Source: Ottowia thiooxydans DSM 14619 (GTDB lineage Bacteria > Pseudomonadota > Gammaproteobacteria > Burkholderiales > Burkholderiaceae_C). From it: a stretch of 64,000 bases of DNA. Shown here one piece after another: positions 1 to 64,000 of this stretch. The stretch covers positions 1 to 64,000 of the forward strand of contig NZ_AUGX01000034.1 of assembly GCF_000422885.1 (NCBI RefSeq), given 5' to 3'. The stretch's first letter is position 1. The number at the start of each line of letters is the position of its first letter. The notes under the pieces were generated by a model. It did no database searches. It saw nothing but the letters and a program-made list of their open reading frames with translations, and was not told where the DNA came from. A program made the position numbers and the translations under genes.

Positions 1-321
1 AGGGTGCCCGGAGCGCAGCGCAGGGACACGGACTTGGGGTCGCATTTCTTTGGTTCGTTGCTTTCGGCCGGCGCTCCGGGTGCGAGCAAAGAAAGGGACT
101 GCGCCGCCGGGCGCAATCCCGGCCTCCGACCTAAAGAGAAGAGCAGAAGGCAACTAGCAATGGCAGCGCTTAATCAACCGCCGCTTGCCCCCATCCCCAC
201 CTTCCCCCAGTGGGGGAAGGAGTAAAACCAGCTCACGGCCTCGGGTTCTGGGGCTCTCGGGCTCGAGTCGCGAGGCGCGCCTGCATCAGTCTCTTCCGCA
301 TGCGGGGAAGGTGTAAAACCC
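1..321. other. Intergenic stretch at left edge with two hairpin/direct-repeat units
   Basis: I see no gene I can support here. The stretch holds two related units. At 200-220 there is a perfect 10-bp stem with a one-base loop, followed by GGGGAAGGAGTAAAACC (213-229). At about 292-320 a looser palindrome is followed by GGGGAAGGTGTAAAACC (304-320). The 17-base tails differ at one position. Such C-rich/G-rich hairpins are common as dispersed intergenic repeats in Comamonadaceae. They could end transcription downstream of the receptor gene that stops at 322, but neither has a clear U-tract. The open frame at 4-225 looks like the repetitive intergenic sequence often mis-called as a gene. Confidence 0.5.
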
Positions 322-1299
322 TCAGCGGCTATTGATCATCGCCGGCGTCGAACGCACGAAATCACCCCAATCCTGCACACCTTCCGCAATCACCTGCCTG
401 GCCTGGGCGGCATTGCGGAACACAGCGTGATTGCCGTTGGTGGAACTGAACTCACGCACCTTGGGATCCTGTGATGCCTTTTGAGCCGCAGCCTCAAGGC
501 GGCTCACAATGGCCTGTGGGGTGTTGGCGGGCAGCAGCAACCCGCTCCATGCGGTGAAACTCGGCTTGGTAATGCCCAACTCGCGAGTGGTGGGTACATC
601 CGGCAACTCAGGGAAGCGCTGAGCACCGCCTACCGCCAGCGGTACCAGCGCCCCAGCCTTGACATGCTGAGAAGAGTTGGGCAAATCAGCCGCACCCAGT
701 TGAATGTGACCCGCGAGCAAATCAGTCATGAACTGGCCATTGCCTTTGTAGGGCACGTGCGTGGCTTTGATGCCCAGGGCGTCTGTAAGCTGCACCATCA
801 CCATATGCGCAATCGAGCCAGCCCCGGACGAGCCGTAGGTCAGTGGCGCGCTGGACTTCTGGGCCAGCGCCTTCAATTCCGCAGGCGTGCGTACGCCGAG
901 GCGGGAAGGGGCAAAGACCACCACATCACCGTCTATCAGCGTACACACTGGAATCAACTGTTTGAGCGGGGCGAACTTAGGGGCATCACCGATGGCGTTG
1001 CTGACAACGGCGGTGATGTTGCCCAGAAGGACCGTATAGCCATCTGGCTCGGCGCGAATGACCGCCTCCACCCCGATGGCACCCGTAGCGCCCGCCTTGT
1101 TGTCAATCACTACCGGCTGCCCCAATTCGGCAGACAGGGCAGGGGCGAGCAAACGTGCATAGGCATCTACGTTCCCGCCCGCGGGAAAGGGCACCACAAG
1201 CTTGACTGGCCGCTCGGGCCAGGCCGCGTGAGCCGCGACGGCCCCCAAAGCTAAAGTCGCAGTGGCCAGCAGGCCACGCATGAGGTTGGGCAGTCGCAT
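322..1299 (-). CDS. Bug-family TTT transporter periplasmic substrate-binding protein
   Basis: This 325-aa protein is a periplasmic receptor of the Bug (TctC) family, which delivers small organic acids to tripartite tricarboxylate carriers. An N-terminal signal peptide ends near AAHAAWPERP. It is followed by the family hallmark WPERPVKLVVPFPAGGNVD and by IDNKAGATGAIG, and a central HVPYKGNGQ motif matches the binding loop. The ATG at 1299 is supported by an AAGGAGA ribosome site 8 bases upstream. It is the last gene of a minus-strand operon with sulfur-metabolism genes and follows metC by 24 bp. No TctA or TctB membrane genes are present in the window, so the cognate permease must be elsewhere. 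The ligand cannot be told from sequence; context suggests an organosulfur acid. Confidence 0.9.
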   Translation of the reverse strand: MRLPNLMRGLLATATLALGAVAAHAAWPERPVKLVVPFPAGGNVDAYARLLAPALSAELGQPVVIDNKAGATGAIGVEAVIRAEPDGYTVLLGNITAVVSNAIGDAPKFAPLKQLIPVCTLIDGDVVVFAPSRLGVRTPAELKALAQKSSAPLTYGSSGAGSIAHMVMVQLTDALGIKATHVPYKGNGQFMTDLLAGHIQLGAADLPNSSQHVKAGALVPLAVGGAQRFPELPDVPTTRELGITKPSFTAWSGLLLPANTPQAIVSRLEAAAQKASQDPKVREFSSTNGNHAVFRNAAQARQVIAEGVQDWGDFVRSTPAMINSR

Positions 1300-1323
1300 A
1301 TGAGTTGTCTCCTTCTTATAAAT

Positions 1324-2577
1324 CTATGGCTGGCGCGCTCGTGGCTGATTGACGGCTTGCTCGATGGCTTGCGCGATGTCTGCAGTCAAGTCGCCCACAT
1401 CTTCCAGCCCCACGTGCAACCGCACCACGCCCGCAGAAGGCGCGAGGCCTGCTTGCTCTCGTTGTTTCTGGGCGCGCTGCCATCCCTGGTGCGAAGACAG
1501 CGCTTTGTCTGTCACTGGCAATGCCAGGCTCTCGTATCCACCCCACGAAGCGCCGATGGAGTGCAGTTGCAAAGCGTCCGAGAAGGCGTTGAGCTGCAAG
1601 CCGGAAAAATCCTTGAACTGCACTGACAGCAGGCCGTTGTGGCCACTGAAATCGCGCTTCCACAAAGCATGCCCTGGGTCGGAGGGCAGGCCGGGGCAAT
1701 AGACGCGTTCCACCTGTGGATGCGCGAGCAGCCAGTTAGCCACTTCGATGACATTGCGGCCGTGTTGCGCCATGCGAACCGGCAAGGTGCGCATCCCTCT
1801 GAGGACCAAAGACGCATCGTCTGCCGATACGGCGTAACCCAGGGCCTCATAGGTGGAGAGCACGCGCCGCGCCAGGGCGTCATCGCGTGCGAGAAGTGCG
1901 CCTTGCATCAGATCGGAATGCCCGCCCTGGTATTTGGTGAGTGCGCAGGCCACCAGATCAGCGCCAAGATCCATAGGCGCTTGCAGGTAACCGGCGGCCC
2001 AGGTGTTGTCCACCATCAGCAGCGCGCCATGTGCGTGTGCCGCGCGGGCAAGAGCGGGGATATCCAACACCTCGAACAAGATGGAGCCTGGACTTTCAGC
2101 GTAGACCACGCGCGTGTTGGGTCGCAAGTGCTCTTCAATCGGCTGGGTCAGGGGATCGAAGTAACTTGCTTCAATCCCGAAGCGGGCAAAGAGGGTGCTC
2201 ACAATACGGTGTGGCACTGGGTCGTACACGCTGTCGGTAATGAGCACGTGTTCGCCCGGAGCTACCAGCGACAACAGCCCCAAAGTGATGGCCGCGACTC
2301 CAGAAGGTGCCAGCCATGCGTGGTTGGCACCTTCCAGCGAGCACAAGGCTGCTTCAAGGGCACGGTGCGTATCTGTGCCGTGGCGGCCATAGAGCGACAC
2401 CTGCTCACCCGCTTGCCGGCGTGTCTTGAGCGCGTCCATCTGCGCCACAGAGGAAAAGCGGACCGTGCTGGTGCGCACGATGGGCGCATTCACTGGAGCA
2501 TTGCCTTCGTTATTGAAGCCAGGCTGGCCAGCATGCAACAGCCGGGTGTGAGGGTGCAGGGTGCGAGAGTCTGTCAT
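1324..2577 (-). CDS. metC: Cystathionine beta-lyase / Cys-Met metabolism PLP enzyme
   Basis: This 417-aa pyridoxal-phosphate enzyme of the Cys/Met metabolism (gamma-family) group cleaves C-S bonds such as that of cystathionine, releasing a thiol, pyruvate and ammonia. Visible motifs are SLYGRHGTDTHRALE near residue 61, Asp190 in LLMVDNTWAAGYLQ (pyridine nitrogen contact) and the Schiff-base Lys215 in ALTKYQGGHSD. Length and motif order match MetC. The start codon overlaps the stop of the upstream aminotransferase gene (ATGA), implying translational coupling. Next to a cysteine-dioxygenase-like enzyme and a rhodanese it more likely serves sulfur-compound catabolism than methionine synthesis; that is inference. 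Confidence 0.88.
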   Translation of the reverse strand: MTDSRTLHPHTRLLHAGQPGFNNEGNAPVNAPIVRTSTVRFSSVAQMDALKTRRQAGEQVSLYGRHGTDTHRALEAALCSLEGANHAWLAPSGVAAITLGLLSLVAPGEHVLITDSVYDPVPHRIVSTLFARFGIEASYFDPLTQPIEEHLRPNTRVVYAESPGSILFEVLDIPALARAAHAHGALLMVDNTWAAGYLQAPMDLGADLVACALTKYQGGHSDLMQGALLARDDALARRVLSTYEALGYAVSADDASLVLRGMRTLPVRMAQHGRNVIEVANWLLAHPQVERVYCPGLPSDPGHALWKRDFSGHNGLLSVQFKDFSGLQLNAFSDALQLHSIGASWGGYESLALPVTDKALSSHQGWQRAQKQREQAGLAPSAGVVRLHVGLEDVGDLTADIAQAIEQAVNQPRARQP

Positions 2578-3824
2578 GCAGTTTCTAGATTTAGTGATTG
2601 CGCCGGTTCCAGGCTATCTACGAAAGCCTGCAGGCGGCGTGCGCCTTCCATGCATTCTTCCAGAGCGGCCACCAGGGCAATTCGAACGCGCTGACGTATG
2701 GGCTCCGGGCCAAAGGCGGAGCTGAGATAGGAGCCAGGCATCACCAGCACCGATTGCTGTGCATACAGCTGCCGGGTGAACTCTTCATCGCTGAGGCCAG
2801 TGCGTGCAATATCAGCCCAGAGAAAAAAGCCTGCATCGGGCGTAGCGATGGTGAGCGCGCGCTGCATCAGCGGAATGACATGGCGGTACTTCTCGCGGTA
2901 TTTTTCTCTGCTGTCTTGCACATGGGCTTCGTCGTTCCAGGCCGCCACGCTGGCTGCATCCACCACAGGGTTCATGCCGCCGCCGTTGTAGGAGCGAAGA
3001 CGTGCGGCCTGCGTCAGAATGGCACGGTCGCCGGCCATGAATCCGGAACGCAAACCTGGCACATTGGAGCGCTTTGAGAGGCTGGAGAGAACGACCAGGC
3101 GTTCGAACGAGCGGCCCAGCAATGTAGCGGCTTGCAGCGCACCCAGGGGCGGTTCGTCTCCGGTGTAGATCTCGGAATAGCACTCATCCACGACCACGGT
3201 AAAGCCGTGCTGATCAGACAGTTCGAAGATGGTGCGCCAGGCATCCAGCTGTTGCACACCGCCCATGGGGTTGTCGGGTGAACAAACGAACAGCAATGCG
3301 GTGCGCGCCCACACATGTTCTGGCACCGATAAGAAAACTTCGCCATGTCGTGAGGCGGTGGTGGAATCGTAGACCCACGATCTCAATCCGTTCAGGACAG
3401 TAGCGCCTTCATAGACCGCGTAGCCCGGATTGGGGTAGACCACATAGGCATCGGGGGGTGATGAATCCAGCACCGTGCGCGTCAGTGAAAACAAGCCTTC
3501 GCGCGTGCCGTTAACGACCTGTACCTCGCATGCGGGGTCCACTACCGCCGGTGCAAAGCGGCGGCCCAGCCAGGCCGCTATGGCTTCTCGCAAGGCCGGT
3601 GAACCGACTACGCTCGGGTAGGCGCCTAGAGAGCCTGGAGGGCATCTCCCCATGATCTCCCCGACAGCTGCCGGTTGCGCATGGCGTGGCTCGCCTACTG
3701 AGAAGAGGATGGGTGTCAGCCCGTGAGCAGGAGGCACATCCGCCACCAAAGCGGTTAGCCGCTGAACTGGGTAGATCGGCAGTTTTTTAAGCGGGCCGGT
3801 CATGGGATCCTCGGGCGTTTTCAT
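2574..3824 (-). CDS. Class I/II PLP aminotransferase, DapC-like
   Basis: This 416-aa fold-type I aminotransferase has the PLP lysine Lys251 in SSLSKRSNVPGLRSGF, a motif typical of N-succinyldiaminopimelate aminotransferases of the DapC type. It also has YPNPGYAVYEG, SPDNPMGG and VVDECYSEIY, which hold PLP and the substrate carboxylate. The start at 3824 overlaps the stop of the dioxygenase gene by four bases; an internal ATG at 3803 is a weaker alternative. Because it sits in a sulfur operon and not with dap genes, it may deaminate a sulfur amino acid such as cysteine or a cysteine-derived sulfinate, giving a keto acid. The family is certain from motifs; the substrate is inference. Confidence 0.85.
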   Translation of the reverse strand: MKTPEDPMTGPLKKLPIYPVQRLTALVADVPPAHGLTPILFSVGEPRHAQPAAVGEIMGRCPPGSLGAYPSVVGSPALREAIAAWLGRRFAPAVVDPACEVQVVNGTREGLFSLTRTVLDSSPPDAYVVYPNPGYAVYEGATVLNGLRSWVYDSTTASRHGEVFLSVPEHVWARTALLFVCSPDNPMGGVQQLDAWRTIFELSDQHGFTVVVDECYSEIYTGDEPPLGALQAATLLGRSFERLVVLSSLSKRSNVPGLRSGFMAGDRAILTQAARLRSYNGGGMNPVVDAASVAAWNDEAHVQDSREKYREKYRHVIPLMQRALTIATPDAGFFLWADIARTGLSDEEFTRQLYAQQSVLVMPGSYLSSAFGPEPIRQRVRIALVAALEECMEGARRLQAFVDSLEPAQSLNLETA

Positions 3825-4444
3825 CGAGGCATGAGCCGGGGTTTGTCGAGAAAATTGCGGTTGAACTTGACCACCGCGCCCGTTTCCAGGTTGTAGCCCA
3901 CCCGCTCGTCCAAGGTTTCCAGCGCGCGGCCATACAGATGGAAGTGGCGGGTTGGCTGATCGCCCTGGATGTGAATGCTGTGAATGTCGTCTGGCAGGAA
4001 CTGAATGGATCGCCCCCGCTCCACCATGAATTCGCTGCGCTTGGCTAGCTCCGCCTGATCGGGCGAGCTCCCATCGTCAACCCGCTCATAGAGCCGGTTG
4101 AGCTCCTGCCCTTCCAGTGCAACGATCACCGCCCAGGTGGTGTGATCGTGTGGTGGCGAATTCATGCCGGGGTTGATGGAGTTCAGGTACAGAGCGAAGC
4201 TGTCGTCGGGTTGTGAGGCCAGCAGATAGCGCGCAATGCCCATGCCGCCAGGCTCGGCCACTGGAAAGTCTTCGGCCGTGAAATAGTCCTGCTGATCTGC
4301 CAAGGGTTGCAACAGGGCCGCGATCTCGGTCAGCAGTTCACGCGACAGTGGAGCGCTGGCGGCCAGCGATCGAATGCGGGCCATCGTGTCATCCACCAGC
4401 GCTACACGGGCTTCAATCAGCCTGCGGGAAGGATCAATGCTCAT
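3821..4444 (-). CDS. Cysteine dioxygenase family protein (cupin thiol dioxygenase)
   Basis: This 207-aa cupin belongs to the type I cysteine dioxygenase / 3-mercaptopropionate dioxygenase family: mononuclear iron enzymes that oxidise a thiol to a sulfinic acid with O2. The three-His iron site is readable as His99 and His101 in SPPHDHTTWAVIVALEG and His155 in PDDIHSIH. The conserved HFHLYGR segment follows. Length matches bacterial family members (about 190-210 aa). I cannot tell cysteine from 3-mercaptopropionate or related thiols. It lies between a Bug receptor and the aminotransferase and overlaps the latter by four bases. A sulfinate product would fit the neighbouring aminotransferase and rhodanese. 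Confidence 0.88.
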   Translation of the reverse strand: MSIDPSRRLIEARVALVDDTMARIRSLAASAPLSRELLTEIAALLQPLADQQDYFTAEDFPVAEPGGMGIARYLLASQPDDSFALYLNSINPGMNSPPHDHTTWAVIVALEGQELNRLYERVDDGSSPDQAELAKRSEFMVERGRSIQFLPDDIHSIHIQGDQPTRHFHLYGRALETLDERVGYNLETGAVVKFNRNFLDKPRLMPR

Positions 4445-4483
4445 GAGCGAATCTCGGAAAAATAGTTGAACAGGCTTCAGGAT

Positions 4484-5470
4484 TTAAGACAGGCTGGCGC
4501 GCACCCCGGCTCCTCGTGCCACGGTCTCCCAGGTCTTCAGTTCGGTGCGGATCTGTGCCGTCAGTTCCTGAGGCGTCCCGGTGCGCACGGTGACGCCTTG
4601 CGCGGCGTATTCCCGCTGCACCTCAGGTAAGGCCATCACAGCGCGAAACGCCGTGTTCAGCCGCGTCACGATCTCAGAGGGGGTTTTGGGTGGTGCCAGG
4701 ATGAAGCTATTGGCCGCCGCATGGAACCCGGGCAATGTCTCGGCGATCGTCGGTATGTCTTTCGCGATTTCTGAGCGGGTGGTGGTGGTCACACCCAGTA
4801 CACGCAGCTTCTGGGCCTTAGCCAGGGGGAGCACCGGTGGCATGCTGACGAAGCAGATGGGAATCTGGCCGGCGATCAGATCAGCCAGCGCGGGCGCTCC
4901 TCCTTTGTAGGGCACATGCAGCATATCTACATTCGCCGCACGCTTGAACATCTCCGCACTGAGGTGAGCAATATTGCCCACACCCGGTGAGGCGTATGCA
5001 TACTTGCCTGGATTGGCTTTCAGCACGCTGATGAGCTCGGCCACGTTGCGCGCTGGGAAATCAGGATGCACCACTACCGTAAATGGGATTTGGGCGAGCG
5101 CACCGACCGCTGTCAAAGTCGTTGGGTCGTAGTTGATTTTGTCGTAGATCGCCGGAGCGGCCAAAACGGCGGACTCTGCCATGTACAACACGGAGCCATC
5201 GGCAGGCGCATTGACCAATGCGCTGGCTGCCAAGGTGCCGCCAGCGCCAGGACGGTTGTCCACCACGACCGGCTGATCAAGTGCCTGGGTCAGGTGCTGC
5301 GTCAGCAAGCGCGCCAGCACGTCAGCGCCGCCGCCTGCGGCGTAACCCACCATCAGCTTGATGGCGCCCGAGCGCTGTGCCGCGGGCTGGGCAATGGCCT
5401 GGCCGCTCATTAGTGCGCCTAAGGCTTGGATCGCGCGGCGGCGAGTGGGGCGAAATATGGAGTTTTTCAT
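4484..5470 (-). CDS. Bug-family TTT transporter substrate-binding protein
   Basis: This is a second Bug/TctC-family periplasmic receptor, about 328 aa from the preferred ATG at 5470. That start gives a compact signal peptide containing RPTRRRAIQALGALMSG, a twin-arginine-like n-region, ending near QAIAQPA. An upstream in-frame ATG at 5506 would add 12 unlikely residues. Family motifs include LMVGYAAGGGADVLARL, VDNRPGAGG and MLHVPYKGGAP. It shares the operon with the receptor at 322-1299, so two binding proteins serve this locus without any local permease genes. They may bind related organosulfur acids; the ligand is not determinable from sequence. Confidence 0.88.
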   Translation of the reverse strand: MKNSIFRPTRRRAIQALGALMSGQAIAQPAAQRSGAIKLMVGYAAGGGADVLARLLTQHLTQALDQPVVVDNRPGAGGTLAASALVNAPADGSVLYMAESAVLAAPAIYDKINYDPTTLTAVGALAQIPFTVVVHPDFPARNVAELISVLKANPGKYAYASPGVGNIAHLSAEMFKRAANVDMLHVPYKGGAPALADLIAGQIPICFVSMPPVLPLAKAQKLRVLGVTTTTRSEIAKDIPTIAETLPGFHAAANSFILAPPKTPSEIVTRLNTAFRAVMALPEVQREYAAQGVTVRTGTPQELTAQIRTELKTWETVARGAGVRASLS

Positions 5471-5532
5471 GCCTGTCTCGTGTGGCTTATGTAGGTGGTT
5501 CACCATGCTTTTTATGAGGGCGCTCTAAGAAA

Positions 5533-7197
5533 TTAGGCAGGCTCAGAAGCGAAATACTGGAACAGAGCACCGTCTTCTCGCTCCATTTGTTCCACCAGAC
5601 CGATTTCCCAGCTGAGGTAAGCATTCATGGCTTTGGTGCGGTCTACGTGGTCGTAGGGGCTGTACCAAACATCGTCTGTGGACGTGGTCATTTGCGTGAG
5701 GCCTGGCTCCAAAGTCAGCCCGGCGGCGGTCCATGCGGCATTGCCTCCCTGGAGCACCGCCACCGGAACGGGTGACACGGCCTGGGCATCGGTTGCAGCG
5801 ATCTCCGCGAACTTCCCATCGAGCGAGGTCAATACCAGAAGCTTGTGCGCAGGCAATTGCGAGATGGCATTGGCTAGCCGCGACCGCACCGCAAACCATG
5901 CACCAGAAATATGGCCGTCGCGAAAGCGCAGGCTGCTAGACAGATCCACCACCACCGCTTCGCCTGATTTCAGTTTCTGCTGCACATCCAGCACACCCAA
6001 TTTCCGAACGCTGGAACCCGCTTCAACGGGCAGATGCGTGGGCACTTCAGGCCCTTTTTCAAGCGCCTGTCCGCAGGCGCTGAGGCCACCTTGCAAGACG
6101 AAGACGTCAGTCCAGCCGAGCTGGATAAGCCAGGATGCGGTCATGCGCGCGCGCACACCGTTGTCATCGCACAGCACGATGCGTGCACTTCGCGTTCCAA
6201 CGTAGTGATCGGTGGATTGCACCAACTGCCCACCGGGGGCCGTGCGCGCGCCGGGGATGTGGCCAGCTTCATATTCTTCAGGTGTGCGCACGTCAAACAA
6301 ATACAGCGTGCGCTCGCCAGCCTGCGCCTGCAGCTCGCGCAGCCGGGCCGCGTCGATCTCGCGCACGCCGAAGCGCTTTGCCACGCGCTGCGAGGCCTCT
6401 ATGGCCTGATTCAGACCTTCAAGGGTCGGTGGCGGCGCCACAGCCTTGCTCCCGCTGGCCATGGTCTCGCCGCTCAGGTGCCAGCCCTGTGTGCCGTTGC
6501 GGACACATACCACCGGATTGCGCAAACCGGCATTGATGAGCGATTGAGCGCCAATAATGCCCCGTGTGCGGCCGGCACAATTCACCACCACGGTGGTGCT
6601 CTCGCGCTCGACCAGATCAAACACGCGATGAACCAACTCGGCGCCCGGGCAATTGATGCCACCTGGCAGGCTGTAGTTGTGGAATTCGCTGTAGGGGCGG
6701 CTGTCCAGGATCACCATATCGCGCCCCTCACTGATCCAGGTTTTCAGTTCCTGAGCATCAATGGACGGTGTGCCATAACTATGTTCCACGAACTCGCCAA
6801 AGGCTTTGCTGGGCACGTAGATGCCGGAAAACACCTGCAGGCCAGCGTCGCGCCAGGCTTGCAGTCCGCCTTTCAAAACGGCGACATGGCTATAGCCCCA
6901 CTCTGCCATGCGCTCGGCTGCCCGCTCTGAAAGTCCTTCTCCCTCGGCATCCATCAGCACCATGCGCGTGTCGCGGCGGGGCACGAGATCGGCAAGCCGC
7001 ATCTCCAGATGGCTGAACGGAGCCGAAACCACGAACAGCGGATGCGCGGCATGAAAGACGCCTTCTTCGCGCACGTCAAGAAAGGCCAACTCTTGACCGT
7101 CAGAAAGCATGGCATGCACTTGGCGGGCATCGACGGTGGGCCAGGATGTGGGCTGGGATGCAGAGCGCGCCGAAGCGCTGGCAGAAGAAGCAGACAT
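5533..7197 (-). CDS. Four-domain rhodanese-like sulfurtransferase
   Basis: This 554-aa cytoplasmic protein is made of four consecutive rhodanese domains (about residues 20-125, 145-245, 270-380 and 390-490) plus a C-terminal tail with DDVWYSPYDHVDRTKAMN. Rhodaneses pass sulfane sulfur via an active-site cysteine. Domain 2 has a cysteine loop VNCAGRTRG (Cys207) and domain 3 has LCDDNGVRARM (Cys343). Domain 1 (LMDAEGEGLS) and domain 4 (LTSLDGKFAE) lack the cysteine. I start at the ATG at 7197; the upstream TTG at 7206 adds only three residues. It is the first gene of the operon, transcribed away from the LysR gene, and probably handles sulfur released from the imported thiol. Confidence 0.87.
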   Translation of the reverse strand: MSASSASASARSASQPTSWPTVDARQVHAMLSDGQELAFLDVREEGVFHAAHPLFVVSAPFSHLEMRLADLVPRRDTRMVLMDAEGEGLSERAAERMAEWGYSHVAVLKGGLQAWRDAGLQVFSGIYVPSKAFGEFVEHSYGTPSIDAQELKTWISEGRDMVILDSRPYSEFHNYSLPGGINCPGAELVHRVFDLVERESTTVVVNCAGRTRGIIGAQSLINAGLRNPVVCVRNGTQGWHLSGETMASGSKAVAPPPTLEGLNQAIEASQRVAKRFGVREIDAARLRELQAQAGERTLYLFDVRTPEEYEAGHIPGARTAPGGQLVQSTDHYVGTRSARIVLCDDNGVRARMTASWLIQLGWTDVFVLQGGLSACGQALEKGPEVPTHLPVEAGSSVRKLGVLDVQQKLKSGEAVVVDLSSSLRFRDGHISGAWFAVRSRLANAISQLPAHKLLVLTSLDGKFAEIAATDAQAVSPVPVAVLQGGNAAWTAAGLTLEPGLTQMTTSTDDVWYSPYDHVDRTKAMNAYLSWEIGLVEQMEREDGALFQYFASEPA

Positions 7198-7294
7198 GGC
7201 AGACAACCGAAGTGAAGTGAGTTCGAGGCTGATTTTGGGGGTCTGCTTTAAATAAGTAAAATATAAAAATATTAATAATTAATTTATAAAAAGT
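7198..7294. promoter_or_regulatory. Divergent LysR-regulated intergenic region
   Basis: This 97-bp gap separates the divergently transcribed LysR gene and the sulfur operon. About half of it (7245-7292) is strikingly A+T rich against the GC-rich genes and contains the near-dyad ATTAATAATTAAT (about 7270-7282). LysR proteins usually bind T-N11-A dyads in the gap between their own gene and a divergent target, so this is the expected operator. I cannot fix exact -10/-35 elements. Confidence 0.5.
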
Positions 7295-8221
7295 ATGAAT
7301 GTGTCGTTGCGTCAGCTGCGTGCCTTTGTGCTTGGCATCGAGTGCACCTCGTTCTCGGCCGCCGCCGCGCGCATGGGAATGACTCAGCCCGGCTATTCCT
7401 TGCTGATCCGGCAGCTGGAAAGCGAGCTGGGATTACGGCTGTTTCAGCGCACCACCCGGCATGTGGAGCCCACTCAGGCAGGGCTCGATTTGCTGGCCTA
7501 CGCGCGGCGCACCTTGCAGTCCATGGAGGAGACCTGCCGGGTTGCCGAAGATGCGCGTGAGCTGCGTATGGGCACCCTGCGCCTGGCAGTGGTGCCGTCG
7601 GTGGCGTGTGGGTTGCTGCCCGCCATCTTGTTGCGTTTTCATTCCATGCATGCGGGCATTCGGCTGGAGTTGCGTGAAGAGCAGGCCACTAATTTTGCGG
7701 AAATGGTGCGTGCTGGCCGCTCTGAAATTGGCTTGGGCTTATTGCTTCAGCCAGACGAAGCCTTGCAGTTCGAGCCCCTGCTGCGTGACCACCTGGTTGC
7801 TCTGCTGCCGCCCGGCCACCCCTTGGTCAGTCGAACCAACATTACCTGGCGGTCACTGGTGGGGCACGACTACATTTCCGTCACCACGCAGTCCAGCGTG
7901 CGCGTGCGTGCTGACCAAGCGGCCGTAGAAGCGGGCCAGGCCATGAAGCCGTCTTATGAAGTCGACTCGCTCACCACGGCAGTGGCTTTGGTACGTGCGG
8001 GATTGGGTTACGCCATTGTGCCCAGCTTGGCTCTGGAAAGCCTGAACTTTGGCCCGGTGGTGGTTCGGCCGGTTGAAAAGCCCCGTGCATGGCGCAGCAT
8101 AGGTTTGCTATCACGCCCCTCCTTCGTGTTGTCGCCCGTGGCGGAGGCGTTCGCCGCCTTGGCGCGGGAGATCACTACCGACTGGCATGGCACCAACGCG
8201 GCTACTGTGAGCGAGCCGTGA
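7295..8221 (+). CDS. LysR-family transcriptional regulator
   Basis: This 308-aa regulator has an N-terminal winged helix-turn-helix (residues 1-60: SLRQLRAFVLGIECTSFSAA, MTQPGYSLLIRQLESELG, LFQRTT) and a C-terminal two-lobe ligand-binding domain (about 90-295) with LRLAVVPSVACGLLPAIL. Such proteins respond to a pathway intermediate. The ATG at 7295 lacks a strong ribosome site and lies only a few bases after the A+T-rich operator region. Divergence from the rhodanese-led operon makes that operon the likely target. Confidence 0.9.
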   Translation: MNVSLRQLRAFVLGIECTSFSAAAARMGMTQPGYSLLIRQLESELGLRLFQRTTRHVEPTQAGLDLLAYARRTLQSMEETCRVAEDARELRMGTLRLAVVPSVACGLLPAILLRFHSMHAGIRLELREEQATNFAEMVRAGRSEIGLGLLLQPDEALQFEPLLRDHLVALLPPGHPLVSRTNITWRSLVGHDYISVTTQSSVRVRADQAAVEAGQAMKPSYEVDSLTTAVALVRAGLGYAIVPSLALESLNFGPVVVRPVEKPRAWRSIGLLSRPSFVLSPVAEAFAALAREITTDWHGTNAATVSEP

Positions 8222-8280
8222 AACTTCCTTTCGCGCAGGGAATTTTCGCTAGCTCATGAACACGTTCTTTGAACAGGCTC

Positions 8281-9189
8281 TTAGCGCAAAGAGCTGTCGG
8301 CGCCTGGCTTGGCGCTTCGCTTTAGCAGCACCGCACTAATCGCCACCAACACGCACACAACAGCCGCCAGATCCTGCCAGCGTGGCCATTCGCCCAAAAT
8401 CAAAGGGGCGCTCAGAATGCCGATCAGGGGAGTTGCCATCAAGCTCATGGCACTGGTGGATGGAGGCAATGAACGCGCCAGGCGGAACCAGACCACTTGT
8501 GATGCGCCATAGTTGATCGCCACAGCCCACACCAAGCTGATCCACATGGGAGCGCTGAAGTGCCACTGCTGAGCAGGTTCCAGCGCCCAAGCCATGGCGG
8601 CCAGTACGGCCGATGAGAGCACCATCATCCACACCACCAGCGCCTCGGCGGGCAGCGTCAGTTTGGCGCGCTGCATCCAGATGGTTCCAAGCGCCCAGCA
8701 GAACGCCGCACCCTGCATCCACAAAATTCCGGTGGGGCTGCCGCCCAGCTGAACAAGTTCATCTCCCAGCAGCAGGGCGATGCCGGTGAGAACGGCGGCG
8801 ACTGCAATTATCAGCCGACGCGTAAGTGGTTCGCGGTAGAAAAGAACGGCAATCAACACGGTCCAAACCGGCATGGTGAAGCCCAGAATCGCCGCGCGCC
8901 CTGCTGGCAACTGTGTGAGCGCAACTATGGAAAGCCCATGCCAGCCCAGCACGTTGGGCAAGCCCAGTACGACGACGTCTCGCCACTCACGTCGCCCTTT
9001 CGGGACCATGCGCAACCCTTGCGCCCGAAAGACCAGCCACAACCCCAACGCCCCCAAGGCCATGGTGAGGGAGCGAAAGTGCAGCGGCGACATCTCGCGC
9101 AGCGACAGTTTCATCATGGGCCAGTTCAGGCCCCACATGAGCGTAAGCACGACCAACCCGAATAGTTGGCGGCGAGAGAGAGCAGTCAT
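8281..9189 (-). CDS. EamA/DMT-family inner-membrane transporter
   Basis: This protein of about 302 aa has ten predicted hydrophobic helices in two EamA repeats (about residues 8-140 and 155-285). It begins LFGLVVLTLMWGLNWPMMK, the typical 'WG.N' opening of drug/metabolite transporters. I prefer the ATG at 9189, because the upstream codon at 9246 adds 19 hydrophilic residues. It reads in the same direction as the sugar genes upstream and is separated from the epimerase by about 100 bp. It may belong to that operon or be independent. The substrate is unknown; members export amino acids, nucleotides or other metabolites. Confidence 0.82.
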   Translation of the reverse strand: MTALSRRQLFGLVVLTLMWGLNWPMMKLSLREMSPLHFRSLTMALGALGLWLVFRAQGLRMVPKGRREWRDVVVLGLPNVLGWHGLSIVALTQLPAGRAAILGFTMPVWTVLIAVLFYREPLTRRLIIAVAAVLTGIALLLGDELVQLGGSPTGILWMQGAAFCWALGTIWMQRAKLTLPAEALVVWMMVLSSAVLAAMAWALEPAQQWHFSAPMWISLVWAVAINYGASQVVWFRLARSLPPSTSAMSLMATPLIGILSAPLILGEWPRWQDLAAVVCVLVAISAVLLKRSAKPGADSSLR

Positions 9190-9290
9190 GCGGGGATTGT
9201 GCTTGAGCTGCTGGATATGGAGGCTGTCTTGATTTGGACGGCCCATCTAGAACGTTGTTTCAACAGCGAGGGCTGACCTTCCCGACCCGA

Positions 9291-10298
9291 TCAGGCGTTG
9301 AAATAAGCCCGGTACCACTCCACGAACCGGTCTATGCCGTCTTCCACGCGGGTATTCGGTCGGTACTGGAAATTGGCTTCCAGATCACTCACGTCCGCCT
9401 TGGACTCCGGAATATCTCCGGGCTGCAAGGGAAGAAACTCGATAACCGCTTTTTTGTCGAGGCGCTTTTCCAGGATGGAAATGAAATCCATCAGCTCGAC
9501 TGGGTTGTTGTTGCCAATGTTATAGATCCGCCACGGCGCGTGGCTGGTTCCGGGATCGGGTTGATCGCTGCGCCATTCGGGATCGGGCTCTGGAGCGCGG
9601 GCCAGGACCTTGATTACGCCGTCAACAATATCGTCGATGTAGGTGAAATCGCGGCGATGCTTGCCATGGTTGAACACTTGAATGGGCTCACCTGCCAAAA
9701 TGGCTTTGGTGAACTTGAACAAGGACATGTCTGGCCGGCCCCAGGGGCCATACACCGTAAAAAAGCGCAGGCCGGTGGTGGGCAACTGATAGAGATGGCT
9801 ATAGGAATGCGCCATCAGCTCGTTGGATTTTTTGCTGGCCGCGTAAAGGCTGAGCGGATGGTCCACGTTGTGGTGCACAGAAAATGGCATCGCGGTGTTG
9901 CCGCCATACACGCTTGAGCTGCTGGCGTAGACCAGATGCTCTACCCCGTTGTGCCGGCATTCCTCCAGGATATGCGCGAAGCCGACGATATTGCTTTCTA
10001 TATAAGCAAGTGGATTTTCAATGGAGTAACGCACGCCCGCTTGTGCAGCGAGGTTGATCACGCGGTTGGGCTTGTGCGCGACGAAGCAATCATGGAGGGC
10101 CTTCCGATCAGCCAGATCAATTCGGCAGTGCGTGTAATTGGGATGGCTCGCCAAGCGATCTACCCGCGCTTGCTTGATGGAAGGGTCGTAGTAATCGTTG
10201 TGATTGTCTACACCTACCACCGTCACACCGTTCTCCAGCAGCTTATAGGCCACCGAAGATCCAATAAAGCCCGCAGCGCCTGTAATCAATACTTTCAT
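9291..10298 (-). CDS. UDP-glucuronate 4-epimerase-like NAD-dependent SDR epimerase
   Basis: This extended short-chain dehydrogenase of about 335 aa begins [20 protein letters not shown], the GxxGxxG NAD-binding motif. It continues with [15 protein letters not shown], typical of UDP-glucuronate 4-epimerases, and carries the catalytic YAASKK motif and [14 protein letters not shown]. The family interconverts UDP-glucuronate and UDP-galacturonate through a 4-keto intermediate. The ATG at 10298 is chosen for its GGAAAAG ribosome site; an in-frame codon at 10319 adds seven residues with no site. It lies downstream of the 2,3-dehydratase gene in the sugar operon and may supply a uronic acid for the product, or act on another nucleotide sugar. 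Confidence 0.85.
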
Positions 10299-10383
10299 GT
10301 TGCTTTTCCGTGGGGCCACACTGTAGGGCCGAAAAATCTATCTGTGATGTCTAAGAACACGTTCCAATGCGCGGCTTCGTGTT

Positions 10384-11787
10384 TCAGAAAAATTGGGTGT
10401 CGTCGAGGCAGGCCATGAGGTTGCGGCCTTCAATGGTGATCTCGTCGAAATGGTTGAACAGTGCGAGCTGAGACAGGGTCATCCAGCAATAGTGGGCGGG
10501 CAGGTCCCGGATGGTGTTCTCAGGAAGTTCGACGATCATGTAGCGGCTTTGATGGTGCAAGAACCGCCCGCCTTCCTCGGAGTGCAGTGCGTTGAAGCGG
10601 ATGGATTCCGCAGGTGGATCGCGAAAGTATTCGAGGAACGGCGGGGCCTGGGGGGTATTGAACAGCGGCTCGGGGTTGGAGCGCGCGATCGTGGAGCCCA
10701 GCTTGAAGACGTCTCTATGCCCGGGAAACATGCAGGCCTGAACCAGGAAATGCAGCACGCCGTCCATGCGTTGCACGAGAAAGCCATTCAATCCATGGCC
10801 TGAGTGTCGCAGTATGGGTTGCGTCCAGTGCGCTGTTTCGCGGGCGGTGGCGGTGACTTCAATCGCGGCCACTGAAAAATGGCGACCGCTTTCATGCCGG
10901 ATGACATCTTCTTCCATCACCCATCCAGCCAACTGGTCGAGGGGCCGACGCTCCAATTTGAGCTGATAGCGCGCCCGTAACTGCGATAGCCAGTTGAGTG
11001 CGTGGTTATTGGAGTGGAATGAGCGGTGCGAGCGCGAGCGCGAGGGCGACTGCGTGGCCACACCAAGTTCAGATGAATCCAGGCACGCGGAGCGGGCCAT
11101 GGCCAAGCTGCTCAGTACCGAGCGCATGCTCATATTGACCAGGTTGTCCTGCTTCAACAGTTGTTTGATCTGACCCAGCGTCAGCCAGCAAAAATTCTCG
11201 TGGCAGGAGATTTCATGTTCTGCCAGGACGATCATGTTGCGGTTTCGCTTGCGAAGGAAGCGAGAGCCTTGCTCGGTCATGAGCCGGTCCACCAGGATTT
11301 GCGTGCGACCGGGCACCAAAAATTCAGCGCTGTAAGGCGGCTCGTTGCCGCCGTGAACCAGGGTGTAGTTGCTCCGCGTGGCTTGTAGCGTGGGCGTGAG
11401 TTGCACGCCGTTGATGTTGCCGGGCTCGACTTTTCCCTGAACCAGAAAATGCAAAACACCACCGAACGAACGGGTGATGAAGCCGAGAATGCCCACCTCG
11501 GGTTGGTTGATGATGGGCTGTTCCCAGTGAGTTAATGGACCGAAGTCCGTTTCCACGCGCAAGCCTTCCACCGTAAAGAACTTGCCTGAGCGATGAGCCA
11601 GTGCGGTGTCGGGCTGGGTAAAGTGCCATTGCTCAAGTTCGCCAAAGGCAATGGGGCGAACGGTCAGGGGGTTCTGTTGCCGTTTGAGATCCAGCCACAG
11701 GTAAAAATCTTTGAGAGGCGTGACCGCACTGTCCTCCGCCTCCAGGGAGCGGAGGATGGTTTCGTGCGGCAGGCCGTCGAGGATCAT
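10384..11787 (-). CDS. NDP-hexose 2,3-dehydratase family protein (EvaA-like)
   Basis: This 467-aa protein consists of two homologous halves (about residues 20-230 and 255-460), as in the dTDP-4-keto-6-deoxyglucose 2,3-dehydratases of antibiotic deoxysugar pathways (EvaA/TylX3 type). These start 2-deoxygenation and yield a 3-keto-2-deoxy sugar. The first half keeps the family signature FLVQGKVEPGNINGVQL plus QATRSNYTLVHGG. The second half reads FLVQACMFPGHRDVFKLG and then STIARSNPEP, so the conserved K-x-EPG and PTVQ residues are lost. The start at 11787 lies 20 bases below a large inverted repeat. It acts logically before the 3-ketoreductase at 27174-28112. A role in making a rare sugar is well supported; the exact substrate is not. 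Confidence 0.85.
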   Translation of the reverse strand: MILDGLPHETILRSLEAEDSAVTPLKDFYLWLDLKRQQNPLTVRPIAFGELEQWHFTQPDTALAHRSGKFFTVEGLRVETDFGPLTHWEQPIINQPEVGILGFITRSFGGVLHFLVQGKVEPGNINGVQLTPTLQATRSNYTLVHGGNEPPYSAEFLVPGRTQILVDRLMTEQGSRFLRKRNRNMIVLAEHEISCHENFCWLTLGQIKQLLKQDNLVNMSMRSVLSSLAMARSACLDSSELGVATQSPSRSRSHRSFHSNNHALNWLSQLRARYQLKLERRPLDQLAGWVMEEDVIRHESGRHFSVAAIEVTATARETAHWTQPILRHSGHGLNGFLVQRMDGVLHFLVQACMFPGHRDVFKLGSTIARSNPEPLFNTPQAPPFLEYFRDPPAESIRFNALHSEEGGRFLHHQSRYMIVELPENTIRDLPAHYCWMTLSQLALFNHFDEITIEGRNLMACLDDTQFF

Positions 11788-11806
11788 CCTGGAAACGGCA
11801 GTTGAA

Positions 11807-11937
11807 CACGCCCGAGCAGGCCGGCCTCAAGCGGGCTGGCAAGGCGAGAGGATGCGGCAGGCTGGCGCCTGCAAAGACGAACAACGCGGCTAGCCCGTTT
11901 GAGGTCGGCCTGATCGGGTGTGTAGCGCTCTCGCCTG
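11807..11937. repeat. Long composite inverted repeat upstream of the 2,3-dehydratase gene
   Basis: Imperfect arms 11807-11840 and 11889-11922 pair over about 34 bases with roughly five mismatches (core CAGGCCGGCCTCAAGCGGGC against its complement). Inside is a perfect GCAGGC-TGGC-GCCTGC hairpin (11857-11872). A second perfect 9-base pairing, AGGCGAGAG (11842-11850) with CTCTCGCCT (11929-11937), would compete with or cross the first. The element fills most of the 229-bp gap between the ketoisomerase and dehydratase genes. Confidence 0.7.
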
Positions 11938-12016
11938 ACAAGTGAATGGGAGCTAAGCATGCAAAGCCTCAATTTATGCGGGTTTTGTAAAGCTATAAAG
12001 CGGTCAACTGCCGTTT

Positions 12017-12439
12017 CTAGGATGGATTTATTGCAGCCAGATACTCTTCCCAGGAGCGGATCGACTTGGTGCCGTCGTAGTGGGTACTGGCCAACACCAG
12101 AGCGCAGGTTCCGGGGGCAAAAGATTGCATGCTGATGAACAGCATGGGCGAAAGGAACAGGCCACGCGTTGGGCTATCCAGAAGAAAGGTCCGGCTTTCG
12201 CGCCCGTTCGAGAGGTTCATCTCGAAGCTGCCTGCGGCGGCAATGACGATTTGCTCAGTGGCGCGATGGGCGTGGCCTCCGCGGTCGGCCACGATGTGAT
12301 GCACCAGGTAGGCGCGTTTGATGTCAAAAGGGAGATCTTTGCCGCCTTCTATGGCGGTCAGCACACCTCTGGGGTCGGCGTGGGAAGGCAAATCAATCCA
12401 TCGAACCAGATCGAGATTGCCTGCGGCGACTTTTTCCAT
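12017..12439 (-). CDS. Sugar 3,4-ketoisomerase, FdtA/QdtA-like cupin
   Basis: This 140-aa single-domain cupin matches the dTDP-4-keto-6-deoxyglucose 3,4-ketoisomerases. The opening WIDLPSHADPRGVLTAIE, the central KRAYLVHHIVADRGGHAHR (catalytic histidines His56 and His58) and TEQIVIAAAGSFEMNL all fit. The reaction moves the keto group from C4 to C3 of a dTDP-hexose, which sets up a 3-amino sugar or a 3-keto reduction. The ATG at 12439 has AAGGA eight bases upstream. It is followed by the 2,3-dehydratase gene and preceded by a glycosyltransferase gene. No sugar aminotransferase is present, so reduction by the Gfo/Idh enzyme at 27174 is a likely next step. Confidence 0.87.
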   Translation of the reverse strand: MEKVAAGNLDLVRWIDLPSHADPRGVLTAIEGGKDLPFDIKRAYLVHHIVADRGGHAHRATEQIVIAAAGSFEMNLSNGRESRTFLLDSPTRGLFLSPMLFISMQSFAPGTCALVLASTHYDGTKSIRSWEEYLAAINPS

Positions 12440-12457
12440 TTCTGAAATCCTTGTTCT

Positions 12458-13483
12458 TTAATCTGTGATTGAGGCCGGCGCTGGCACGGGTGCCTGCACG
12501 CGGGCGTGAAAGTAGTCTGACACCTGTTGGTGGAGCTGGGGTTTGTCTGTGCTCCACGCTAGGCAACCTTGCTCGTCTACGGTCACATCCACGCTGGGAT
12601 CGAACTGGTTTTCCGCCAGCATCTTCCACCGGCCTCGGTAGTTGCGGTTGGATGTTGCGCCGTGCCACAGGTGCAAGACACGCCCCGGCGTGAATCCCAG
12701 GTTTCCCATGACCTCGGCATGAAGTCCCCGGCTCCATTGGGCGATGGCGTTCAGCTCAGAGGCGCCCATGCCACGGGCGCCAGGATTGCGGCCCCGCAAA
12801 TAGTCTTCATCTCCATAGAGGGCATGGGCAATGGTGACATCGCCACCGCCTAGTACATGGCGGTCGTAGAGTCCGTGCCGCGCCAAAATGTGGCGCCGGG
12901 CGGCCCACGCAAAGCCGCAGTGGCCATGGAGGAAATAATCGAGGAGTGCTCGCCGCGGATTGGTGCACGACTGCATGGTGGCTGCCATGCCAGGCATGAA
13001 ATGCGATTCCGCCAGCCCGAAGGGCAGATCAGTGGGCAACTCCCGTGCTCCCTCAGGTAGCCATGCGGCCTGCGCAAAGGGTTGAACCACGGGGTGAAGC
13101 TCCAGCTCGGCAGCGGTTTCAGCTACCCAGTGAGGGTTCTCAAAAAGAATGTCGCTATCCAGCCAGACAAGCTTGTCGCATGTGGGGGGAAGGTGATCAA
13201 TTCCGAGATTGAGCAGGCGCTCTTTGTGCCAAAGCAGCGTGCTGGTTCGGCGCTGAATCAGGCCATCGCATTGGGTGCGGGCAATCTGAAACTGGGCGTC
13301 ACCTAAGGCCAGTTCCACCACCAGGAGCTTGAGGCCCTGGGAGCGCACTCCATCACTGAATTCTGAGAAGTTCTTCTGCAGGACATCTTGATTCAGAGGG
13401 TTGTAGTACGCCACGACCCCCCAAAACTCACCCCGGAGAGCGGCGCGTGATGCGCTCTCCTCGCCGGAGAATTCTTGCTGCAT
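12458..13483 (-). CDS. GT-A fold glycosyltransferase-like protein
   Basis: This 341-aa cytoplasmic protein carries a nucleotide-sugar-binding DxD motif in KLVWLDSDILFE (about residues 133-144). It also has a GHCGFAWAARRHIL segment and a conserved C-terminal GRVLHLWHG, both seen in GT-A glycosyltransferases of the 'glycosyltransferase-like' class. It begins FWGVVAYYNPLN. It is the second gene of the minus-strand sugar operon, between the small MLI-like gene and the ketoisomerase. It most likely transfers a sugar onto the polyketide product or onto a first sugar. Donor and acceptor cannot be assigned. Confidence 0.7.
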   Translation of the reverse strand: MQQEFSGEESASRAALRGEFWGVVAYYNPLNQDVLQKNFSEFSDGVRSQGLKLLVVELALGDAQFQIARTQCDGLIQRRTSTLLWHKERLLNLGIDHLPPTCDKLVWLDSDILFENPHWVAETAAELELHPVVQPFAQAAWLPEGARELPTDLPFGLAESHFMPGMAATMQSCTNPRRALLDYFLHGHCGFAWAARRHILARHGLYDRHVLGGGDVTIAHALYGDEDYLRGRNPGARGMGASELNAIAQWSRGLHAEVMGNLGFTPGRVLHLWHGATSNRNYRGRWKMLAENQFDPSVDVTVDEQGCLAWSTDKPQLHQQVSDYFHARVQAPVPAPASITD

Positions 13484-13523
13484 GTCTATGTCTGGCTAGC
13501 CAACAACCAGCGTTCAGCTGAAT

Positions 13524-13820
13524 TTATTTTTTGACGGCGCCAGTTTCTTTGTGCTCGATGTACGCGTCGACCACGTCCATGAAGTCCACCAGAGGCACGA
13601 CTTCAGCGTCGGTGATGTGGTGCTCGCGCAGATTGATGGTCAAGCTGGCATTGCTTGGGGAATCAATGATCAGGATCAAGCCGCCGCCGACCTTGCTGTA
13701 GGCCGCTTTGATGATGCCTTTATCTTTGCCGGCTTGAAAGCCGGCTTTGAACTTGCGAACCGCTTCGGCTGAAGCTTGAGCCAGAAGGTTCTTGGGCTCT
13801 AGTGAAACCATGTACAGCAT
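13524..13820 (-). CDS. Small muconolactone-isomerase-like (dimeric alpha/beta barrel) protein
   Basis: This 98-aa protein has a good ribosome site (GGAG eight bases before the ATG at 13820). The pattern MLYMVSLEPKNLL, then a helix, then SKVGGGLILIIDSPS and ITDAEVVPLVDF resembles the ferredoxin-like fold of muconolactone delta-isomerase/YciI-type proteins. Muconolactone catabolism genes are absent, so a role tied to the biosynthetic operon is more likely, perhaps isomerase or cyclase activity on the product. It is the first gene of the minus-strand sugar operon. I considered whether it could be a precursor peptide for the NHLP-type exporter, but it lacks a nitrile-hydratase-like leader and a terminal double-glycine site. 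Confidence 0.6.
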   Translation of the reverse strand: MLYMVSLEPKNLLAQASAEAVRKFKAGFQAGKDKGIIKAAYSKVGGGLILIIDSPSNASLTINLREHHITDAEVVPLVDFMDVVDAYIEHKETGAVKK

Positions 13821-14191
13821 GTCTACTCCGTGATGTAAAAAAAGCTAAGGGGATGAATTGACAGCGGTGAACGGTTACTAAAAAAACAAAACCCTACACC
13901 TTCTGGCATTCTTGCATACGGATTTGAAAATCGTCTACTTTTTCTATAAAAATGATGATTTATTCTTACTTTCTGAATCCATGTAATCAAGGCCTGTTAT
14001 CGTCATCAGGCCCGAGTACGACCGTGTTATATTGCGCGCCAAAGCGCCTTGTGGGTCACAAAATGTTGCATACTGGCATCTAACAGGGCGTGATGTGGGG
14101 TACCTGGCCCGGCAAGCCGGGCCCTGAAATCGCACTTCAAAACAATACAATAGTTCGCTTTTTTATCATTTGAAGACAATGACCTAGGGCG
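13821..14191. other. Divergent intergenic region between the two biosynthetic operons
   Basis: This 371-bp gap has no coding frame I can support. The 13840-13980 half is A+T rich and should carry the promoter of the minus-strand operon; TTGATT near 13990 on the minus strand is a candidate -35. The right half carries the palindrome and promoter listed separately. No ribosomal or transfer RNA signature is visible. Confidence 0.55.
14106..14151 (+). promoter_or_regulatory. Candidate promoter with abutting palindromic operator for the exporter/sugar operon
   Basis: A perfect dyad GGCCCGGC-AA-GCCGGGCC occupies 14106-14123. It is immediately followed by a -35-like CTGAAA (14124-14129), a 16-base spacer and a -10-like TACAAT (14146-14151). 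Transcription would begin near 14158, about 34 bases before the GTG at 14192. The dyad touching the -35 suggests a repressor or activator site. This is prediction from sequence only. Confidence 0.4.
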
Positions 14192-15124
14192 GTGACGAGA
14201 GGCTTTTTTCAGGCAACCAGCATGGCGACACCTCAAGCATCCTCGGAGTTGGACAGGCCAAGCCGGCCTCAGTGGCGCTATCAATGGGCCATTGCTTTTT
14301 ATTCAGGTTTGTCGCCTTTGGCGTTGCAGCCCATGCAGGCGCAGGGCAAACGCCCAGGCCTGACCTGCCGGCATGTCACCGATGTGGTCGCCAACGCCGT
14401 TGCAGACCCTTTCCTGCTTCGGCGGGGCGACACGATCTACCTGTTTTTTGAAGTCATGAACGCGGCCACTGAGCGCGGGGAGATTGCGTACGCTTGCAGC
14501 CAGGATGATGGCGTGACCTGGGTGTATGGCCAGGTGGTCATGCGCGAAGCCTTCCACCTTTCCTATCCACAGGTATTTGAGTGGCATGGTGGGATCTACA
14601 TGATCCCCGAGACACGCCAGGCTGATGGCGTTTTTCTTTATCGGGCAGAAAGCTTTCCCGGGCAATGGCGTGTGGTGGGGCAGTTGCTGAAGGGCCCCTA
14701 CGCCGACAGCACTTTGCACTTCGACGGCGATACGTGGTGGCTCTTCGCGCAGCGCGGCCTGGACGAGTTGTGCCTGTTTCAGGCCAAATCGCCCGCCGGG
14801 CCTTGGAGAGCGCATCCAGCCAGTCCTTTATGGCCGGGCAATCGGCGCCGAACCCGCCCGGGAGGGCGGGTGCTGAGCTTCGATGGCAGGGTAGTGCGCT
14901 TTGCGCAGGATGGCTGGCCCTCGTATGGCACGCATCTGCGCGCATTTGAGATTGACCAACTCGACGAGACCAGTTTTCTCGAGCACGAGTTGCCCGAAAG
15001 CCCAATTTTCAGCGCCTCGCGTTCCGGATGGAACGCGCTCGCCATGCACCACATCGACGCGCTTGCGCTGCCTGACGGGCGGTGGCTAGCCGCAGTGGAT
15101 GGCGCCACATTGGCTCATTCCTGA
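14192..15124 (+). CDS. GINT-N-like five-bladed beta-propeller protein
   Basis: This 310-aa protein matches the family related to the N-terminal domain of glucosamine inositolphosphorylceramide transferase, a GH43-like five-bladed propeller. The blades are marked by VADPFLLRRGDTIYLFFEV, FHLSYPQVFEWHGGIYMIPE, KGPYADSTLHFDGDTWWLFA, SPAGPWRAHPASP and RPGGRVLSFDGRVVRFAQD. In other bacteria this domain often stands beside transferase domains; here it is alone and translationally coupled (ATGA) to a GT4 glycosyltransferase. It may recognise or help transfer the sugar; no function is proven. The GTG at 14192 is the first start. The ATG at 14222 is an alternative and lacks a strong site too. Confidence 0.75.
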   Translation: MTRGFFQATSMATPQASSELDRPSRPQWRYQWAIAFYSGLSPLALQPMQAQGKRPGLTCRHVTDVVANAVADPFLLRRGDTIYLFFEVMNAATERGEIAYACSQDDGVTWVYGQVVMREAFHLSYPQVFEWHGGIYMIPETRQADGVFLYRAESFPGQWRVVGQLLKGPYADSTLHFDGDTWWLFAQRGLDELCLFQAKSPAGPWRAHPASPLWPGNRRRTRPGGRVLSFDGRVVRFAQDGWPSYGTHLRAFEIDQLDETSFLEHELPESPIFSASRSGWNALAMHHIDALALPDGRWLAAVDGATLAHS

Positions 15125-16299
15125 TGACGCAGCGCATTTGTCTTTCCAGCCAGATCTATCCGCCCGAGCTAGGGGGGGTGGGCGTTGCGGCGCATCGGCT
15201 GGCTTGCACGCTCCTGGCTGCAGGGTATGAGGTTCATGTGGTGTCCGCTCATGCGATGACGAGCCGGACGGAGGTCACCGTCGAGCACACGCTGCATGAC
15301 GGCATTCATGTTCACCGCGTCTGCCATGGTGGCAATTGGCGCGATGCCGCCCATGTGCTGGGGGATCTGGTGTTCAATCTGGATGAACAGTACGACTTCG
15401 ATCTATTCCACGGGTTTTTTCTGACGGCCGTCTACCCCTGTATTCGTGCCGTGCGGCAGAGCGGGCGCCGCAGGCCGGTGGTGGCCAGCATTCGGGGTAA
15501 TGATGCGCTGACTTTGATCAACCACCCCCTGACGCGCGCGCCCATTGTCTCGAGTCTGAAAAATGCGAGCTGGATTACTTCAGTCAACGCAGCCTACCTC
15601 GATCTTGTCTCGATCGATGTCGATGTTCAGGGGCGAAGCTCCGTCATTCGCAACAGCGTCAAGCCGATGCCGCAGAACGCCGAACTTTGGCGACTGGGCG
15701 ATCACAACCGCCATGTGGTGGGAACGGTGGGCGAGCTTCGCAAAGTAAAAGACATTCCTTTGCTGGTGCGGGCATACGCGGCACTCCCATTGCGGTACAG
15801 GCGCCAGCTGTGCCTTGCGGGGTACTTTCAGGATCAGGAGGAAGAGCGCTGGACGAACGCACTGATCAGTGAATTCGCCATAGAACCTGAAGTTAATCTG
15901 ACAGGCCCGTTTCCTCATTCCGAAGTTTTCGACCGGCTGAGAGGCATGCACGTGTACGTACAGCCATCGGCGTACGAAGGCTTGCCCAATGCCTTGCTTG
16001 AAGCGGCCAGTCTCGGTATTCCGCTGGTGGCCACCGAAGTGGGCGGCATGAAAGAGATTTTGCGCGACGGTGAAAACGCCTTGGTGGTCCCTCATGGTGA
16101 ACCTGCCGCGATGACAGCGGCGATAGAGCGCATTCTTCAGGACGATGTATTGGCGATGCGCCTATCAGCAGGAGCCTTGCAACTGGCGCGAGAGTTGAGC
16201 CCTGAGAACGAGAACGCAGGGTGGCTCGGCTTGTATAGAAATCTGCTTTCCAGCCCGGAGTTCGCTTCGTCGGCAGAGTCTGATGAGGTTGCCACATGA
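15124..16299 (+). CDS. Glycosyltransferase family 4 protein
   Basis: This 391-aa GT-B glycosyltransferase begins MTQRICLSSQIYPPELGGVG, the usual GT4 opening with a glycine loop that grips the donor. The C-terminal domain shows VGTVGELRKVKDIPLLVRAY and the E-x7-E region PSAYEGLPNALLEAASLGIP. It is a retaining enzyme that uses an NDP-sugar. The ATG at 15124 overlaps the stop of the propeller gene (TGATG); a longer frame from 15082 is less likely. It overlaps the methyltransferase start by four bases. It probably attaches one of the cluster's sugars; donor and acceptor are unknown. Confidence 0.88.
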   Translation: MTQRICLSSQIYPPELGGVGVAAHRLACTLLAAGYEVHVVSAHAMTSRTEVTVEHTLHDGIHVHRVCHGGNWRDAAHVLGDLVFNLDEQYDFDLFHGFFLTAVYPCIRAVRQSGRRRPVVASIRGNDALTLINHPLTRAPIVSSLKNASWITSVNAAYLDLVSIDVDVQGRSSVIRNSVKPMPQNAELWRLGDHNRHVVGTVGELRKVKDIPLLVRAYAALPLRYRRQLCLAGYFQDQEEERWTNALISEFAIEPEVNLTGPFPHSEVFDRLRGMHVYVQPSAYEGLPNALLEAASLGIPLVATEVGGMKEILRDGENALVVPHGEPAAMTAAIERILQDDVLAMRLSAGALQLARELSPENENAGWLGLYRNLLSSPEFASSAESDEVAT

Positions 16300-17300
16300 A
16301 TCCTGCTTATCTAGCCTGTGGAGGGTGGATTGCCAGCGCAGTGGGGGCCGCCACCCAGCTTGGGGTGCCAGATCTGCTCAGCGAACGGCCAAGAACGGCA
16401 GCCGAGTTGGCGCAGGCCACGGAATGCCGGCCTGAAATGATTGAAAAACTCATGGGGCTGCTTTGCGAGGTTGGATTGTTTGAGCTGCAGCCTGAGGGCC
16501 AGTACGTCAATACGGCGGACGGCAGTCTCCTCACTCGAGCTCACCCGCATTCGCTCCGCCATTTTTCCTTGCTGGCCAGCGGTGTGTATCAGCGCGGATT
16601 CATGGAAGTTCTTCACACCTTGAAAACAGGTCAGCCTGGGTTGGAGAAGCATTTCGGCTTCAGCTTGATGCATCTGATGGAGCAGCAGCGCGAAGAGGGG
16701 GAAATCTACGATCTGGCCATGGCTGAGTTGACACGGCCCGTGGGGGCGGCCTTGGCGGCCGAATTGACGGGGATGGCCGAAGGCCTGATCATCGATATTG
16801 GAGGTGGCCGGGGAATGCTGCTGCGAGCCTTGCTCGCGGCGCTGCCTGCCGATATCCGGGGCCTCTGCTTTGACCGGTCCGATGTCTGTGCCAGAGCAAG
16901 GGTTGCGTTGGCAGCCGAACAACCGGGCCTGGTGGGGCGGCTTGATTTTGAGGCCGGTGATTTTTTCGCCTCCGTGCCTAAAGGCGGCGATCTGTATTTG
17001 CTTAAAAATGTCTTGCACAACTGGAATGACGCGAATTGCCATCAATTGCTGACCGTGTTGCGCGGTGCGATGAAGTCGTCTGCCCGCTTATGGGTGGTGG
17101 AACCTCCCCTGGACGGTGGAATGCCGGGCATGTACAAGGCGCTGGACAATCTCATGCAGTCGGTGGTTAGCGAGGCAGGAAGTACCGGGCGTACGCAGGC
17201 CGGGTTGTGCGCGCTGGTAGAAGGGGCGGGCTGGGCCGTCACCAGTGTGGGCGCTTTGACCAGCGGACAAACTTTGTTCCAGTTCAAGGCGCAGCCTTGA
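16296..17300 (+). CDS. SAM-dependent O-methyltransferase (hydroxyindole/caffeate OMT-like)
   Basis: This 334-aa class I methyltransferase has an N-terminal winged-helix dimerisation domain (residues 1-100, TAAELAQATECRPEMIEKLM). Its Rossmann domain carries the SAM motif LIIDIGGGRGMLL (about 164-176) and the catalytic-region motif LLKNVLHNWND, in which His241 is the expected general base. This layout is that of O-methyltransferases acting on hydroxyl groups of small natural products. It is coupled by ATGA to the GT4 gene, so O-methylation of the sugar or of the polyketide is likely. Confidence 0.85.
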   Translation: MNPAYLACGGWIASAVGAATQLGVPDLLSERPRTAAELAQATECRPEMIEKLMGLLCEVGLFELQPEGQYVNTADGSLLTRAHPHSLRHFSLLASGVYQRGFMEVLHTLKTGQPGLEKHFGFSLMHLMEQQREEGEIYDLAMAELTRPVGAALAAELTGMAEGLIIDIGGGRGMLLRALLAALPADIRGLCFDRSDVCARARVALAAEQPGLVGRLDFEAGDFFASVPKGGDLYLLKNVLHNWNDANCHQLLTVLRGAMKSSARLWVVEPPLDGGMPGMYKALDNLMQSVVSEAGSTGRTQAGLCALVEGAGWAVTSVGALTSGQTLFQFKAQP

Positions 17301-17333
17301 TCACATCAACACCCTAACAAGATCGATAACACC

Positions 17334-18560
17334 GTGGCCGAACCTTCCAAGCGCGAAGCCCCCAATGGGCCTGACAAGATCGGCAGCCTGGTTCAACTCA
17401 CGAGCCCTGCACGATGGCTGGCGGTGTGCACCTTGGCCGGCTTGTGCCTTTTGCTTGTGCTTTGGTCCATGTACGGAAGCGTCTTCGTCACGGTCACAGG
17501 GCTGGGCTCCATTGTTCCAAACGATGGGCAGGTCACGCGCGTGTTGTCCAGTGCCAGCGGTATTGTGAAAGCGGTCCATGTCAATGTGGGCGACGATGTC
17601 AAGGAAGGCGATGCGCTGATCGAGCTGCAACAGCCTCAGCTTAGAACGCAGGCCAAGGCCGCTCAATCGCTGGTGGAGCTGGGTGAAGGGGCGCGCAAGC
17701 GCGAGGCAGCTCGCAGTGCCCGCGAGCTGGAAAGCAAGCAGAGCATCACGGACAAGCAAGTGGCGTCGCAAGAATTTCGCCGCAAATCTCTGCAAGAGCA
17801 ATTGCAATTTCAGGACAAACTCATTGCCGACATGGCGCAGGAGTTGAGCCAGGGGTATGTCACGCGCACCCAGATGGAGCAGGCGCGCCAGAGCCGGATT
17901 TCCACCGAACTCGCCCTGCGTGAAGCCACGGCGCAGATTCAGACACTTCGAGCGCAACTGGACGACGCCAGAGCGACGGTGCAGAAGGATCTTGCCGCCA
18001 TGGACGAGAGCCTTCTGAAGACCAGGCAGCAAGCAGCTGGCCTGGAGGAAAGCCTGGATCGCGCTCAGCGCATCACGGCGAGGGTGAGCGGGAGCGTCGT
18101 CTCGGTGACGACCATGCCCGGAAAATTTGTCGCAGAGAACGAGAATGTGGTCACCATTGAAAGTGGCGCCACCTCCATCCAGGCCGTCACCTATTTTCAG
18201 ATCTCTGACGGCAAACAGATTCAACCTGGCGCCCAGGCGCGACTCAAGGTCGGCTCCATTGATTCCGATGTCTACGGCACGGTTCTGGCCACCGTCAAAT
18301 CCGTGGCTGACCTGCCGTCTTCGCAGGCGAGTTTGACTAATATGCTGGAAAACGATGCCTTGGTGTCCGAGGTCAGCAAGATCGGTGCGTCGTTGCAAGT
18401 GGTGCTCGCTCTTGTGCCGGAGCCCGGCCGGCCAGGTTACGTGAAGATGGCGTCGGGCAGGGCTTCTCCGGTTCCTGTGACCGTGGGCACCACGGTCAGC
18501 GGCTCGGTGATCGTGCAAGAGGCACGGCCTATTTCATATGTGTTCCGCTTCTTCAAGTGA
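17334..18560 (+). CDS. HlyD-family membrane fusion protein, NHLP-system type
   Basis: This 408-aa periplasmic adaptor has one N-terminal transmembrane helix (about residues 28-48, LAVCTLAGLCLLLVLWSMYG), a biotinyl-lipoyl half GIVKAVHVNVGDDVKEGDAL, a long charged coiled-coil region (about 100-240) and a closing lipoyl half ARVSGSVVSVTTMPGKFVAE. The arrangement, with both ABC proteins next to it, is that of the adaptor of NHLP bacteriocin export systems. It starts with GTG at 17334 with no strong ribosome site. It should link the ABC pair to one or more of the TolC-family proteins encoded downstream. Confidence 0.85.
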   Translation: MAEPSKREAPNGPDKIGSLVQLTSPARWLAVCTLAGLCLLLVLWSMYGSVFVTVTGLGSIVPNDGQVTRVLSSASGIVKAVHVNVGDDVKEGDALIELQQPQLRTQAKAAQSLVELGEGARKREAARSARELESKQSITDKQVASQEFRRKSLQEQLQFQDKLIADMAQELSQGYVTRTQMEQARQSRISTELALREATAQIQTLRAQLDDARATVQKDLAAMDESLLKTRQQAAGLEESLDRAQRITARVSGSVVSVTTMPGKFVAENENVVTIESGATSIQAVTYFQISDGKQIQPGAQARLKVGSIDSDVYGTVLATVKSVADLPSSQASLTNMLENDALVSEVSKIGASLQVVLALVPEPGRPGYVKMASGRASPVPVTVGTTVSGSVIVQEARPISYVFRFFK

Positions 18561-20329
18561 ACGCCATGGCCGGCAGCGCGACACCCATTCCTGAGGCGAA
18601 GAAAGCCAAGCCGGCTCGCAGCTCCTGGGTCATGCTCGCCGAGCGCTGGGCGGGTGGGCGAGACGCCATGTTGGTGGTCATCATCACAACGCTGCTGACC
18701 TTGCTGCCCAACATTGCGATGCCAGCGTTCACGCAGTTGTTCGTGGATATGGTGCTGGTGAAGAACCTGAACGGATGGCTTTTCCCGATCGTGGTGGGTC
18801 TGCTGGTCGCTTCATTCATCGCGCTCACGTCTACGCTGGTTCAGCAGTATTTCACTCGCCGCGTAGAAAGCCATGTGTCGGTGTCGACATCTGTGCAGAT
18901 GTTCTGGCGCTCATTGACGGCGCCGATTCTGTTTTTTGGCACGGTTCCGGTCGGTGATGTGGTGTCACGCCTGGCTTCGGTGCCGAGATTGGCCAGCCTG
19001 GCTTCGAGCCGCGTGGTGGCCAATCTGACCAGCGCCCTGCTGGCATCTTTCTATATTGCCATTCTGCTGCTCTATTCAGTGCCTCTGGGCTTGATGACCG
19101 CCGCCTTGTCGTGCCTCAACGTATTTGTGCTGGCTCGCGTGAACCGCAAGCGCGGTGCAGCCAACAAGACACAGTTGGTGAAGGTCGGCCAGTCCTACCG
19201 CATCGCACTGGGCGGCATCAAGGCCATTGAGTCGCTGAAGGCGATGAACATGGAGCGCTTCTTCTTCAAACGGCAAGCGGAGCTGATCGGCAGCACCACC
19301 TCCGTGCAACAGCGCATAGACTCCCTTTCGCTGCTGCTCGATCTGGCGCCAAAGGCCTTGAACGGCCTGAACTCAGCGCTCGTTCTGGGGCTCGGGGCGA
19401 TGATGGTCATTGATGGCAGATTTTCCGTGGGCGAATTGTTGGCCTTCAAGATGTTCGCAGCCCGGTTCGCGCAGCCCGTGCAGGATCTGATGACCGGGAC
19501 ACAGGATTTTTCCGAGTTGAGCGCCCGCCTTTCTTCATGCAACGCTGTCATCCATGCGCCCATCGATCCCTTGACGCAGGCGCGCTCACAGCAGCCCAAC
19601 CTGCAGCGCCTGAGCGGCGAGATTGAGTTGCGCAATGTCACGTTCGGTTTCCCGGGGGCGCCGGCACCCATCATCAAGGATTTGTCCTTGACCATACGTC
19701 CGGGTACTCGGGTCGTGATCGTCGGTGCATCGGGTGGCGGGAAGTCGACCTTGGGAAAGATTGCCATGGGCCTGTATCAGCCGAGCAGTGGCGTGGTGCT
19801 CTACGACGGCCTGCCGATCACCGAGATATCTCGCACCTGCTGGGCGGCGTCGGTCGGCTATGTGTCTCAGGACGTTCAGTTATTTGAAGGTACCGTCCGG
19901 GAAAACTTCACTTTAGGCGATGACACGCTCAGCATGGAAGCTATTCGTGAGGCAGCCAAGGATGCCGAAATCGATGATGTCATTTCGATGCGCACGGGAG
20001 GCTATACCTCCCTGGTGGCGGAAGACGGCTCCAATTTCAGCGGGGGGCAACGCCAGCGCATAGAAATTGGGCGCGCTCTGGTGCGCAAACCGCGCATTCT
20101 CTTTCTTGACGAAGCGTCGGCAGCGCTCGACACCGAGACCGAGGCGAAGATCGATCGCAACCTGCGGCGCCGCGGATGCACCTGCATCATCATTGCCCAC
20201 CGTCTGTCGACGCTCAAGGATGCGGACGAAATTCTCGTGCTCGATCAGGGCAGCATCGTGGAGAGGGGGCATCACGACGAGCTCGTGCAAGCCAACGGAC
20301 GTTATGCCGAATTGATCCGGCTGGCCTGA
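18557..20329 (+). CDS. NHLP-type ABC exporter, permease/ATPase subunit 1 without peptidase domain
   Basis: This 590-aa half-transporter has six membrane helices (about residues 35-310) and a C-terminal ATPase with Walker A GASGGGKSTLGK, the signature FSGGQRQRIEIGRAL, Walker B ILFLDEASAALD and the switch IIAHRLSTLKDADE. It resembles the first ABC protein of NHLP systems, but those usually carry an N-terminal C39 leader peptidase, and this one starts directly before the membrane domain. It is coupled to the HlyD gene by a GTGA overlap. Loss of the protease suggests the cargo is not a leader peptide. Confidence 0.87.
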   Translation: MNAMAGSATPIPEAKKAKPARSSWVMLAERWAGGRDAMLVVIITTLLTLLPNIAMPAFTQLFVDMVLVKNLNGWLFPIVVGLLVASFIALTSTLVQQYFTRRVESHVSVSTSVQMFWRSLTAPILFFGTVPVGDVVSRLASVPRLASLASSRVVANLTSALLASFYIAILLLYSVPLGLMTAALSCLNVFVLARVNRKRGAANKTQLVKVGQSYRIALGGIKAIESLKAMNMERFFFKRQAELIGSTTSVQQRIDSLSLLLDLAPKALNGLNSALVLGLGAMMVIDGRFSVGELLAFKMFAARFAQPVQDLMTGTQDFSELSARLSSCNAVIHAPIDPLTQARSQQPNLQRLSGEIELRNVTFGFPGAPAPIIKDLSLTIRPGTRVVIVGASGGGKSTLGKIAMGLYQPSSGVVLYDGLPITEISRTCWAASVGYVSQDVQLFEGTVRENFTLGDDTLSMEAIREAAKDAEIDDVISMRTGGYTSLVAEDGSNFSGGQRQRIEIGRALVRKPRILFLDEASAALDTETEAKIDRNLRRRGCTCIIIAHRLSTLKDADEILVLDQGSIVERGHHDELVQANGRYAELIRLA

Positions 20330-20339
20330 GCGCGAAAAC

Positions 20340-23069
20340 ATGGATCCATCCCACACATCATCTGCCGCCACACCTGCGGGTGAAGTTCGCTCCTACGGAG
20401 CCAAAGACAGTTTTGAACTTCAGGACGACACTGCCGCATGGCGCGTGGAAGCCGGATTGGTCGATATTTTTCTGCTCGATCGGCAGAGCGCCAGCGCAGG
20501 ACTTCGCCACCATGTGCTGAGCGTGCCGATGGGCGCATTCATGTTTGGCGTGCCGCTCTTGAGGGATCAGAGAGTCAGCTTGCTGGTGGTGCCAGGAAAT
20601 GACACGCAGCTCCGGCGTTGCAAGATGGAGGAGCTGTCCTCTTCGAACGATGAGGTGGTGTCTTCGCTTGAGAAATGGGTGCAAGCGCTGTCCGCGGCCA
20701 TGGAGGAGCCCGAGTTGGCGGCGGCGTGCAAGGAGATCGAGTCGGCTGATGGCAGGCTCGTGGTGTCTGGCCTGGCGGCATTTCATCAAAACGCATTGCC
20801 GTTCGCCGCGGAACGTTTTCGCGCGGTGCAGTCAGCCGAATTGGCTGCGCTGGAGGCTGGCGAGTCCTTGCGCCAGCAGACGATGGGCGGCGCGATAGGG
20901 CGCCTGGTGGACACCATAAAAGACCACCGGGTTGGTGGGACCAGTTCCATGCAGCCTCTGTTTGCGGCGTGCGAGCTGGTAGTGGCAGATCTTGATCTCA
21001 AGGTCGTGTTGCCGCATGGGGGGGTGGATGCCATTGCGGCGTCGCCAAAGCCCGTGGAGTTGATCGCTGCCGCTTCCAAACTTCAATCCCGCGATGTGAC
21101 CTTGAGCGACACGTGGTGGAAACGTTCGGAAGTGCCGCTGGTAGCGCAATGGAGCGACGGGCGGCCTTGCGCGCTGATTCCGCGCCTGTTGGGCGGCTAC
21201 GACGCCGTTGATCCACTAACCCTTTCCAGGGTGCGCGTGGACGCCGGGGTGGCGAAGCGTTTGTTGCCCACGGCGGTGCAGTTTTTCGAATCACTGCCTG
21301 ATCGTGCACTCAAGCTGTCTGACATGTTGGGTTTCGTGATCAAGCGGACCGGGATGGATATCGTCACGATCACCGTCATGATCCTGCTGGTGGGCACGCT
21401 GTCTCTGGCGCCACCGATGGCCACACGAGTATTGTTCGACTCCATCATTCCTTCCAACCAGCCTACCCAGGCCGCTGTGGTGGGTGCCATCATTTTCATC
21501 TGCGCGGCTGCAGTGGCTTTGATGGCCTTGGTTCAGGCGATCGGGATTTTGCGGATCGAGGGCCGCATGGATATGCGGCTACAGGCCGCTCTCTGGGACA
21601 GGTTGCTGCGCGCCCCCACGTCGTTTTTTCGCCAGCATTCTTCTGGTGATCTCGTCAGTCGCATGCAGTCGGTGGAATCAGTTCGCAAGATCCTGACGGG
21701 TAGCGTGATCAACTCGATCGTCGGCGGCATCATGGGGACGTTCAGTTTCGCCTTGATGCTCTATTTCGCCCCCCTGCTGAGCTTGATTCTCGCGGCCGTT
21801 GTGTTTCTTTTTGCTTTCGTCGGGTTTCTGCTTGGATGGCGCCTGGTGACACTGGACAGACAGGCGCTCGTTCTTGGCGGAAAACTTCAATCACTGACGG
21901 TGCAGTTGCTCGACATGGTGGCCAAGCTGCGCATGGCTGCCATGGAAGACATTGCCTTTCAGCGTTGGGTGCGCATGTTCCTGGGTGTGCAGGCCGTGAT
22001 GAACAAGAACGCCCACGCCCAGGTGTTGCTGGTGTCGATCATGGCCATGCTCGGCACGATCTCTTTGGCGGTGCTGTTCACTGTCATAGGGGTGGAGTCC
22101 GGAACCCTTTTGGCGTACTTTCAAATACCCACCACCTGGGCCCAGATCACAGGGCATGAGCTGGACGTGGTGATGTCATTGCCTGACTTTGCGGCCTATG
22201 TCACGGCGTTCATTCAGTTCATCACCGCCATGACCGGGTTGATGTTGGTCGCCATTCGACTCAGTGCGGTGCAACCGCTGATCGGTCGTTTGCGGCCGCT
22301 GCTTGAAATGCAGACCGAACAGTTCGGAGCCCGTGAAAATCCCGGGGAACTGGCTGGGGGCATCGAATTCAAGAATGTGAGTTTCAGGTATCAGGAAGAC
22401 GGCCCTTTGATTCTCGATGGGCTTTCCTTTCGGGCCGAACCTGGGGAATTTATTGCCTTTGTGGGCCCCTCAGGCAGTGGGAAATCGTCCACCATCCGCT
22501 TGCTGCTGGGCTTTGAAACGCCCGAAGCGGGCTCGATCCATCTGGACAATCACGAGCTTTCCACTCTCGACAAAGCGTTGGTGCGTGAACAACTCGGCGT
22601 GGTGATACAGGACGGCAAGCTTTTGCCAGGTACCGTGTTCGAGAACCTGACCGGGGATTCTGGCGTGAGCGTGGAAGATGCGTGGGAAGCCGCGCGCCAA
22701 GCTGGGTTCGAGAAAGATGTGCAGCAGATGCCGCAAGGCATGGACACCGTGATTGCCGATGGGGCCGCCAATATCTCTGGTGGCCAGCGTCAGCGTTTGC
22801 TCATTGCCCGGGCCCTGATCCGCAAGCCGAGAATCCTGGTGTTTGATGAGGCGACGAGTGCGCTCGACAACGAGACGCAGGAGATCGTGAGTCGCACCAT
22901 AGAAAACATGCGTGTCACGCGGATCGCCGTCGCACACCGGTTGAGCACCATCATCCGTGCGGACCGCATCTTCGTCATCGTGGCAGGTAAGGTGGTGGAG
23001 TCGGGAAGCTATCAGGAGCTGATGGCACGGGGCGAGGTCTTTGCTGAACTGGTCCGGCGGCAAACGTGA
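20340..23069 (+). CDS. NHLP-type ABC exporter, permease/ATPase subunit 2
   Basis: This 909-aa protein matches the long second ABC protein of NHLP systems. An N-terminal soluble region of about 330 residues (including LRHHVLSVPMGAFMFGVPLL) precedes six membrane helices (about 345-650). The ATPase then carries GPSGSGKSSTIRLLLG, ISGGQRQRLLIARAL and ILVFDEATSALD. It should pair with the 590-aa protein as a heterodimer. It ends in a GTGA overlap with the first TolC-family gene. Confidence 0.87.
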   Translation: MDPSHTSSAATPAGEVRSYGAKDSFELQDDTAAWRVEAGLVDIFLLDRQSASAGLRHHVLSVPMGAFMFGVPLLRDQRVSLLVVPGNDTQLRRCKMEELSSSNDEVVSSLEKWVQALSAAMEEPELAAACKEIESADGRLVVSGLAAFHQNALPFAAERFRAVQSAELAALEAGESLRQQTMGGAIGRLVDTIKDHRVGGTSSMQPLFAACELVVADLDLKVVLPHGGVDAIAASPKPVELIAAASKLQSRDVTLSDTWWKRSEVPLVAQWSDGRPCALIPRLLGGYDAVDPLTLSRVRVDAGVAKRLLPTAVQFFESLPDRALKLSDMLGFVIKRTGMDIVTITVMILLVGTLSLAPPMATRVLFDSIIPSNQPTQAAVVGAIIFICAAAVALMALVQAIGILRIEGRMDMRLQAALWDRLLRAPTSFFRQHSSGDLVSRMQSVESVRKILTGSVINSIVGGIMGTFSFALMLYFAPLLSLILAAVVFLFAFVGFLLGWRLVTLDRQALVLGGKLQSLTVQLLDMVAKLRMAAMEDIAFQRWVRMFLGVQAVMNKNAHAQVLLVSIMAMLGTISLAVLFTVIGVESGTLLAYFQIPTTWAQITGHELDVVMSLPDFAAYVTAFIQFITAMTGLMLVAIRLSAVQPLIGRLRPLLEMQTEQFGARENPGELAGGIEFKNVSFRYQEDGPLILDGLSFRAEPGEFIAFVGPSGSGKSSTIRLLLGFETPEAGSIHLDNHELSTLDKALVREQLGVVIQDGKLLPGTVFENLTGDSGVSVEDAWEAARQAGFEKDVQQMPQGMDTVIADGAANISGGQRQRLLIARALIRKPRILVFDEATSALDNETQEIVSRTIENMRVTRIAVAHRLSTIIRADRIFVIVAGKVVESGSYQELMARGEVFAELVRRQT

Positions 23070-24418
23070 AATTCGACGGCTTTCTGCTGCGCAAGCTCCA
23101 CGCTTTCACTGCGGCGCGAATGAGGATGGTGGCCGTGGCCTGCTATCTTGCAGGGGGGCTGCTGGGGGTGCAGGGGGCCAAGGCAGACGATGGCCTGAAA
23201 AGCGCCTTCTTGCTGGGTTACCGAGACCACCCTGACCTGCAAGACGCACGTGCCAAACTGGAGGCTGCCATAGCACAGGTGGCCCTGGATCATGCTGGCA
23301 CAAGGCCTACCGTGCATCTGAATGCGGCTGCAGGCCTGCTTCGCGATTCCACAGCAGTGGTGAGCACGCCAGGGGCCGCGTCTGTGAACGCGGGCTTTGA
23401 TTACCGTCCGCGCAAGTACGGTGTTGAGGTGAGTCTGCCGGTGTATCAGGGCGGCGCGCTCAGAGCGTCGATCCGACAAAGCGAGGCCTTGCTCGCAGTG
23501 CAGAGCGCCCAGGTACGCGATACCGAGCAGAAGGTGTTTCTAGGCATCGCCGTCGCCTGCTCGGATATACAAAAGGCGATGAGAGACCTGGAGTCGGCGC
23601 GTCGCTATGAAAGCCAGTTGAGCCAAGCCCTGCAGGGCGTTGCAGGCCTGGTGGCGAGGCAGGATGCCACGCGGACCGATCAGGGGCGCGGCGAAAGCCG
23701 CCTTGCGAATGCGCGCATCCAGCTCAGCCAGTCGCAGATCGCCCTGGAAGCCGCCCGGGCTTCATATAAGGCATGGACTGGCGAGCCGCCACCGGAGCTT
23801 GCCTCATGCGAGTCCACCGCCGCTCTTCCCGCCAGCGCGCAAGAGGCCTTGGCGCAGGCCATGGTAGACCACCCGAACCTGGAGGCAGTGCGACGCGGCA
23901 TTAACGCCACCCGAACCGGGGTAGATACGGCAACAGCGGGTTGGCTCCCGGCCATGAACCTGGCGACAGGCGTGCGCCGTGCCCGCGAGGCACAGGCGTG
24001 GGAGATCTCGGATACCACACGCTACTTGACGCTCAATGCCTCGCTGTCACTGTATGCCGGGGGCGCCACGGCATCCCGGGTACGGCAGGCCGAGCAGGTG
24101 CTCAGGCAGCGTGAGTTGGACTTGCAGGAAAGCCAGAGCGCGTTGCAGGCGGCTGTGGCCGAAGCGTGGTACGGGCTCTTGGCCACTCAGGACACACTGG
24201 CCGCAAGGGTCAGTCAGGTCGCTGCCGTTCAGAGAAGCCTGCAGGGAATGACGCGGCAACGAGAGCAGCGCAGTTTCTTTGAGCTGCTTGATGCGCACCG
24301 CGAGCTCTATAACGCCGAAGTCAGCCTTCATGTCGCACAGCGGGAGGCCACGCTAGGCCGCTGGCTATTGCTGGCGCGTACAGGCGGCCTGACTGCCGCC
24401 AGGCTGGGACTGCAATGA
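23066..24418 (+). CDS. TolC-family outer membrane protein 1
   Basis: This 450-aa TolC-type outer membrane channel protein has a signal peptide ending near VQGAKADDG. It shows the internal duplication typical of the family (two halves of barrel strands and long helices), with YRDHPDLQDARAKLEAAIAQ and MVDHPNLEAVRRGINATRTG at matching places. It is the first of three consecutive TolC-like genes downstream of the NHLP-type exporter. It overlaps its neighbours by GTGA and ATGA junctions. Confidence 0.85.
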   Translation: MKFDGFLLRKLHAFTAARMRMVAVACYLAGGLLGVQGAKADDGLKSAFLLGYRDHPDLQDARAKLEAAIAQVALDHAGTRPTVHLNAAAGLLRDSTAVVSTPGAASVNAGFDYRPRKYGVEVSLPVYQGGALRASIRQSEALLAVQSAQVRDTEQKVFLGIAVACSDIQKAMRDLESARRYESQLSQALQGVAGLVARQDATRTDQGRGESRLANARIQLSQSQIALEAARASYKAWTGEPPPELASCESTAALPASAQEALAQAMVDHPNLEAVRRGINATRTGVDTATAGWLPAMNLATGVRRAREAQAWEISDTTRYLTLNASLSLYAGGATASRVRQAEQVLRQRELDLQESQSALQAAVAEAWYGLLATQDTLAARVSQVAAVQRSLQGMTRQREQRSFFELLDAHRELYNAEVSLHVAQREATLGRWLLLARTGGLTAARLGLQ

Positions 24419-25815
24419 AGCGGTCGAGACACATGGGCCGGCGCTATAAGAAAGTCTTCACGCTCGCTGTCGTGCTCTGCACACTGGCTCCTGTGGTCCA
24501 CGCCCAAAGCCTGGCTGACGCGCTGAGCCGAGCCTATGCAACCAACCCTGATGTGCGCATAGCGCGCTCTCAAGTCGTGGGTACTGACGAGAACGTGAAC
24601 CTGGCGGTTGCGGCACGGCGTCCGCGGGTGATCGCTTTTGGTGGGGTTGGGCGAGTGGTCTACGAGACCTGGTCATTTGCTGATGTCTCTACGCCAAGTC
24701 CGCGAGAGCGTTTTGCCTATCCGCAAAACTCGGTAGGGTTGAACCTTCAGCAGCCTTTGTATGCCGGGGGGAGTTTGGATGCGAAGTTGGCAGCCGCCCA
24801 ATCACAGTCTGGCGTGGTGCGGTCCCTGCTTCGGCAAACAGAGCAGCAGGTGCTTTTGAGCGCAGCGACGGCGTATTTCGACGTTTGGCTGGCAACAAGA
24901 AAAATGTCCGCCATTGACGCTCATGTGAAGCATTTGAGCCGCCTGCGCGATAGCAATGAATCGCGCTTGAAGCTTCAAATGATCACCGTGACTGATTTTG
25001 GACAGGTGCAGTCCCGACTGGCCCAAGCAGTGGCCAGCCATGCACAGGCTGAAAACGATCTGGGCCGTGCGCGCCTGGCTTATCGCCTTGTGATTGGGGC
25101 GGACGCGGAGCCTTCGCTTGCCAGCACGGCCTTGCCGGCGGAGCTGCCGGCGTTGCCGGCGTCGGAAGAGATGGCACGCGCCGAAGCCATGGCCAGTGAT
25201 CCCGGTTTGCTTGCTGCAGGGCAGGCGATAGACGCCGCCGGTCAAGTCGTTCGCATTGCGCAAGCTCAAAAGTTGCCCACGGCGACGCTGACCTACGCCG
25301 CCTCTGACGGCTCCGGAGTCTCCAGCGAATGGCGGCGGCTGCATCACCGAAGTGTGTTGGTCAGCGCAGATTGGCAGTTCAATCTTGGTGGCGCTGCACA
25401 GGCTGGCATAGAGAAGGCCGAGGCGGGCAAGAGAAGTGCCGAGATGGCACGCGAGGGGCAGCGCAGGGGTGTACTGGAAGCGGTGAACAACGCCTGGCAC
25501 GGATACGCCGCAGCGAAGCAAGTGGCGACGAGTTGGCAGACCCAGTTGTCTGCGGCGCAAGTGACCTCGGAGGGCATCGATCTGGGCGTGCTCCGGGGCG
25601 TTCGTTCGGTCTGGGATCAGCTCAACGCGGCGGACGATGTGTTCAATGCCCGTGTGGGAGTGGCATCGGCTTCGCGAGACATCACTCTTTCCGGACTGCG
25701 TTTGTTGGCCGCTATTGGCAAGCTCGATCCTGTCACGATGCAACTGCAGGTAGATGCTGAGGCCGCCGGTTTTTCAAAGCGGCCTGTGATTGTGCGCCAG
25801 TGGGGGCTTCATTGA
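24415..25815 (+). CDS. TolC-family outer membrane protein 2
   Basis: This 466-aa TolC-type protein has a cleavable signal peptide (LAVVLCTLAPVVHAQSLADA). The opening ALSRAYATNPDVRIARSQV is typical of the AprF/TolC group, followed by LNLQQPLYAGGSLDAKL and helical repeats. It overlaps the previous gene by four bases (ATGA). It is similar in plan to, but clearly diverged from, its two neighbours. It presumably forms the outer membrane channel, alone or with the others. Confidence 0.87.
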   Translation: MKRSRHMGRRYKKVFTLAVVLCTLAPVVHAQSLADALSRAYATNPDVRIARSQVVGTDENVNLAVAARRPRVIAFGGVGRVVYETWSFADVSTPSPRERFAYPQNSVGLNLQQPLYAGGSLDAKLAAAQSQSGVVRSLLRQTEQQVLLSAATAYFDVWLATRKMSAIDAHVKHLSRLRDSNESRLKLQMITVTDFGQVQSRLAQAVASHAQAENDLGRARLAYRLVIGADAEPSLASTALPAELPALPASEEMARAEAMASDPGLLAAGQAIDAAGQVVRIAQAQKLPTATLTYAASDGSGVSSEWRRLHHRSVLVSADWQFNLGGAAQAGIEKAEAGKRSAEMAREGQRRGVLEAVNNAWHGYAAAKQVATSWQTQLSAAQVTSEGIDLGVLRGVRSVWDQLNAADDVFNARVGVASASRDITLSGLRLLAAIGKLDPVTMQLQVDAEAAGFSKRPVIVRQWGLH

Positions 25816-27164
25816 CGTCCAGGATGCGGCCCAGGCCATGGCATCGTCTGTGCCAAATGAGTGTGTGCGTGGCACTGTCTGCCAGCGCGCATGGGGAGAC
25901 GCTGACGACCGCGCTGGTCTCGGCTTATGAGTCGAATGCCGGCCTGCGTGGGCTCAAGGCCCAGCTGCTGGCTGCCGATGAGGGCGTGGTTCAAGCGCGT
26001 GCGCAGAAACTGCCACGTCTGGATGTCACCGGCAGTGCGGGCTGGCTGAGCGAATCCACTATGGCATACAACCCCGCAGGGCCTGCCCAACCAGATAACA
26101 GCCGCTATGTTCAGCGCCAGTGGCAACTTCGACTTGTTCAACCTGTCTACTCCGGTGGCGGGATTCAAGCCGGCATCGACAAGGGCCTGGCGGACCAGAG
26201 TGCGCAACGGGCTGCACTGGAGAGTGGTGTTCAAACGCTGCTTCTCAACGCCGCCACAGCTTATGCGGAAGTGCTTCGAACGACGGCAGACCTTGAAGGG
26301 GCCGAGCAGATGATGAGTGCCATCGAGCTGCAGCGTCATACGACCGCCGTAGGATTGGCGCGCCGTGACGCCACGGTGGTCGATCTTGATCAAACTCTTG
26401 GCCGGCTTGAGGATGCGCGCGCGCTGAAGGCGCAAGCTACCGCGGCTTTGGCGGTGGCCAAGGCCGCCTTTGAGCGCTGGGTGGGGCGCCCGCCTGTGGA
26501 CCTGCAGGCGATAGGCGCCAGAGTGGATTTACCACCTGACAAGCAGACCAGTGTGGTTTTGGCGCTGGAGAGCAACCCCAGCATCCGGCAAGCCACGTTT
26601 GCCGAGGCATCGGCCAGGGCAGACATCGCGGCGTCCAAGGCCAAGGTTCGGCCGAGCGTGAACTTTCAGGCGCACCTGGGCAATGAAGTCGATCAACTCG
26701 GCAGCTCGCGCGGAAGAAGCCGTGAGTACGGGTTGGGTTTTCAGATTGTCATTCCGCTTTATCTGGGTGGGGCGGTGTCTGCGAACCTCCGGGCCGAACA
26801 GGAAAGCCTGCGCCAAAGGCAAATCCAGCTGGAGCAGGCTGTCAACCTTGTCACCCAGAAAGCCTCGCAGGCCTGGGACGACAGGGCCACTGCGCGCACG
26901 GCGCTTGAGGCCAGTCGAATGCAGAACGAGGCTGCTGAAGTGGCCTTGCGCGGATTGGTGTTTGAACAGCAACGCGGGCTCAGGACACTCCTGGATGTGC
27001 TGAATGGCAGGCAGGAGATCTGGAAGGCCGTGACAGCGAAAAACCGGGCACTTCGTGATGTGGCCGTCGCAGAATACAGCTTGTTGTCAGCGCTCGGGCG
27101 TCTCACGCCTGAGCATATTTCGGGGGCCCTAATTCAGCCCTCGGTTTCGTTACCTCGTCAGTGA
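25800..27164 (+). CDS. TolC-family outer membrane protein 3
   Basis: This 454-aa TolC-type protein has a signal peptide ending SASAHGETLTTALV, followed by AYESNAGLRGLKAQLLAADE and LRLVQPVYSGGGIQAGIDKG. It overlaps the preceding gene by 16 bases from the GTG at 25800. A TTG at 25812 would give the TTGA junction seen as ATGA/GTGA at the other gene borders and is a good alternative. It is the third successive outer-membrane efflux gene; the sugar reductase gene follows after nine bases. Confidence 0.86.
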   Translation: MGASLTSRMRPRPWHRLCQMSVCVALSASAHGETLTTALVSAYESNAGLRGLKAQLLAADEGVVQARAQKLPRLDVTGSAGWLSESTMAYNPAGPAQPDNSRYVQRQWQLRLVQPVYSGGGIQAGIDKGLADQSAQRAALESGVQTLLLNAATAYAEVLRTTADLEGAEQMMSAIELQRHTTAVGLARRDATVVDLDQTLGRLEDARALKAQATAALAVAKAAFERWVGRPPVDLQAIGARVDLPPDKQTSVVLALESNPSIRQATFAEASARADIAASKAKVRPSVNFQAHLGNEVDQLGSSRGRSREYGLGFQIVIPLYLGGAVSANLRAEQESLRQRQIQLEQAVNLVTQKASQAWDDRATARTALEASRMQNEAAEVALRGLVFEQQRGLRTLLDVLNGRQEIWKAVTAKNRALRDVAVAEYSLLSALGRLTPEHISGALIQPSVSLPRQ

Positions 27165-27173
27165 GTTCATTGG

Positions 27174-28112
27174 ATGCACGTTCTCTTGCTCGGCTACTCT
27201 GATATCGCCAGGCGGCGGGTCATTCCAGCGCTTTTTGCCAATGACGTCCGCCAATTGGATATTGCCTCGCGTCATTCCATTGGCACGATCTTGCGCCCCG
27301 CCGGCATGACCGGGCAGGATTACGGCGACTATGAGCAAGCCTTGCGAGAAAGCGCTGCGCCGTTCGTGTGGATATCTACCGTGAACGCCAATCATGTGGA
27401 GTTGGCCGCTAAAGCCCTTGCGGCCGGGCGTCATGTGATGATCGACAAGCCTGCCGTAAGCACCTTGGCCCAGGCAGAGCACTTGGCAGAACTTGCGCAG
27501 CGCCATCGGTGCGTTCTGGCGGAGGCGGCGGTTTATCCTTTCCATCCGCAGATGGCAGCTGCACGCCAATTTTTCGCTGAGGCAGGTTCCGCGCCCACTC
27601 AGGCGGTCGCTGCCTTCAGCTTTCCGCCTTTTCCTTCAGGCAACTTCCGCAACGATCCCGCACTGGGCGGTGGGATGAGGATGGATTTGGGCTCGTACGC
27701 TGTGTCCATTGGGCGGGTGCTTTTTGGCGTGCCCCCGCTGGAGATCGTTTGCCGCAGCCTGGAAGGAGACACGGGGTTTAGCGTGCTGATGACTTATCCT
27801 GGAGGGCGGAGCGTGGTCGGGCACTTTGGCGCCACCACAGGCTATGTCAATCGTTTGATCCTGCTCGGCCCCTCCGCCTTGTTGACTTTGGAGCGGGCCT
27901 TCACGACGCCACCAGACATGGTTTGCCGCCTGGAAGGAAGCGTCAGAAATGCGCCGACGACGCGGGAGGTTGCGCCTGCAGATAGCTTTGCCCTGTTCGT
28001 GGCGGCGGTGTTCAAGGCCGCGGAGAATTCCAATCCAGGTGAATTTCTGGATGCCTTGCTGACCGATGCAAGGGCCGTTGAACGATTGCGCCAGGTCAGC
28101 CTCGAGTTCTAA
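27174..28112 (+). CDS. Gfo/Idh/MocA-family oxidoreductase, probable NDP-sugar 3-ketoreductase
   Basis: This 312-aa protein has an N-terminal Rossmann domain (LLLGYSDIARRRVIPAL) and the family motif HVMIDKPAV, whose lysine is the usual catalytic residue. The middle-domain GGGMRMDLGSYAVSIGRVLF also fits NAD(P)-dependent Gfo/Idh/MocA enzymes. Members in deoxysugar clusters reduce the 3-keto product of the 2,3-dehydratase, so it fits with the dehydratase and ketoisomerase genes of the divergent operon. The ATG at 27174 lies nine bases after the TolC3 stop. Confidence 0.82.
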   Translation: MHVLLLGYSDIARRRVIPALFANDVRQLDIASRHSIGTILRPAGMTGQDYGDYEQALRESAAPFVWISTVNANHVELAAKALAAGRHVMIDKPAVSTLAQAEHLAELAQRHRCVLAEAAVYPFHPQMAAARQFFAEAGSAPTQAVAAFSFPPFPSGNFRNDPALGGGMRMDLGSYAVSIGRVLFGVPPLEIVCRSLEGDTGFSVLMTYPGGRSVVGHFGATTGYVNRLILLGPSALLTLERAFTTPPDMVCRLEGSVRNAPTTREVAPADSFALFVAAVFKAAENSNPGEFLDALLTDARAVERLRQVSLEF

Positions 28113-28137
28113 AACGCCTTCCAAGAGGAGAGACACC

Positions 28138-28797
28138 ATCGCTGCCGAAACGCCCGCTCCCCCGCCAGCGAGTTTGCCGCAGAAGCTCTGGCGCTTTCTC
28201 GTCTTCGCGATGGACAATTTTGGCTCGATGATTGTGTTCATCGCAGTGGGCCATTTCTTTGGCACCAAGGCCGCCATTGCCAGTGGCATGGTGGTGATCG
28301 GCTGGGGCATCGCCGATCGTCTGATCCGAAAGCGCGGGTTCGAGACGCTTTTCCTGGTGTCGGGTGTTCAGACGTTGCTATTTGGTGGCATTGACCTGGT
28401 ATCTCACCACCCTTTCATGCTGCGCTTTGAGGCGGTGATCAGTAACTTGGTGACCGCCGGCGTTTTCCTGGCGAGCTTGTTCCGGCCCACTTCAATGATT
28501 GAGGAAATTGTCGAGCGGCAAAAGAGTCGGTCGTTTTCGGACCGACCGGATCTGCGCCGTCTCTTTCAGATTCTCACCCTGATCTGGGTCGGGTACTTCG
28601 TTGCAAAGGCGATGCTCTACCTTTGGTTGGGCATGGTTTTTTCGCTGGAGCAAGCCACGGCGTGGCGCGCCGCACTGGGCACTGCGAGCCTGATGGCCAT
28701 GATCGGCCTGTCTATCGTCGGGACCAAACCCTTGTATCAATTGCTGTACAAATTGGGTTGGCTGCCTCGGCGACCGGAAGGCAGCATCCCTCTCTGA
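28138..28797 (+). CDS. Septation protein A/YciB-like integral membrane protein (ATC start suspected)
   Basis: This small membrane protein (about 219 aa from 28138) has five or six hydrophobic helices and the motif MDNFGSMIVFIAVGHFFGTK. It resembles the intracellular septation protein A (YciB/IspZ) family and is placed as the last gene of the biosynthetic operon. The strong ribosome site GAGGAG (28125-28130) sits seven bases before an ATC codon at 28138, with no canonical start nearby. The alternatives, ATG at 28066 and TTG at 28078, lie inside the previous gene with no ribosome site. A housekeeping role is possible; local context suggests a membrane role in product handling or tolerance. Confidence 0.65.
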   Translation: MAAETPAPPPASLPQKLWRFLVFAMDNFGSMIVFIAVGHFFGTKAAIASGMVVIGWGIADRLIRKRGFETLFLVSGVQTLLFGGIDLVSHHPFMLRFEAVISNLVTAGVFLASLFRPTSMIEEIVERQKSRSFSDRPDLRRLFQILTLIWVGYFVAKAMLYLWLGMVFSLEQATAWRAALGTASLMAMIGLSIVGTKPLYQLLYKLGWLPRRPEGSIPL

Positions 28798-28819
28798 TAA
28801 CGAAGAAGTCGAATCGATA

Positions 28820-28958
28820 AACCCCGTTCGGGCTGAGCCTGTCGAAGCCTTGCGCAACGCTTCGACCCTTCGACAAGCTCAGAACAGGCCAAGCTCAGCG
28901 CCAACGGTTTTTAGGTTGAAGAGCAGCCCAAGACGTCGACCTCAGCCAGAACGGGGTT
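28820..28958. repeat. Nested inverted repeat between convergent operons (REP-like)
   Basis: The outer arms 28820-28837 (AACCCCGTTCGGGCTGAG) and 28941-28958 pair with one mismatch. A nested pair, 28833-28847 (CTGAGCCTGTCGAAG) and 28868-28882 (CTTCGACAAGCTCAG), also differs at one position. The core is the same as in the repeat at 50621-50669 and belongs to a dispersed palindromic family widespread in this bacterial group. Lying between two converging transcription units, it may act as a two-way terminator or mRNA stabiliser. Confidence 0.75.
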
Positions 28959-29016
28959 CAGACACCCTGATGCAGTTCCTGAGATCGCATCCGTTCCTGG
29001 TCCATCTCTGATCCGA

Positions 29017-32000
29017 TCAATCACCGATAGCTTGCGCGATCTTTAGCGCCAGCGTTTGGGCGTGGGGTTCGTTCAGCATGCTCAGATGTGTTCCTGGCAC
29101 GACCACCACCTTGGGCGTTGGCGCGATCAGTGCACCCCAACCCTGGGTCGCGTCACCTGCCGGTCCATCCGCTAATTCCAGTTCGATGTCTTTCTGCTCA
29201 GCCACCAACACCGTGGCACGTAAACCTTGCGCCAGAGGCTGTGGCCGGTAGAGGCTGGCCGCGATGGTGTTGGCTCGGTAGATATCAAGAAAGCGCAGCA
29301 AATAAGCTTCGTCCATGCCACCCGGCAGCAGGTCAGCGGTCACCATGCGCACCGAAAGCAGATGGGCCGCGGCGGAATAGTCCGCTGCTGCTTCGATGCC
29401 ACCGAGGTCAAGCGATTTGCCTGAGAGCTTCTCGATCCGCCTGGCGATATAGGCAAGCCATTGCTGGTCGCTGCGCGCAGATGAGGCAGTCGATTGCGCC
29501 GCGTTGTCGATCAGTCCCAGAAAATCCACACGGCGGCCGCGAGATTGCAACAGCCTAGCCATCTCGTAGGCCACCAGTGCGCCAAACGAGTGCCCTGCCA
29601 GTCGCACCGGGCCTGCGGGTTGCGCCTGTTCGAGGAGGGCCACGTGGTGGACAGCCGCTTCTTCGACTGTGCGGGGTACGGGATCGTCCGGCTGAAGACC
29701 ACGGCCTTGCAAGGCACGCACGGGAAGGTCTCCCGGCAATGCGCGCACCAGAGAGAACAGGTAGACGATGCTGCCACCGGCGCCGGGAAGAAGATAGAGC
29801 GGCGCTTGGCGTGAGTCGCCTTGGCGCAAGGAGATGAGTGCGCTTGATGGGCTGGTCTGGGATGCGGCTGTGCGCAAGGTCTCCGCCTGGGCAGCAATGC
29901 TAGGGTGGGTGAGAATCTGCCCCAGGGAAAGCTGATTTCCGAATTTCTGCTGAATCAGGGACAGCAGCTTGACGGCCAACAAGGAATGGCCTCCCAGGCT
30001 GAAGAAGTCATCGTGAATACCCACTTGTGCAACACCCAGGACTTCCGTCCAGATGCGAGTCAGCTCGATTTCGATCATGTCCCTAGGCAACTGCGCGCCT
30101 TCTTCACGCGCCGGGGTGGCACGCAGGGCGAGTGCTGCTGTATCGAGCTTGCCGTTGGCGTTTCGGGGCAGTGCGTCCAGATAGAAAATGTGCTCGGGCA
30201 CCATGGGCGCAGGTAAAAGCTTGGTCAAGGTCTCGCGCAGTGCAGATAACTCAGGAGTCTGGCCGTTCGCGACCACGAAGCCCAGCAAACGAGCCGTGGA
30301 GTTCGGCCCCGGCACGGTGATCACCGCGCATTCGCTGATGCCCGGTTGCCTTCTCAGAGCCGATTCGATCTGAGCGGGCTCAATGCGAAAACCCCGGATC
30401 TTCGCTTGGCGATCGATTCTTCCCAATATTTCCAGAGCGCCGTCTGGCCATTGCCGCGCCAGGTCACCTGTTCGGTAAAGCCGAAGGCCGTTCAAGGTAA
30501 TGAAACTGGCTTGCGATGCAAGGCCCAGGTAACCCAGTGCCAGGCATGGGCCGCTCACGTGAAGGTGGCCTATGGCACCTCCGGGTACGGGGTTGTCTTG
30601 AGCATCCAGAAGATAGATCTCGCTGCCTGCCACCGCATGGGACAGGGGCAGGCTGCCGGCGTGCACAGGCGTTGTGGCGGTGACCTCGCCGCAAAGCACC
30701 CCGATGGTGGTCTCCGTAGGGCCGTAGTGATTGAAGATGCGGCAGGCACCTGCCGCTTTCTGCAAACCTGCGACCCAGGAGGGGCTTGCGCCTTCGCCAC
30801 CAAACACCAGAACGCGGCGTGGGAAGACCATGCGACCGGCGGTCAGTGCTGCAAAGTGAGAGGGGACGATCTTCAGATAGTCGATGTGTTCGCGTTCGAT
30901 GTAATCCGCAAACCGAGCCCCATCCAGGCTGGCTTCTTCCGGCAACACGTGCAGGCACGCGCCAAGGCAAAGGGACGGAAATACCATCGTCAAGCCAAGA
31001 TCCGCCGCCAGAGTGGACACCAGCGCAAAGTTGCCCGGAGCTTCAAGCCCCAGCAATGGGGCCATGCTGGCTACATAGTTGGCCAGAGAGCGGTGCGAGA
31101 TCTCCACGCCCTTGGGCTCGCCAGTGGAGCCGGAGGTGAAGATCACATAGGCGGGGTCATCCAGACTGTTCGCTGCCTGTGCAAAGCTGGGGTGCGTTGG
31201 AGCATGGCCGGCGCTGTCCGCCATGACAGACAGGTCTGGCCCGTGCTCTCCAAATGATAGCGAGATAGCATTGTTCGCAATGGTCCTTTCGAGCAGAGCT
31301 TGAGGCCATGCAGGGTCCAGCGCCACATAGGCCGCGCCGATCTTGTGAATGGCCAGAACGGCTGCGAAGAAGCCTGCCGTGCGGCGAGCCATGACACCCA
31401 CCCGGCTACCGTGTCCCAGTCCCTGGTTGGACAATTGAGTCGCCAGCCGGCAAGCGATGGCATCTAGTTGACGGTAGCTAAGCCGGGCATCCTCGGCCAC
31501 CAAAGCCATGGAATCAGGATGGGTGCGTGACGCGCTTTCAAAGCGCCTGGCTACGTGGTCTTGCGCACTGAGCTCAAGCGTTTCCCCACTGAGCACGGGC
31601 ACCAACGCGAGGCCATCCCTTGCCCGAGACGTGGCCAGCGTGCTTACGCTGCGCTCTGGATCGGCCACGGCGGATTCAAGCAAATGAATGAAGTTGTCGC
31701 GCAGGCGCGCCATGCCAGCAGCCGAGAACAACTGAGTGTCATAGCCAAACCAGCCACTGGCAGCCACCCCGTCTCGCAGATTCAGCGTCAGATCGAACTT
31801 TCCGTCAGCCTGCTCAATCTGCCTTACTTCGGGCAGATCGTCGTTCTGCACGGCCGCCGGGGTGAAATTGAAACTTGCATCGAATAGCGGTGAGCGATCT
31901 GCTGCGCGCTGCGGCGCCAGTCGCTCCACCAGTAGGGCGAAAGGAAATTGCGAATGCTCCAGCGCACCGAGCACGGTCTGACGCGTGGCGGTTAGGAATT

Positions 32001-35000
32001 CACGGAAGCCCTGATCGCGGCCAAGCCGCGACCGGATCACGAGAGGGTCGGTGAAGTAGCCCACGATGAGGGCGGACTCCGCGTGATCGCGCCCCGCTTG
32101 AGGGGAGCCAACCAGCAGATCGTCCTGGCCTGCGGTTCGATGCACAAGCGCCAGAAAACCCGCCAGGAAGACGACGTACGGAGTGGCACCCACTTCTCTG
32201 GCCAAGGCTTTCATGGCGAGCGTCAGTTCTTCGGACAAGGCGAACGCGCAGGACGCACCAGCAAAGCCCTTTTGGGCAGGGCGTGGATAGTCTGTGGGCA
32301 GATCGAGTACCGGCAAGGGCCCACCAAGCTGATCGCGCCAGTAAGTCCACAAGGCCTCACCCTTCGCGCTGGAAAGCAGTTGGAGCTGGCGGCGGACGTG
32401 GGCGCGGTAGCCCGACGCTTCTGTGACGTGAGCAGTGTCTGGCGCGCCTTCCGTGGCGATGTGCGGAAGTTGCCGCCGGATCAGCTCCAGTGACCAGCCG
32501 TCTGAGACGATGTGGTGCATGGAGAGCAGCAGCAGTGCACTGCCGTCATCTCTTGGAAACCAGCCAAAGCGGATCACCGGGCCATGTTCAAGATCGAAAG
32601 GCTGGCGATGCAGTGCGGTGACGTCCTGCATGCTCCAGCCAGCCACCGGCATGTCAGCCCATTGCACCTCACCGGCCGGCATGGCCTGTTGCACCACTTG
32701 CCCATCCACTAGGAGCCTGTCGGACTTGGAAATCGTCGGCTGCAAATCGACCTCAGCGGTCCATTTTCCACCGTCTTCTTGACCCATAGCTGGGCTATGG
32801 GCCTGCGAATCCGGAGAAAACTGTCCTCGCTGGGGCCGATTTTCGCTTTCGACGCTCCAAGTCCGATAGGCTCCTAGACGGAACACGCTCCGCAGTTGAG
32901 GGTGGCTGGCGACCAGGGCTCGGCAGGCTGCGCGCCAGCGAATGGGGTCAGCAGGTGCGGCGATCTCCAGCGGTAATGACAAGCCGTAGGCGCTTGAGTG
33001 CGGTGCCAACTGCCAGAGAAACCAGAGTGCTCGTTGGCCGTAAGAAAGGGGGCAAGGCTCGGACTCTGCAGACGGCGGCTCAGGGGTAGTCACCTCGCTC
33101 AGCGCTCCGGACTTGAGCAACTGGGCCTGTACCACGGCGGTCAGGCTCTCAAGCGTGGCCTCGCCGGTCAGATGGGCGAGCGTCGTGTCGAGCCCGAGTT
33201 TGCTGGCCAGTTCATTGCGCAAACTCATCGCCATCAAGGAGTCCAGGCCCATGCGATTCAAGGGCTCGCTTGGCTCCAAAGCGCTTTCAGCAAGGCCACC
33301 CAAGGCGGATGCCACCATTCGCCGCAGGCTGGCCTCTACCAGGGCGGGCTGCTCTTGCAAGGGTGTAGCGCGCAAACGATCGATCAGCGAGTTTTTCCTA
33401 GGCGGAGGGCTCGTTGGCGATGGGGCAGCAGGCACATTCACTGCTGGTGCACTCATGTGCATTTCAGGGCGTTTGTCTATCCACAACCTGCGCCGATCGA
33501 ACGGCGTCAAGGGCACGCTGGCTCGGCGCCAAGGCCTGCCGTCGTGGAACTGACGCCAATCGACGTGGGCACCGGTGCTATAGAGGTCTGCCAGCGCTTG
33601 CAGCATTCGGCGCTGCTCTCCGGAGGTGCCGTTCAAACTAGCCAGCCAGGTGCCTTCGCTGTGGTCATTTTGGGCCAGCCCCAGCAGCACGGGGCGGGGG
33701 CCAATCTCAATAAACACCGTGCAGCCTGTGTTTTTCAGAGTCTGCATGGCCGGCTCAAACAGCACGGTCGAGCTCAATTGCTGCGTCCAGTAATGGGCGT
33801 CTGGCGCGCTTTCCAGCAGGGCACCGGTCAGTGTGGAGACCATGGGCAATTGGCCCGCTCTGGGCGTCACTGCTGTCGCGATGCAGTGGAAGGGTTCCAG
33901 CGCTGGAGCCATCAGCGGCGAATGGAAAGCGTGTGAAACCTTTAGGCGTGCTGCAGTGGTGCCGGCCTGATGGAGCAGATGCTCCGCTCGGGCTATATCG
34001 CCCTCCGCGCCTGAAAGCACCGTATGGTGGCGACCATTGATGGCGGCGATGGCCAGGGGAAGCGTTGATTCCGTCAGGAATGCGGCCACTTGCGCGTGGC
34101 CCAGGTGGACCGCCAGCATGGCGCCCCCTGCGGGCAATGACTGCATCAACCTGCCGCGGTGGGCCACCAGGGGCGCTGCCTCTTCCAGAGTCAGCATGCC
34201 CGCGGCGCAGGCGGCCGCATATTCACCAATGCTGTGCCCAAGTACGGCATGCGGCAGCACGCCCCAGCTTTTCCAGAGCGCGCACAGGGCGTATTGAATG
34301 CCGAACAAACTTGGTTGTGCCAGCGCGGTGGCGTCCAAACTGTGCCCGCTCCGGAGGAGCTCAATCAGAGGCTGTGTCATGAACGGCTGCAGCGCTTGGC
34401 CAGCCGCTTCCAGAGCTGCGCGGAAGGCAGGTTCTGAGTCCAGGAGTTCGCAGCCCATGTTGGCCATTTGCGAGCCTTGCCCGCTGAACAGGAATGCGAT
34501 CTTCGGGGGGCGAGCGCAGTGGGCCGGTGTTTTGTGCGCAAGCGCTTCAGCAAGCTGCTCAGCATCGGTTCCCACTACCGCGATTCGGTAGCGCGAGTGA
34601 TCGCGGCCCAGTTGAGTGCTGGTGCAAAAGCTCGCGAAGCTTGCGCTCCCTATCTTTGGCAAGGTGTGAGCGACGGATAGCGCGAGCGCCTCGGCTGCCG
34701 AAGCAGAAGGCGCTGAAAGGGTCAGTATCTGAAGTTCGCGTGGAGCGCCTGCCACTTCTGCATCATGGGGCGTTTCATCAGGCGCCTGGGTGAGAATGGC
34801 GCAAGCATTGGTGCCGCTGATGCCAAACGAGCTGACGCCGGCAAAGCGTGCTCGATCAGGATTCGGCCAGGGTTGCAGACTCCGCGAGACGGCAAAAGGC
34901 AGCTGCGCCCAATCCACACGGTGATTGGGCGATGTGAAGTGCAGATTGGATGCAATGCGACCGTGCTGCAACTGAAGCACGCCCTTGATGAAACCAGTGA

Positions 35001-37752
35001 TTCCAGCAGCCGCTTCCAGATGGCCCAGATTGGTTTTGACGGCGCCCAGTATCAAGGGCTTGTCCTGCGGGCGCTCGCTGAACACGTGGCCCAATGCGTT
35101 GAGCTCGATCGGATCACCCAGCGACGTGCCGGTGCCGTGTGCCTCAAAGTAGTCCACCTCCTGCGGGCTGATCCGGCTGGTATTCAATGCCTGGCGTATC
35201 AGGGCCTGCTGGGCCTGTCCGCTGGGCACGGTGAAGCCGCTGGTGCGGCCATCGTGGTTGACCGCGCTGCCTCGCACCACGGCCAGAATGGAGTCACCGT
35301 CAGCCTGGGCGTCGGCCAGACGCTTCAGCACGACCACGCCGCAACCTTCGCTGCGCACGTAGCCGTTGGCGCCATCGTCGAAGGTTTGGCATCGGCTGTC
35401 TTTCGACAAAGCGCCCGCGCGCGCCAGCATGATGCTGGTCTCGGGCGAGACCAGCAGATTGACCCCACCTGCCAGTGCCAGATGGCTTTCCCCGTCTCGC
35501 AGGCTGCGGCACGCCAGATGCAGCGCCACCAGCGAGGAGGAGCAGGCCGTGTCGACAGCCATGCAAGGCCCATGAACGCCCAGATGGAAAGACAAGCGCC
35601 CTGCGGCGGTCGAGTGCGCGTTGCCGGTGCCCAGGTAACCCGAGACGTTCAGCCGCTCGGCCATAGACAGGCGCTGCAAATACTCGGTGTGGCTGATGCC
35701 CACAAAAATGCCGGTGGCGCTGTTCTTAAGAGATGAGGGCGTGATGCAGGCCGATTCCAGCGCTTCCTGGCTCACCTCCAGCAGCAGGCGTTGCTGTGGA
35801 TCGAGCGCGATGGCTTCCCTTGGCGAGATGCCAAAGGCGGTGCAATCGAAGTCACGGATTTCTTTCAGGAACCCGCCGTGAAAGATGTGCGGCATGCTGT
35901 CGGGGTCCACCCCGGCGGCACGCAGCTCGGACAGGTCCCATCGGTCGTCTGGCACAGGGCAGATGCCGTCGCCACCCGCGCACAGGAAATCCCAGAAGGC
36001 CTGCGGCGTGTTGATTCCGCCGGGAAGGCGGCACCCCATGCCGATGACTGCAATATCGTCTGAATGGGTTCTGGCACCGGACGTGGCGGGAAGTGCGCTT
36101 GTACCCTGGCTCAGGTAGGTCGCCAAGGCAGAGATACTGGGATGGTCGAACGCTACCGTCTGGCCTAGCGGCCGCGCCAGTTGAGTCTGCAAGCGCTCGG
36201 CCAGTTCCACCAGTTGTAGCGATCCCATGCCCAGCTCGAAGAAACCGCGATCGGCGTCGATAGCCTCCGGTGCTTCAAGCTCCAACAAATCGGCCACGAG
36301 GTCACGCACCATGGCCTCCAAATTCAAGGCCGTGAACGCGGTTGGTTCCACCGGCAACCCCGGCTCCTGAGCCGACTGCAACAGCAATGAAGCGTGTTTT
36401 GCACCGCCAGCCAAAGGCACAGTATCGAATGCGCTGGCGTCAATCTTGTGGCCTCGCACAAACATCTGCGCCAGAAAGCAACGCAGCTGAGAGAGAGTGG
36501 GGCGATTTTCCAGATTGGTGGCCATGCAGAAAGCTGACCTTCCGCGCAGCGTGTCCCGTGCGAAGCCGGCCAGATGTCCACCGGGGCCGACCTCCACGAA
36601 GGTACGGATGCCATCTTCGTATAGGCGTTCAATGGTTTCCCGAAACCGTGCACGATGAGTCCACTGCAGGGCCAGCACTTCACGAATACCCGCAAGCTCA
36701 GCAGGCAAGGGCGCCGCAGTGGTTGCGCTGTAGACGGGCACGGAGGGCAGGCTGAGCGGCATGCCGGCATACATACTCTGCAGCGCGGGCTGGCTGACGG
36801 GAAACAGCGGCGTGTGTACCGGTATCGTCATTCCCGGCAATCGCAGGCACAGGTTGCCGCGGGTGGACAGGGCTTTTTCTATCGCGGCCACCTCCGTTTC
36901 GGGGCCACACAAGATGGCCTGCTGAGGGCAGTTGTCCAAAGCCAGAAATACGGAGTCTTCAGCGCCCACTGCTTTCCCGCTGACTTCTTCCGTCGTCGCG
37001 GGCTGCTGGCGGAATGCCGCCAAGGTTTCCCGTGATGCGGCTGTGACCGCAATCATCCGCATGTCTGCGGCACGGGAGCGTGCGTCAGGGTCCGATTGGG
37101 CAATGGCGCCCATCATGGCGTCGAGCAACCCAATCGCATCGGCCTGCGACGTCATTCCCGAAGCGGCGAGCACCGCCGTTTCTCCGTAGCTGTGGCCGAT
37201 CATGGCGTCGCAAGCCAGGCCCGGTGCACAGCGGGCCAGCACGGTGTGCAGGGCCAGGGAGCCTAACAAGATGGCGTCTATGCCTTGCCTGAAGTCGGGC
37301 GCAGCCGGTTGATCCGTGCCGGGATGGATCAAGGTGTTGGACTCGAACCGTTTCCGGGCATCCGCCGGTAGGGCGTCGAACCACTGCTGCACTTCAGGAA
37401 AGGCGGCGAGAAGATCGGCCATCAGGGTGCGATGGTGCGCCCCAAAGCCAGGGAACATGAATGCGACCCGATGAGGTTCCACCTCTTCGCCAACGTTCTC
37501 GGTTCTTCGGCCGTAGAACACTTGATTGGCCAGATTGAAAACTGGCTTGTCACTTCCACGGGTCAGGCGTTCGCTGGCGAGTTGGATGGCAGCGGCCAAA
37601 CCTTCATCATCGTCGGCCACCAGTGCCAGGCGATGCAATTCGGTGTCGTTCCAGGGGTGAGGCTGATGTCCCGCCAGGATGTTGGCCAGTTCGGCAAGAA
37701 GCTCTTCCTGGGAGGCTGCCGACATGAGCAGTAATTTGCCGCGCTCCGTCAT
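29017..37752 (-). CDS. Hybrid PKS-NRPS megasynthase AT-ACP-KS-AT-ACP-C-A-PCP-TE
   Basis: This 2911-aa multidomain enzyme has the following order. AT1 94-445 (Ser188 in GHSYGE); ACP1 476-550 (Ser511); KS 565-990 (Cys737 in DTACSSS, His872, His911); AT2 1085-1380 (Ser1174 in GHSIGE, HAFH at 1274-1277, which favours malonyl). ACP2 1470-1545 (Ser1505 in MGLDSL); condensation 1567-2010 (HHIVSDG, His1746/His1747); adenylation 2065-2545 (FTSGSTGEPKG); PCP 2555-2630 (Ser2590); thioesterase 2650-2905 (Ser2722 in GHSFG, His2889). It predicts one more chain extension, coupling to one amino acid and release or cyclisation. A 55-residue foreign insert (1627-1681) lies in the condensation domain. The start overlaps the 905-aa gene's stop. 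The amino acid used is not assigned. Confidence 0.92.
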   Translation of the reverse strand: MTERGKLLLMSAASQEELLAELANILAGHQPHPWNDTELHRLALVADDDEGLAAAIQLASERLTRGSDKPVFNLANQVFYGRRTENVGEEVEPHRVAFMFPGFGAHHRTLMADLLAAFPEVQQWFDALPADARKRFESNTLIHPGTDQPAAPDFRQGIDAILLGSLALHTVLARCAPGLACDAMIGHSYGETAVLAASGMTSQADAIGLLDAMMGAIAQSDPDARSRAADMRMIAVTAASRETLAAFRQQPATTEEVSGKAVGAEDSVFLALDNCPQQAILCGPETEVAAIEKALSTRGNLCLRLPGMTIPVHTPLFPVSQPALQSMYAGMPLSLPSVPVYSATTAAPLPAELAGIREVLALQWTHRARFRETIERLYEDGIRTFVEVGPGGHLAGFARDTLRGRSAFCMATNLENRPTLSQLRCFLAQMFVRGHKIDASAFDTVPLAGGAKHASLLLQSAQEPGLPVEPTAFTALNLEAMVRDLVADLLELEAPEAIDADRGFFELGMGSLQLVELAERLQTQLARPLGQTVAFDHPSISALATYLSQGTSALPATSGARTHSDDIAVIGMGCRLPGGINTPQAFWDFLCAGGDGICPVPDDRWDLSELRAAGVDPDSMPHIFHGGFLKEIRDFDCTAFGISPREAIALDPQQRLLLEVSQEALESACITPSSLKNSATGIFVGISHTEYLQRLSMAERLNVSGYLGTGNAHSTAAGRLSFHLGVHGPCMAVDTACSSSLVALHLACRSLRDGESHLALAGGVNLLVSPETSIMLARAGALSKDSRCQTFDDGANGYVRSEGCGVVVLKRLADAQADGDSILAVVRGSAVNHDGRTSGFTVPSGQAQQALIRQALNTSRISPQEVDYFEAHGTGTSLGDPIELNALGHVFSERPQDKPLILGAVKTNLGHLEAAAGITGFIKGVLQLQHGRIASNLHFTSPNHRVDWAQLPFAVSRSLQPWPNPDRARFAGVSSFGISGTNACAILTQAPDETPHDAEVAGAPRELQILTLSAPSASAAEALALSVAHTLPKIGSASFASFCTSTQLGRDHSRYRIAVVGTDAEQLAEALAHKTPAHCARPPKIAFLFSGQGSQMANMGCELLDSEPAFRAALEAAGQALQPFMTQPLIELLRSGHSLDATALAQPSLFGIQYALCALWKSWGVLPHAVLGHSIGEYAAACAAGMLTLEEAAPLVAHRGRLMQSLPAGGAMLAVHLGHAQVAAFLTESTLPLAIAAINGRHHTVLSGAEGDIARAEHLLHQAGTTAARLKVSHAFHSPLMAPALEPFHCIATAVTPRAGQLPMVSTLTGALLESAPDAHYWTQQLSSTVLFEPAMQTLKNTGCTVFIEIGPRPVLLGLAQNDHSEGTWLASLNGTSGEQRRMLQALADLYSTGAHVDWRQFHDGRPWRRASVPLTPFDRRRLWIDKRPEMHMSAPAVNVPAAPSPTSPPPRKNSLIDRLRATPLQEQPALVEASLRRMVASALGGLAESALEPSEPLNRMGLDSLMAMSLRNELASKLGLDTTLAHLTGEATLESLTAVVQAQLLKSGALSEVTTPEPPSAESEPCPLSYGQRALWFLWQLAPHSSAYGLSLPLEIAAPADPIRWRAACRALVASHPQLRSVFRLGAYRTWSVESENRPQRGQFSPDSQAHSPAMGQEDGGKWTAEVDLQPTISKSDRLLVDGQVVQQAMPAGEVQWADMPVAGWSMQDVTALHRQPFDLEHGPVIRFGWFPRDDGSALLLLSMHHIVSDGWSLELIRRQLPHIATEGAPDTAHVTEASGYRAHVRRQLQLLSSAKGEALWTYWRDQLGGPLPVLDLPTDYPRPAQKGFAGASCAFALSEELTLAMKALAREVGATPYVVFLAGFLALVHRTAGQDDLLVGSPQAGRDHAESALIVGYFTDPLVIRSRLGRDQGFREFLTATRQTVLGALEHSQFPFALLVERLAPQRAADRSPLFDASFNFTPAAVQNDDLPEVRQIEQADGKFDLTLNLRDGVAASGWFGYDTQLFSAAGMARLRDNFIHLLESAVADPERSVSTLATSRARDGLALVPVLSGETLELSAQDHVARRFESASRTHPDSMALVAEDARLSYRQLDAIACRLATQLSNQGLGHGSRVGVMARRTAGFFAAVLAIHKIGAAYVALDPAWPQALLERTIANNAISLSFGEHGPDLSVMADSAGHAPTHPSFAQAANSLDDPAYVIFTSGSTGEPKGVEISHRSLANYVASMAPLLGLEAPGNFALVSTLAADLGLTMVFPSLCLGACLHVLPEEASLDGARFADYIEREHIDYLKIVPSHFAALTAGRMVFPRRVLVFGGEGASPSWVAGLQKAAGACRIFNHYGPTETTIGVLCGEVTATTPVHAGSLPLSHAVAGSEIYLLDAQDNPVPGGAIGHLHVSGPCLALGYLGLASQASFITLNGLRLYRTGDLARQWPDGALEILGRIDRQAKIRGFRIEPAQIESALRRQPGISECAVITVPGPNSTARLLGFVVANGQTPELSALRETLTKLLPAPMVPEHIFYLDALPRNANGKLDTAALALRATPAREEGAQLPRDMIEIELTRIWTEVLGVAQVGIHDDFFSLGGHSLLAVKLLSLIQQKFGNQLSLGQILTHPSIAAQAETLRTAASQTSPSSALISLRQGDSRQAPLYLLPGAGGSIVYLFSLVRALPGDLPVRALQGRGLQPDDPVPRTVEEAAVHHVALLEQAQPAGPVRLAGHSFGALVAYEMARLLQSRGRRVDFLGLIDNAAQSTASSARSDQQWLAYIARRIEKLSGKSLDLGGIEAAADYSAAAHLLSVRMVTADLLPGGMDEAYLLRFLDIYRANTIAASLYRPQPLAQGLRATVLVAEQKDIELELADGPAGDATQGWGALIAPTPKVVVVPGTHLSMLNEPHAQTLALKIAQAIGD
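32709..32877. mobile_element. 161-bp MITE-like palindromic element, copy 1, inside the C domain
   Basis: The element (32713-32873) is flanked by a CTAG duplication (32709-32712 and 32874-32877). Its ends are 18-bp inverted repeats of the form GAGCCTGTCGGACTTGGA with one mismatch. The whole element folds as a long imperfect palindrome with a central hairpin (arms 32783-32790 and 32794-32801). With one CTAG it adds exactly 165 bases, so 55 codons stay in frame with no stop. The 4-bp CTAG duplication fits the YTAR target of IS5-group elements; that origin is inference. Confidence 0.85.
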
Positions 37753-40466
37753 GAGAAAGCCTTGCTGCGTGCCACCCTCAAGGGGGTGCCACCTGGACGA
37801 TAGTCGAAGCTCATGTCGTAATCGCCATAGGTCAATAGGTTCCGCGAGATGGTGATGGCGTGCAGCGGTGGTGTGGGCATACCTCGCCTGGCCATATCTT
37901 CCAGTGCCAGCTCCTTGGCCGCGATGCGGGCGAGCAGATCCTCTACATCACGATGCGAGGACCATGCAGGCAGCTCATGCGCGTTCAATACGCGGTGGGC
38001 CAGGGCGCGAGCCCAGATTCCGCCGTTGGCTTCCAGAGTGTCACGCCACTCATCCAGGTTGATGGTGCGTTCACCCGATGCGGTCGAACTTGAAAATGCC
38101 ATACGGCCGTCACCGAAAATCCAGTTAGCCAGGATGGACGGCAGCGCAATCAGCCGCTGTGCAAAACCTTCTATCGTCGCGATGATGCGTCCGCCGGCGG
38201 AGAACACGAAGTCGGCTTCGGTCACGGCCTCTCCATGAACGGCAATGCGTCCCTCGCAGCGTACGCGAACGCCAGGAGGGGGTGTTTCATGGAGCACGAC
38301 ACGCCGGGCCTGATACGGAAAGACGCCCGTGTCTGCGGTGATGATCGAATGCTCCAGCAACCACAGGGCGACCAACTGGCCTGCGCCATCCAGCAAAGCG
38401 GGGTCTGCGGCGAAGAGCTCGGCGTCCGCGGCGGGTGGCAGGGTGGTTTCAAGTTCGGCCACGATGCCCGTGGATCCGATCCAGGTCACTTGGCGCAAGC
38501 ATTGGAACTGTGGGCCGTGGAAAGCGTACTCCCGGTAGAAGCGCTCCGGAGTCCAGGCGCATCGCCCGGAGCCTTGTTCGCCGAGGGGGGCAAGCGGGGC
38601 CACCGCGGCAGGGATGAACTCGACATGGCTGGAGAATGCGGGCTCATCGTGGAGCGGCTGCTCGTCGCGCAAGGAGATGTCGACCGTGTTCGCCTGTCTC
38701 GACCAGGCGATGTGGAGGCCGAGCTTTCCTTCATCCAGGGCGAGCCAGCGCTGCGCCTTGACGGCGGTCAAAACAACGGGAGCACTCCTATGGGCGCCCA
38801 CTGTTTGCCTGGCCACCGCAGCCGCCAGCGCCAGGCTGGTGGTGAATGCGAGGACCGGCAGGGCCGGCTGCCCACGCCCAAGACTGTGGTCTGCGAGCCA
38901 GGGCATGGCCGTAGTCGATAGCTGGCGACGAAGCTCCCGGGCAAGCGCACCACCACTGAACGCGGCGGTGACGGCCGTGCCAGGCTTTGTGGCTGGGTGC
39001 GCGGAACCCGTACCTCGGCGGCTCAGGAAGCTTTGTTGCATCGCCTGCATGCGGGCCTTGGCATCTGTAATCAGTGCGGCCTGGCGCTCAATCAAGCCTT
39101 GGCGCTGTGGAGGCGATGTCAACGGCCTTGCGACCGGCGGTGGGGCGGGAAACTCGCGAAGCCGTATGCCGTGAACATCGAGGCCCACACCATGGGCATA
39201 AAGTTGCGCGAGTAGCGTCTTGAGTACGGCCATGTCGTCCTGGCGGGCACTGGCCATGCCTGCGGCCAGGTGAGGGCGGCCTCGCAGTGTGTCATCCACG
39301 AAGGCGCAGAGTTTGTTGTCAGGCCCTACTTCAATGAATGTGTGGATACCCTTGGCATAAAGGTTTTCCACGGCATTGCGCAGGCTGATGGTGGCAGTCC
39401 ATTGGCGTGCCATGGTCTCGCGCATGGCATCGGCTTCGGGCCCCATGGCTTGCCCGGTCAGGCAGGAATAGACCGGCGTTTTGGGCGAGGGCAAGGCCAG
39501 GAGCGGGTAATGCGCCGCAAGCGTTTCGCCCCAGCGCGCAAAAAGAGGTGTGTGATAGGCCCTCTGAAAGGGCAGCTTCAGGCCGATGCCGCCTTGCGCA
39601 CTGATGTGCTCGGCCACCTTTTCAAGCTCAGCGCGATGGCCCCCTAGAACTTGTTGGAGCGAACAATTGTCCATGGCCAGGAAAACCTCACCCTCGCGCT
39701 CTGCCAGCAACGCAGTGAGTGCGGTGCTGGAAAACGCGCTTACGGCCAGCATGCCCTGCGCTGGCTCAGGTGGGTGCAGGGCCAGTCCGGCGCGGCTGGT
39801 TTGGTGCAGCCAGTCACAGATGTGCTGGCGATCACGGCTCAGATCCAGACAGGCCGCCATGACCGCCGCGTGCTCACCGTTGCTGTGGCCGAGCAAGGCA
39901 TCGGGGCGCACGCCGTATCCCACCAGTACCTCGTGCAACGCGAGGCTGATGGCCGTGCTGAGTGGGCCACCCCGCGCAATGTCGAACAAGGCCGATTCAT
40001 CGGCGTTCGAACCCGAGGGAGGGTAAATCAGCTCGGAGGGTGGTGGGTGCCCGTGGCCCAGGAAGGTTTGGTCCAGGGCGCTCAGCCACTCACGAAGCGG
40101 TGACAGATGCTGCCGCGCGGTATCCATCATGCCCACGCGCTGGGCACCTTCGCCTGGGTACAGAAAGGCGACTCCGGAGGCCTGCTGTCCCTGGCCAAAG
40201 TAAATGCCCCGATTGCGCATCGACAGTCGTGTGCGGCCAGGCTCCGCCAGCTTTTCACGCGCCACTGCCAGGAGCGCGACAAGCTCCTGTGCCGGCCCCA
40301 CGATCGCCAGGCGCTCCTGCTCATCGGGCTGGCCAAGCTCGTCTTGCAAGGGGCTGATTCCGCTGGCCAGGCGCTGAGTAGCGCGGTCAATACGGCCGAG
40401 CAGGCTGGCTCGGTCAGGGGCTCCCAGCAGGAGCAGACGAGGCGGTGCGTGCTCGGTTGGGTTCAC
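37749..40466 (-). CDS. PKS protein AT-DH with PPTase-like C-terminal tail
   Basis: This is a 905-aa protein. Residues 95-430 form a PfaB-like acyltransferase with FLYPGEGAQ, Ser195 in the unusual GHSNGEHAAV, and HTPLF. Residues 505-780 form a dehydratase hot-dog pair with His527 in WLADHSLGRG, YAFHGPQFQ and the LLDGAGQLVALWL aspartate motif. The tail (about 805-905) with ALAHRVLNAHELPAW and LLARIAAKELALEDMARRG resembles the K-E-A part of 4'-phosphopantetheinyl transferases. It sits between the two large synthases and overlaps the next gene by four bases. It likely supplies dehydration in trans to the iterative 2350-aa synthase. Confidence 0.85.
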   Translation of the reverse strand: MNPTEHAPPRLLLLGAPDRASLLGRIDRATQRLASGISPLQDELGQPDEQERLAIVGPAQELVALLAVAREKLAEPGRTRLSMRNRGIYFGQGQQASGVAFLYPGEGAQRVGMMDTARQHLSPLREWLSALDQTFLGHGHPPPSELIYPPSGSNADESALFDIARGGPLSTAISLALHEVLVGYGVRPDALLGHSNGEHAAVMAACLDLSRDRQHICDWLHQTSRAGLALHPPEPAQGMLAVSAFSSTALTALLAEREGEVFLAMDNCSLQQVLGGHRAELEKVAEHISAQGGIGLKLPFQRAYHTPLFARWGETLAAHYPLLALPSPKTPVYSCLTGQAMGPEADAMRETMARQWTATISLRNAVENLYAKGIHTFIEVGPDNKLCAFVDDTLRGRPHLAAGMASARQDDMAVLKTLLAQLYAHGVGLDVHGIRLREFPAPPPVARPLTSPPQRQGLIERQAALITDAKARMQAMQQSFLSRRGTGSAHPATKPGTAVTAAFSGGALARELRRQLSTTAMPWLADHSLGRGQPALPVLAFTTSLALAAAVARQTVGAHRSAPVVLTAVKAQRWLALDEGKLGLHIAWSRQANTVDISLRDEQPLHDEPAFSSHVEFIPAAVAPLAPLGEQGSGRCAWTPERFYREYAFHGPQFQCLRQVTWIGSTGIVAELETTLPPAADAELFAADPALLDGAGQLVALWLLEHSIITADTGVFPYQARRVVLHETPPPGVRVRCEGRIAVHGEAVTEADFVFSAGGRIIATIEGFAQRLIALPSILANWIFGDGRMAFSSSTASGERTINLDEWRDTLEANGGIWARALAHRVLNAHELPAWSSHRDVEDLLARIAAKELALEDMARRGMPTPPLHAITISRNLLTYGDYDMSFDYRPGGTPLRVARSKAFS

Positions 40467-40484
40467 CGGTGTTCGCTCCCCAGG

Positions 40485-43400
40485 TCAGCCCGCATGGGCT
40501 TCGCCATGAAGCAGGAGCAGGGAGAGCTCGAACACGGTCGACAGAAGTCGATCGATTTCGAGGGCCCAAGGACCATTGCCGGCAATCACTTCTGATTCAC
40601 CCTTGCGGCCACGGCTCATCTCTTCGACAAAAAAGCGCCGTCCGGCAGCAATAGAAACCGGTGTGATGCCCTGGCCTTCCAGCAAGGCCAGTACCCCGTC
40701 TGCCGCCATTCCGGCACCTTGCCAGGGACCCCAGTCAATGGTGACAACGCGGGTGCTCGGCCAACGCTGGTCCAAATGGGTGCCCAGCCGCGCCATGACC
40801 TGGTTGGCCGCCGCGTAGTCGGACTGACCCTGATTGCCGAACCGGCCGGAGATGGAACCGAACAACACCATCCACTTGAGTTCTGCAGGCCGAAGCAGAT
40901 GGGAAAGCAGATAGGCGCTGTCCGCCTTGGTGTCAAACACGCGATCGAATGACTCCGGCTCTTTAGCGAGGAAGGACTGATCTTCGATCAACCCGGCGCC
41001 ATGGACCACTGCATCAATGCGCCCGTAGCGTTCGTACAGATCGTTGATGAGATGGGTCATGGCAGCCTCGTCACGCACGTCAAGGCTGTAGTACTCCACT
41101 TCGGCCCCGGCTGCGCGGAACGAGGCCATGCTGGTTTCGCGCTCCTGGCCGGCGCTGGTGTCCTGCGCTGCCGAGCGTCCGACCAGCACCAATCGAACGC
41201 CGGGGGCTGCCAGCTCGCGGCAGATTTCTGCGGTGATGCCCCTGGCTCCTCCCGTGGCCAGAACTACCCATCCGGCTTGAGGGCGCCAGCGGTCATCAGC
41301 CGGGGCATCCGTGGGCCAGGGCGCCTGCTGCGGAACCCGGATGAAGCGCTCGCCAGCGCGGTAGGCAATCTCGGTTCCACCGCCTGGTAGCGAGGCTTCT
41401 GCGAACAACAACTCGACCAGCCCTGAAGAAGAGGGCTCCACATCCACCACCTTGGTCAGCAGGTGCGGAAACTCCTGTTCAACTGAACGCAGCAGGCCAT
41501 GGCAACCGCCCGCGGCGGACCATGCGGCCGTATTGCCTTCTGGGTGCTCAATGTCCAGCACGCCGCCTGATTGGGAGGCGGCAAGCAGACGCATAGGATG
41601 GCCCGGGTCGGTCAGTTCCTGCGCGCATGCCTGTAAGAGTACGTGCAAGCTTTTGACGACCCGCGCGGTGGCATCACGCCACGCGGCCAGGTCATCTGCT
41701 TGCGCAGGTGAACCCAAGGCGGCCAGATGCACAATGCCTGCCACCGGGCCATGAACATAGCGCTGCGCGGTCAGCCGACGAACGATCAACTCGGGCGAGT
41801 TCAGCTCCTCGTGGGGAATCAGGCAGGCGCCGAGGCCTTCAGCGTGGAACTTACCCAGCAACTGGCGGGCGACATCGCCGTTGTCGCTCGTAATGACCCA
41901 CAAACCAGAAGCCGGCTTGGGTAGGCGGGTTGGCAGCGGTTTGACACGATCCACCATCAGGAAACGAGGGCAACCGGGGCCGCCCGTATCGACCGCGATC
42001 GGATCAAACAGACGGCTTTCGGTTTGCTGCAACACCGATTCGACGATCGCCTTCAATGATTTGGCCTGCACCAAGCGATTGAGCTGTTTGCGCAACTGAC
42101 CGGACACCTCTGCCGGCAGGCTCTTCACCAGGTTGTTGATGATTTCGATCCGCTTGATCGAGTCAATGCCCAACTCGCCTTCCAGGTCTTGCTCCAGACC
42201 CAGCATTTCCACCGGATAGCCCGTGCGCTCGCTCACCAGACGCACCAGATCCTGCCGCAATCGATCACCATCGATGGTGACCTGTACCGGCTTGAGGCTG
42301 GGTGCGGCGGCATCCTGTGCAGGCGGTGCGTCCCCGGCGTTGGCATGGGTGGTGTCTACAGCCCTTTGTGGGGCAGGGCTGGCGACTTGTGCTGGGTGAT
42401 GCTGGCTCTGGCTTTGCGGCGAAGAATGGCCGTCCAGGACCCTCATCATCATGCGTTCCTGCTGATCCAGGAATTGGCGCATGGTTTCCTGGTATTGCCC
42501 GAAAGCGTCCGCCACGGGATCGGCCCCCAGTGCGCTGGGCGCTGTGGCCAGAGTGGCCGGCGCACTGGCGGGACTGAGCGCATCGCGAAACGGAGTAACG
42601 CCCACCAATGCTGGTTGGCCGGGCTGATAGATGCGCCCTCCGTCCAACATCCAGGCGTGCTGCTTGGCGGTAGGGAGTTTTTCCAGATCGAGAGTGCGTA
42701 CTTCGCGCTCCTGAAACAGCGCATCCAAGGCCACTGGTTGGCCAGCAGCCCACAGGCTACCCAGTGCGCTCAGCCAGCTTTTGAGGGAGCCTTCGGAGGC
42801 CACAGCCTTATGGGGGCGGTCACCCAGGATCTGACCCACCAGCCCTGTGAGTACCCGGCCAGGTCCGATTTCCAGAAAATGCCGGACACCCGCCTCCCAC
42901 ATGGAGGTGATCTGGGCCGAGAAATTCACGGACTGCTCCAGATGCTCGGAGCAGCGCTGGCGAACACCGTCGACATCCTCAGGATAGGGCTGGCCATCCA
43001 GGTTGGCGTGCACCGGCCACTTGGGCTGCATGAACCGCACCTCCTGCGCCAGGAAGCCGGCAAAAGGTTCAGCCGCACCGCGCATCAGCGGTGAATGAAA
43101 GGCGGCGGACACTGGCAGCGGGCGTGCCACGTGCCCTGCCGCCTCAAGGCGTGAGCACAGTGCGGCCAAGCTTTGAGTGTCTCCCGACAACACCGTTTGA
43201 GTGGGGCTGTTCAGGTTGGCAATCCACACGCCCTCGCTATCATTTTTGCCATCCCTGTCTGCAAGAAACGGCTTCAACGCGTCCAAGCCTAGCCCTGCCA
43301 TCAGCATGGTGCCAGAGCCCGCTTCGCCCATCAGCCTGCCACGCTCGGCGGCGAGTTTGAGAAGGTCATCCCGGGACAGCGCACCCGCCGCATGCAACGC

Positions 43401-46400
43401 GACAAACTCACCGAAGCTATGTCCTGCCACCCGTTCTGGCGCCAGGCCGCAGCGCCGGGCCAGATCAAGCATTCCGGCCGAGAGGGCGGCAATGGCCGGT
43501 TGGGCGACACGGGTGTCGGCCAGTTGCTTTTCCTGTGATTGCCGGCTGCTCTCGTCAAAAGCGGCTGGCGGCAGGATCAGCCCTCGCACATCGGAGTGGT
43601 GCAATGCATCGCCAACTTCGGCAAAGTAAACGGCCAGCTCCGCCCCCATGCCTGGAAACTGAGAGCCTTGTCCTGGAAACAGGAACGCGAGCGGGCTTCC
43701 CTCTTGCTCGGCAGGCCCTTCAGCGCTGCCAGCATAGATACCCGGTGGTGGTTTGCTGCCACTCGATTGCAACCAACCGGCAGCTGCCGCCAATTGGCGC
43801 TGCAGATCGCTTTTGGATGTCGCCACCAGCGCCAAGCGCATGCGCCCCGCATCACTGGTAGCGCGCGCGAAGCTGGCACGAGAAAGGTCTCGCAGGCGGA
43901 CGGTGTCATCCGTGTTCACCAAAGTGGTGGCCAGCTGATTCAAGCGTTCAGCCAGTCGCCCACGGTCGGTTGCCTTGAACGCGAACAACTCGAGGGGCCA
44001 CGCATCAGCACCCATCGCGCCCGTACCATGCTCTTCCAGCACCGCATGAAAATTAGTGCCGCCAAAGCCAAAGGCGCTGACACCAGCTTGCCTGGCCTTG
44101 CCTTCAGGTTTGAACCACGGCAAAGGGCGGTCCAGCAGGAAGGCAGGGGAGTCGGTTTGCAGCAACGCGGCCAGGGGCGTCTTCACGCCACCATGTGGCG
44201 GGAGCGTGCGGTGGTGGAGTGCCAGCGCAGCCTTGACCACGCCAGTAAGGCCCGCAGCCGCCCGTGTGTGTCCGAGTAGCGACTTGGCTGAACCTACAAC
44301 GCATGAGTTGGCGCCTGCTCCGCTTCCGCTCAGCACGGAGATGAGCGATTCCAGCTCGGCCTGGTCTCCCACCCGGGTGCCTGTGCCGTGTGCTTCATAA
44401 AGCCCCATGGCGTTCACTTGGGTGCCACCAGCCCGGTGGGCCCGCTGCACGGCCTTGACCTGTCCTGCGGGCTTGGGCGCGGTGAGGCCCATGCCTCTGC
44501 CATCGCTGGAGCCGGCCACGGCGCGAATCAGGGCATACACACGGTCACCGTCTCGCTCGGCGTCTGACAAGCGCTTGAGCACCAGTGTGACGGCGCCTTC
44601 ACTGATCACGATGCCATCAGCCCTGGCGTCGAAGACGTTGGCTTCGCCGCGCCCTGAAAGTGCCTGGGTCTTGCTGAACGCCATGTAGGCATGGGGAGAG
44701 AGCTCAGTTTCTACCGCACCGGCGAGCACCATGTCGGAGCGATGCGACTGCAGCTCCCGCACCGCCAGATCCAAAGCGGCGAGCGAAGACGCGCATGCCG
44801 CGTCCACTACAAAATTGCAGCCTCCCAGGTCGAACCTATTGGCAATGCGGCCCGCCACCACATTCAGCAAGATGCCCGGGTAGCTTTCCTCAGTCCACTC
44901 AGGTAGGCGCTGCTGCGCCTCTTCCGTCATGGGCGTGATCAATGGCAACGCGGAGCGCGCCTTGTACATGAGTTCAAGATCACCGGTGCTGGCCACGCCA
45001 AAGATCACTGAGGTCTGCTCTCGCAGCGCCGCATGATCGGACAGATTGCCTAGCCCGGCGTCTTCCAATGCCCGGCGCGTGGTCTCGAGCGCGAGCAACT
45101 GCGCCAGGCTGATGGATTGCAGGGACTTTGGAGGAATGCCGTAGCCCAAGGGATCGAACGGCAAAGCATCAATGAAACCGCCCCATTTTGAGTAAATGCG
45201 GTCGCGCGCCTTGGGATCACCATCAAAGTACAAGCGCCAGTCCCAGCGCGACTCAGGAACCTCGCGAATGGCATTGGCTTGATCCAGCAGATTGCGCCAC
45301 AGGGCGGAGGCCTCTTGTGCACCGGGCAATACGCATCCGATGCCGATGATGGCGACTGGTTCGTTGTTCATGTCTTCGTCTTTCAGAGGCGCACCGAGTG
45401 GTTCCTGAAGGGAGCCCAGCAAGCGCATGGCGCCGTCAGCGACGCGGTGGTGCAACTCGGCGCATGAGATCCGAGCCTCGTTGAGTCCCACCACCTCGCC
45501 CATCATGAAGGCGCCTTCATGCATCATTTGCGCGGAATCGACTTGTCGCAATTCATCGCCATGTCGAATGATTCCCTTGGAGGCGATTCGCAGGCGACCC
45601 TGAAGAAGCTCTTCGAGCTGGTCTCCCACGGCGCCGGGTGGCTCGCCCGCTGCCAGCAAGGCGCTGCGGCGCTGATCGAAGGATTGGGTGAAGGGCGTTG
45701 GGGCACATCGCACTCGGTGGCCAGGCCGGGTTTCTATCAGGACCGTACGGCTGGACTCCAGCGCCTGTTGCTGGAAGAGATCGGCGATGGCGCCCGTGGC
45801 CACCGCTTCGCGGGTGAATAGATAGGCGCTGCCCATGAGCACGCCAATGCGGATACCCCGGGCAGCCAGAGGGGCGGCCATCGCGGCCACCATCGCTGCC
45901 GAGCGCTCGTCATGAATGCCGCCGGCAAAGAGAACATCCGCATGCTGCCCTTTGGGCAACTGCAGCAAGGCATCGATCATGGCGTTCCACAGCGGCAGGC
46001 TGTAGAGCGGCCCCACATGTCCGCCGCATTCACTGCCTTCGAAAACGAAGCGGCGTGCGCCTTGTTCCCAGGCCAGCGCTAGCAGGGAAGGGGTGGGTAC
46101 GTGGATATAGGTCGGAATCCCCAGGCTTTCCAGGCGAGCGCCCTGTTCGGCGCTGCCTCCGGCGACCACGGCAAAAGCGGGCCGGCACTCAGCGACGGCT
46201 TCCAGCTGGGCTTCAAGCAACTCGGCCGGGAGGTATCCCAAGAGGCCCGCGCCCCATGGTTTTCCTGCGAGGCGAATGCGGGTTTCCTTCAGCAGCGTGG
46301 CCACGCGGTCGGGCTGCATCACGGACAAGGCCACCATGGGCAAGCCGCCTGCTTCAGCGACTGCCTCGGCGAACGCGGCGCCATCGCTGACACGCGTCAT

Positions 46401-47537
46401 GGGGCCTTGGACGATAGGAAACGCTGTGCCATGGGCTCGCGCGAGCGGGCCGTTTTGGGCCAAAGGCTGAAGGGCTGCGGCCAGCGCCACGTCGCGGCGG
46501 CAAGCGGCGCGAATGGCGGCCATCAGGTGGCCCATGCTGCCGTAGCGGCTGGCGATGCGATGCGCTTGGCCCGCCATCTGCCCAAGAGGCCAGTCAAAAG
46601 TGGTGGGATCACCCCAACCAATCTGCCGTTGGCCCATGACGGGGTGTGAGAACCGATGCCCGGCTGCCACGCGATAGCGCTCACCTGAACCATTGACCAG
46701 TACCCGCGTATCTTCCATCCGTTGCTTGCCAAGCACAGACTGCCAGGAGGCAGGCGGAGAGAACTCGCGCAGCAACAGAAGTGCGTCATCCAGTACCACT
46801 CCGCTGGCGCCGCCAACCTGGCACGCCACTGCAGAGTGAACACCTATACCGCCTTGTATCCAGAACGGCTTGTCTTGCTTGGCCAGATGCTGGCAGAAGA
46901 TGAAAGCAGACTCTTCACCGCAGCGGCCAGCGCTTTCAGCCCCGCGCGCGAGCCAGCCTGCAAATGGCAGAGCCGGAGAAACCGTGCCTATGTCACCACG
47001 ACTGGTCAGCTCCAGCCAGATGGGTCGTATGGGTGCGCCTAGGAGGCTGTCGGACTTGGAAATCGCCGGCTGCAAATGGGCCGCAGCGGTCCATTTTTCA
47101 CGGTCTTTTTGACCCATAGCTAGGCTATGAGCCTGCAAATCCCGTGAAAACTGTCCTCGCTGGGGCCCATTTTCGCTATCGGCGCTCCAAGTCCGACAGC
47201 CTCCTAGACGTTCAAGCAGTGCGGGTAATTCACGCGCGGTCCATTGGCTTAGAACCAGAAAGCAATCCGTGCTGTCAAGCCAGCGCTCGAGCTGGAGTGC
47301 GTCTGCGGCGTCAATCCGCAAACCGAGTGTGGATCGTGTGGGGTCTGCGCTCCCAATGGGCCTGCCCAGCCTCTCCACTAGGGACTTGATATCGTCTGAC
47401 GGCAGGCCTGTGCCATCCAGCAGAGGTATGCCACCCGCAGCGTGGACTGCCTTGACGGCCTGCAGTGCAGTGTGAGGCGGAATGAGCGCGATGCAATCCA
47501 TGGCCTTGACTTCAATGTGGGTGGGACACGGGCTCAT
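40485..47537 (-). CDS. PUFA-synthase-like PKS ER-KS-AT-ACP-KR
   Basis: This 2350-aa enzyme is related to PfaA of polyunsaturated fatty acid synthases but has a PfaD-like FMN enoyl reductase fused in front. ER about 13-700 (IVQGPMTRVSDG, FEGSECGGHVGP, VLFAGGIHDERS); KS 725-1170 (Cys915 in DAACASS, His1050, His1090); AT 1282-1590 (Ser1374 in GHSFGE). ACP 1752-1840 (Ser1793 in LGIDSIKRIEI, the PUFA form); KR 1850-2330 (GGARGIT, Tyr2241 in QSDYAAANQ). A 55-residue insert (residues 113-167) encoded by a palindromic element interrupts the ER region. With the DH of the next gene it can run full reductive cycles. The start at 47537 follows the GT1 stop by eight bases and has an upstream GGAAG. Confidence 0.9.
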   Translation of the reverse strand: MSPCPTHIEVKAMDCIALIPPHTALQAVKAVHAAGGIPLLDGTGLPSDDIKSLVERLGRPIGSADPTRSTLGLRIDAADALQLERWLDSTDCFLVLSQWTARELPALLERLGGCRTWSADSENGPQRGQFSRDLQAHSLAMGQKDREKWTAAAHLQPAISKSDSLLGAPIRPIWLELTSRGDIGTVSPALPFAGWLARGAESAGRCGEESAFIFCQHLAKQDKPFWIQGGIGVHSAVACQVGGASGVVLDDALLLLREFSPPASWQSVLGKQRMEDTRVLVNGSGERYRVAAGHRFSHPVMGQRQIGWGDPTTFDWPLGQMAGQAHRIASRYGSMGHLMAAIRAACRRDVALAAALQPLAQNGPLARAHGTAFPIVQGPMTRVSDGAAFAEAVAEAGGLPMVALSVMQPDRVATLLKETRIRLAGKPWGAGLLGYLPAELLEAQLEAVAECRPAFAVVAGGSAEQGARLESLGIPTYIHVPTPSLLALAWEQGARRFVFEGSECGGHVGPLYSLPLWNAMIDALLQLPKGQHADVLFAGGIHDERSAAMVAAMAAPLAARGIRIGVLMGSAYLFTREAVATGAIADLFQQQALESSRTVLIETRPGHRVRCAPTPFTQSFDQRRSALLAAGEPPGAVGDQLEELLQGRLRIASKGIIRHGDELRQVDSAQMMHEGAFMMGEVVGLNEARISCAELHHRVADGAMRLLGSLQEPLGAPLKDEDMNNEPVAIIGIGCVLPGAQEASALWRNLLDQANAIREVPESRWDWRLYFDGDPKARDRIYSKWGGFIDALPFDPLGYGIPPKSLQSISLAQLLALETTRRALEDAGLGNLSDHAALREQTSVIFGVASTGDLELMYKARSALPLITPMTEEAQQRLPEWTEESYPGILLNVVAGRIANRFDLGGCNFVVDAACASSLAALDLAVRELQSHRSDMVLAGAVETELSPHAYMAFSKTQALSGRGEANVFDARADGIVISEGAVTLVLKRLSDAERDGDRVYALIRAVAGSSDGRGMGLTAPKPAGQVKAVQRAHRAGGTQVNAMGLYEAHGTGTRVGDQAELESLISVLSGSGAGANSCVVGSAKSLLGHTRAAAGLTGVVKAALALHHRTLPPHGGVKTPLAALLQTDSPAFLLDRPLPWFKPEGKARQAGVSAFGFGGTNFHAVLEEHGTGAMGADAWPLELFAFKATDRGRLAERLNQLATTLVNTDDTVRLRDLSRASFARATSDAGRMRLALVATSKSDLQRQLAAAAGWLQSSGSKPPPGIYAGSAEGPAEQEGSPLAFLFPGQGSQFPGMGAELAVYFAEVGDALHHSDVRGLILPPAAFDESSRQSQEKQLADTRVAQPAIAALSAGMLDLARRCGLAPERVAGHSFGEFVALHAAGALSRDDLLKLAAERGRLMGEAGSGTMLMAGLGLDALKPFLADRDGKNDSEGVWIANLNSPTQTVLSGDTQSLAALCSRLEAAGHVARPLPVSAAFHSPLMRGAAEPFAGFLAQEVRFMQPKWPVHANLDGQPYPEDVDGVRQRCSEHLEQSVNFSAQITSMWEAGVRHFLEIGPGRVLTGLVGQILGDRPHKAVASEGSLKSWLSALGSLWAAGQPVALDALFQEREVRTLDLEKLPTAKQHAWMLDGGRIYQPGQPALVGVTPFRDALSPASAPATLATAPSALGADPVADAFGQYQETMRQFLDQQERMMMRVLDGHSSPQSQSQHHPAQVASPAPQRAVDTTHANAGDAPPAQDAAAPSLKPVQVTIDGDRLRQDLVRLVSERTGYPVEMLGLEQDLEGELGIDSIKRIEIINNLVKSLPAEVSGQLRKQLNRLVQAKSLKAIVESVLQQTESRLFDPIAVDTGGPGCPRFLMVDRVKPLPTRLPKPASGLWVITSDNGDVARQLLGKFHAEGLGACLIPHEELNSPELIVRRLTAQRYVHGPVAGIVHLAALGSPAQADDLAAWRDATARVVKSLHVLLQACAQELTDPGHPMRLLAASQSGGVLDIEHPEGNTAAWSAAGGCHGLLRSVEQEFPHLLTKVVDVEPSSSGLVELLFAEASLPGGGTEIAYRAGERFIRVPQQAPWPTDAPADDRWRPQAGWVVLATGGARGITAEICRELAAPGVRLVLVGRSAAQDTSAGQERETSMASFRAAGAEVEYYSLDVRDEAAMTHLINDLYERYGRIDAVVHGAGLIEDQSFLAKEPESFDRVFDTKADSAYLLSHLLRPAELKWMVLFGSISGRFGNQGQSDYAAANQVMARLGTHLDQRWPSTRVVTIDWGPWQGAGMAADGVLALLEGQGITPVSIAAGRRFFVEEMSRGRKGESEVIAGNGPWALEIDRLLSTVFELSLLLLHGEAHAG
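47039..47207. mobile_element. 161-bp MITE-like palindromic element, copy 2, inside the ER domain
   Basis: This element (47043-47203) is the same length as copy 1 and also has a CTAG duplication (47039-47042 and 47204-47207). Its terminal inverted repeats, GAGGCTGTCGGACTTGGA, are perfect over 18 bp. It lies in the same orientation and reading frame as copy 1 and encodes a 55-residue peptide, about 70% identical to that of copy 1. Removing it restores a continuous LLERLGAPIRPIW. Relative to copy 1, at least three substitutions occur symmetrically on both arms. Confidence 0.85.
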
Positions 47538-47545
47538 GGCTTGCT

Positions 47546-48823
47546 CTACTTCCGGCGTATGGCTCTTTCAATGATGCGGACCACCTCGCCCACGCCGTCT
47601 TCGGCGCGCAAGGTCTCGGCAACGGCTTGTGCATTCTGACGAAAGCGCGGTTTGTCGACCAGGCGGACAATGGCCTCACTCAGGTTGTCCGCATTCAATG
47701 AGGCGGCGGGAATGGGTGCCACACCGGCGCCCAGCCGGGCAATGCGCGCACCCCACAAAGCTTGTTCATAGCCAAAGGTCACTGCCACGTTGGGAATGCC
47801 CGCCCGCAATGCTTCTGCGGTGGAGCCTGCTCCACCCTGATGCACCAGGCCGGCCACGCGAGGTAACAACCAATCGTACGGAACACTATCCACCTTGAAC
47901 ACATTGCTCGGCAAGTCGGCTTGTCCAATACCGCCCCAGCCTGCAATCAACAAGCCCCGTTTGCCTGATCGGGCGAGCCCGTCCATCACTGCTGATGAGA
48001 TTCGCTTGGCATCACGCCCGATCTGGCTGCTAAAGCCCAAGGCTACAGGCGCTTCGCCGGCGGCCAGAAACTCAGCCAGCGGGGCGGGCGGGGTAAATTG
48101 AGTCTTTTGCTCCAGGAACCAGTAACCGGTGACGTGCGCATTGGCGCCCCAATCCCAAGGTTTTGGCAAAACTGCGGGGCTGTAGCCAAACAGGTGGGGC
48201 AAGCTTCTAAGTTGGCGCAGCTCCGTTTTCCAGTCCAGCGGTGGCAAGCCCAGGGTCTGCTCTCGCCAGCGGTCGACCTGCGTTTGCCCTATGCGCGTGA
48301 ACGGCTCGGCCCAGCGCCAGCTCCACCGGTTGTAGAGCGGGCCCAAATTGCGTCCCTGCAATTGGGGTGGCCCTTGAAAGGGATTGGCGAAGGCGAAAGT
48401 CGGAAGGTGAAGCACCGGGGTTGGGCTCACAATCACCAGCGGAATCTTCAGCTTCTCGGCCAGTGAGGGTCCTACACGGGTCCAGGACCAGCACAGGATC
48501 ACATCGCTGTCCTGGCAGGCTTCCCAGCAGGACTTGAACAACCGGTCTAGAAAGAGGCCCAGATAGTCGTTGAGAAAGCGCGTGAACTTCTTAGGGTCTC
48601 GAATCCGCTCCCTTAGCGCGACACCAGCAGCTCCGCCGTAGAAGTCAGCCGAGCTGCCCGCCAGGCGTGCATATTCCAGACCCAGGCCGCTCACCCATTC
48701 CTCGAAATCCGCGGGTGCAGCAAAACGCACTGAATACCCAGCCTTCTTCAGGCCCATTGCCAGAGCCAAAAGGGGTTGAATGTCGCCCCTCGACCCCAGA
48801 GCGAGAATGGTGCAACGAGGCAT
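47546..48823 (-). CDS. GT1-family (UGT-like) glycosyltransferase
   Basis: This 425-aa GT-B inverting glycosyltransferase begins LALGSRGDIQPLLALAMGLK, the typical opening of natural-product and sterol glycosyltransferases. It carries the donor-site signature HQGGAGSTAEALRAGIPNVA near residue 320. Such enzymes decorate polyketide and lipid aglycones with NDP-sugars. It lies between the free ACP and the 2350-aa synthase in the PKS operon, so it most likely glycosylates the PKS product, possibly with the deoxysugar made by the dehydratase, ketoisomerase and reductase genes. Confidence 0.9.
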   Translation of the reverse strand: MPRCTILALGSRGDIQPLLALAMGLKKAGYSVRFAAPADFEEWVSGLGLEYARLAGSSADFYGGAAGVALRERIRDPKKFTRFLNDYLGLFLDRLFKSCWEACQDSDVILCWSWTRVGPSLAEKLKIPLVIVSPTPVLHLPTFAFANPFQGPPQLQGRNLGPLYNRWSWRWAEPFTRIGQTQVDRWREQTLGLPPLDWKTELRQLRSLPHLFGYSPAVLPKPWDWGANAHVTGYWFLEQKTQFTPPAPLAEFLAAGEAPVALGFSSQIGRDAKRISSAVMDGLARSGKRGLLIAGWGGIGQADLPSNVFKVDSVPYDWLLPRVAGLVHQGGAGSTAEALRAGIPNVAVTFGYEQALWGARIARLGAGVAPIPAASLNADNLSEAIVRLVDKPRFRQNAQAVAETLRAEDGVGEVVRIIERAIRRK

Positions 48824-48837
48824 GTGGGCGCGAGCGA

Positions 48838-49128
48838 CTAGGTTTTCAGGCCAACGGAACGGGCAATGAAATCGAGCAAGTCAGCGACCGAAATATCCTG
48901 AACATACTCTCCGTCACGCACGGCCAGCTTCTCGAAGTTCAAAGCCGCATCCAGCTTGTCTTCCAGCATGATCATCATGTGGATGGCCTCGACCGAACTC
49001 AGGCCCAGATCGGCATTCAACTGAGTGGCCGGCGTGATCTCGCCGGGCTCTTGTCCCTGCTCTTCCAGCAGTTCCGTCAGCGTTTCGACAATCGCGTTCC
49101 AGCAGTCGTCAATGTGGTTGATCTTCAT
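48838..49128 (-). CDS. Free-standing acyl carrier protein
   Basis: This 96-aa acidic protein has the acyl carrier phosphopantetheine motif LNADLGLSSVEAIHMM, where the Ser of LGLSS carries the cofactor. Four-helix length and charge fit an ACP. It is the first gene of the PKS operon, 14 bp ahead of the GT1 gene. It may load a starter unit, receive a chain from the iterative synthase or carry the chain during glycosylation. Confidence 0.85.
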   Translation of the reverse strand: MKINHIDDCWNAIVETLTELLEEQGQEPGEITPATQLNADLGLSSVEAIHMMIMLEDKLDAALNFEKLAVRDGEYVQDISVADLLDFIARSVGLKT

Positions 49129-49534
49129 GGCAGGGATGATGATTAAAGAGAAGTGAAACTCAGGACTAGCTGGCCACGTGGCCCGGTGTCAGTAACTGAT
49201 ACAAATCTTGCAACACCGTACCCATGCTATCGCTGAAGTATGGCAGTAAGAAAGAATCATGTTGACGTTAATTCAGGCACACAGATCATTGACTCGACAG
49301 GCACCAGAGGCGCCCCATTTCCGTGCGTTTTGGGACCTGAGCGCCTTGGCCAAGCTGCCGCGAGTATGTATTCTTCACTGACTTCGCAGTTTTGTTAGTG
49401 ATTATAGTTTTTTGAAAACTTTTGTTTATAAATCGTGAGCAATAACCTGACCAAGGTCTGACCGATCTGCCCCCCTGAGCGTGCTCCGGTAGAGTTCCTG
49501 CCGTGTTCGCCCACCGTGGTCCGAATGTCAATGC
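49129..49534. promoter_or_regulatory. Leader/promoter region of the PKS operon
   Basis: About 400 bp upstream of the ACP gene hold no convincing gene. On the minus strand a perfect -10 hexamer TATAAT (complement of 49401-49406) lies 16 bases from TAAACA (complement of 49423-49428), a fair -35. Transcription would begin near 49394 and leave a leader of roughly 265 bases. A perfect 12-bp palindrome GGCCACGTGGCC (49172-49183) and a TCAGT-A-ACTGA dyad (49189-49199) lie 40-70 bases before the ACP start and could be operators. Confidence 0.4.
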
Positions 49535-49562
49535 AAAAAAGCAGCCCAAAGGCTGCTTTTTT
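49535..49562. terminator. Bidirectional intrinsic terminator
   Basis: A perfect 12-bp stem runs AAAAAAGCAGCC - CAAA - GGCTGCTTTTTT. It has an A-run on one side and a T-run on the other, so it can stop transcription in both directions. It lies downstream of the minus-strand lipoprotein gene that ends at 49639 and insulates the PKS operon promoter from it. Confidence 0.9.
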
Positions 49563-49638
49563 GTTCATCGCAGGGTTTTTTCCTGCGCGGTGCGATGGAT
49601 GTGACCCTGATCTAGCAGAGGAGTCCTCGCGCCCAGGA

Positions 49639-50451
49639 TTATTTCGACTTGAAGGCGCTGAAGGTGAGCCCTTCAGTCTTGGCGTCGTTCAGGGCTTGAA
49701 TGATCATGGTGTCGCCTTTTGATTCATGGAGGGCGATGCCGCGAAGGCTGGTGCCATTTTCCAATGCGCACGCACTTCCCTGGAGTGTCAACGTGACGTC
49801 GAACACATTCTTACCCGTGGCTCGGGGCAAGATGGTGCCAGACCCAGAGCAATCGGTATCCGATGTCATAGTCACTTCGCCCTTGTCGGAAACTTGAAAT
49901 TTTGCCTTGTTGACGGAAATCACCGTGGTCGAATTGGACCCCTGCGTGGTTGAGCTATTTGTCGAGTCATTCGCCAGCGGCAACGATTTATAGATATGCG
50001 TGTATTGATTTCCTTCATAGAGCCCGGTCAACGCGAGAGCGTTGGCCGGTTGGTCATACGTTTCTACGTACGTCAGGGACATCGGGGACGCGCCGGTGAG
50101 CGTGAGGTCCATGCTGGTTTTTGGCGTGACGCTTCCGGTGAAGTCCGTTGCACGGATGACTCGCGAGGTCAGGTTGATATCAGTCAACTTGCCGTTCAGT
50201 GCAGGCCCATTGGCAGACACTTCGCCATAGAGATTTCCGAGGGTTGAGCCACTGGCATAAATGCCCCAGATTTCACCGTTTTCCAGCACGGTCATGACCG
50301 AGAACAGGTCATTGCCGATCTTTGCAGCCCAACGCCCCTCTGGGCTGGCTGTTATAGGAGTGGGGGTGGGTGTGGGGCTGTCATCGCCACCACCGCCACA
50401 GGCCGTCATCAGTGCGCAAAGTAGCCCGACGGCCGCAAGTTTCGTGTTCAC
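49639..50451 (-). CDS. Hypothetical lipoprotein
   Basis: This is a 270-aa predicted outer- or inner-membrane lipoprotein. From the GTG at 50451 it has a short signal peptide with lipobox LMTAC (Cys18), followed by CGGGGDDSPTPTPTP, a flexible linker. The rest is rich in Ser, Thr and Gly, suggesting a beta-rich fold (GRWAAKIGNDLFSVMTVLENGE). An AAGGA ribosome site seven bases before the GTG decides this start over the longer frame from 50520. I do not recognise a family with a known function. A strong terminator follows it. Confidence 0.75.
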   Translation of the reverse strand: MNTKLAAVGLLCALMTACGGGGDDSPTPTPTPITASPEGRWAAKIGNDLFSVMTVLENGEIWGIYASGSTLGNLYGEVSANGPALNGKLTDINLTSRVIRATDFTGSVTPKTSMDLTLTGASPMSLTYVETYDQPANALALTGLYEGNQYTHIYKSLPLANDSTNSSTTQGSNSTTVISVNKAKFQVSDKGEVTMTSDTDCSGSGTILPRATGKNVFDVTLTLQGSACALENGTSLRGIALHESKGDTMIIQALNDAKTEGLTFSAFKSK

Positions 50452-50620
50452 AATTTTTCCTTGATTCACCGCGCGCTGGAGTTGAATAGGGCCGAATGGC
50501 CTGGTGCACGGCTGAATCAAGTAAGTAACCGCACCGCCGGTGAGGTTCCATCTAATTAGAACTTTTTATCTCTTTTTAAGGCAAAGGGACACTACGGACC
50601 CGGTACGGTGATGTACAAAC

Positions 50621-50669
50621 CGTTCGCCCTGAGCTTGTCGAAGGGCTTAGACCCTTCTCAGCGCGAACG
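50621..50669. repeat. REP-like palindromic repeat
   Basis: Arms CGTTCGCCCTGAG (50621-50633) and CTCAGCGCGAACG (50657-50669) pair with one mismatch. An inner AAGGG / CCCTT pair extends the stem. The core matches the repeat at 28820-28958. It lies just after the Pls-like NRPS gene and before the lipoprotein gene, so it may protect or end the NRPS transcript. Around it, 50452-50692 has no gene. Confidence 0.75.
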
Positions 50670-50692
50670 AAATTGAACTTCATAAGGCCGCA

Positions 50693-53600
50693 TCAAAGGT
50701 CTCGCCAAGGCGCCGCGGGCGATCCTTGCCAGCGGGTACCGGCCGGAATGCTCTCGCCCTTCATCACCAGCGTCAGAGGCCCCAGCTGCGCCCCATCCCC
50801 CACACTAGCGCCATAAAGCACCGTACAGCGCGGGCCCAGGGTTACGCGGCTGCCGATCACCACGTCATCCACCTTCATCACGCGGTCTTCGAACAAGTGA
50901 GTCTGTGGGCAGCACAGAGCGTTCAGTTCGCTGTGGTCACCAATGCGCACGCAATCGAACTCGGTGATGTCTGTGGTGTCCATGTAGACGCCCCGGCCGA
51001 TCTTGCAACCCATCAAGTTAAGGGCATCAGAAAGCCACGGCGTGCCTCTCAAATAGCGCAGGAACCAGGGCACCGCGATGCCTTCATACATATTGGTGGA
51101 AGCTTCCGTCAACCAGACGAAGGGTGTCCACATGGGCACTGAGCGCTTGCGATAACGGCCAAGTAGCAGCCATTTGAAGAGGGCGACGAACAAGAACGTG
51201 GCAAAGCCAAAAACCACACCACCCACGCAAAGCTCCAAGGCCACAGCTCCCCAGCGGCCTTGTTCAGCCAGGGGCATGGCATCCAGCACGATGGCGTAGC
51301 CAGCGGCAATGACCATGGCATGGGGCGAAGCGATGCGGAACGCTTCCACCAGCCCGCGTGCCACACGCCGCCAGGGGGATGGGGCGTAGGTCAGGTGCTC
51401 AGGAAATCCAGCGGCTATCTCGCGCGCCGGTAGCAGCATGGGCGGTGAACCAAGCCAGGTGTCGCCTTCCTTCATGGCGGCGTTGCGCGGAACGGCACTC
51501 ATCACACCGATCAGTACCCCCTCAGGCACGGTGGTCCCGTCTGGTACGTAGGCGCCGTTGCCGATGAAGCTGCGCTTGGAAACGACGGTGGGCTGCACGG
51601 TCATCCAGCCGCCGTCAATGTGTTCGTCGCCCAGCATCACGGCGTCAGCAATGAAGCATTCATCGCCAAGCGTCAGCATGTCCGGGACCACGCCGAGTGC
51701 GGTGGACAACTCTGCTTCCTTGCCTACCTTGGCGCCCAGCAGGCGATACCACCAGGCCGAATAGATGGTGGCGTAGATGCCGTGAAGCGTGGCCAGGCTG
51801 CCCTCCTGGATCTGATTGACCAGCCATTTGCCCAGATACCGGTTGCTGTGAATGGGCCAGGAGCCTGCCTTCATGCGCGGCAGGAACACGTAGCGGATCA
51901 ACGCTGCCACCAGCGCCGTGAGCACCACCATCACTACGCTGGCAGGCAGGGCCAACAAGAAGAATTTCAGAAAGCGCAGCAGAAATGCCTGTACTTCAGT
52001 GATGGTGCCTGCGTCCAGCAAAGGGCGCACGGAGATTTGCTCGATGTCCAGCACGTCGATCAGCATGAAGGTGGGAAACACCGGCATGAAGAACAGCACT
52101 GCCATCCCCAGTGCGCCAAGCGCGAAAAACGCGGCTTCAAAAACCAACCGTCCACGAGAGACGATCGGGCGTGGCGGCAGGCTGGCTGGATCGAAGTCAC
52201 CGCGTTCGCGTGCCGGCGAACCTGCCCAGATCTTGCGTGCTGGCACCGATTGGCCGCTACGCAGAGCAGCCTGGCCTTCCAGGTGGCCGAAGTCGCCAAT
52301 ACGAGTGTCGCCCTCGATCACCACGTAGGAGCCAATGCAGGCCTGGTGCCCAATATCAATTTTGCCCAAGTGCAAGAGACCGCCTTCTACGCGGGCGTTC
52401 TCAAGGTTCACCGCATTGCCGATGCTGCTGCCATCTCCTATGCGCAGCAATTCGGGTGCGCGCAGCGTGATCGCACCCAGGTTAACGTCTCGGCCAATGT
52501 TCGCTCCCAGCGCACGCAGCCACCCGGTATAGAGTGAAGATCCATTGATCATGTACACCGGCACGGCTTCCATCAAGCGGTCGGCCAACCACCAGCGGTA
52601 GTAAGCCAGGCCCCAGAGCGGGTAGGTGCCCGGTTTGAGGCGCCCCGCAATCAGCCATTTACCAGCCCATGCCACGCCGAACTCCGCCACGGTGGCGAGC
52701 AGGAAGGCCACCAGCGACGCCGAGACCGCGAGGGCTATCGAATCGGATGGGTCGCCAGTGTAGAAATGGTAGGCAAAAAACGGTGCCAACCATTGCGCCA
52801 TCTTGATCAGCACCAGAAAGGGAATGGCCACCCCTTGGGCAACGCCGCAGCGCCAACGCCGCCAAGGCGAATGGAGCAGGAAGGGGCGCTCTGCGTGAGA
52901 GGCACCATCGGCTAGAACGCCGGTTTGCAGCGCCTCGGCGATCAAGCCAATCTTGCGGTTCTGGTAGATGTCGGTCACTGCAGCCTGCGCAAACCGGGGG
53001 TCTTGCCGCAGAGTGGAGATCAAGCGAGCTGCGAATAGCGAATGGCCACCCAGGTCGCTAAAAAAATCCAGCTCCCTCCGAATAGGGTGGCCAGGAAAGA
53101 GCTTTTCCAGCGCACCGAAGAGCGCCTCTTCAGCGGCAGTCTGCGGGGTGTCGCTGCCTTCGGTGGGTGCGGCGGGCGCGAGCGGTAAGGCCTTGAGCGT
53201 CTTGCGGTCTATCTTGCCCGAAGGCAAACGCGGCATCGCAGTGAGGGGCTCAAATCGTGCGGGCACCATGTAAGGTGGCAATTTCTCGGCCAAGCCTGCT
53301 CGCAGAGCCTGTACCTCCGGTTTTGTTTGACCAGCGGGCACATAGAAAGCAATGAGCTGGTCTATGTCGTCATCTTTTCGCAGCAACACGGCGGTGGTGC
53401 CCACGCCCGCTTGCTGAGCCAAGACCGCCTCAATCTCCCCCAGTTCCACGCGAAACCCGCGAATCTTGACCTGATCATCCGCCCTGCCCAGGCATTGCAT
53501 CTGAGGTTGGTGGTTGGCATGCGTTTCCACCCGCGCGAGATCGCCCGTGCGGTACAGGCGTGCCTCTTGCGCGCTGCGTGCCCAGGGGTTGGGCAGGAAT

Positions 53601-54757
53601 TTCTCGGCGGTCAACTCAGGCCGGCCCAAGTAGCCCGCTGCCACGCCAGGGCCGGTGATGCACAGCTCGCCTGTCTCCCCAAAAGGCAGGATCTTCAAGG
53701 GGGGTACTTGGCCGTTGACGATGCTGTCTGGGTCAATCACCTCAATCACCAACAAGCCGTAGTTGGGCAAAGCCTCCCCTATGGTCACCGGCTCACCGGC
53801 CTTGAGCTCAGCCAGGCTGGCCGACACCGTGGCTTCAGTGGGCCCGTAGGTATTGAACATCTGCCGCCCATGCGCCCAGCGCTCCACCAGGGATTGCGGG
53901 CACATCTCCCCGCCCAGGTTGATGATGCGAAGGCCCGGCACATCCTGCGCGAACAGCGCCAGCAGGGTGGGCACGGCGTGCAGCACCGTGACATCGTGTT
54001 CTATCAGTGCGCGCGGAAGCGCCTCCGGGTCGCCAGCTATTTCTTTGGGGGCAATCCACAAGGTGGCGCCCACGAGATAGCTGATCCAGATCTCCTCAAA
54101 GCTCATATCAAAGGCGACCGAAAAGCCCTGATAGACCTTGTCGTCCTCGCGCACACCCAGGCGCGCGTTCTCGCTGCGCAGGAAGTGGCAGATGCTGGCT
54201 TGCGTAATGGCAATGCCCTTGGGCTTGCCGGTGGAGCCGCTGGTGTAGATCACATAGGCGGTGTGCTCGGGCAGAGCGCCTGCCCGGCGCCGGAGCACGG
54301 TGGCTTGCGGCAGCGGTGCCAGCAACTCTCTTGCCGTAAGAACTTGGGCTGAGATGTTGGATTGAGTGTGCGCCGGCTGACCATGATGCTCATCTATCAA
54401 TAGCGCAACAGCTTGGGCATCTTCCAGGCACACGGCGATGCGATCGGTCGGTACGTCGGCATCGAAGGGCAGCCACGCAGCCCCAGTTTTGGCGATGGCT
54501 AGTTGCAACACCAGCAGTTCGATCCCGCGTGGATGCCACAGCCCCACCATCTGACCAGGTCGCACACCAGCTTCTATCAGACGATGCGCGACGCGATTGG
54601 CTGCCCGATCCAGTTCACCGTAGGTCAGGTGCCGGTCGCCATAGATGAGCGCCGTCTTCTCTGGCACGCGGGCGGCAGTCTCCTCGAAGATGTCGGCCAG
54701 GATTTCGGAGCGCAGAAGATCGGGGCGATCAGGGCCGTGGAGGATGGGGGCAGTCAT
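50693..54757 (-). CDS. Pls/PosA-type NRPS-like protein (A-PCP-membrane-hexapeptide)
   Basis: This 1354-aa protein begins with an adenylation domain (20-515: AYVIYTSGSTGKPKG, FDMSFEEIW with Asp217, YRTGD, Lys515 in LPSGKIDRK) and a carrier domain (540-610, Ser573 in LGGHSLFAA). Membrane segments follow (about 640-700, 870-905, 930-990 and near 1160-1230), interleaved with left-handed beta-helix hexapeptide regions such as IGDGSSIGNAVNLENARVEG. This is the layout of Pls/PosA family synthetases, of which epsilon-poly-lysine synthetase is the known example. It should activate an amino acid and make a short homopolymer or amide at the membrane. No condensation or thioesterase domain is present. 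Whether it joins the PKS pathway is unknown; it forms its own transcription unit. Confidence 0.85.
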   Translation of the reverse strand: MTAPILHGPDRPDLLRSEILADIFEETAARVPEKTALIYGDRHLTYGELDRAANRVAHRLIEAGVRPGQMVGLWHPRGIELLVLQLAIAKTGAAWLPFDADVPTDRIAVCLEDAQAVALLIDEHHGQPAHTQSNISAQVLTARELLAPLPQATVLRRRAGALPEHTAYVIYTSGSTGKPKGIAITQASICHFLRSENARLGVREDDKVYQGFSVAFDMSFEEIWISYLVGATLWIAPKEIAGDPEALPRALIEHDVTVLHAVPTLLALFAQDVPGLRIINLGGEMCPQSLVERWAHGRQMFNTYGPTEATVSASLAELKAGEPVTIGEALPNYGLLVIEVIDPDSIVNGQVPPLKILPFGETGELCITGPGVAAGYLGRPELTAEKFLPNPWARSAQEARLYRTGDLARVETHANHQPQMQCLGRADDQVKIRGFRVELGEIEAVLAQQAGVGTTAVLLRKDDDIDQLIAFYVPAGQTKPEVQALRAGLAEKLPPYMVPARFEPLTAMPRLPSGKIDRKTLKALPLAPAAPTEGSDTPQTAAEEALFGALEKLFPGHPIRRELDFFSDLGGHSLFAARLISTLRQDPRFAQAAVTDIYQNRKIGLIAEALQTGVLADGASHAERPFLLHSPWRRWRCGVAQGVAIPFLVLIKMAQWLAPFFAYHFYTGDPSDSIALAVSASLVAFLLATVAEFGVAWAGKWLIAGRLKPGTYPLWGLAYYRWWLADRLMEAVPVYMINGSSLYTGWLRALGANIGRDVNLGAITLRAPELLRIGDGSSIGNAVNLENARVEGGLLHLGKIDIGHQACIGSYVVIEGDTRIGDFGHLEGQAALRSGQSVPARKIWAGSPARERGDFDPASLPPRPIVSRGRLVFEAAFFALGALGMAVLFFMPVFPTFMLIDVLDIEQISVRPLLDAGTITEVQAFLLRFLKFFLLALPASVVMVVLTALVAALIRYVFLPRMKAGSWPIHSNRYLGKWLVNQIQEGSLATLHGIYATIYSAWWYRLLGAKVGKEAELSTALGVVPDMLTLGDECFIADAVMLGDEHIDGGWMTVQPTVVSKRSFIGNGAYVPDGTTVPEGVLIGVMSAVPRNAAMKEGDTWLGSPPMLLPAREIAAGFPEHLTYAPSPWRRVARGLVEAFRIASPHAMVIAAGYAIVLDAMPLAEQGRWGAVALELCVGGVVFGFATFLFVALFKWLLLGRYRKRSVPMWTPFVWLTEASTNMYEGIAVPWFLRYLRGTPWLSDALNLMGCKIGRGVYMDTTDITEFDCVRIGDHSELNALCCPQTHLFEDRVMKVDDVVIGSRVTLGPRCTVLYGASVGDGAQLGPLTLVMKGESIPAGTRWQGSPAAPWRDL

Positions 54758-54875
54758 TTTTGGGGTGGCAATTCGCAGCCATTGTCGCCGCTGGCTTGAG
54801 TCAACGCGTAAGGCCCCTTGCGCGCCGACAGGAATTCGTCAGGTTTACGATATACACGGAGCAGGCCAAGCTGTA

Positions 54876-54928
54876 AGAACGTGTTTACGATCTATTCGGG
54901 GTCCCCGAATAGATCGTAAACACGTTCT
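54876..54928. repeat. Near-perfect 53-nt palindrome
   Basis: Two 26-base arms (54876-54901 and 54903-54928) are exact reverse complements with a single T between them. The arms begin AGAACGTGTTTACGATC and end in GGGG/CCCC. It lies about 120 bp before the Pls-like gene's start. No U-tract follows, so a simple terminator is less likely than a dispersed repeat, a protein-binding site or a hairpin tied to transposition. Confidence 0.9.
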
Positions 54929-54956
54929 AAGAGCCTGCCTGCGTCGCCTTGCTTCA

Positions 54957-55160
54957 AGGTGGGCGCGAACGCGCAGGCGGCAGCCGCGCCTCGATTTCCC
55001 GCACAGCCTCTTGCAGAAACTCCGAAGTTTCGCCCACACGTGGTCCCGACAGCCTTGACGTGATGGCGAAAACGCTCATCGCCGCGATTGGCCGGTTGCC
55101 CCGCCGGCCTGAGGGCAGCACACCGGTTTGATATCCATTTTCATGGAGGCGTGCGAATCC
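54957..55160 (-). pseudogene. Probable IclR-family regulator remnant (C-terminal fragment)
   Basis: On the minus strand a frame within 54954-55256 encodes FARLHENGYQTGV and then PIAAMSVFAITSRL and VREIEARLP. These follow the end of the IclR effector-binding domain (a 'GY' turn, an 'AA.SV' strand and a closing helix). The stretch between GYQTGV and PIAAMSV is too short for an intact domain, and no helix-turn-helix part is present upstream. It looks like an eroded regulator of the adjacent transporter operon. The match is by eye and moderate. Confidence 0.4.
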
Positions 55161-55294
55161 GTTCGCGCTGACAATGATTGATCCGGCGCCGCAAATAGCT
55201 ACACACAGAGTTGCGCCGTCGTTCCGAGGGGATAGATCCAAAAGATTTGGCGGCATCGCGCACGCTATGGATATCTATAGCGTGGCGTTTCTTG

Positions 55295-56110
55295 TCACCA
55301 ACGCTGACTGGGCATATGGGGCAAAGCTGCCAAGAGAGTTTTGGTGTAGTCGTTGCTCGGGTCATGGAACACCTGCTGGGTGGCGCCTTGCTCCACTGCC
55401 TGCCCCTGGTACATGACGATGATCTCGTCTGCGAGAAGGCGCACGAGATTGAGGTCGTGGCTTACAAAAATGTAGGTTAAATCTAGCTCGTCACGCAGTT
55501 CCATCAAGGTCCGTACGACGTGAGCTTGTAGAGAGGCATCTAATGCGGAAGTCGGCTCGTCGAGGATGACGAGCTTGGGGGTGAGGACTATTGCGCGTGC
55601 AATATCCACCCTGGCGCGCTGTCCGCCGGACAATTCATGCGGAAAGCGATTAAGTAATTCAGTAGGCAAGCCCGTACGCATGGCTGCTCGCTCAACGAGT
55701 GCATCCACTTGAGCTTTCTCCGCTTCAGTTCCCAATCGCAAAACCGGATCGGCGATCGCACGCCGAGCACGAAATCGCGGGTTGAGTGAAGCCAAGGGAT
55801 CCTGAAACACCATCTGAATGTCCCGCCGAGCGGGATGGCGGGAAAAAGTGGAACCCACCAGGGGACTGATGTTGATGCGGTCCAGTAGCACCTCTCCGGA
55901 GCTTTGCAGTATCAAGCGGGCGATCATGCGCACCAGCGTCGATTTGCCCGAACCAGACTCGCCCACCAATCCGATGACCTTACCCTTGGCCGCGCTGAAG
56001 GTGACGTTCTGTACTGCCTTAAGTATTCGACCTCGGCCTAAGTCGAAATTCTTCGACAGACTGACGACCTCAAGGAAATCATGAGACATGGGGATGGTGG
56101 CAGCTGACAT
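55295..56110 (-). CDS. Peptide/nickel-type ABC transporter ATP-binding protein (DppF/OppF-like)
   Basis: This ATPase of about 271 aa has Walker A GLVGESGSGKSTLVRM, the signature LSGGQRARVDIARAI, Walker B LVILDEPTSALD and an FVSHDL switch. It lacks the C-terminal extension common in OppF. I use the ATG at 56110 (MSAATIPMSHDFLEVV), overlapping the previous gene by 32 bases; an ATG at 56089 is also possible. The longer frame from 56407 runs out of frame through the upstream gene and is unlikely. It pairs with the ATPase encoded upstream. Confidence 0.88.
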   Translation of the reverse strand: MSAATIPMSHDFLEVVSLSKNFDLGRGRILKAVQNVTFSAAKGKVIGLVGESGSGKSTLVRMIARLILQSSGEVLLDRINISPLVGSTFSRHPARRDIQMVFQDPLASLNPRFRARRAIADPVLRLGTEAEKAQVDALVERAAMRTGLPTELLNRFPHELSGGQRARVDIARAIVLTPKLVILDEPTSALDASLQAHVVRTLMELRDELDLTYIFVSHDLNLVRLLADEIIVMYQGQAVEQGATQQVFHDPSNDYTKTLLAALPHMPSQRW

Positions 56111-57080
56111 GGTGAAAGGGTGCAACCGTTTGGCGTGGCGCTTCGACACGCAGGCAGATGTCTTCTGCTCGCGAACAGCGCTCGGCGAACCGGCAGGCGG
56201 GGAGATCGTTGCGGCGAAGATCCGGTAAGCCACCTCGCATAGGCTGCAGTTCATGATGACTGCTTTTGCCTGAAGGCATAGCGGCCACAAGCATGCGGGT
56301 ATAGGGATGGGCTGGGTTGCTGAGCACCTCTTCGGAACTTCCCACCTCAAGGACCTGGCCAGCATGCATGACGACCGCGCGGTCACAGTGCTCCGCAGCC
56401 AATGCAAGATCGTGCGTAATAAAAAGACACGCCAGATGACGTTGTCGGCACGCTTCGATCAGCAAGTTCATGACCTTCACTTGGGTCGTGACGTCCAATG
56501 CAGACGTGGGTTCGTCGGCGATGATGAGCTCCGGTTCGCACACCAGTGCCGCTACGATCATGATGCGTTGACACATTCCACCCGAGAGCTCGGCTGGATA
56601 GGCGGCCATGCGTTCCTCAGCGTGGGCAATGCCAAGCTGTATCATGACTTCCAGTACTTTTTTGCGTGCCTGAGCGCGAGTTGTGCGATGAGGCGCGTGA
56701 GTGACCAGAATGTCAACCAGCGTATCGCCGACGCGCCGGATAGGGTTTAGGGCAGCCTTCGCGTTTTGGAAGATCATGGCGACGCGCCGTCCGCGATAGT
56801 CGCGCAACACACTTGGCGACATCTTCAGGATGTCTTGGCCAGCCAAGCTCATGTGCTCGGCGGAGATCTCAGCGTTTGTGCCAAGCAGTCGCATGACCGC
56901 CATGCCAGTGATGGACTTACCGGAACCAGACTCGCCGATCAGGGCCACGCACTCACCACTTTCCACTTGCAAGCTTACCTTGTCCAGTGCATGAACGCGT
57001 CCAGCCCTCGTGATGAAGCTCAAGCTAAGCTTCTGGATATCGAGCACCGATTTGTTGATGCGATCTCGGTCTTCACTCAT
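56079..57080 (-). CDS. Peptide/nickel-type ABC transporter ATP-binding protein (DppD/OppD-like)
   Basis: This ATPase of about 333 aa has Walker A ALIGESGSGKSITGMA, the signature LSGGMCQRIMIVAAL, Walker B LIIADEPTSALD and the C-terminal oligopeptide-transporter domain with conserved cysteines (ACRFAERCSRAEDIC, then VSCHHPH). I start at the ATG at 57080 (MSEDRDRIN), 13 bases after the permease stop. The upstream codon at 57134 overlaps the permease and adds 18 atypical residues. Confidence 0.88.
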   Translation of the reverse strand: MSEDRDRINKSVLDIQKLSLSFITRAGRVHALDKVSLQVESGECVALIGESGSGKSITGMAVMRLLGTNAEISAEHMSLAGQDILKMSPSVLRDYRGRRVAMIFQNAKAALNPIRRVGDTLVDILVTHAPHRTTRAQARKKVLEVMIQLGIAHAEERMAAYPAELSGGMCQRIMIVAALVCEPELIIADEPTSALDVTTQVKVMNLLIEACRQRHLACLFITHDLALAAEHCDRAVVMHAGQVLEVGSSEEVLSNPAHPYTRMLVAAMPSGKSSHHELQPMRGGLPDLRRNDLPACRFAERCSRAEDICLRVEAPRQTVAPFHHVSCHHPHVS

Positions 57081-57093
57081 ACAGTCCACCACT

Positions 57094-57933
57094 TTAGCTG
57101 CGCCGCCGCGGATCGATGATGTCGCGCAGGCCATCTCCTATTAGGGAGAAACAAAACACCGCGAGCACCAAGGCGCCTCCAGGGAAGACCACCGTCCACC
57201 ATTGGCCAGCGATCATCAAGGCGGCCCCTTCCTGGATCATCACGCCCCATTCAGGAGTAGGAGGGCCGACGCCCAACCCAATGAAGGCGAGACTTGCCGT
57301 ATTCAGAATGGCCCAGCCGAGGTTGAGTGAGATCTGTACGACCACGGGCGGCAGAGAATTCGGCAAGATGAAACCAAGGATGACCCGGGAGCTTGAGTTG
57401 CCGTTGATCAATGCTGCTTCAACATATCCGATAGTACGCAGAGACACGGACTGCGCGCGAGCGAGCCGAAAATAGAACGGAAAATTGATGATGGCCGTGG
57501 CGAGCACCACCGATTGAACCGAATTTCCGAATACAGCCACAAGAGCCATCGCCGCAACGAACAGAGGAAATGCCAACAGTACGTCGACAACTCGCGACAG
57601 CACGGAATCAAGGATGCCACCCAGGTATCCGCTGAACGCACCCACGCAGACACCTACCACCGCCGAAACCATCACGGCTGAAACAGCAATTGCAAAGTCG
57701 AGCCTGCTCGCCACGATGACACGAGAAAAAATGTCGCGTCCAAGCTGGTCGGTACCAAACCAATGTGCGGCAGACGGAGCCTGCAGCACATTCGCCATAT
57801 TCGTCGCGAGTGGGTCATAAGGCACCAGAGCCGGACCGATAGCTGCCGCAAGCAGAAGCACGCCCAAGAGAACGAAGGCAAATGTCGTCGTGACATTCCT
57901 CCGGAGAAAGTACAGCAACGCTTTGCGGGTCAT
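57094..57933 (-). CDS. Peptide/nickel-type ABC transporter permease (DppC-like)
   Basis: This inner-membrane permease of about 279 aa begins with a long helix after TRKALLYFLRRN. It carries the loop AAHWFGTDQLGRDIFSRVI, typical of DppC/OppC, and the EAA-type coupling region VEAALINGNSSSRVILGFILPN. The ATG at 57933 has an AAGGGG ribosome site and lies just after the upstream permease stop, so the frame from 57987 is rejected. Confidence 0.88.
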   Translation of the reverse strand: MTRKALLYFLRRNVTTTFAFVLLGVLLLAAAIGPALVPYDPLATNMANVLQAPSAAHWFGTDQLGRDIFSRVIVASRLDFAIAVSAVMVSAVVGVCVGAFSGYLGGILDSVLSRVVDVLLAFPLFVAAMALVAVFGNSVQSVVLATAIINFPFYFRLARAQSVSLRTIGYVEAALINGNSSSRVILGFILPNSLPPVVVQISLNLGWAILNTASLAFIGLGVGPPTPEWGVMIQEGAALMIAGQWWTVVFPGGALVLAVFCFSLIGDGLRDIIDPRRRS

Positions 57934-57937
57934 GGCG

Positions 57938-58966
57938 CTACCCCTTGAGTTGATATCTGGGGTCAATAAGTGACGACACGATGTCAATCACCAGCGTAAG
58001 CAGCACAAACATGATGGCGACAATCAAGACAAACGCCTGCACCGGCGCATAGTCAAGACCCACCAGTGCGTTGACGCCATAGGCACCAATCCCCGGCCAG
58101 CCAAACAGTTTTTCAATCATGACATTGGCGCCCAACATGGTTGAGATGACCATAGCCATCGTCGCCAGGACGGGCAGCATGGCGTTGGGCAACGCATATT
58201 GCAGCGTGACGCGCCATGGTGCCAAGCCGTACGCACGAGCCGCGCGTACATAGTCGCTGTCGAGCGCGTCGATCATTCCACCTCGCATCATGCGCATGAG
58301 CGGCGCGATTGCAAAAATGGCCATTGACGCCGCAGGCAACAACATTTTTGCCACGGCTTCACGCATCAAAACGAAATCGCCAGCCATCAGGGCGTCCACA
58401 AGATAAAAGCCAGTGACTCTCTCAGGAGGGAACGACCAGCTTGACAACCGGCCGACCGGATCAGGGGATACGCCTAGCAAAAAATAGAATACAAAAATAA
58501 GGATGAGCCCAAAGAAAAAACCAGGCATTGCAGCGGAAACTGACGTAATGGCTCGTATGACCTGATCAAGCACGCTGTCTCGATAAAGCGCGGCCAAAAT
58601 TCCCAATGGCAAAGCAATGATCACTGAAAGGGTGAACGCGAAAGCAGCCAACTCAAGCGTCGCCGGCAGGCGCTCCGAGAAATCGTGAAGCACGGTGTGG
58701 CCCGTGCTCATAGAGCGGCCAAGGTCCAATCGTGCGAGATGTTGGAGGTAGATCCAGAACTGTTCGATCAACGATTTATCCAACCCCAATGCGGCGCGTA
58801 CAGCTTTAATTTCGTCTGGGCCCGCATTCGGCCCAGAGGCGTACATCGCAGCTGGATCCCCCGGCAAAAGGTGAATCAACACGAAAGTGACCAGCACTAC
58901 GCCAAAGAGAATGGGTAGGGCCGTGGTGATACGGCGCCCGATCAGTACAAGAGTCTTGCTTGACAT
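57938..58966 (-). CDS. Peptide/nickel-type ABC transporter permease (DppB-like)
   Basis: This permease of about 342 aa has the DppB/OppB opening LPILFGVVLVTFVLIHLLPG, then GLDKSLIEQFWIYLQHLARL, and the coupling-loop motif VRAARAYGLAPWRVTLQYAL. Six helices are predicted. I choose the ATG at 58966 (MSSKTLVLIG); the frame from 59074 would run into the end of the binding-protein gene. It heterodimerises with the downstream permease. Confidence 0.88.
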   Translation of the reverse strand: MSSKTLVLIGRRITTALPILFGVVLVTFVLIHLLPGDPAAMYASGPNAGPDEIKAVRAALGLDKSLIEQFWIYLQHLARLDLGRSMSTGHTVLHDFSERLPATLELAAFAFTLSVIIALPLGILAALYRDSVLDQVIRAITSVSAAMPGFFFGLILIFVFYFLLGVSPDPVGRLSSWSFPPERVTGFYLVDALMAGDFVLMREAVAKMLLPAASMAIFAIAPLMRMMRGGMIDALDSDYVRAARAYGLAPWRVTLQYALPNAMLPVLATMAMVISTMLGANVMIEKLFGWPGIGAYGVNALVGLDYAPVQAFVLIVAIMFVLLTLVIDIVSSLIDPRYQLKG

Positions 58967-58997
58967 GCAGGAAATTGAGTCGGTTAGTCGCTGCCTT

Positions 58998-60605
58998 TCA
59001 GGCTCGGCTGAGGTGTCGCAGCTCAAGCTGTCCGTGGAACATATAGGTATAGCCACGCAAACTGGGCGAGACAATGGTGTCCTGGAAAGCGGACCACATC
59101 AGAATCAAGGGGACTTCGTCACGCGCGATTTCAATCATTCGCTTGACTTTGGTGTTGTAGACCGAAGCGTTGGTCTCATACCGAGTCTCGCTCGTCAGTC
59201 GGTTCATTTCCTCGTTCTTGAAATTCCCGTAGTTCCAGCGCGTGGACGAAGAATAGTAGACGCGAAAGTAATAGTCCGGGTTGCGCAGCCAAGCCGTTCC
59301 TGTTGCCATATTGATTGGAATCTTGTGCTCCGCCTGGGCCGTTGCCATTTGTCCAGAAGGCAATGTCTCAATCTTCAATTTGACGCCAATTTTCCCCAGG
59401 GACTCTTGCAACAATATGGCAGTGGGTTCAGCGATTTTGGCGAGCGAGCTATCGATCACGAAGGTCGTCGAAAATCCACTCGCCAAGCCCGCCTCGGCTA
59501 GCAGTGCGCGCGCTTTCTCCAGGTCGTATGTGTAAGGCAGCGCTTGTGGAAACACGAGTTGAGGCGCATCGGTTTTCCCGCCAAACATTGGTGCCCCACG
59601 ACGGTAGAACACCTTATCGAAGATCTCTTGATAGGGAACAGCATGGGCAATCGCCTGACGTACCTTCTTGTTATCAAACGGTGCCATCTGTGTGTTGAGG
59701 GCAATGAAGGTCGCAGCACCCGGATTAGGAATACCAAGCAAGCGGATCTTCTCGCGGCCCTTGAGGTCTTCAATGTCGCGCCCACTCAAACCGCGAATGA
59801 TGTCAGCTTCACCCCGTTCAGCTGCGGCGCGGCGCGATGCCGCTACCGGAACCACTTGCGCTGCAATCCTGGCATAACCAGGCTTTGCTCCATTGGTCCA
59901 ACCCTCATTGCGCTCGAGCATGAAACCTTGATCGGATGCAAATCGCACCAGCTTGAATGGCCCGCCGCCGGCAGCGTTGGTTTTCAGCCAGTTTTCTGCC
60001 CAGGGATCGCTGGAAGTGGCATTAGCTTTGCAGGCCTTGGCGTTCAGAATGGCAGGAAACAGGACACAGAGGTTAGGCAAGGTGAATCGGTCTGCCTGCG
60101 GCACAGTAACGCGCAGGGTCATGTCGTCGATCACCTCAAATTGTGAAGGGTCGGTCAGCGATCCGGTGGCCATTTGTGCTTTACCGGTGGTGACTGAAAT
60201 CACGCGGTCCAGCGACCATTTCGCGTCGTGTGCGGTGACCGGGGTGCCGTCGTGAAACTTGGCCCCTCGACGCATGTGAAAGGTGAACTGACGCCCATCC
60301 GGTGAAACTTCATACCGTTCTGCAGCCTGACCCACAATCTTGTCATAGTCATAAATCATGGCACCAGGCACGCCTTCAACTGGCTTGGTTCCGTATGTCA
60401 CCAACCGGTCGTATAAATTCCAAGTGAGGTTGATGGACGCCTGGTTGTAGCCAGTGCCAGCCGGATCCAGCGTATTGGGGCCATCTTCCAGCAACACGCG
60501 CAAGACGGAAGGCGTCGCCGTTTGGGCGCTCGCAGTAGACAACCAAAGCCCAGTCAACGCTGCACCTGTTTGTGCGCCCAATTGCAGAAATTCGCGTTTT
60601 TTCAC
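58998..60605 (-). CDS. ABC transporter substrate-binding protein, family 5
   Basis: This 535-aa periplasmic receptor has an N-terminal signal (KKREFLQLGAQTGAALTGLWLS up to ASAQ). It shows features of the family-5 extracellular solute-binding proteins used for peptides, nickel or opines: VLLEDGPNTLDPAGTGYNQAS, FHMRRGAKFHDGTPVTAHDA and VRQAIAHAVPYQEI. It starts at GTG 60605 behind an AAGGA site. With the hydantoinase genes next door, its ligand may be a cyclic amide, a small peptide or a 5-oxoproline-like compound; this is inference. Confidence 0.88.
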   Translation of the reverse strand: MKKREFLQLGAQTGAALTGLWLSTASAQTATPSVLRVLLEDGPNTLDPAGTGYNQASINLTWNLYDRLVTYGTKPVEGVPGAMIYDYDKIVGQAAERYEVSPDGRQFTFHMRRGAKFHDGTPVTAHDAKWSLDRVISVTTGKAQMATGSLTDPSQFEVIDDMTLRVTVPQADRFTLPNLCVLFPAILNAKACKANATSSDPWAENWLKTNAAGGGPFKLVRFASDQGFMLERNEGWTNGAKPGYARIAAQVVPVAASRRAAAERGEADIIRGLSGRDIEDLKGREKIRLLGIPNPGAATFIALNTQMAPFDNKKVRQAIAHAVPYQEIFDKVFYRRGAPMFGGKTDAPQLVFPQALPYTYDLEKARALLAEAGLASGFSTTFVIDSSLAKIAEPTAILLQESLGKIGVKLKIETLPSGQMATAQAEHKIPINMATGTAWLRNPDYYFRVYYSSSTRWNYGNFKNEEMNRLTSETRYETNASVYNTKVKRMIEIARDEVPLILMWSAFQDTIVSPSLRGYTYMFHGQLELRHLSRA

Positions 60606-60641
60606 AATTTTTCCTTCACTTGTTGATGCTCGATTTCGATG

Positions 60642-62222
60642 CTATGCAGTAGCCTGCCCGTAACCACCGCCTCCACAGGTCTCGACTTTCACAAGATCCC
60701 CACGATTGACGATGACATTCTGTTTGCCGCGTAGCGGCTCAATCGATCCATTCGCTCGCTCAAGCGTGACTCGGAAGGTTGCCCCTGGCTCACCTCCTTG
60801 TAAGCCATAGGGCGGTATGACGGCTCGCTCATACATCGTGGTCAGCGACACCTGGTCCTGCAACATGCGATAGTGCCGCAGCAACCCATCCCCACCGCGA
60901 AATTGACCTCGGCCTCCAGAGCCGCGCCGGATGCCCTGGACTTCGATCAGAAATGGATATTCGCTTTCGACGACTTCGGCTGGGGTATTCATGACGTTCG
61001 CGAGATGGCAGCGAATGGCGGACATACCATCGCGGTCAGCCCGCGCACCTTCTCCACCTCCGTGCACTTCGTAGAATGTTGCCCATGAGCCGTCAGCCTT
61101 TTTTGCGCTGAATATCAGAAGGCCAGCCGTCGTAGGTCCACCTGCTGTGAGCAGCGGCGCAGCAATGGGTTCGAAGGCACGGAACACAGCATCACAAACA
61201 CGTTGGCTTGTTTCATGGTTGCCGCCGACCACCGGAAGCATCTGCTCGGGCTGAAACAATGAGCCCGGGCGAGTAATGACTTGAATAGGGCGATAGCAGC
61301 CAGCTGATGGTTGAATATCCGCCCCGAAGAGGGATTTCATGACATAGAAAACACCCGCGCTAGCAATCACGGGGGTTGTGTTGAGAGGCCCGGGAACTGC
61401 GTCGCCCGACTCCGAAAAGTCGAATATGGCGGTTTCGTCTTCGATGGTGATTGACACGCGCACGGGTACGGGATCACCTGTGTGCCCATCGTCGTCAAGG
61501 TAGTCCTCGCCCTTATACACCCCGTTGGGCACTGCGCGTATGGCGTCTCGCATTTGGCGTTCGGCACGATCGTGGATGGCGTTGAATGATGCTTTCAGAA
61601 ACGGTGTCCCGTGGGCTTTGACCAACTCGCTCAGCCTCCGAGCCGCGACCGTCGTTGCAGAGATCTGTGCAAGTACGTCACCTCTTCGCTCTTCGGCGCC
61701 GCGCACGTTACTCATGATGAAAAGCATTTTTTCTTCGTCTATGGCGTCACCAGACACCAAACGAACAGGGGGGATGCGCAGGCCTTCCTGCCAGCTATCG
61801 GTTGCAGCCGCGTAGTAGCTGCCGGGTGCGGCTCCACCGATGTCCGCCCAATGAGCTAGCGAAACCGCGAACGCATATAGTTCTGTGCCATCGAACACCG
61901 GGCGAATAAGTTTGACATCCGGTAGATGATTGCCGCCAATTTCCGGCAAGTTAAGAATCCACACATCTCCGGGCCGCAGTGCATCTAGCCCGACGTGCTT
62001 CAGGAACTCTTTGACAGTGAAAGACAAGACCCCCAAATGGACGGGTACGTCCTTTCCCTGAGCAACGAGGTAGCCGTGCGAATCGGTTAGAGCAGAGGAA
62101 TGGTCCCCTGCCTCGCGAAGCAGCGGCGAACGCGCTGCGCGCATTACGACACTCGACATTTCTTCAGCGATGGCCGTCAGGCCGTTTCGCATAACTTCAA
62201 GAGATACAGGATCGATTTTCAT
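60642..62222 (-). CDS. hyuB: Hydantoinase B / 5-oxoprolinase beta-type subunit
   Basis: This 526-aa protein of the N-methylhydantoinase B family opens KIDPVSLEVMRNGLTAIAEE and contains AGDHSSALTDSHGYLVAQG and FGADIQPSAGCYRPIQV. It ends GGGEGARADRDG and then TCGGGGYGQ, all standard for the subunit. With HyuA it catalyses ATP-dependent opening of a hydantoin, 5-oxoproline or similar ring (some relatives carboxylate ketones). The start overlaps the HyuA stop by four bases, as expected for a two-subunit enzyme. Confidence 0.9.
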   Translation of the reverse strand: MKIDPVSLEVMRNGLTAIAEEMSSVVMRAARSPLLREAGDHSSALTDSHGYLVAQGKDVPVHLGVLSFTVKEFLKHVGLDALRPGDVWILNLPEIGGNHLPDVKLIRPVFDGTELYAFAVSLAHWADIGGAAPGSYYAAATDSWQEGLRIPPVRLVSGDAIDEEKMLFIMSNVRGAEERRGDVLAQISATTVAARRLSELVKAHGTPFLKASFNAIHDRAERQMRDAIRAVPNGVYKGEDYLDDDGHTGDPVPVRVSITIEDETAIFDFSESGDAVPGPLNTTPVIASAGVFYVMKSLFGADIQPSAGCYRPIQVITRPGSLFQPEQMLPVVGGNHETSQRVCDAVFRAFEPIAAPLLTAGGPTTAGLLIFSAKKADGSWATFYEVHGGGEGARADRDGMSAIRCHLANVMNTPAEVVESEYPFLIEVQGIRRGSGGRGQFRGGDGLLRHYRMLQDQVSLTTMYERAVIPPYGLQGGEPGATFRVTLERANGSIEPLRGKQNVIVNRGDLVKVETCGGGGYGQATA

Positions 62223-64000
62223 TGCGCCAAATCCACTTCAATATGCAGGTTCCCATACTGATCGGCCCACAAGCTGTCTTGTGGTGGCACGATCACTGTC
62301 GACCATTCATCTTCAATGACCAAGGGTCCTTGCAATCGCTCGCTCGTTCGTAACTCGGATCGATTCAGAACAGGTGTGTCCGCCTGGGTGCCGTTCTCGA
62401 ATATCACGCGACGAAACGTCGCTGGATCAGCATTTGCTCGGGACGGATGTTGTGTAGAGGCATGCAAGTTGCGTGCCGGAGCCGAAACTTCCGTGCGCAC
62501 AGTGACGAGCTCCCAAGGCTCTTCGGTCGAATAGCCATAGAACTGCTCGTGGGCCTGAGTGAACTGCCGGCCAAGGGCCGTGGCATCGTCCAGCGCGGCG
62601 TCAAGAATGGATATTTCGGAGGACTGGCCTGAATACCTGATTCCGGCGGTGCGCGAGATGACCAGGTCCGCACGTGGATAGCCAGCCTTCACAAGCGGCT
62701 GGGCTAGTGCTTCGGCCTCCGCAGCGAGCACGGTGGACAGCCGATCTCCATCCCATTCGGCGGAGCGCATATCCACCGTGAATTGACGTGAGAAATTCAT
62801 CGTGGCATCCACACATCCCAATGCTGAGAAGCCAGACGAGAACATGGGGACGACTATTTTCCGAATGCCGCACAATCGCGCTACTTCCGCAGCGTGCATG
62901 GGGCCGGCGCCTCCAAACGCAACCAAATCAAAGTCTCGAATGTCGACGCCGCGCTCCACCGTGGCTCGACGCAGACAGCGGGCCATGGTCGAATGCACGA
63001 CGCGGGCGATGCCCAGGGCGGCGTTCACGGTGCTGAAGTTCAACGAGCCCGCGAGTTCGGCGATGGCTTGCTCTGCTTTGGCTGGTGCAATGCGGACGGA
63101 GCCGCCCAGCGTGCGAGTAGGGCTCAGATAGCCTAACAACACATCGCTGTCCGCAACAGTGGGCAGGAGGCCACCTTTGCCGTAGCAGGCTGGCCCAGGC
63201 GATGACCCTGCTGATTGAGGTCCAACTTCGAGCGCTCCGGAGACCAAGCGCGCAATGGAGCCGCCACCCGCACCAATGGAGTCGACTGCCACCATGGGGA
63301 GTCGAATTTTTTGTCCTCCCAACTCCCGGTTCGCGGCGATATCAGCCCGACCTTCAACGATGAGGCAAACATCAGTTGTGGTGCCACCCATGTCAAACGT
63401 GAGGGCGTTGCGCATACCCAAATTACGCGCTACCTGGCAAGTGGCTGCTACTCCTGCGGCTGGACCCGACATGGCCAACATTAACGGTCTCTCGCTAATG
63501 AGTTCGGGCGTTGCCATGCCTGAGGCCGAGTGCATCATGAAGATGCGACTCTCTGCAGGCTTTCGTTCATCGATCTTGCCAAGATGACTCTTTATTTTCG
63601 CCAACATCATCGCGTTGAGGACCGTCGTCGACATCCGCTCGAACTCTCTGATTTCTGGCGAGATCTCATGGCTTAGCGATACGTACGGGAAGGCAGCTCG
63701 CAATTTGGCGCCTAGAGCGATCTCGTGAACTGGGTTGCGAAACGCATGGATGAGGCACACGGCTACCGTATCGACACCGCTGGCCCTGAGTTCGGCGATG
63801 AGGTGCTCGATCTGTGCATCGGTGAGGGGGGTTTGAACGGATGCATCGGAGAGCACTCGTTCATCGACCTCAAAGCGCAACTCGCGCGGCACCAGGGGGC
63901 GCGCTTTGGGTTCTAGGTCTAGACGGTAGAGGTAGCGTCGCGAGAGTCGACCAACTTCAATGGTGTCTCCGTAGCCCTTGGTCGTGACGATCGCACAGGG
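62219..64000 (-). CDS. hyuA: Hydantoinase A / 5-oxoprolinase alpha-type subunit (partial, runs off right edge)
   Basis: This is the ATP-binding subunit. The frame stays open to the window end, and residues before the first internal ATG (63892) are real: the edge sequence reads TTKGYGDTIEVGRLSRRYLY, then LDLEPKARPLVPREL. The start therefore lies outside. Family motifs are SGPAAGVAATCQ, ALTFDMGGTTTDVCLI, VDSIGAGGGSIARL and AFGGAGPMHAAEVAR. It forms the enzyme with HyuB and heads the transporter operon within this window. Confidence 0.9.
   Translation of the reverse strand, partial: PCAIVTTKGYGDTIEVGRLSRRYLYRLDLEPKARPLVPRELRFEVDERVLSDASVQTPLTDAQIEHLIAELRASGVDTVAVCLIHAFRNPVHEIALGAKLRAAFPYVSLSHEISPEIREFERMSTTVLNAMMLAKIKSHLGKIDERKPAESRIFMMHSASGMATPELISERPLMLAMSGPAAGVAATCQVARNLGMRNALTFDMGGTTTDVCLIVEGRADIAANRELGGQKIRLPMVAVDSIGAGGGSIARLVSGALEVGPQSAGSSPGPACYGKGGLLPTVADSDVLLGYLSPTRTLGGSVRIAPAKAEQAIAELAGSLNFSTVNAALGIARVVHSTMARCLRRATVERGVDIRDFDLVAFGGAGPMHAAEVARLCGIRKIVVPMFSSGFSALGCVDATMNFSRQFTVDMRSAEWDGDRLSTVLAAEAEALAQPLVKAGYPRADLVISRTAGIRYSGQSSEISILDAALDDATALGRQFTQAHEQFYGYSTEEPWELVTVRTEVSAPARNLHASTQHPSRANADPATFRRVIFENGTQADTPVLNRSELRTSERLQGPLVIEDEWSTVIVPPQDSLWADQYGNLHIEVDLAQ

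Follow-up and report, generated by a model that had tools for sequence, protein, structure and literature searches.

The two 161-bp palindromes that lie in frame within two synthase genes of Ottowia thiooxydans DSM 14619 are very probably members of a transposable-element family of this order of bacteria, one of hairpin-forming, non-autonomous palindromes of the MITE type, whose copies inside genes are tolerated passengers. The window analyzed here is the whole stretch of 64,000 nucleotides at positions 1 to 64,000 of contig NZ_AUGX01000034.1. We refer to the element in gene 29017..37752 as copy A and to that in gene 40485..47537 as copy B; labels beginning with L and G denote loci and genomes of our sample, G000 being the host genome. 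An earlier note on this DNA had described a repeated, mobile-type palindrome translated in frame within genes and comparable to the Rickettsia palindromic elements (RPEs). That description holds, and the coordinates, the 161-bp length of each unit, the CTAG on both sides and the in-frame passage through both open reading frames (ORFs) all proved correct.

The palindrome and its copies

The features of the window are as follows.

29017..37752, minus strand: PKS/NRPS gene (window gene 1), 2911 codons, Pfam matches; copy A lies inside its condensation domain
32709..32712, no strand: left CTAG of copy A, target duplication or paired end
32713..32873, plus strand: copy A, 161-bp palindromic element, AAATCG side on the left; frame used is read on the minus strand
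32713..32730, plus strand: left terminal inverted repeat of copy A, 17/18 match to the right repeat
32856..32873, minus strand: right terminal inverted repeat of copy A
32874..32877, no strand: right CTAG of copy A
40485..47537, minus strand: PfaA-like PKS gene (window gene 2), 2350 codons, FabK/NMO-like region near the N-terminus
47039..47042, no strand: left CTAG of copy B
47043..47203, plus strand: copy B, 161-bp palindromic element; frame used is read on the minus strand
47043..47060, plus strand: left terminal inverted repeat of copy B, 18/18 match to the right repeat
47186..47203, minus strand: right terminal inverted repeat of copy B
47204..47207, no strand: right CTAG of copy B

The 18-bp terminal inverted repeats previously assigned to both copies are thus perfect in copy B, but in copy A only 17 of the 18 positions agree. 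Together with one CTAG, each element measures 165 bp, or 55 sense codons as claimed before, and is free of stops in the frame used. Copies A and B are identical at 143/161 positions, and they differ from the consensus of host-genome copies at 17 positions and one position, respectively. Predicted folding energies range from -86 to -107 kcal/mol, and these energies, along with the further copies in the genome, exclude a chance origin. Copy A carries an end variant of its own, GAGCCT, which is also present in half elements elsewhere in the host genome, and we therefore take A and B as separate insertions and not as a local duplication.

The search for other copies of the 161-bp unit was productive: many lie in the host genome (7.05 Mb, 78 contigs), where we extracted 17 copies of 161 bp and six of 85 bp plus older ones, and further copies lie in related genomes. 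The family is short, has terminal inverted repeats, contains no transposase gene and is dispersed in many copies, as is characteristic of MITEs. The 85-bp form (G000:C1:738426-738518 and five alike) is a shortened version that keeps both ends and mostly keeps its CTAG; it adds 89 bp and would shift a gene's frame. Our scan for paired ends covered the window and 106 regions of 11 genomes; of these 107 sources, 98 contained at least one unit and nine none. Of the resulting 103 units, four scoring below zero against copy B were removed, which left 99 copies from ten genomes. Their lengths are 161 bp (53 copies), 160 (11), 162 (6), 85 (6), 182 (5), 191 (4), 199 (4) and 176 (3), with seven single lengths, and length plus four is divisible by three in 67/99. 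Of the 99, 63 have CTAG on both sides, and 65 have identical flanking 4-mers. The context CGTCTAG, which is common to both window sites and had been read as target choice, does not generalize, as 62 copies with CTAG on both sides display no strong base preference outside the CTAG. Empty sites are seen at the protein level in homologs of FolC and of the L100 protein.

In 24 copies chosen for diversity, 95.8% of cells in the hairpin are paired, and 21/52 pairs are altered on both sides, compared to a mean of 14.1 in shuffles and a maximum of 8 with slid partners. A second covariation measure that admits further pair types gave 39, a value reached by 61/500 shuffles. The hairpin is kept by compensatory changes: either the structure is under constraint, or conversion between the arms repairs it.

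In window gene 1, the insert occupies residues 1627-1680 of 2911 and splits the Condensation profile, of which positions 5-63 precede and 67-446 follow it. The HHIVSDG of the interrupted domain is intact and corresponds to HHxxxDG, which we take to be the C-domain motif. Other Pfam matches in this gene are to ketosynthase, acyltransferase, adenylation, carrier and thioesterase domains. In window gene 2, copy B occupies residues 112-165 of 2350. The earlier placement of this second insert within the ER domain needs correction: it lies in the N-terminal region ahead of the FabK-like enoyl-reductase match at residues 371-700. The synthase cluster is adjoined by ABC transporter, outer-membrane efflux and oxidoreductase genes (20340-28112) and by a glycosyltransferase gene (47546-48823).

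Copies read in frame within genes

Thirteen copies lie in frame in ORFs of recognizable genes, eight of them supported on both sides of the element and five on one side only. Ten belong to the scripted set of 99, and three come from 20 regions chosen mostly for long open frames. They are distributed over six genomes (G000 4, G236 4, G393 2, G032 1, G180 1 and G337 1), and most of the in-frame cases found are ordinary genes, not natural-product synthases.

Supported on both sides:
window gene 1, NRPS condensation domain: Condensation profile before and after the insert
L104, receiver domain of a hybrid kinase, host genome: profile 2-38 before, 41-110 after
L100, presumably a DOMON-like protein, host genome: relatives aligned on both sides
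L162, BatA/VWA protein, G236
L165, phosphonate-binding/kinase protein, G236
L186, AAA_27 ATPase, G236, element of 191 bp
L213, FolC, G393
L230, helicase, presumably DinG-like, G032

Supported on one side:
window gene 2: support after the insert
L163, 6-phosphogluconolactonase: support before the insert
L318, AsmA-family protein
L320, FHA protein, element of 200 bp
L334, hybrid kinase, G393: contig ends inside the element

The portion after the insert has no Pfam match in L163, L318 and L320, and in L163 it yielded no 6-phosphogluconolactonase match in Pfam or PDB. At L334 (L334:3-2060), a contig of G393 stops inside the element carried by the hybrid histidine kinase gene; assemblies may thus be broken by the repeat.

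All 13 cases use element frame -2 (minus strand of the element, offset 2). Among the 99 copies, ORFs that extend 70 residues or more to each side of the element use frame -2 in 11 instances, +1 in one (L233, no recognizable gene) and -0 in one (L165, where it overlaps the element's own -2 frame). From those 11, we dropped L179, L190 and L232, in which the element by eye seems to lie upstream of the start codon, and we added L163 and L100 though they have fewer than 70 residues on one side. Also set aside were L094 (epimerase), L319 (COX1), L327 (HypF) and L333 (Aminotran_3), where the element precedes the start; L091, which matches no family; and other printed ORFs with no recognizable gene spanning the element. 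A codon-usage test, scored for 92/99 copies, missed both window genes and served as a guide only; it gave 12 copies with a strong same-strand coding signal on both sides, of which eight have their frame restored on removing length plus four and five run straight through.

Alignments indicate that the insert is absent from homologs of three of these genes. E. coli FolC aligns to L213 at query residues 23-241 and then 301-495, while its own position advances only from 230 to 234. A tblastn search of the window gene 1 region against plasmids returned 78 records, and the ten listed span 176-184 residues against 229-230 of the query; the Txo2 C-domain aligns to 26-87 (weakly) and 151-224. For L100, 13 of 14 genus relatives align on both sides without the insert and one aligns on the left side only. 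For window gene 2, a Beijerinckia PKS has a short N-terminus that fits the lack of an insert at this site, with a weak alignment there, and a search at E 1e-8 through 399 genomes of the order gave no homolog of the N-terminus, its matches being to the insert peptide. The observations that the earlier note set against its own reading were orthologs that all carry the segment, or a lack of other copies. Instead, copies exist and C-domains elsewhere do without the segment, but the comparison for the second gene is weak.

Offset 0 is closed on both strands because of the bordering TAG. In the 53 copies of 161 bp, frame -2 is open in 45, +1 in 20, +2 in four and -1 in none; the unusable frames +0 and -0 are open in 37 and 33. 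Within ORFs of at least 250 amino acids in the sampled loci, CTAG occurs 174 times in phase CTA/G (the slash marks the codon boundary) and 77 times in phase xCT/AGx. Insertion in the CTA/G phase puts frame +2 or -2 into use, and as a rule -2 alone of the two is free of stops. The constant frame and orientation of both window copies are thus explicable by target phase and stop codons. Hand counts of the matches listed in the survey of the order give about 130 of about 150 without a stop in frame -2 and about 35 of about 150 without one in +1; open copies were the basis of both profiles, and the rows include many 160-bp variants, which would shift a gene's frame.

Compared position by position with the consensus, the nine in-gene copies of 161 bp carry 52 nonsynonymous, 22 synonymous and one stop-making change, where chance predicts 67, 28 and 4%, respectively. 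The 44 other copies carry 253, 91 and six. These ratios lie near expectation and do not support selection on the amino acids of the peptide. Nor is it supported that the open frame evolved for coding, since the unusable frames are about as open. We read the element as a tolerated passenger sequence whose peptide changes look neutral.

Insertion is not restricted to harmless sites, as follows from L180 (L180:2746-3416), where a 160-bp copy splits a histidine-kinase-type HATPase_c domain (1-32 and 36-109) out of frame by adding 164 bases, which shifts the frame. Among other possible broken genes, L200 and L219 turned out to be gene ends, as did L168 and L174 by their C-termini, and the element at L166 lies at the end of a response-regulator gene; further candidates are L175, L184, L204, L229, L235 and others. 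Overall, the TAG at 39/198 element ends terminates an ORF of 100 codons or more, which involves 35/99 elements. Of all CTAGs in the same loci, element ends included, 128/1071 close such ORFs, a modest excess at the elements. Real genes that end in an element TAG include hemC (L200) and, at L174, the glutathione S-transferase and sigma-54 regulator genes; several others look antisense. The two L174 genes are convergent (L174:2380-4893), each stopping at one of the two CTAGs of a single element.

Several other readings of the in-gene copies were weighed against that of a tolerated passenger. Recruitment of the inserted peptide as a linker, binding or regulatory loop, kept by amino-acid selection, would fit the old, diverged receiver-domain copy L104, which is still open despite 23 differences from the consensus, and the similar peptide found in all aligned cases. 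The host proteins are unrelated, however, the nonsynonymous share is about that of chance both in genes and outside, and copy A has changed at 16 nonsynonymous positions to one synonymous, all of which makes recruitment highly improbable. That the hairpin is instead a useful regulatory RNA, such as a terminator or mRNA stabilizer, with in-gene copies as side effects, would account for the strong structural covariation and for the 35 copies whose bordering TAG ends an ORF. We regard it as quite improbable given the modest stop-codon excess, which includes antisense-looking ORFs, the patchy presence (36/399 genomes) and the Rfam search of four loci, which gave nothing at the element and one sub-threshold match away from it. 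For the window itself, both synthases might have been inactivated by the insertions, with the cluster decaying. Fifty-five residues within a C-domain are a major disturbance, and a 160-bp copy has broken a kinase domain elsewhere. Decay is nonetheless rather doubtful, as both ORFs (2911 and 2350 codons) are otherwise open, the HHIVSDG is unaltered and the frame persists although copy A, with its 17 differences, is old. It is also conceivable, though unlikely, that the family has been shaped for harmless landing, in that 161 + 4 = 165 and the open frame fit the commonest CTAG phase, and a copy landing at a stop-codon CTAG keeps the stop. If so, proteins across the order would time and again receive 55-residue insertions of one class from this natural source.

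Spread and mobilization

At the DNA level, the element matches 10 of 60 genomes (own included). With a 28-base end pattern, 16 stretches were found; the assemblies that contain them bear the names Comamonadaceae, Rubrivivax, Acidovorax, Burkholderiaceae and Proteobacteria. When sampled genomes of the order were searched with a profile of the peptide as read in the frame used, 36/399 matched (own included), as did 22/159 genera; some of these matches are weak, and they stand at the peptide-profile level, the DNA check covering a part. Carriage by plasmids or phages was rejected: two element copies and the window peptide found no match among plasmid records, nor the window peptide among phage records. 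A PADLOC scan added nothing, and within the terms searched no description of the family was found in the openly accessible literature.

We propose that the tolerated passengers arise as follows. The element would insert at CTAG, leaving CTAG on both sides and a net gain of its length plus four bases. As CTAG in genes is mostly in phase CTA/G, a 161-bp copy would read through 55 codons, usually without a stop, in one orientation, while in the opposite orientation nearly every copy would present a stop. Landing in the open orientation would give the host protein 55 passenger residues, and selection acting on the gene would keep such copies and remove many others. We infer here an enzyme acting in trans, a mechanism of 4-bp duplication, removal by selection, and tolerance over benefit. 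As mobilizer, our first guess is a DDE transposase acting in trans, and our second a hairpin-cutting HUH enzyme.

The IS5-group transposase with matching ends that the earlier note had envisaged did not emerge from the pattern scans or from the three PF05598 loci of the host genome, none of which has an inverted pair of such ends; one of them, L118, has a single end-like match with one mismatch. No gene bounded by CTAG-GAGSCTGTCGGACTT ends was found in the mostly draft genomes, end pairs being partly judged by eye. Pattern scans, likewise judged by eye, gave no end pairs at IS distance in the host genome and eight others, nor did a further scan among the matches listed for G393 and part of G337. 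A missing transposase is weak evidence because draft assemblies break at multicopy IS. Solitary ends were considered as insertion sequences and rejected: in five of 16 such regions, Pfam showed their neighbors to be ordinary genes (for DnaB, a Wzy-type ligase, a solute-binding protein, RelA/SpoT and a FecR/DUF6600 protein). They look like half elements.

A somewhat unlikely alternative is mobilization by a RAYT/TIRYT-type tyrosine (HUH, Y1) transposase that recognizes the single-strand hairpin and inserts it 3' of CTAG, the second CTAG being the element's own and not a target duplication. Covariation across the whole hairpin, and not at the ends alone, would suit such an enzyme, as would GTAG REPs, which are tied to enzymes of this kind and, in the passages cited, also give neighboring genes TAG stops (PMC3733652). 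In G236, moreover, a copy and a Y1 gene are about 500 bp apart. Yet only one of the 16 Y1 loci searched in eight genomes has a copy nearby, copy-rich G337 is without a Y1 match, and the ends of the element are symmetric inverted repeats. A RAYT partner in the manner of a REPtron was accordingly rejected (1/16 Y1 loci with a copy in the flanks; no Y1 match in G337 or G020). The G236 case (L245), a RAYT-like Y1 gene beside a 191-bp copy, probably reflects chance.

Relation to known palindromic repeats

The nearest known systems are the RPEs, with which we group the protein-coding palindromes of Wolbachia. Rickettsia, in which genetic work is difficult, supplies the best-known translated palindromes in conserved genes. 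RPEs are palindromic and measure 105-146 bp; they lie in frame in 19 genes, and one host enzyme, Gmk, is active with its insert, with changed substrate affinity, as given in the portions cited (PMC2229807, PMC10969869). As far as those portions describe them, RPEs and the present family are alike in being many-copy hairpins, some of them in frame in conserved genes as passenger peptides (PMC2229807, PMC10969869). The present family occurs in another bacterial group and has CTAG on both sides, whereas the RPE target duplication is marked '?' in the cited part of PMC2229807; its commonest length is 161 bp. It behaves like RPEs in that a hairpin is in frame in unrelated genes with one constant frame (13 cases, all -2). 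The likeness is one of behavior by analogy, and we claim no membership.

The GTAG/CGTC-tagged REPs of Di Nocera et al. 2013 are likewise palindromes, some of them in genes, whose ends give TAG stops; in the text cited, in-gene REPs are known in several genera including Thauera, and REP clusters in Thauera and R. conorii encode 43-82 residues (PMC3733652). The same source gives REPs as 20-40 bp with the tag at one end, the GTAG type often near RAYT genes (PMC3733652), in contrast to the single long hairpin here, which is bordered by CTAG at either end and for which no link to RAYT genes was seen. The RU-1 (ERIC), RU-2 and RU-3 repeats are similarly MITE-like, 103-168 bp long, with open frames fused to genes (Delihas 2007, excerpted; PMC2759123). 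The excerpt reports no RU repeats inside conserved domains (PMC2759123); here, receiver and condensation domains are interrupted, and FolC is interrupted between its two aligned parts.

With 161-bp and 160-bp variants occurring together, the one keeping and the other breaking the frame, a like-behaving family in another order makes the neutrality of the peptide directly testable. The same family also allows tests of the rate at which insertions are purged and of the tolerance of enzymes to 55 extra residues within a domain. The gene mcyD encodes a polyketide synthase. A MITE in mcyD of Anabaena is mentioned in the cited part of PMC4766695, and most in-frame cases found here are ordinary genes; the earlier note, which knew of no described case in natural-product synthases of this group, was in this respect too narrow. 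Annotators who meet a 55-residue segment repeatedly in unrelated proteins here are looking at transposon sequence and not at a domain.
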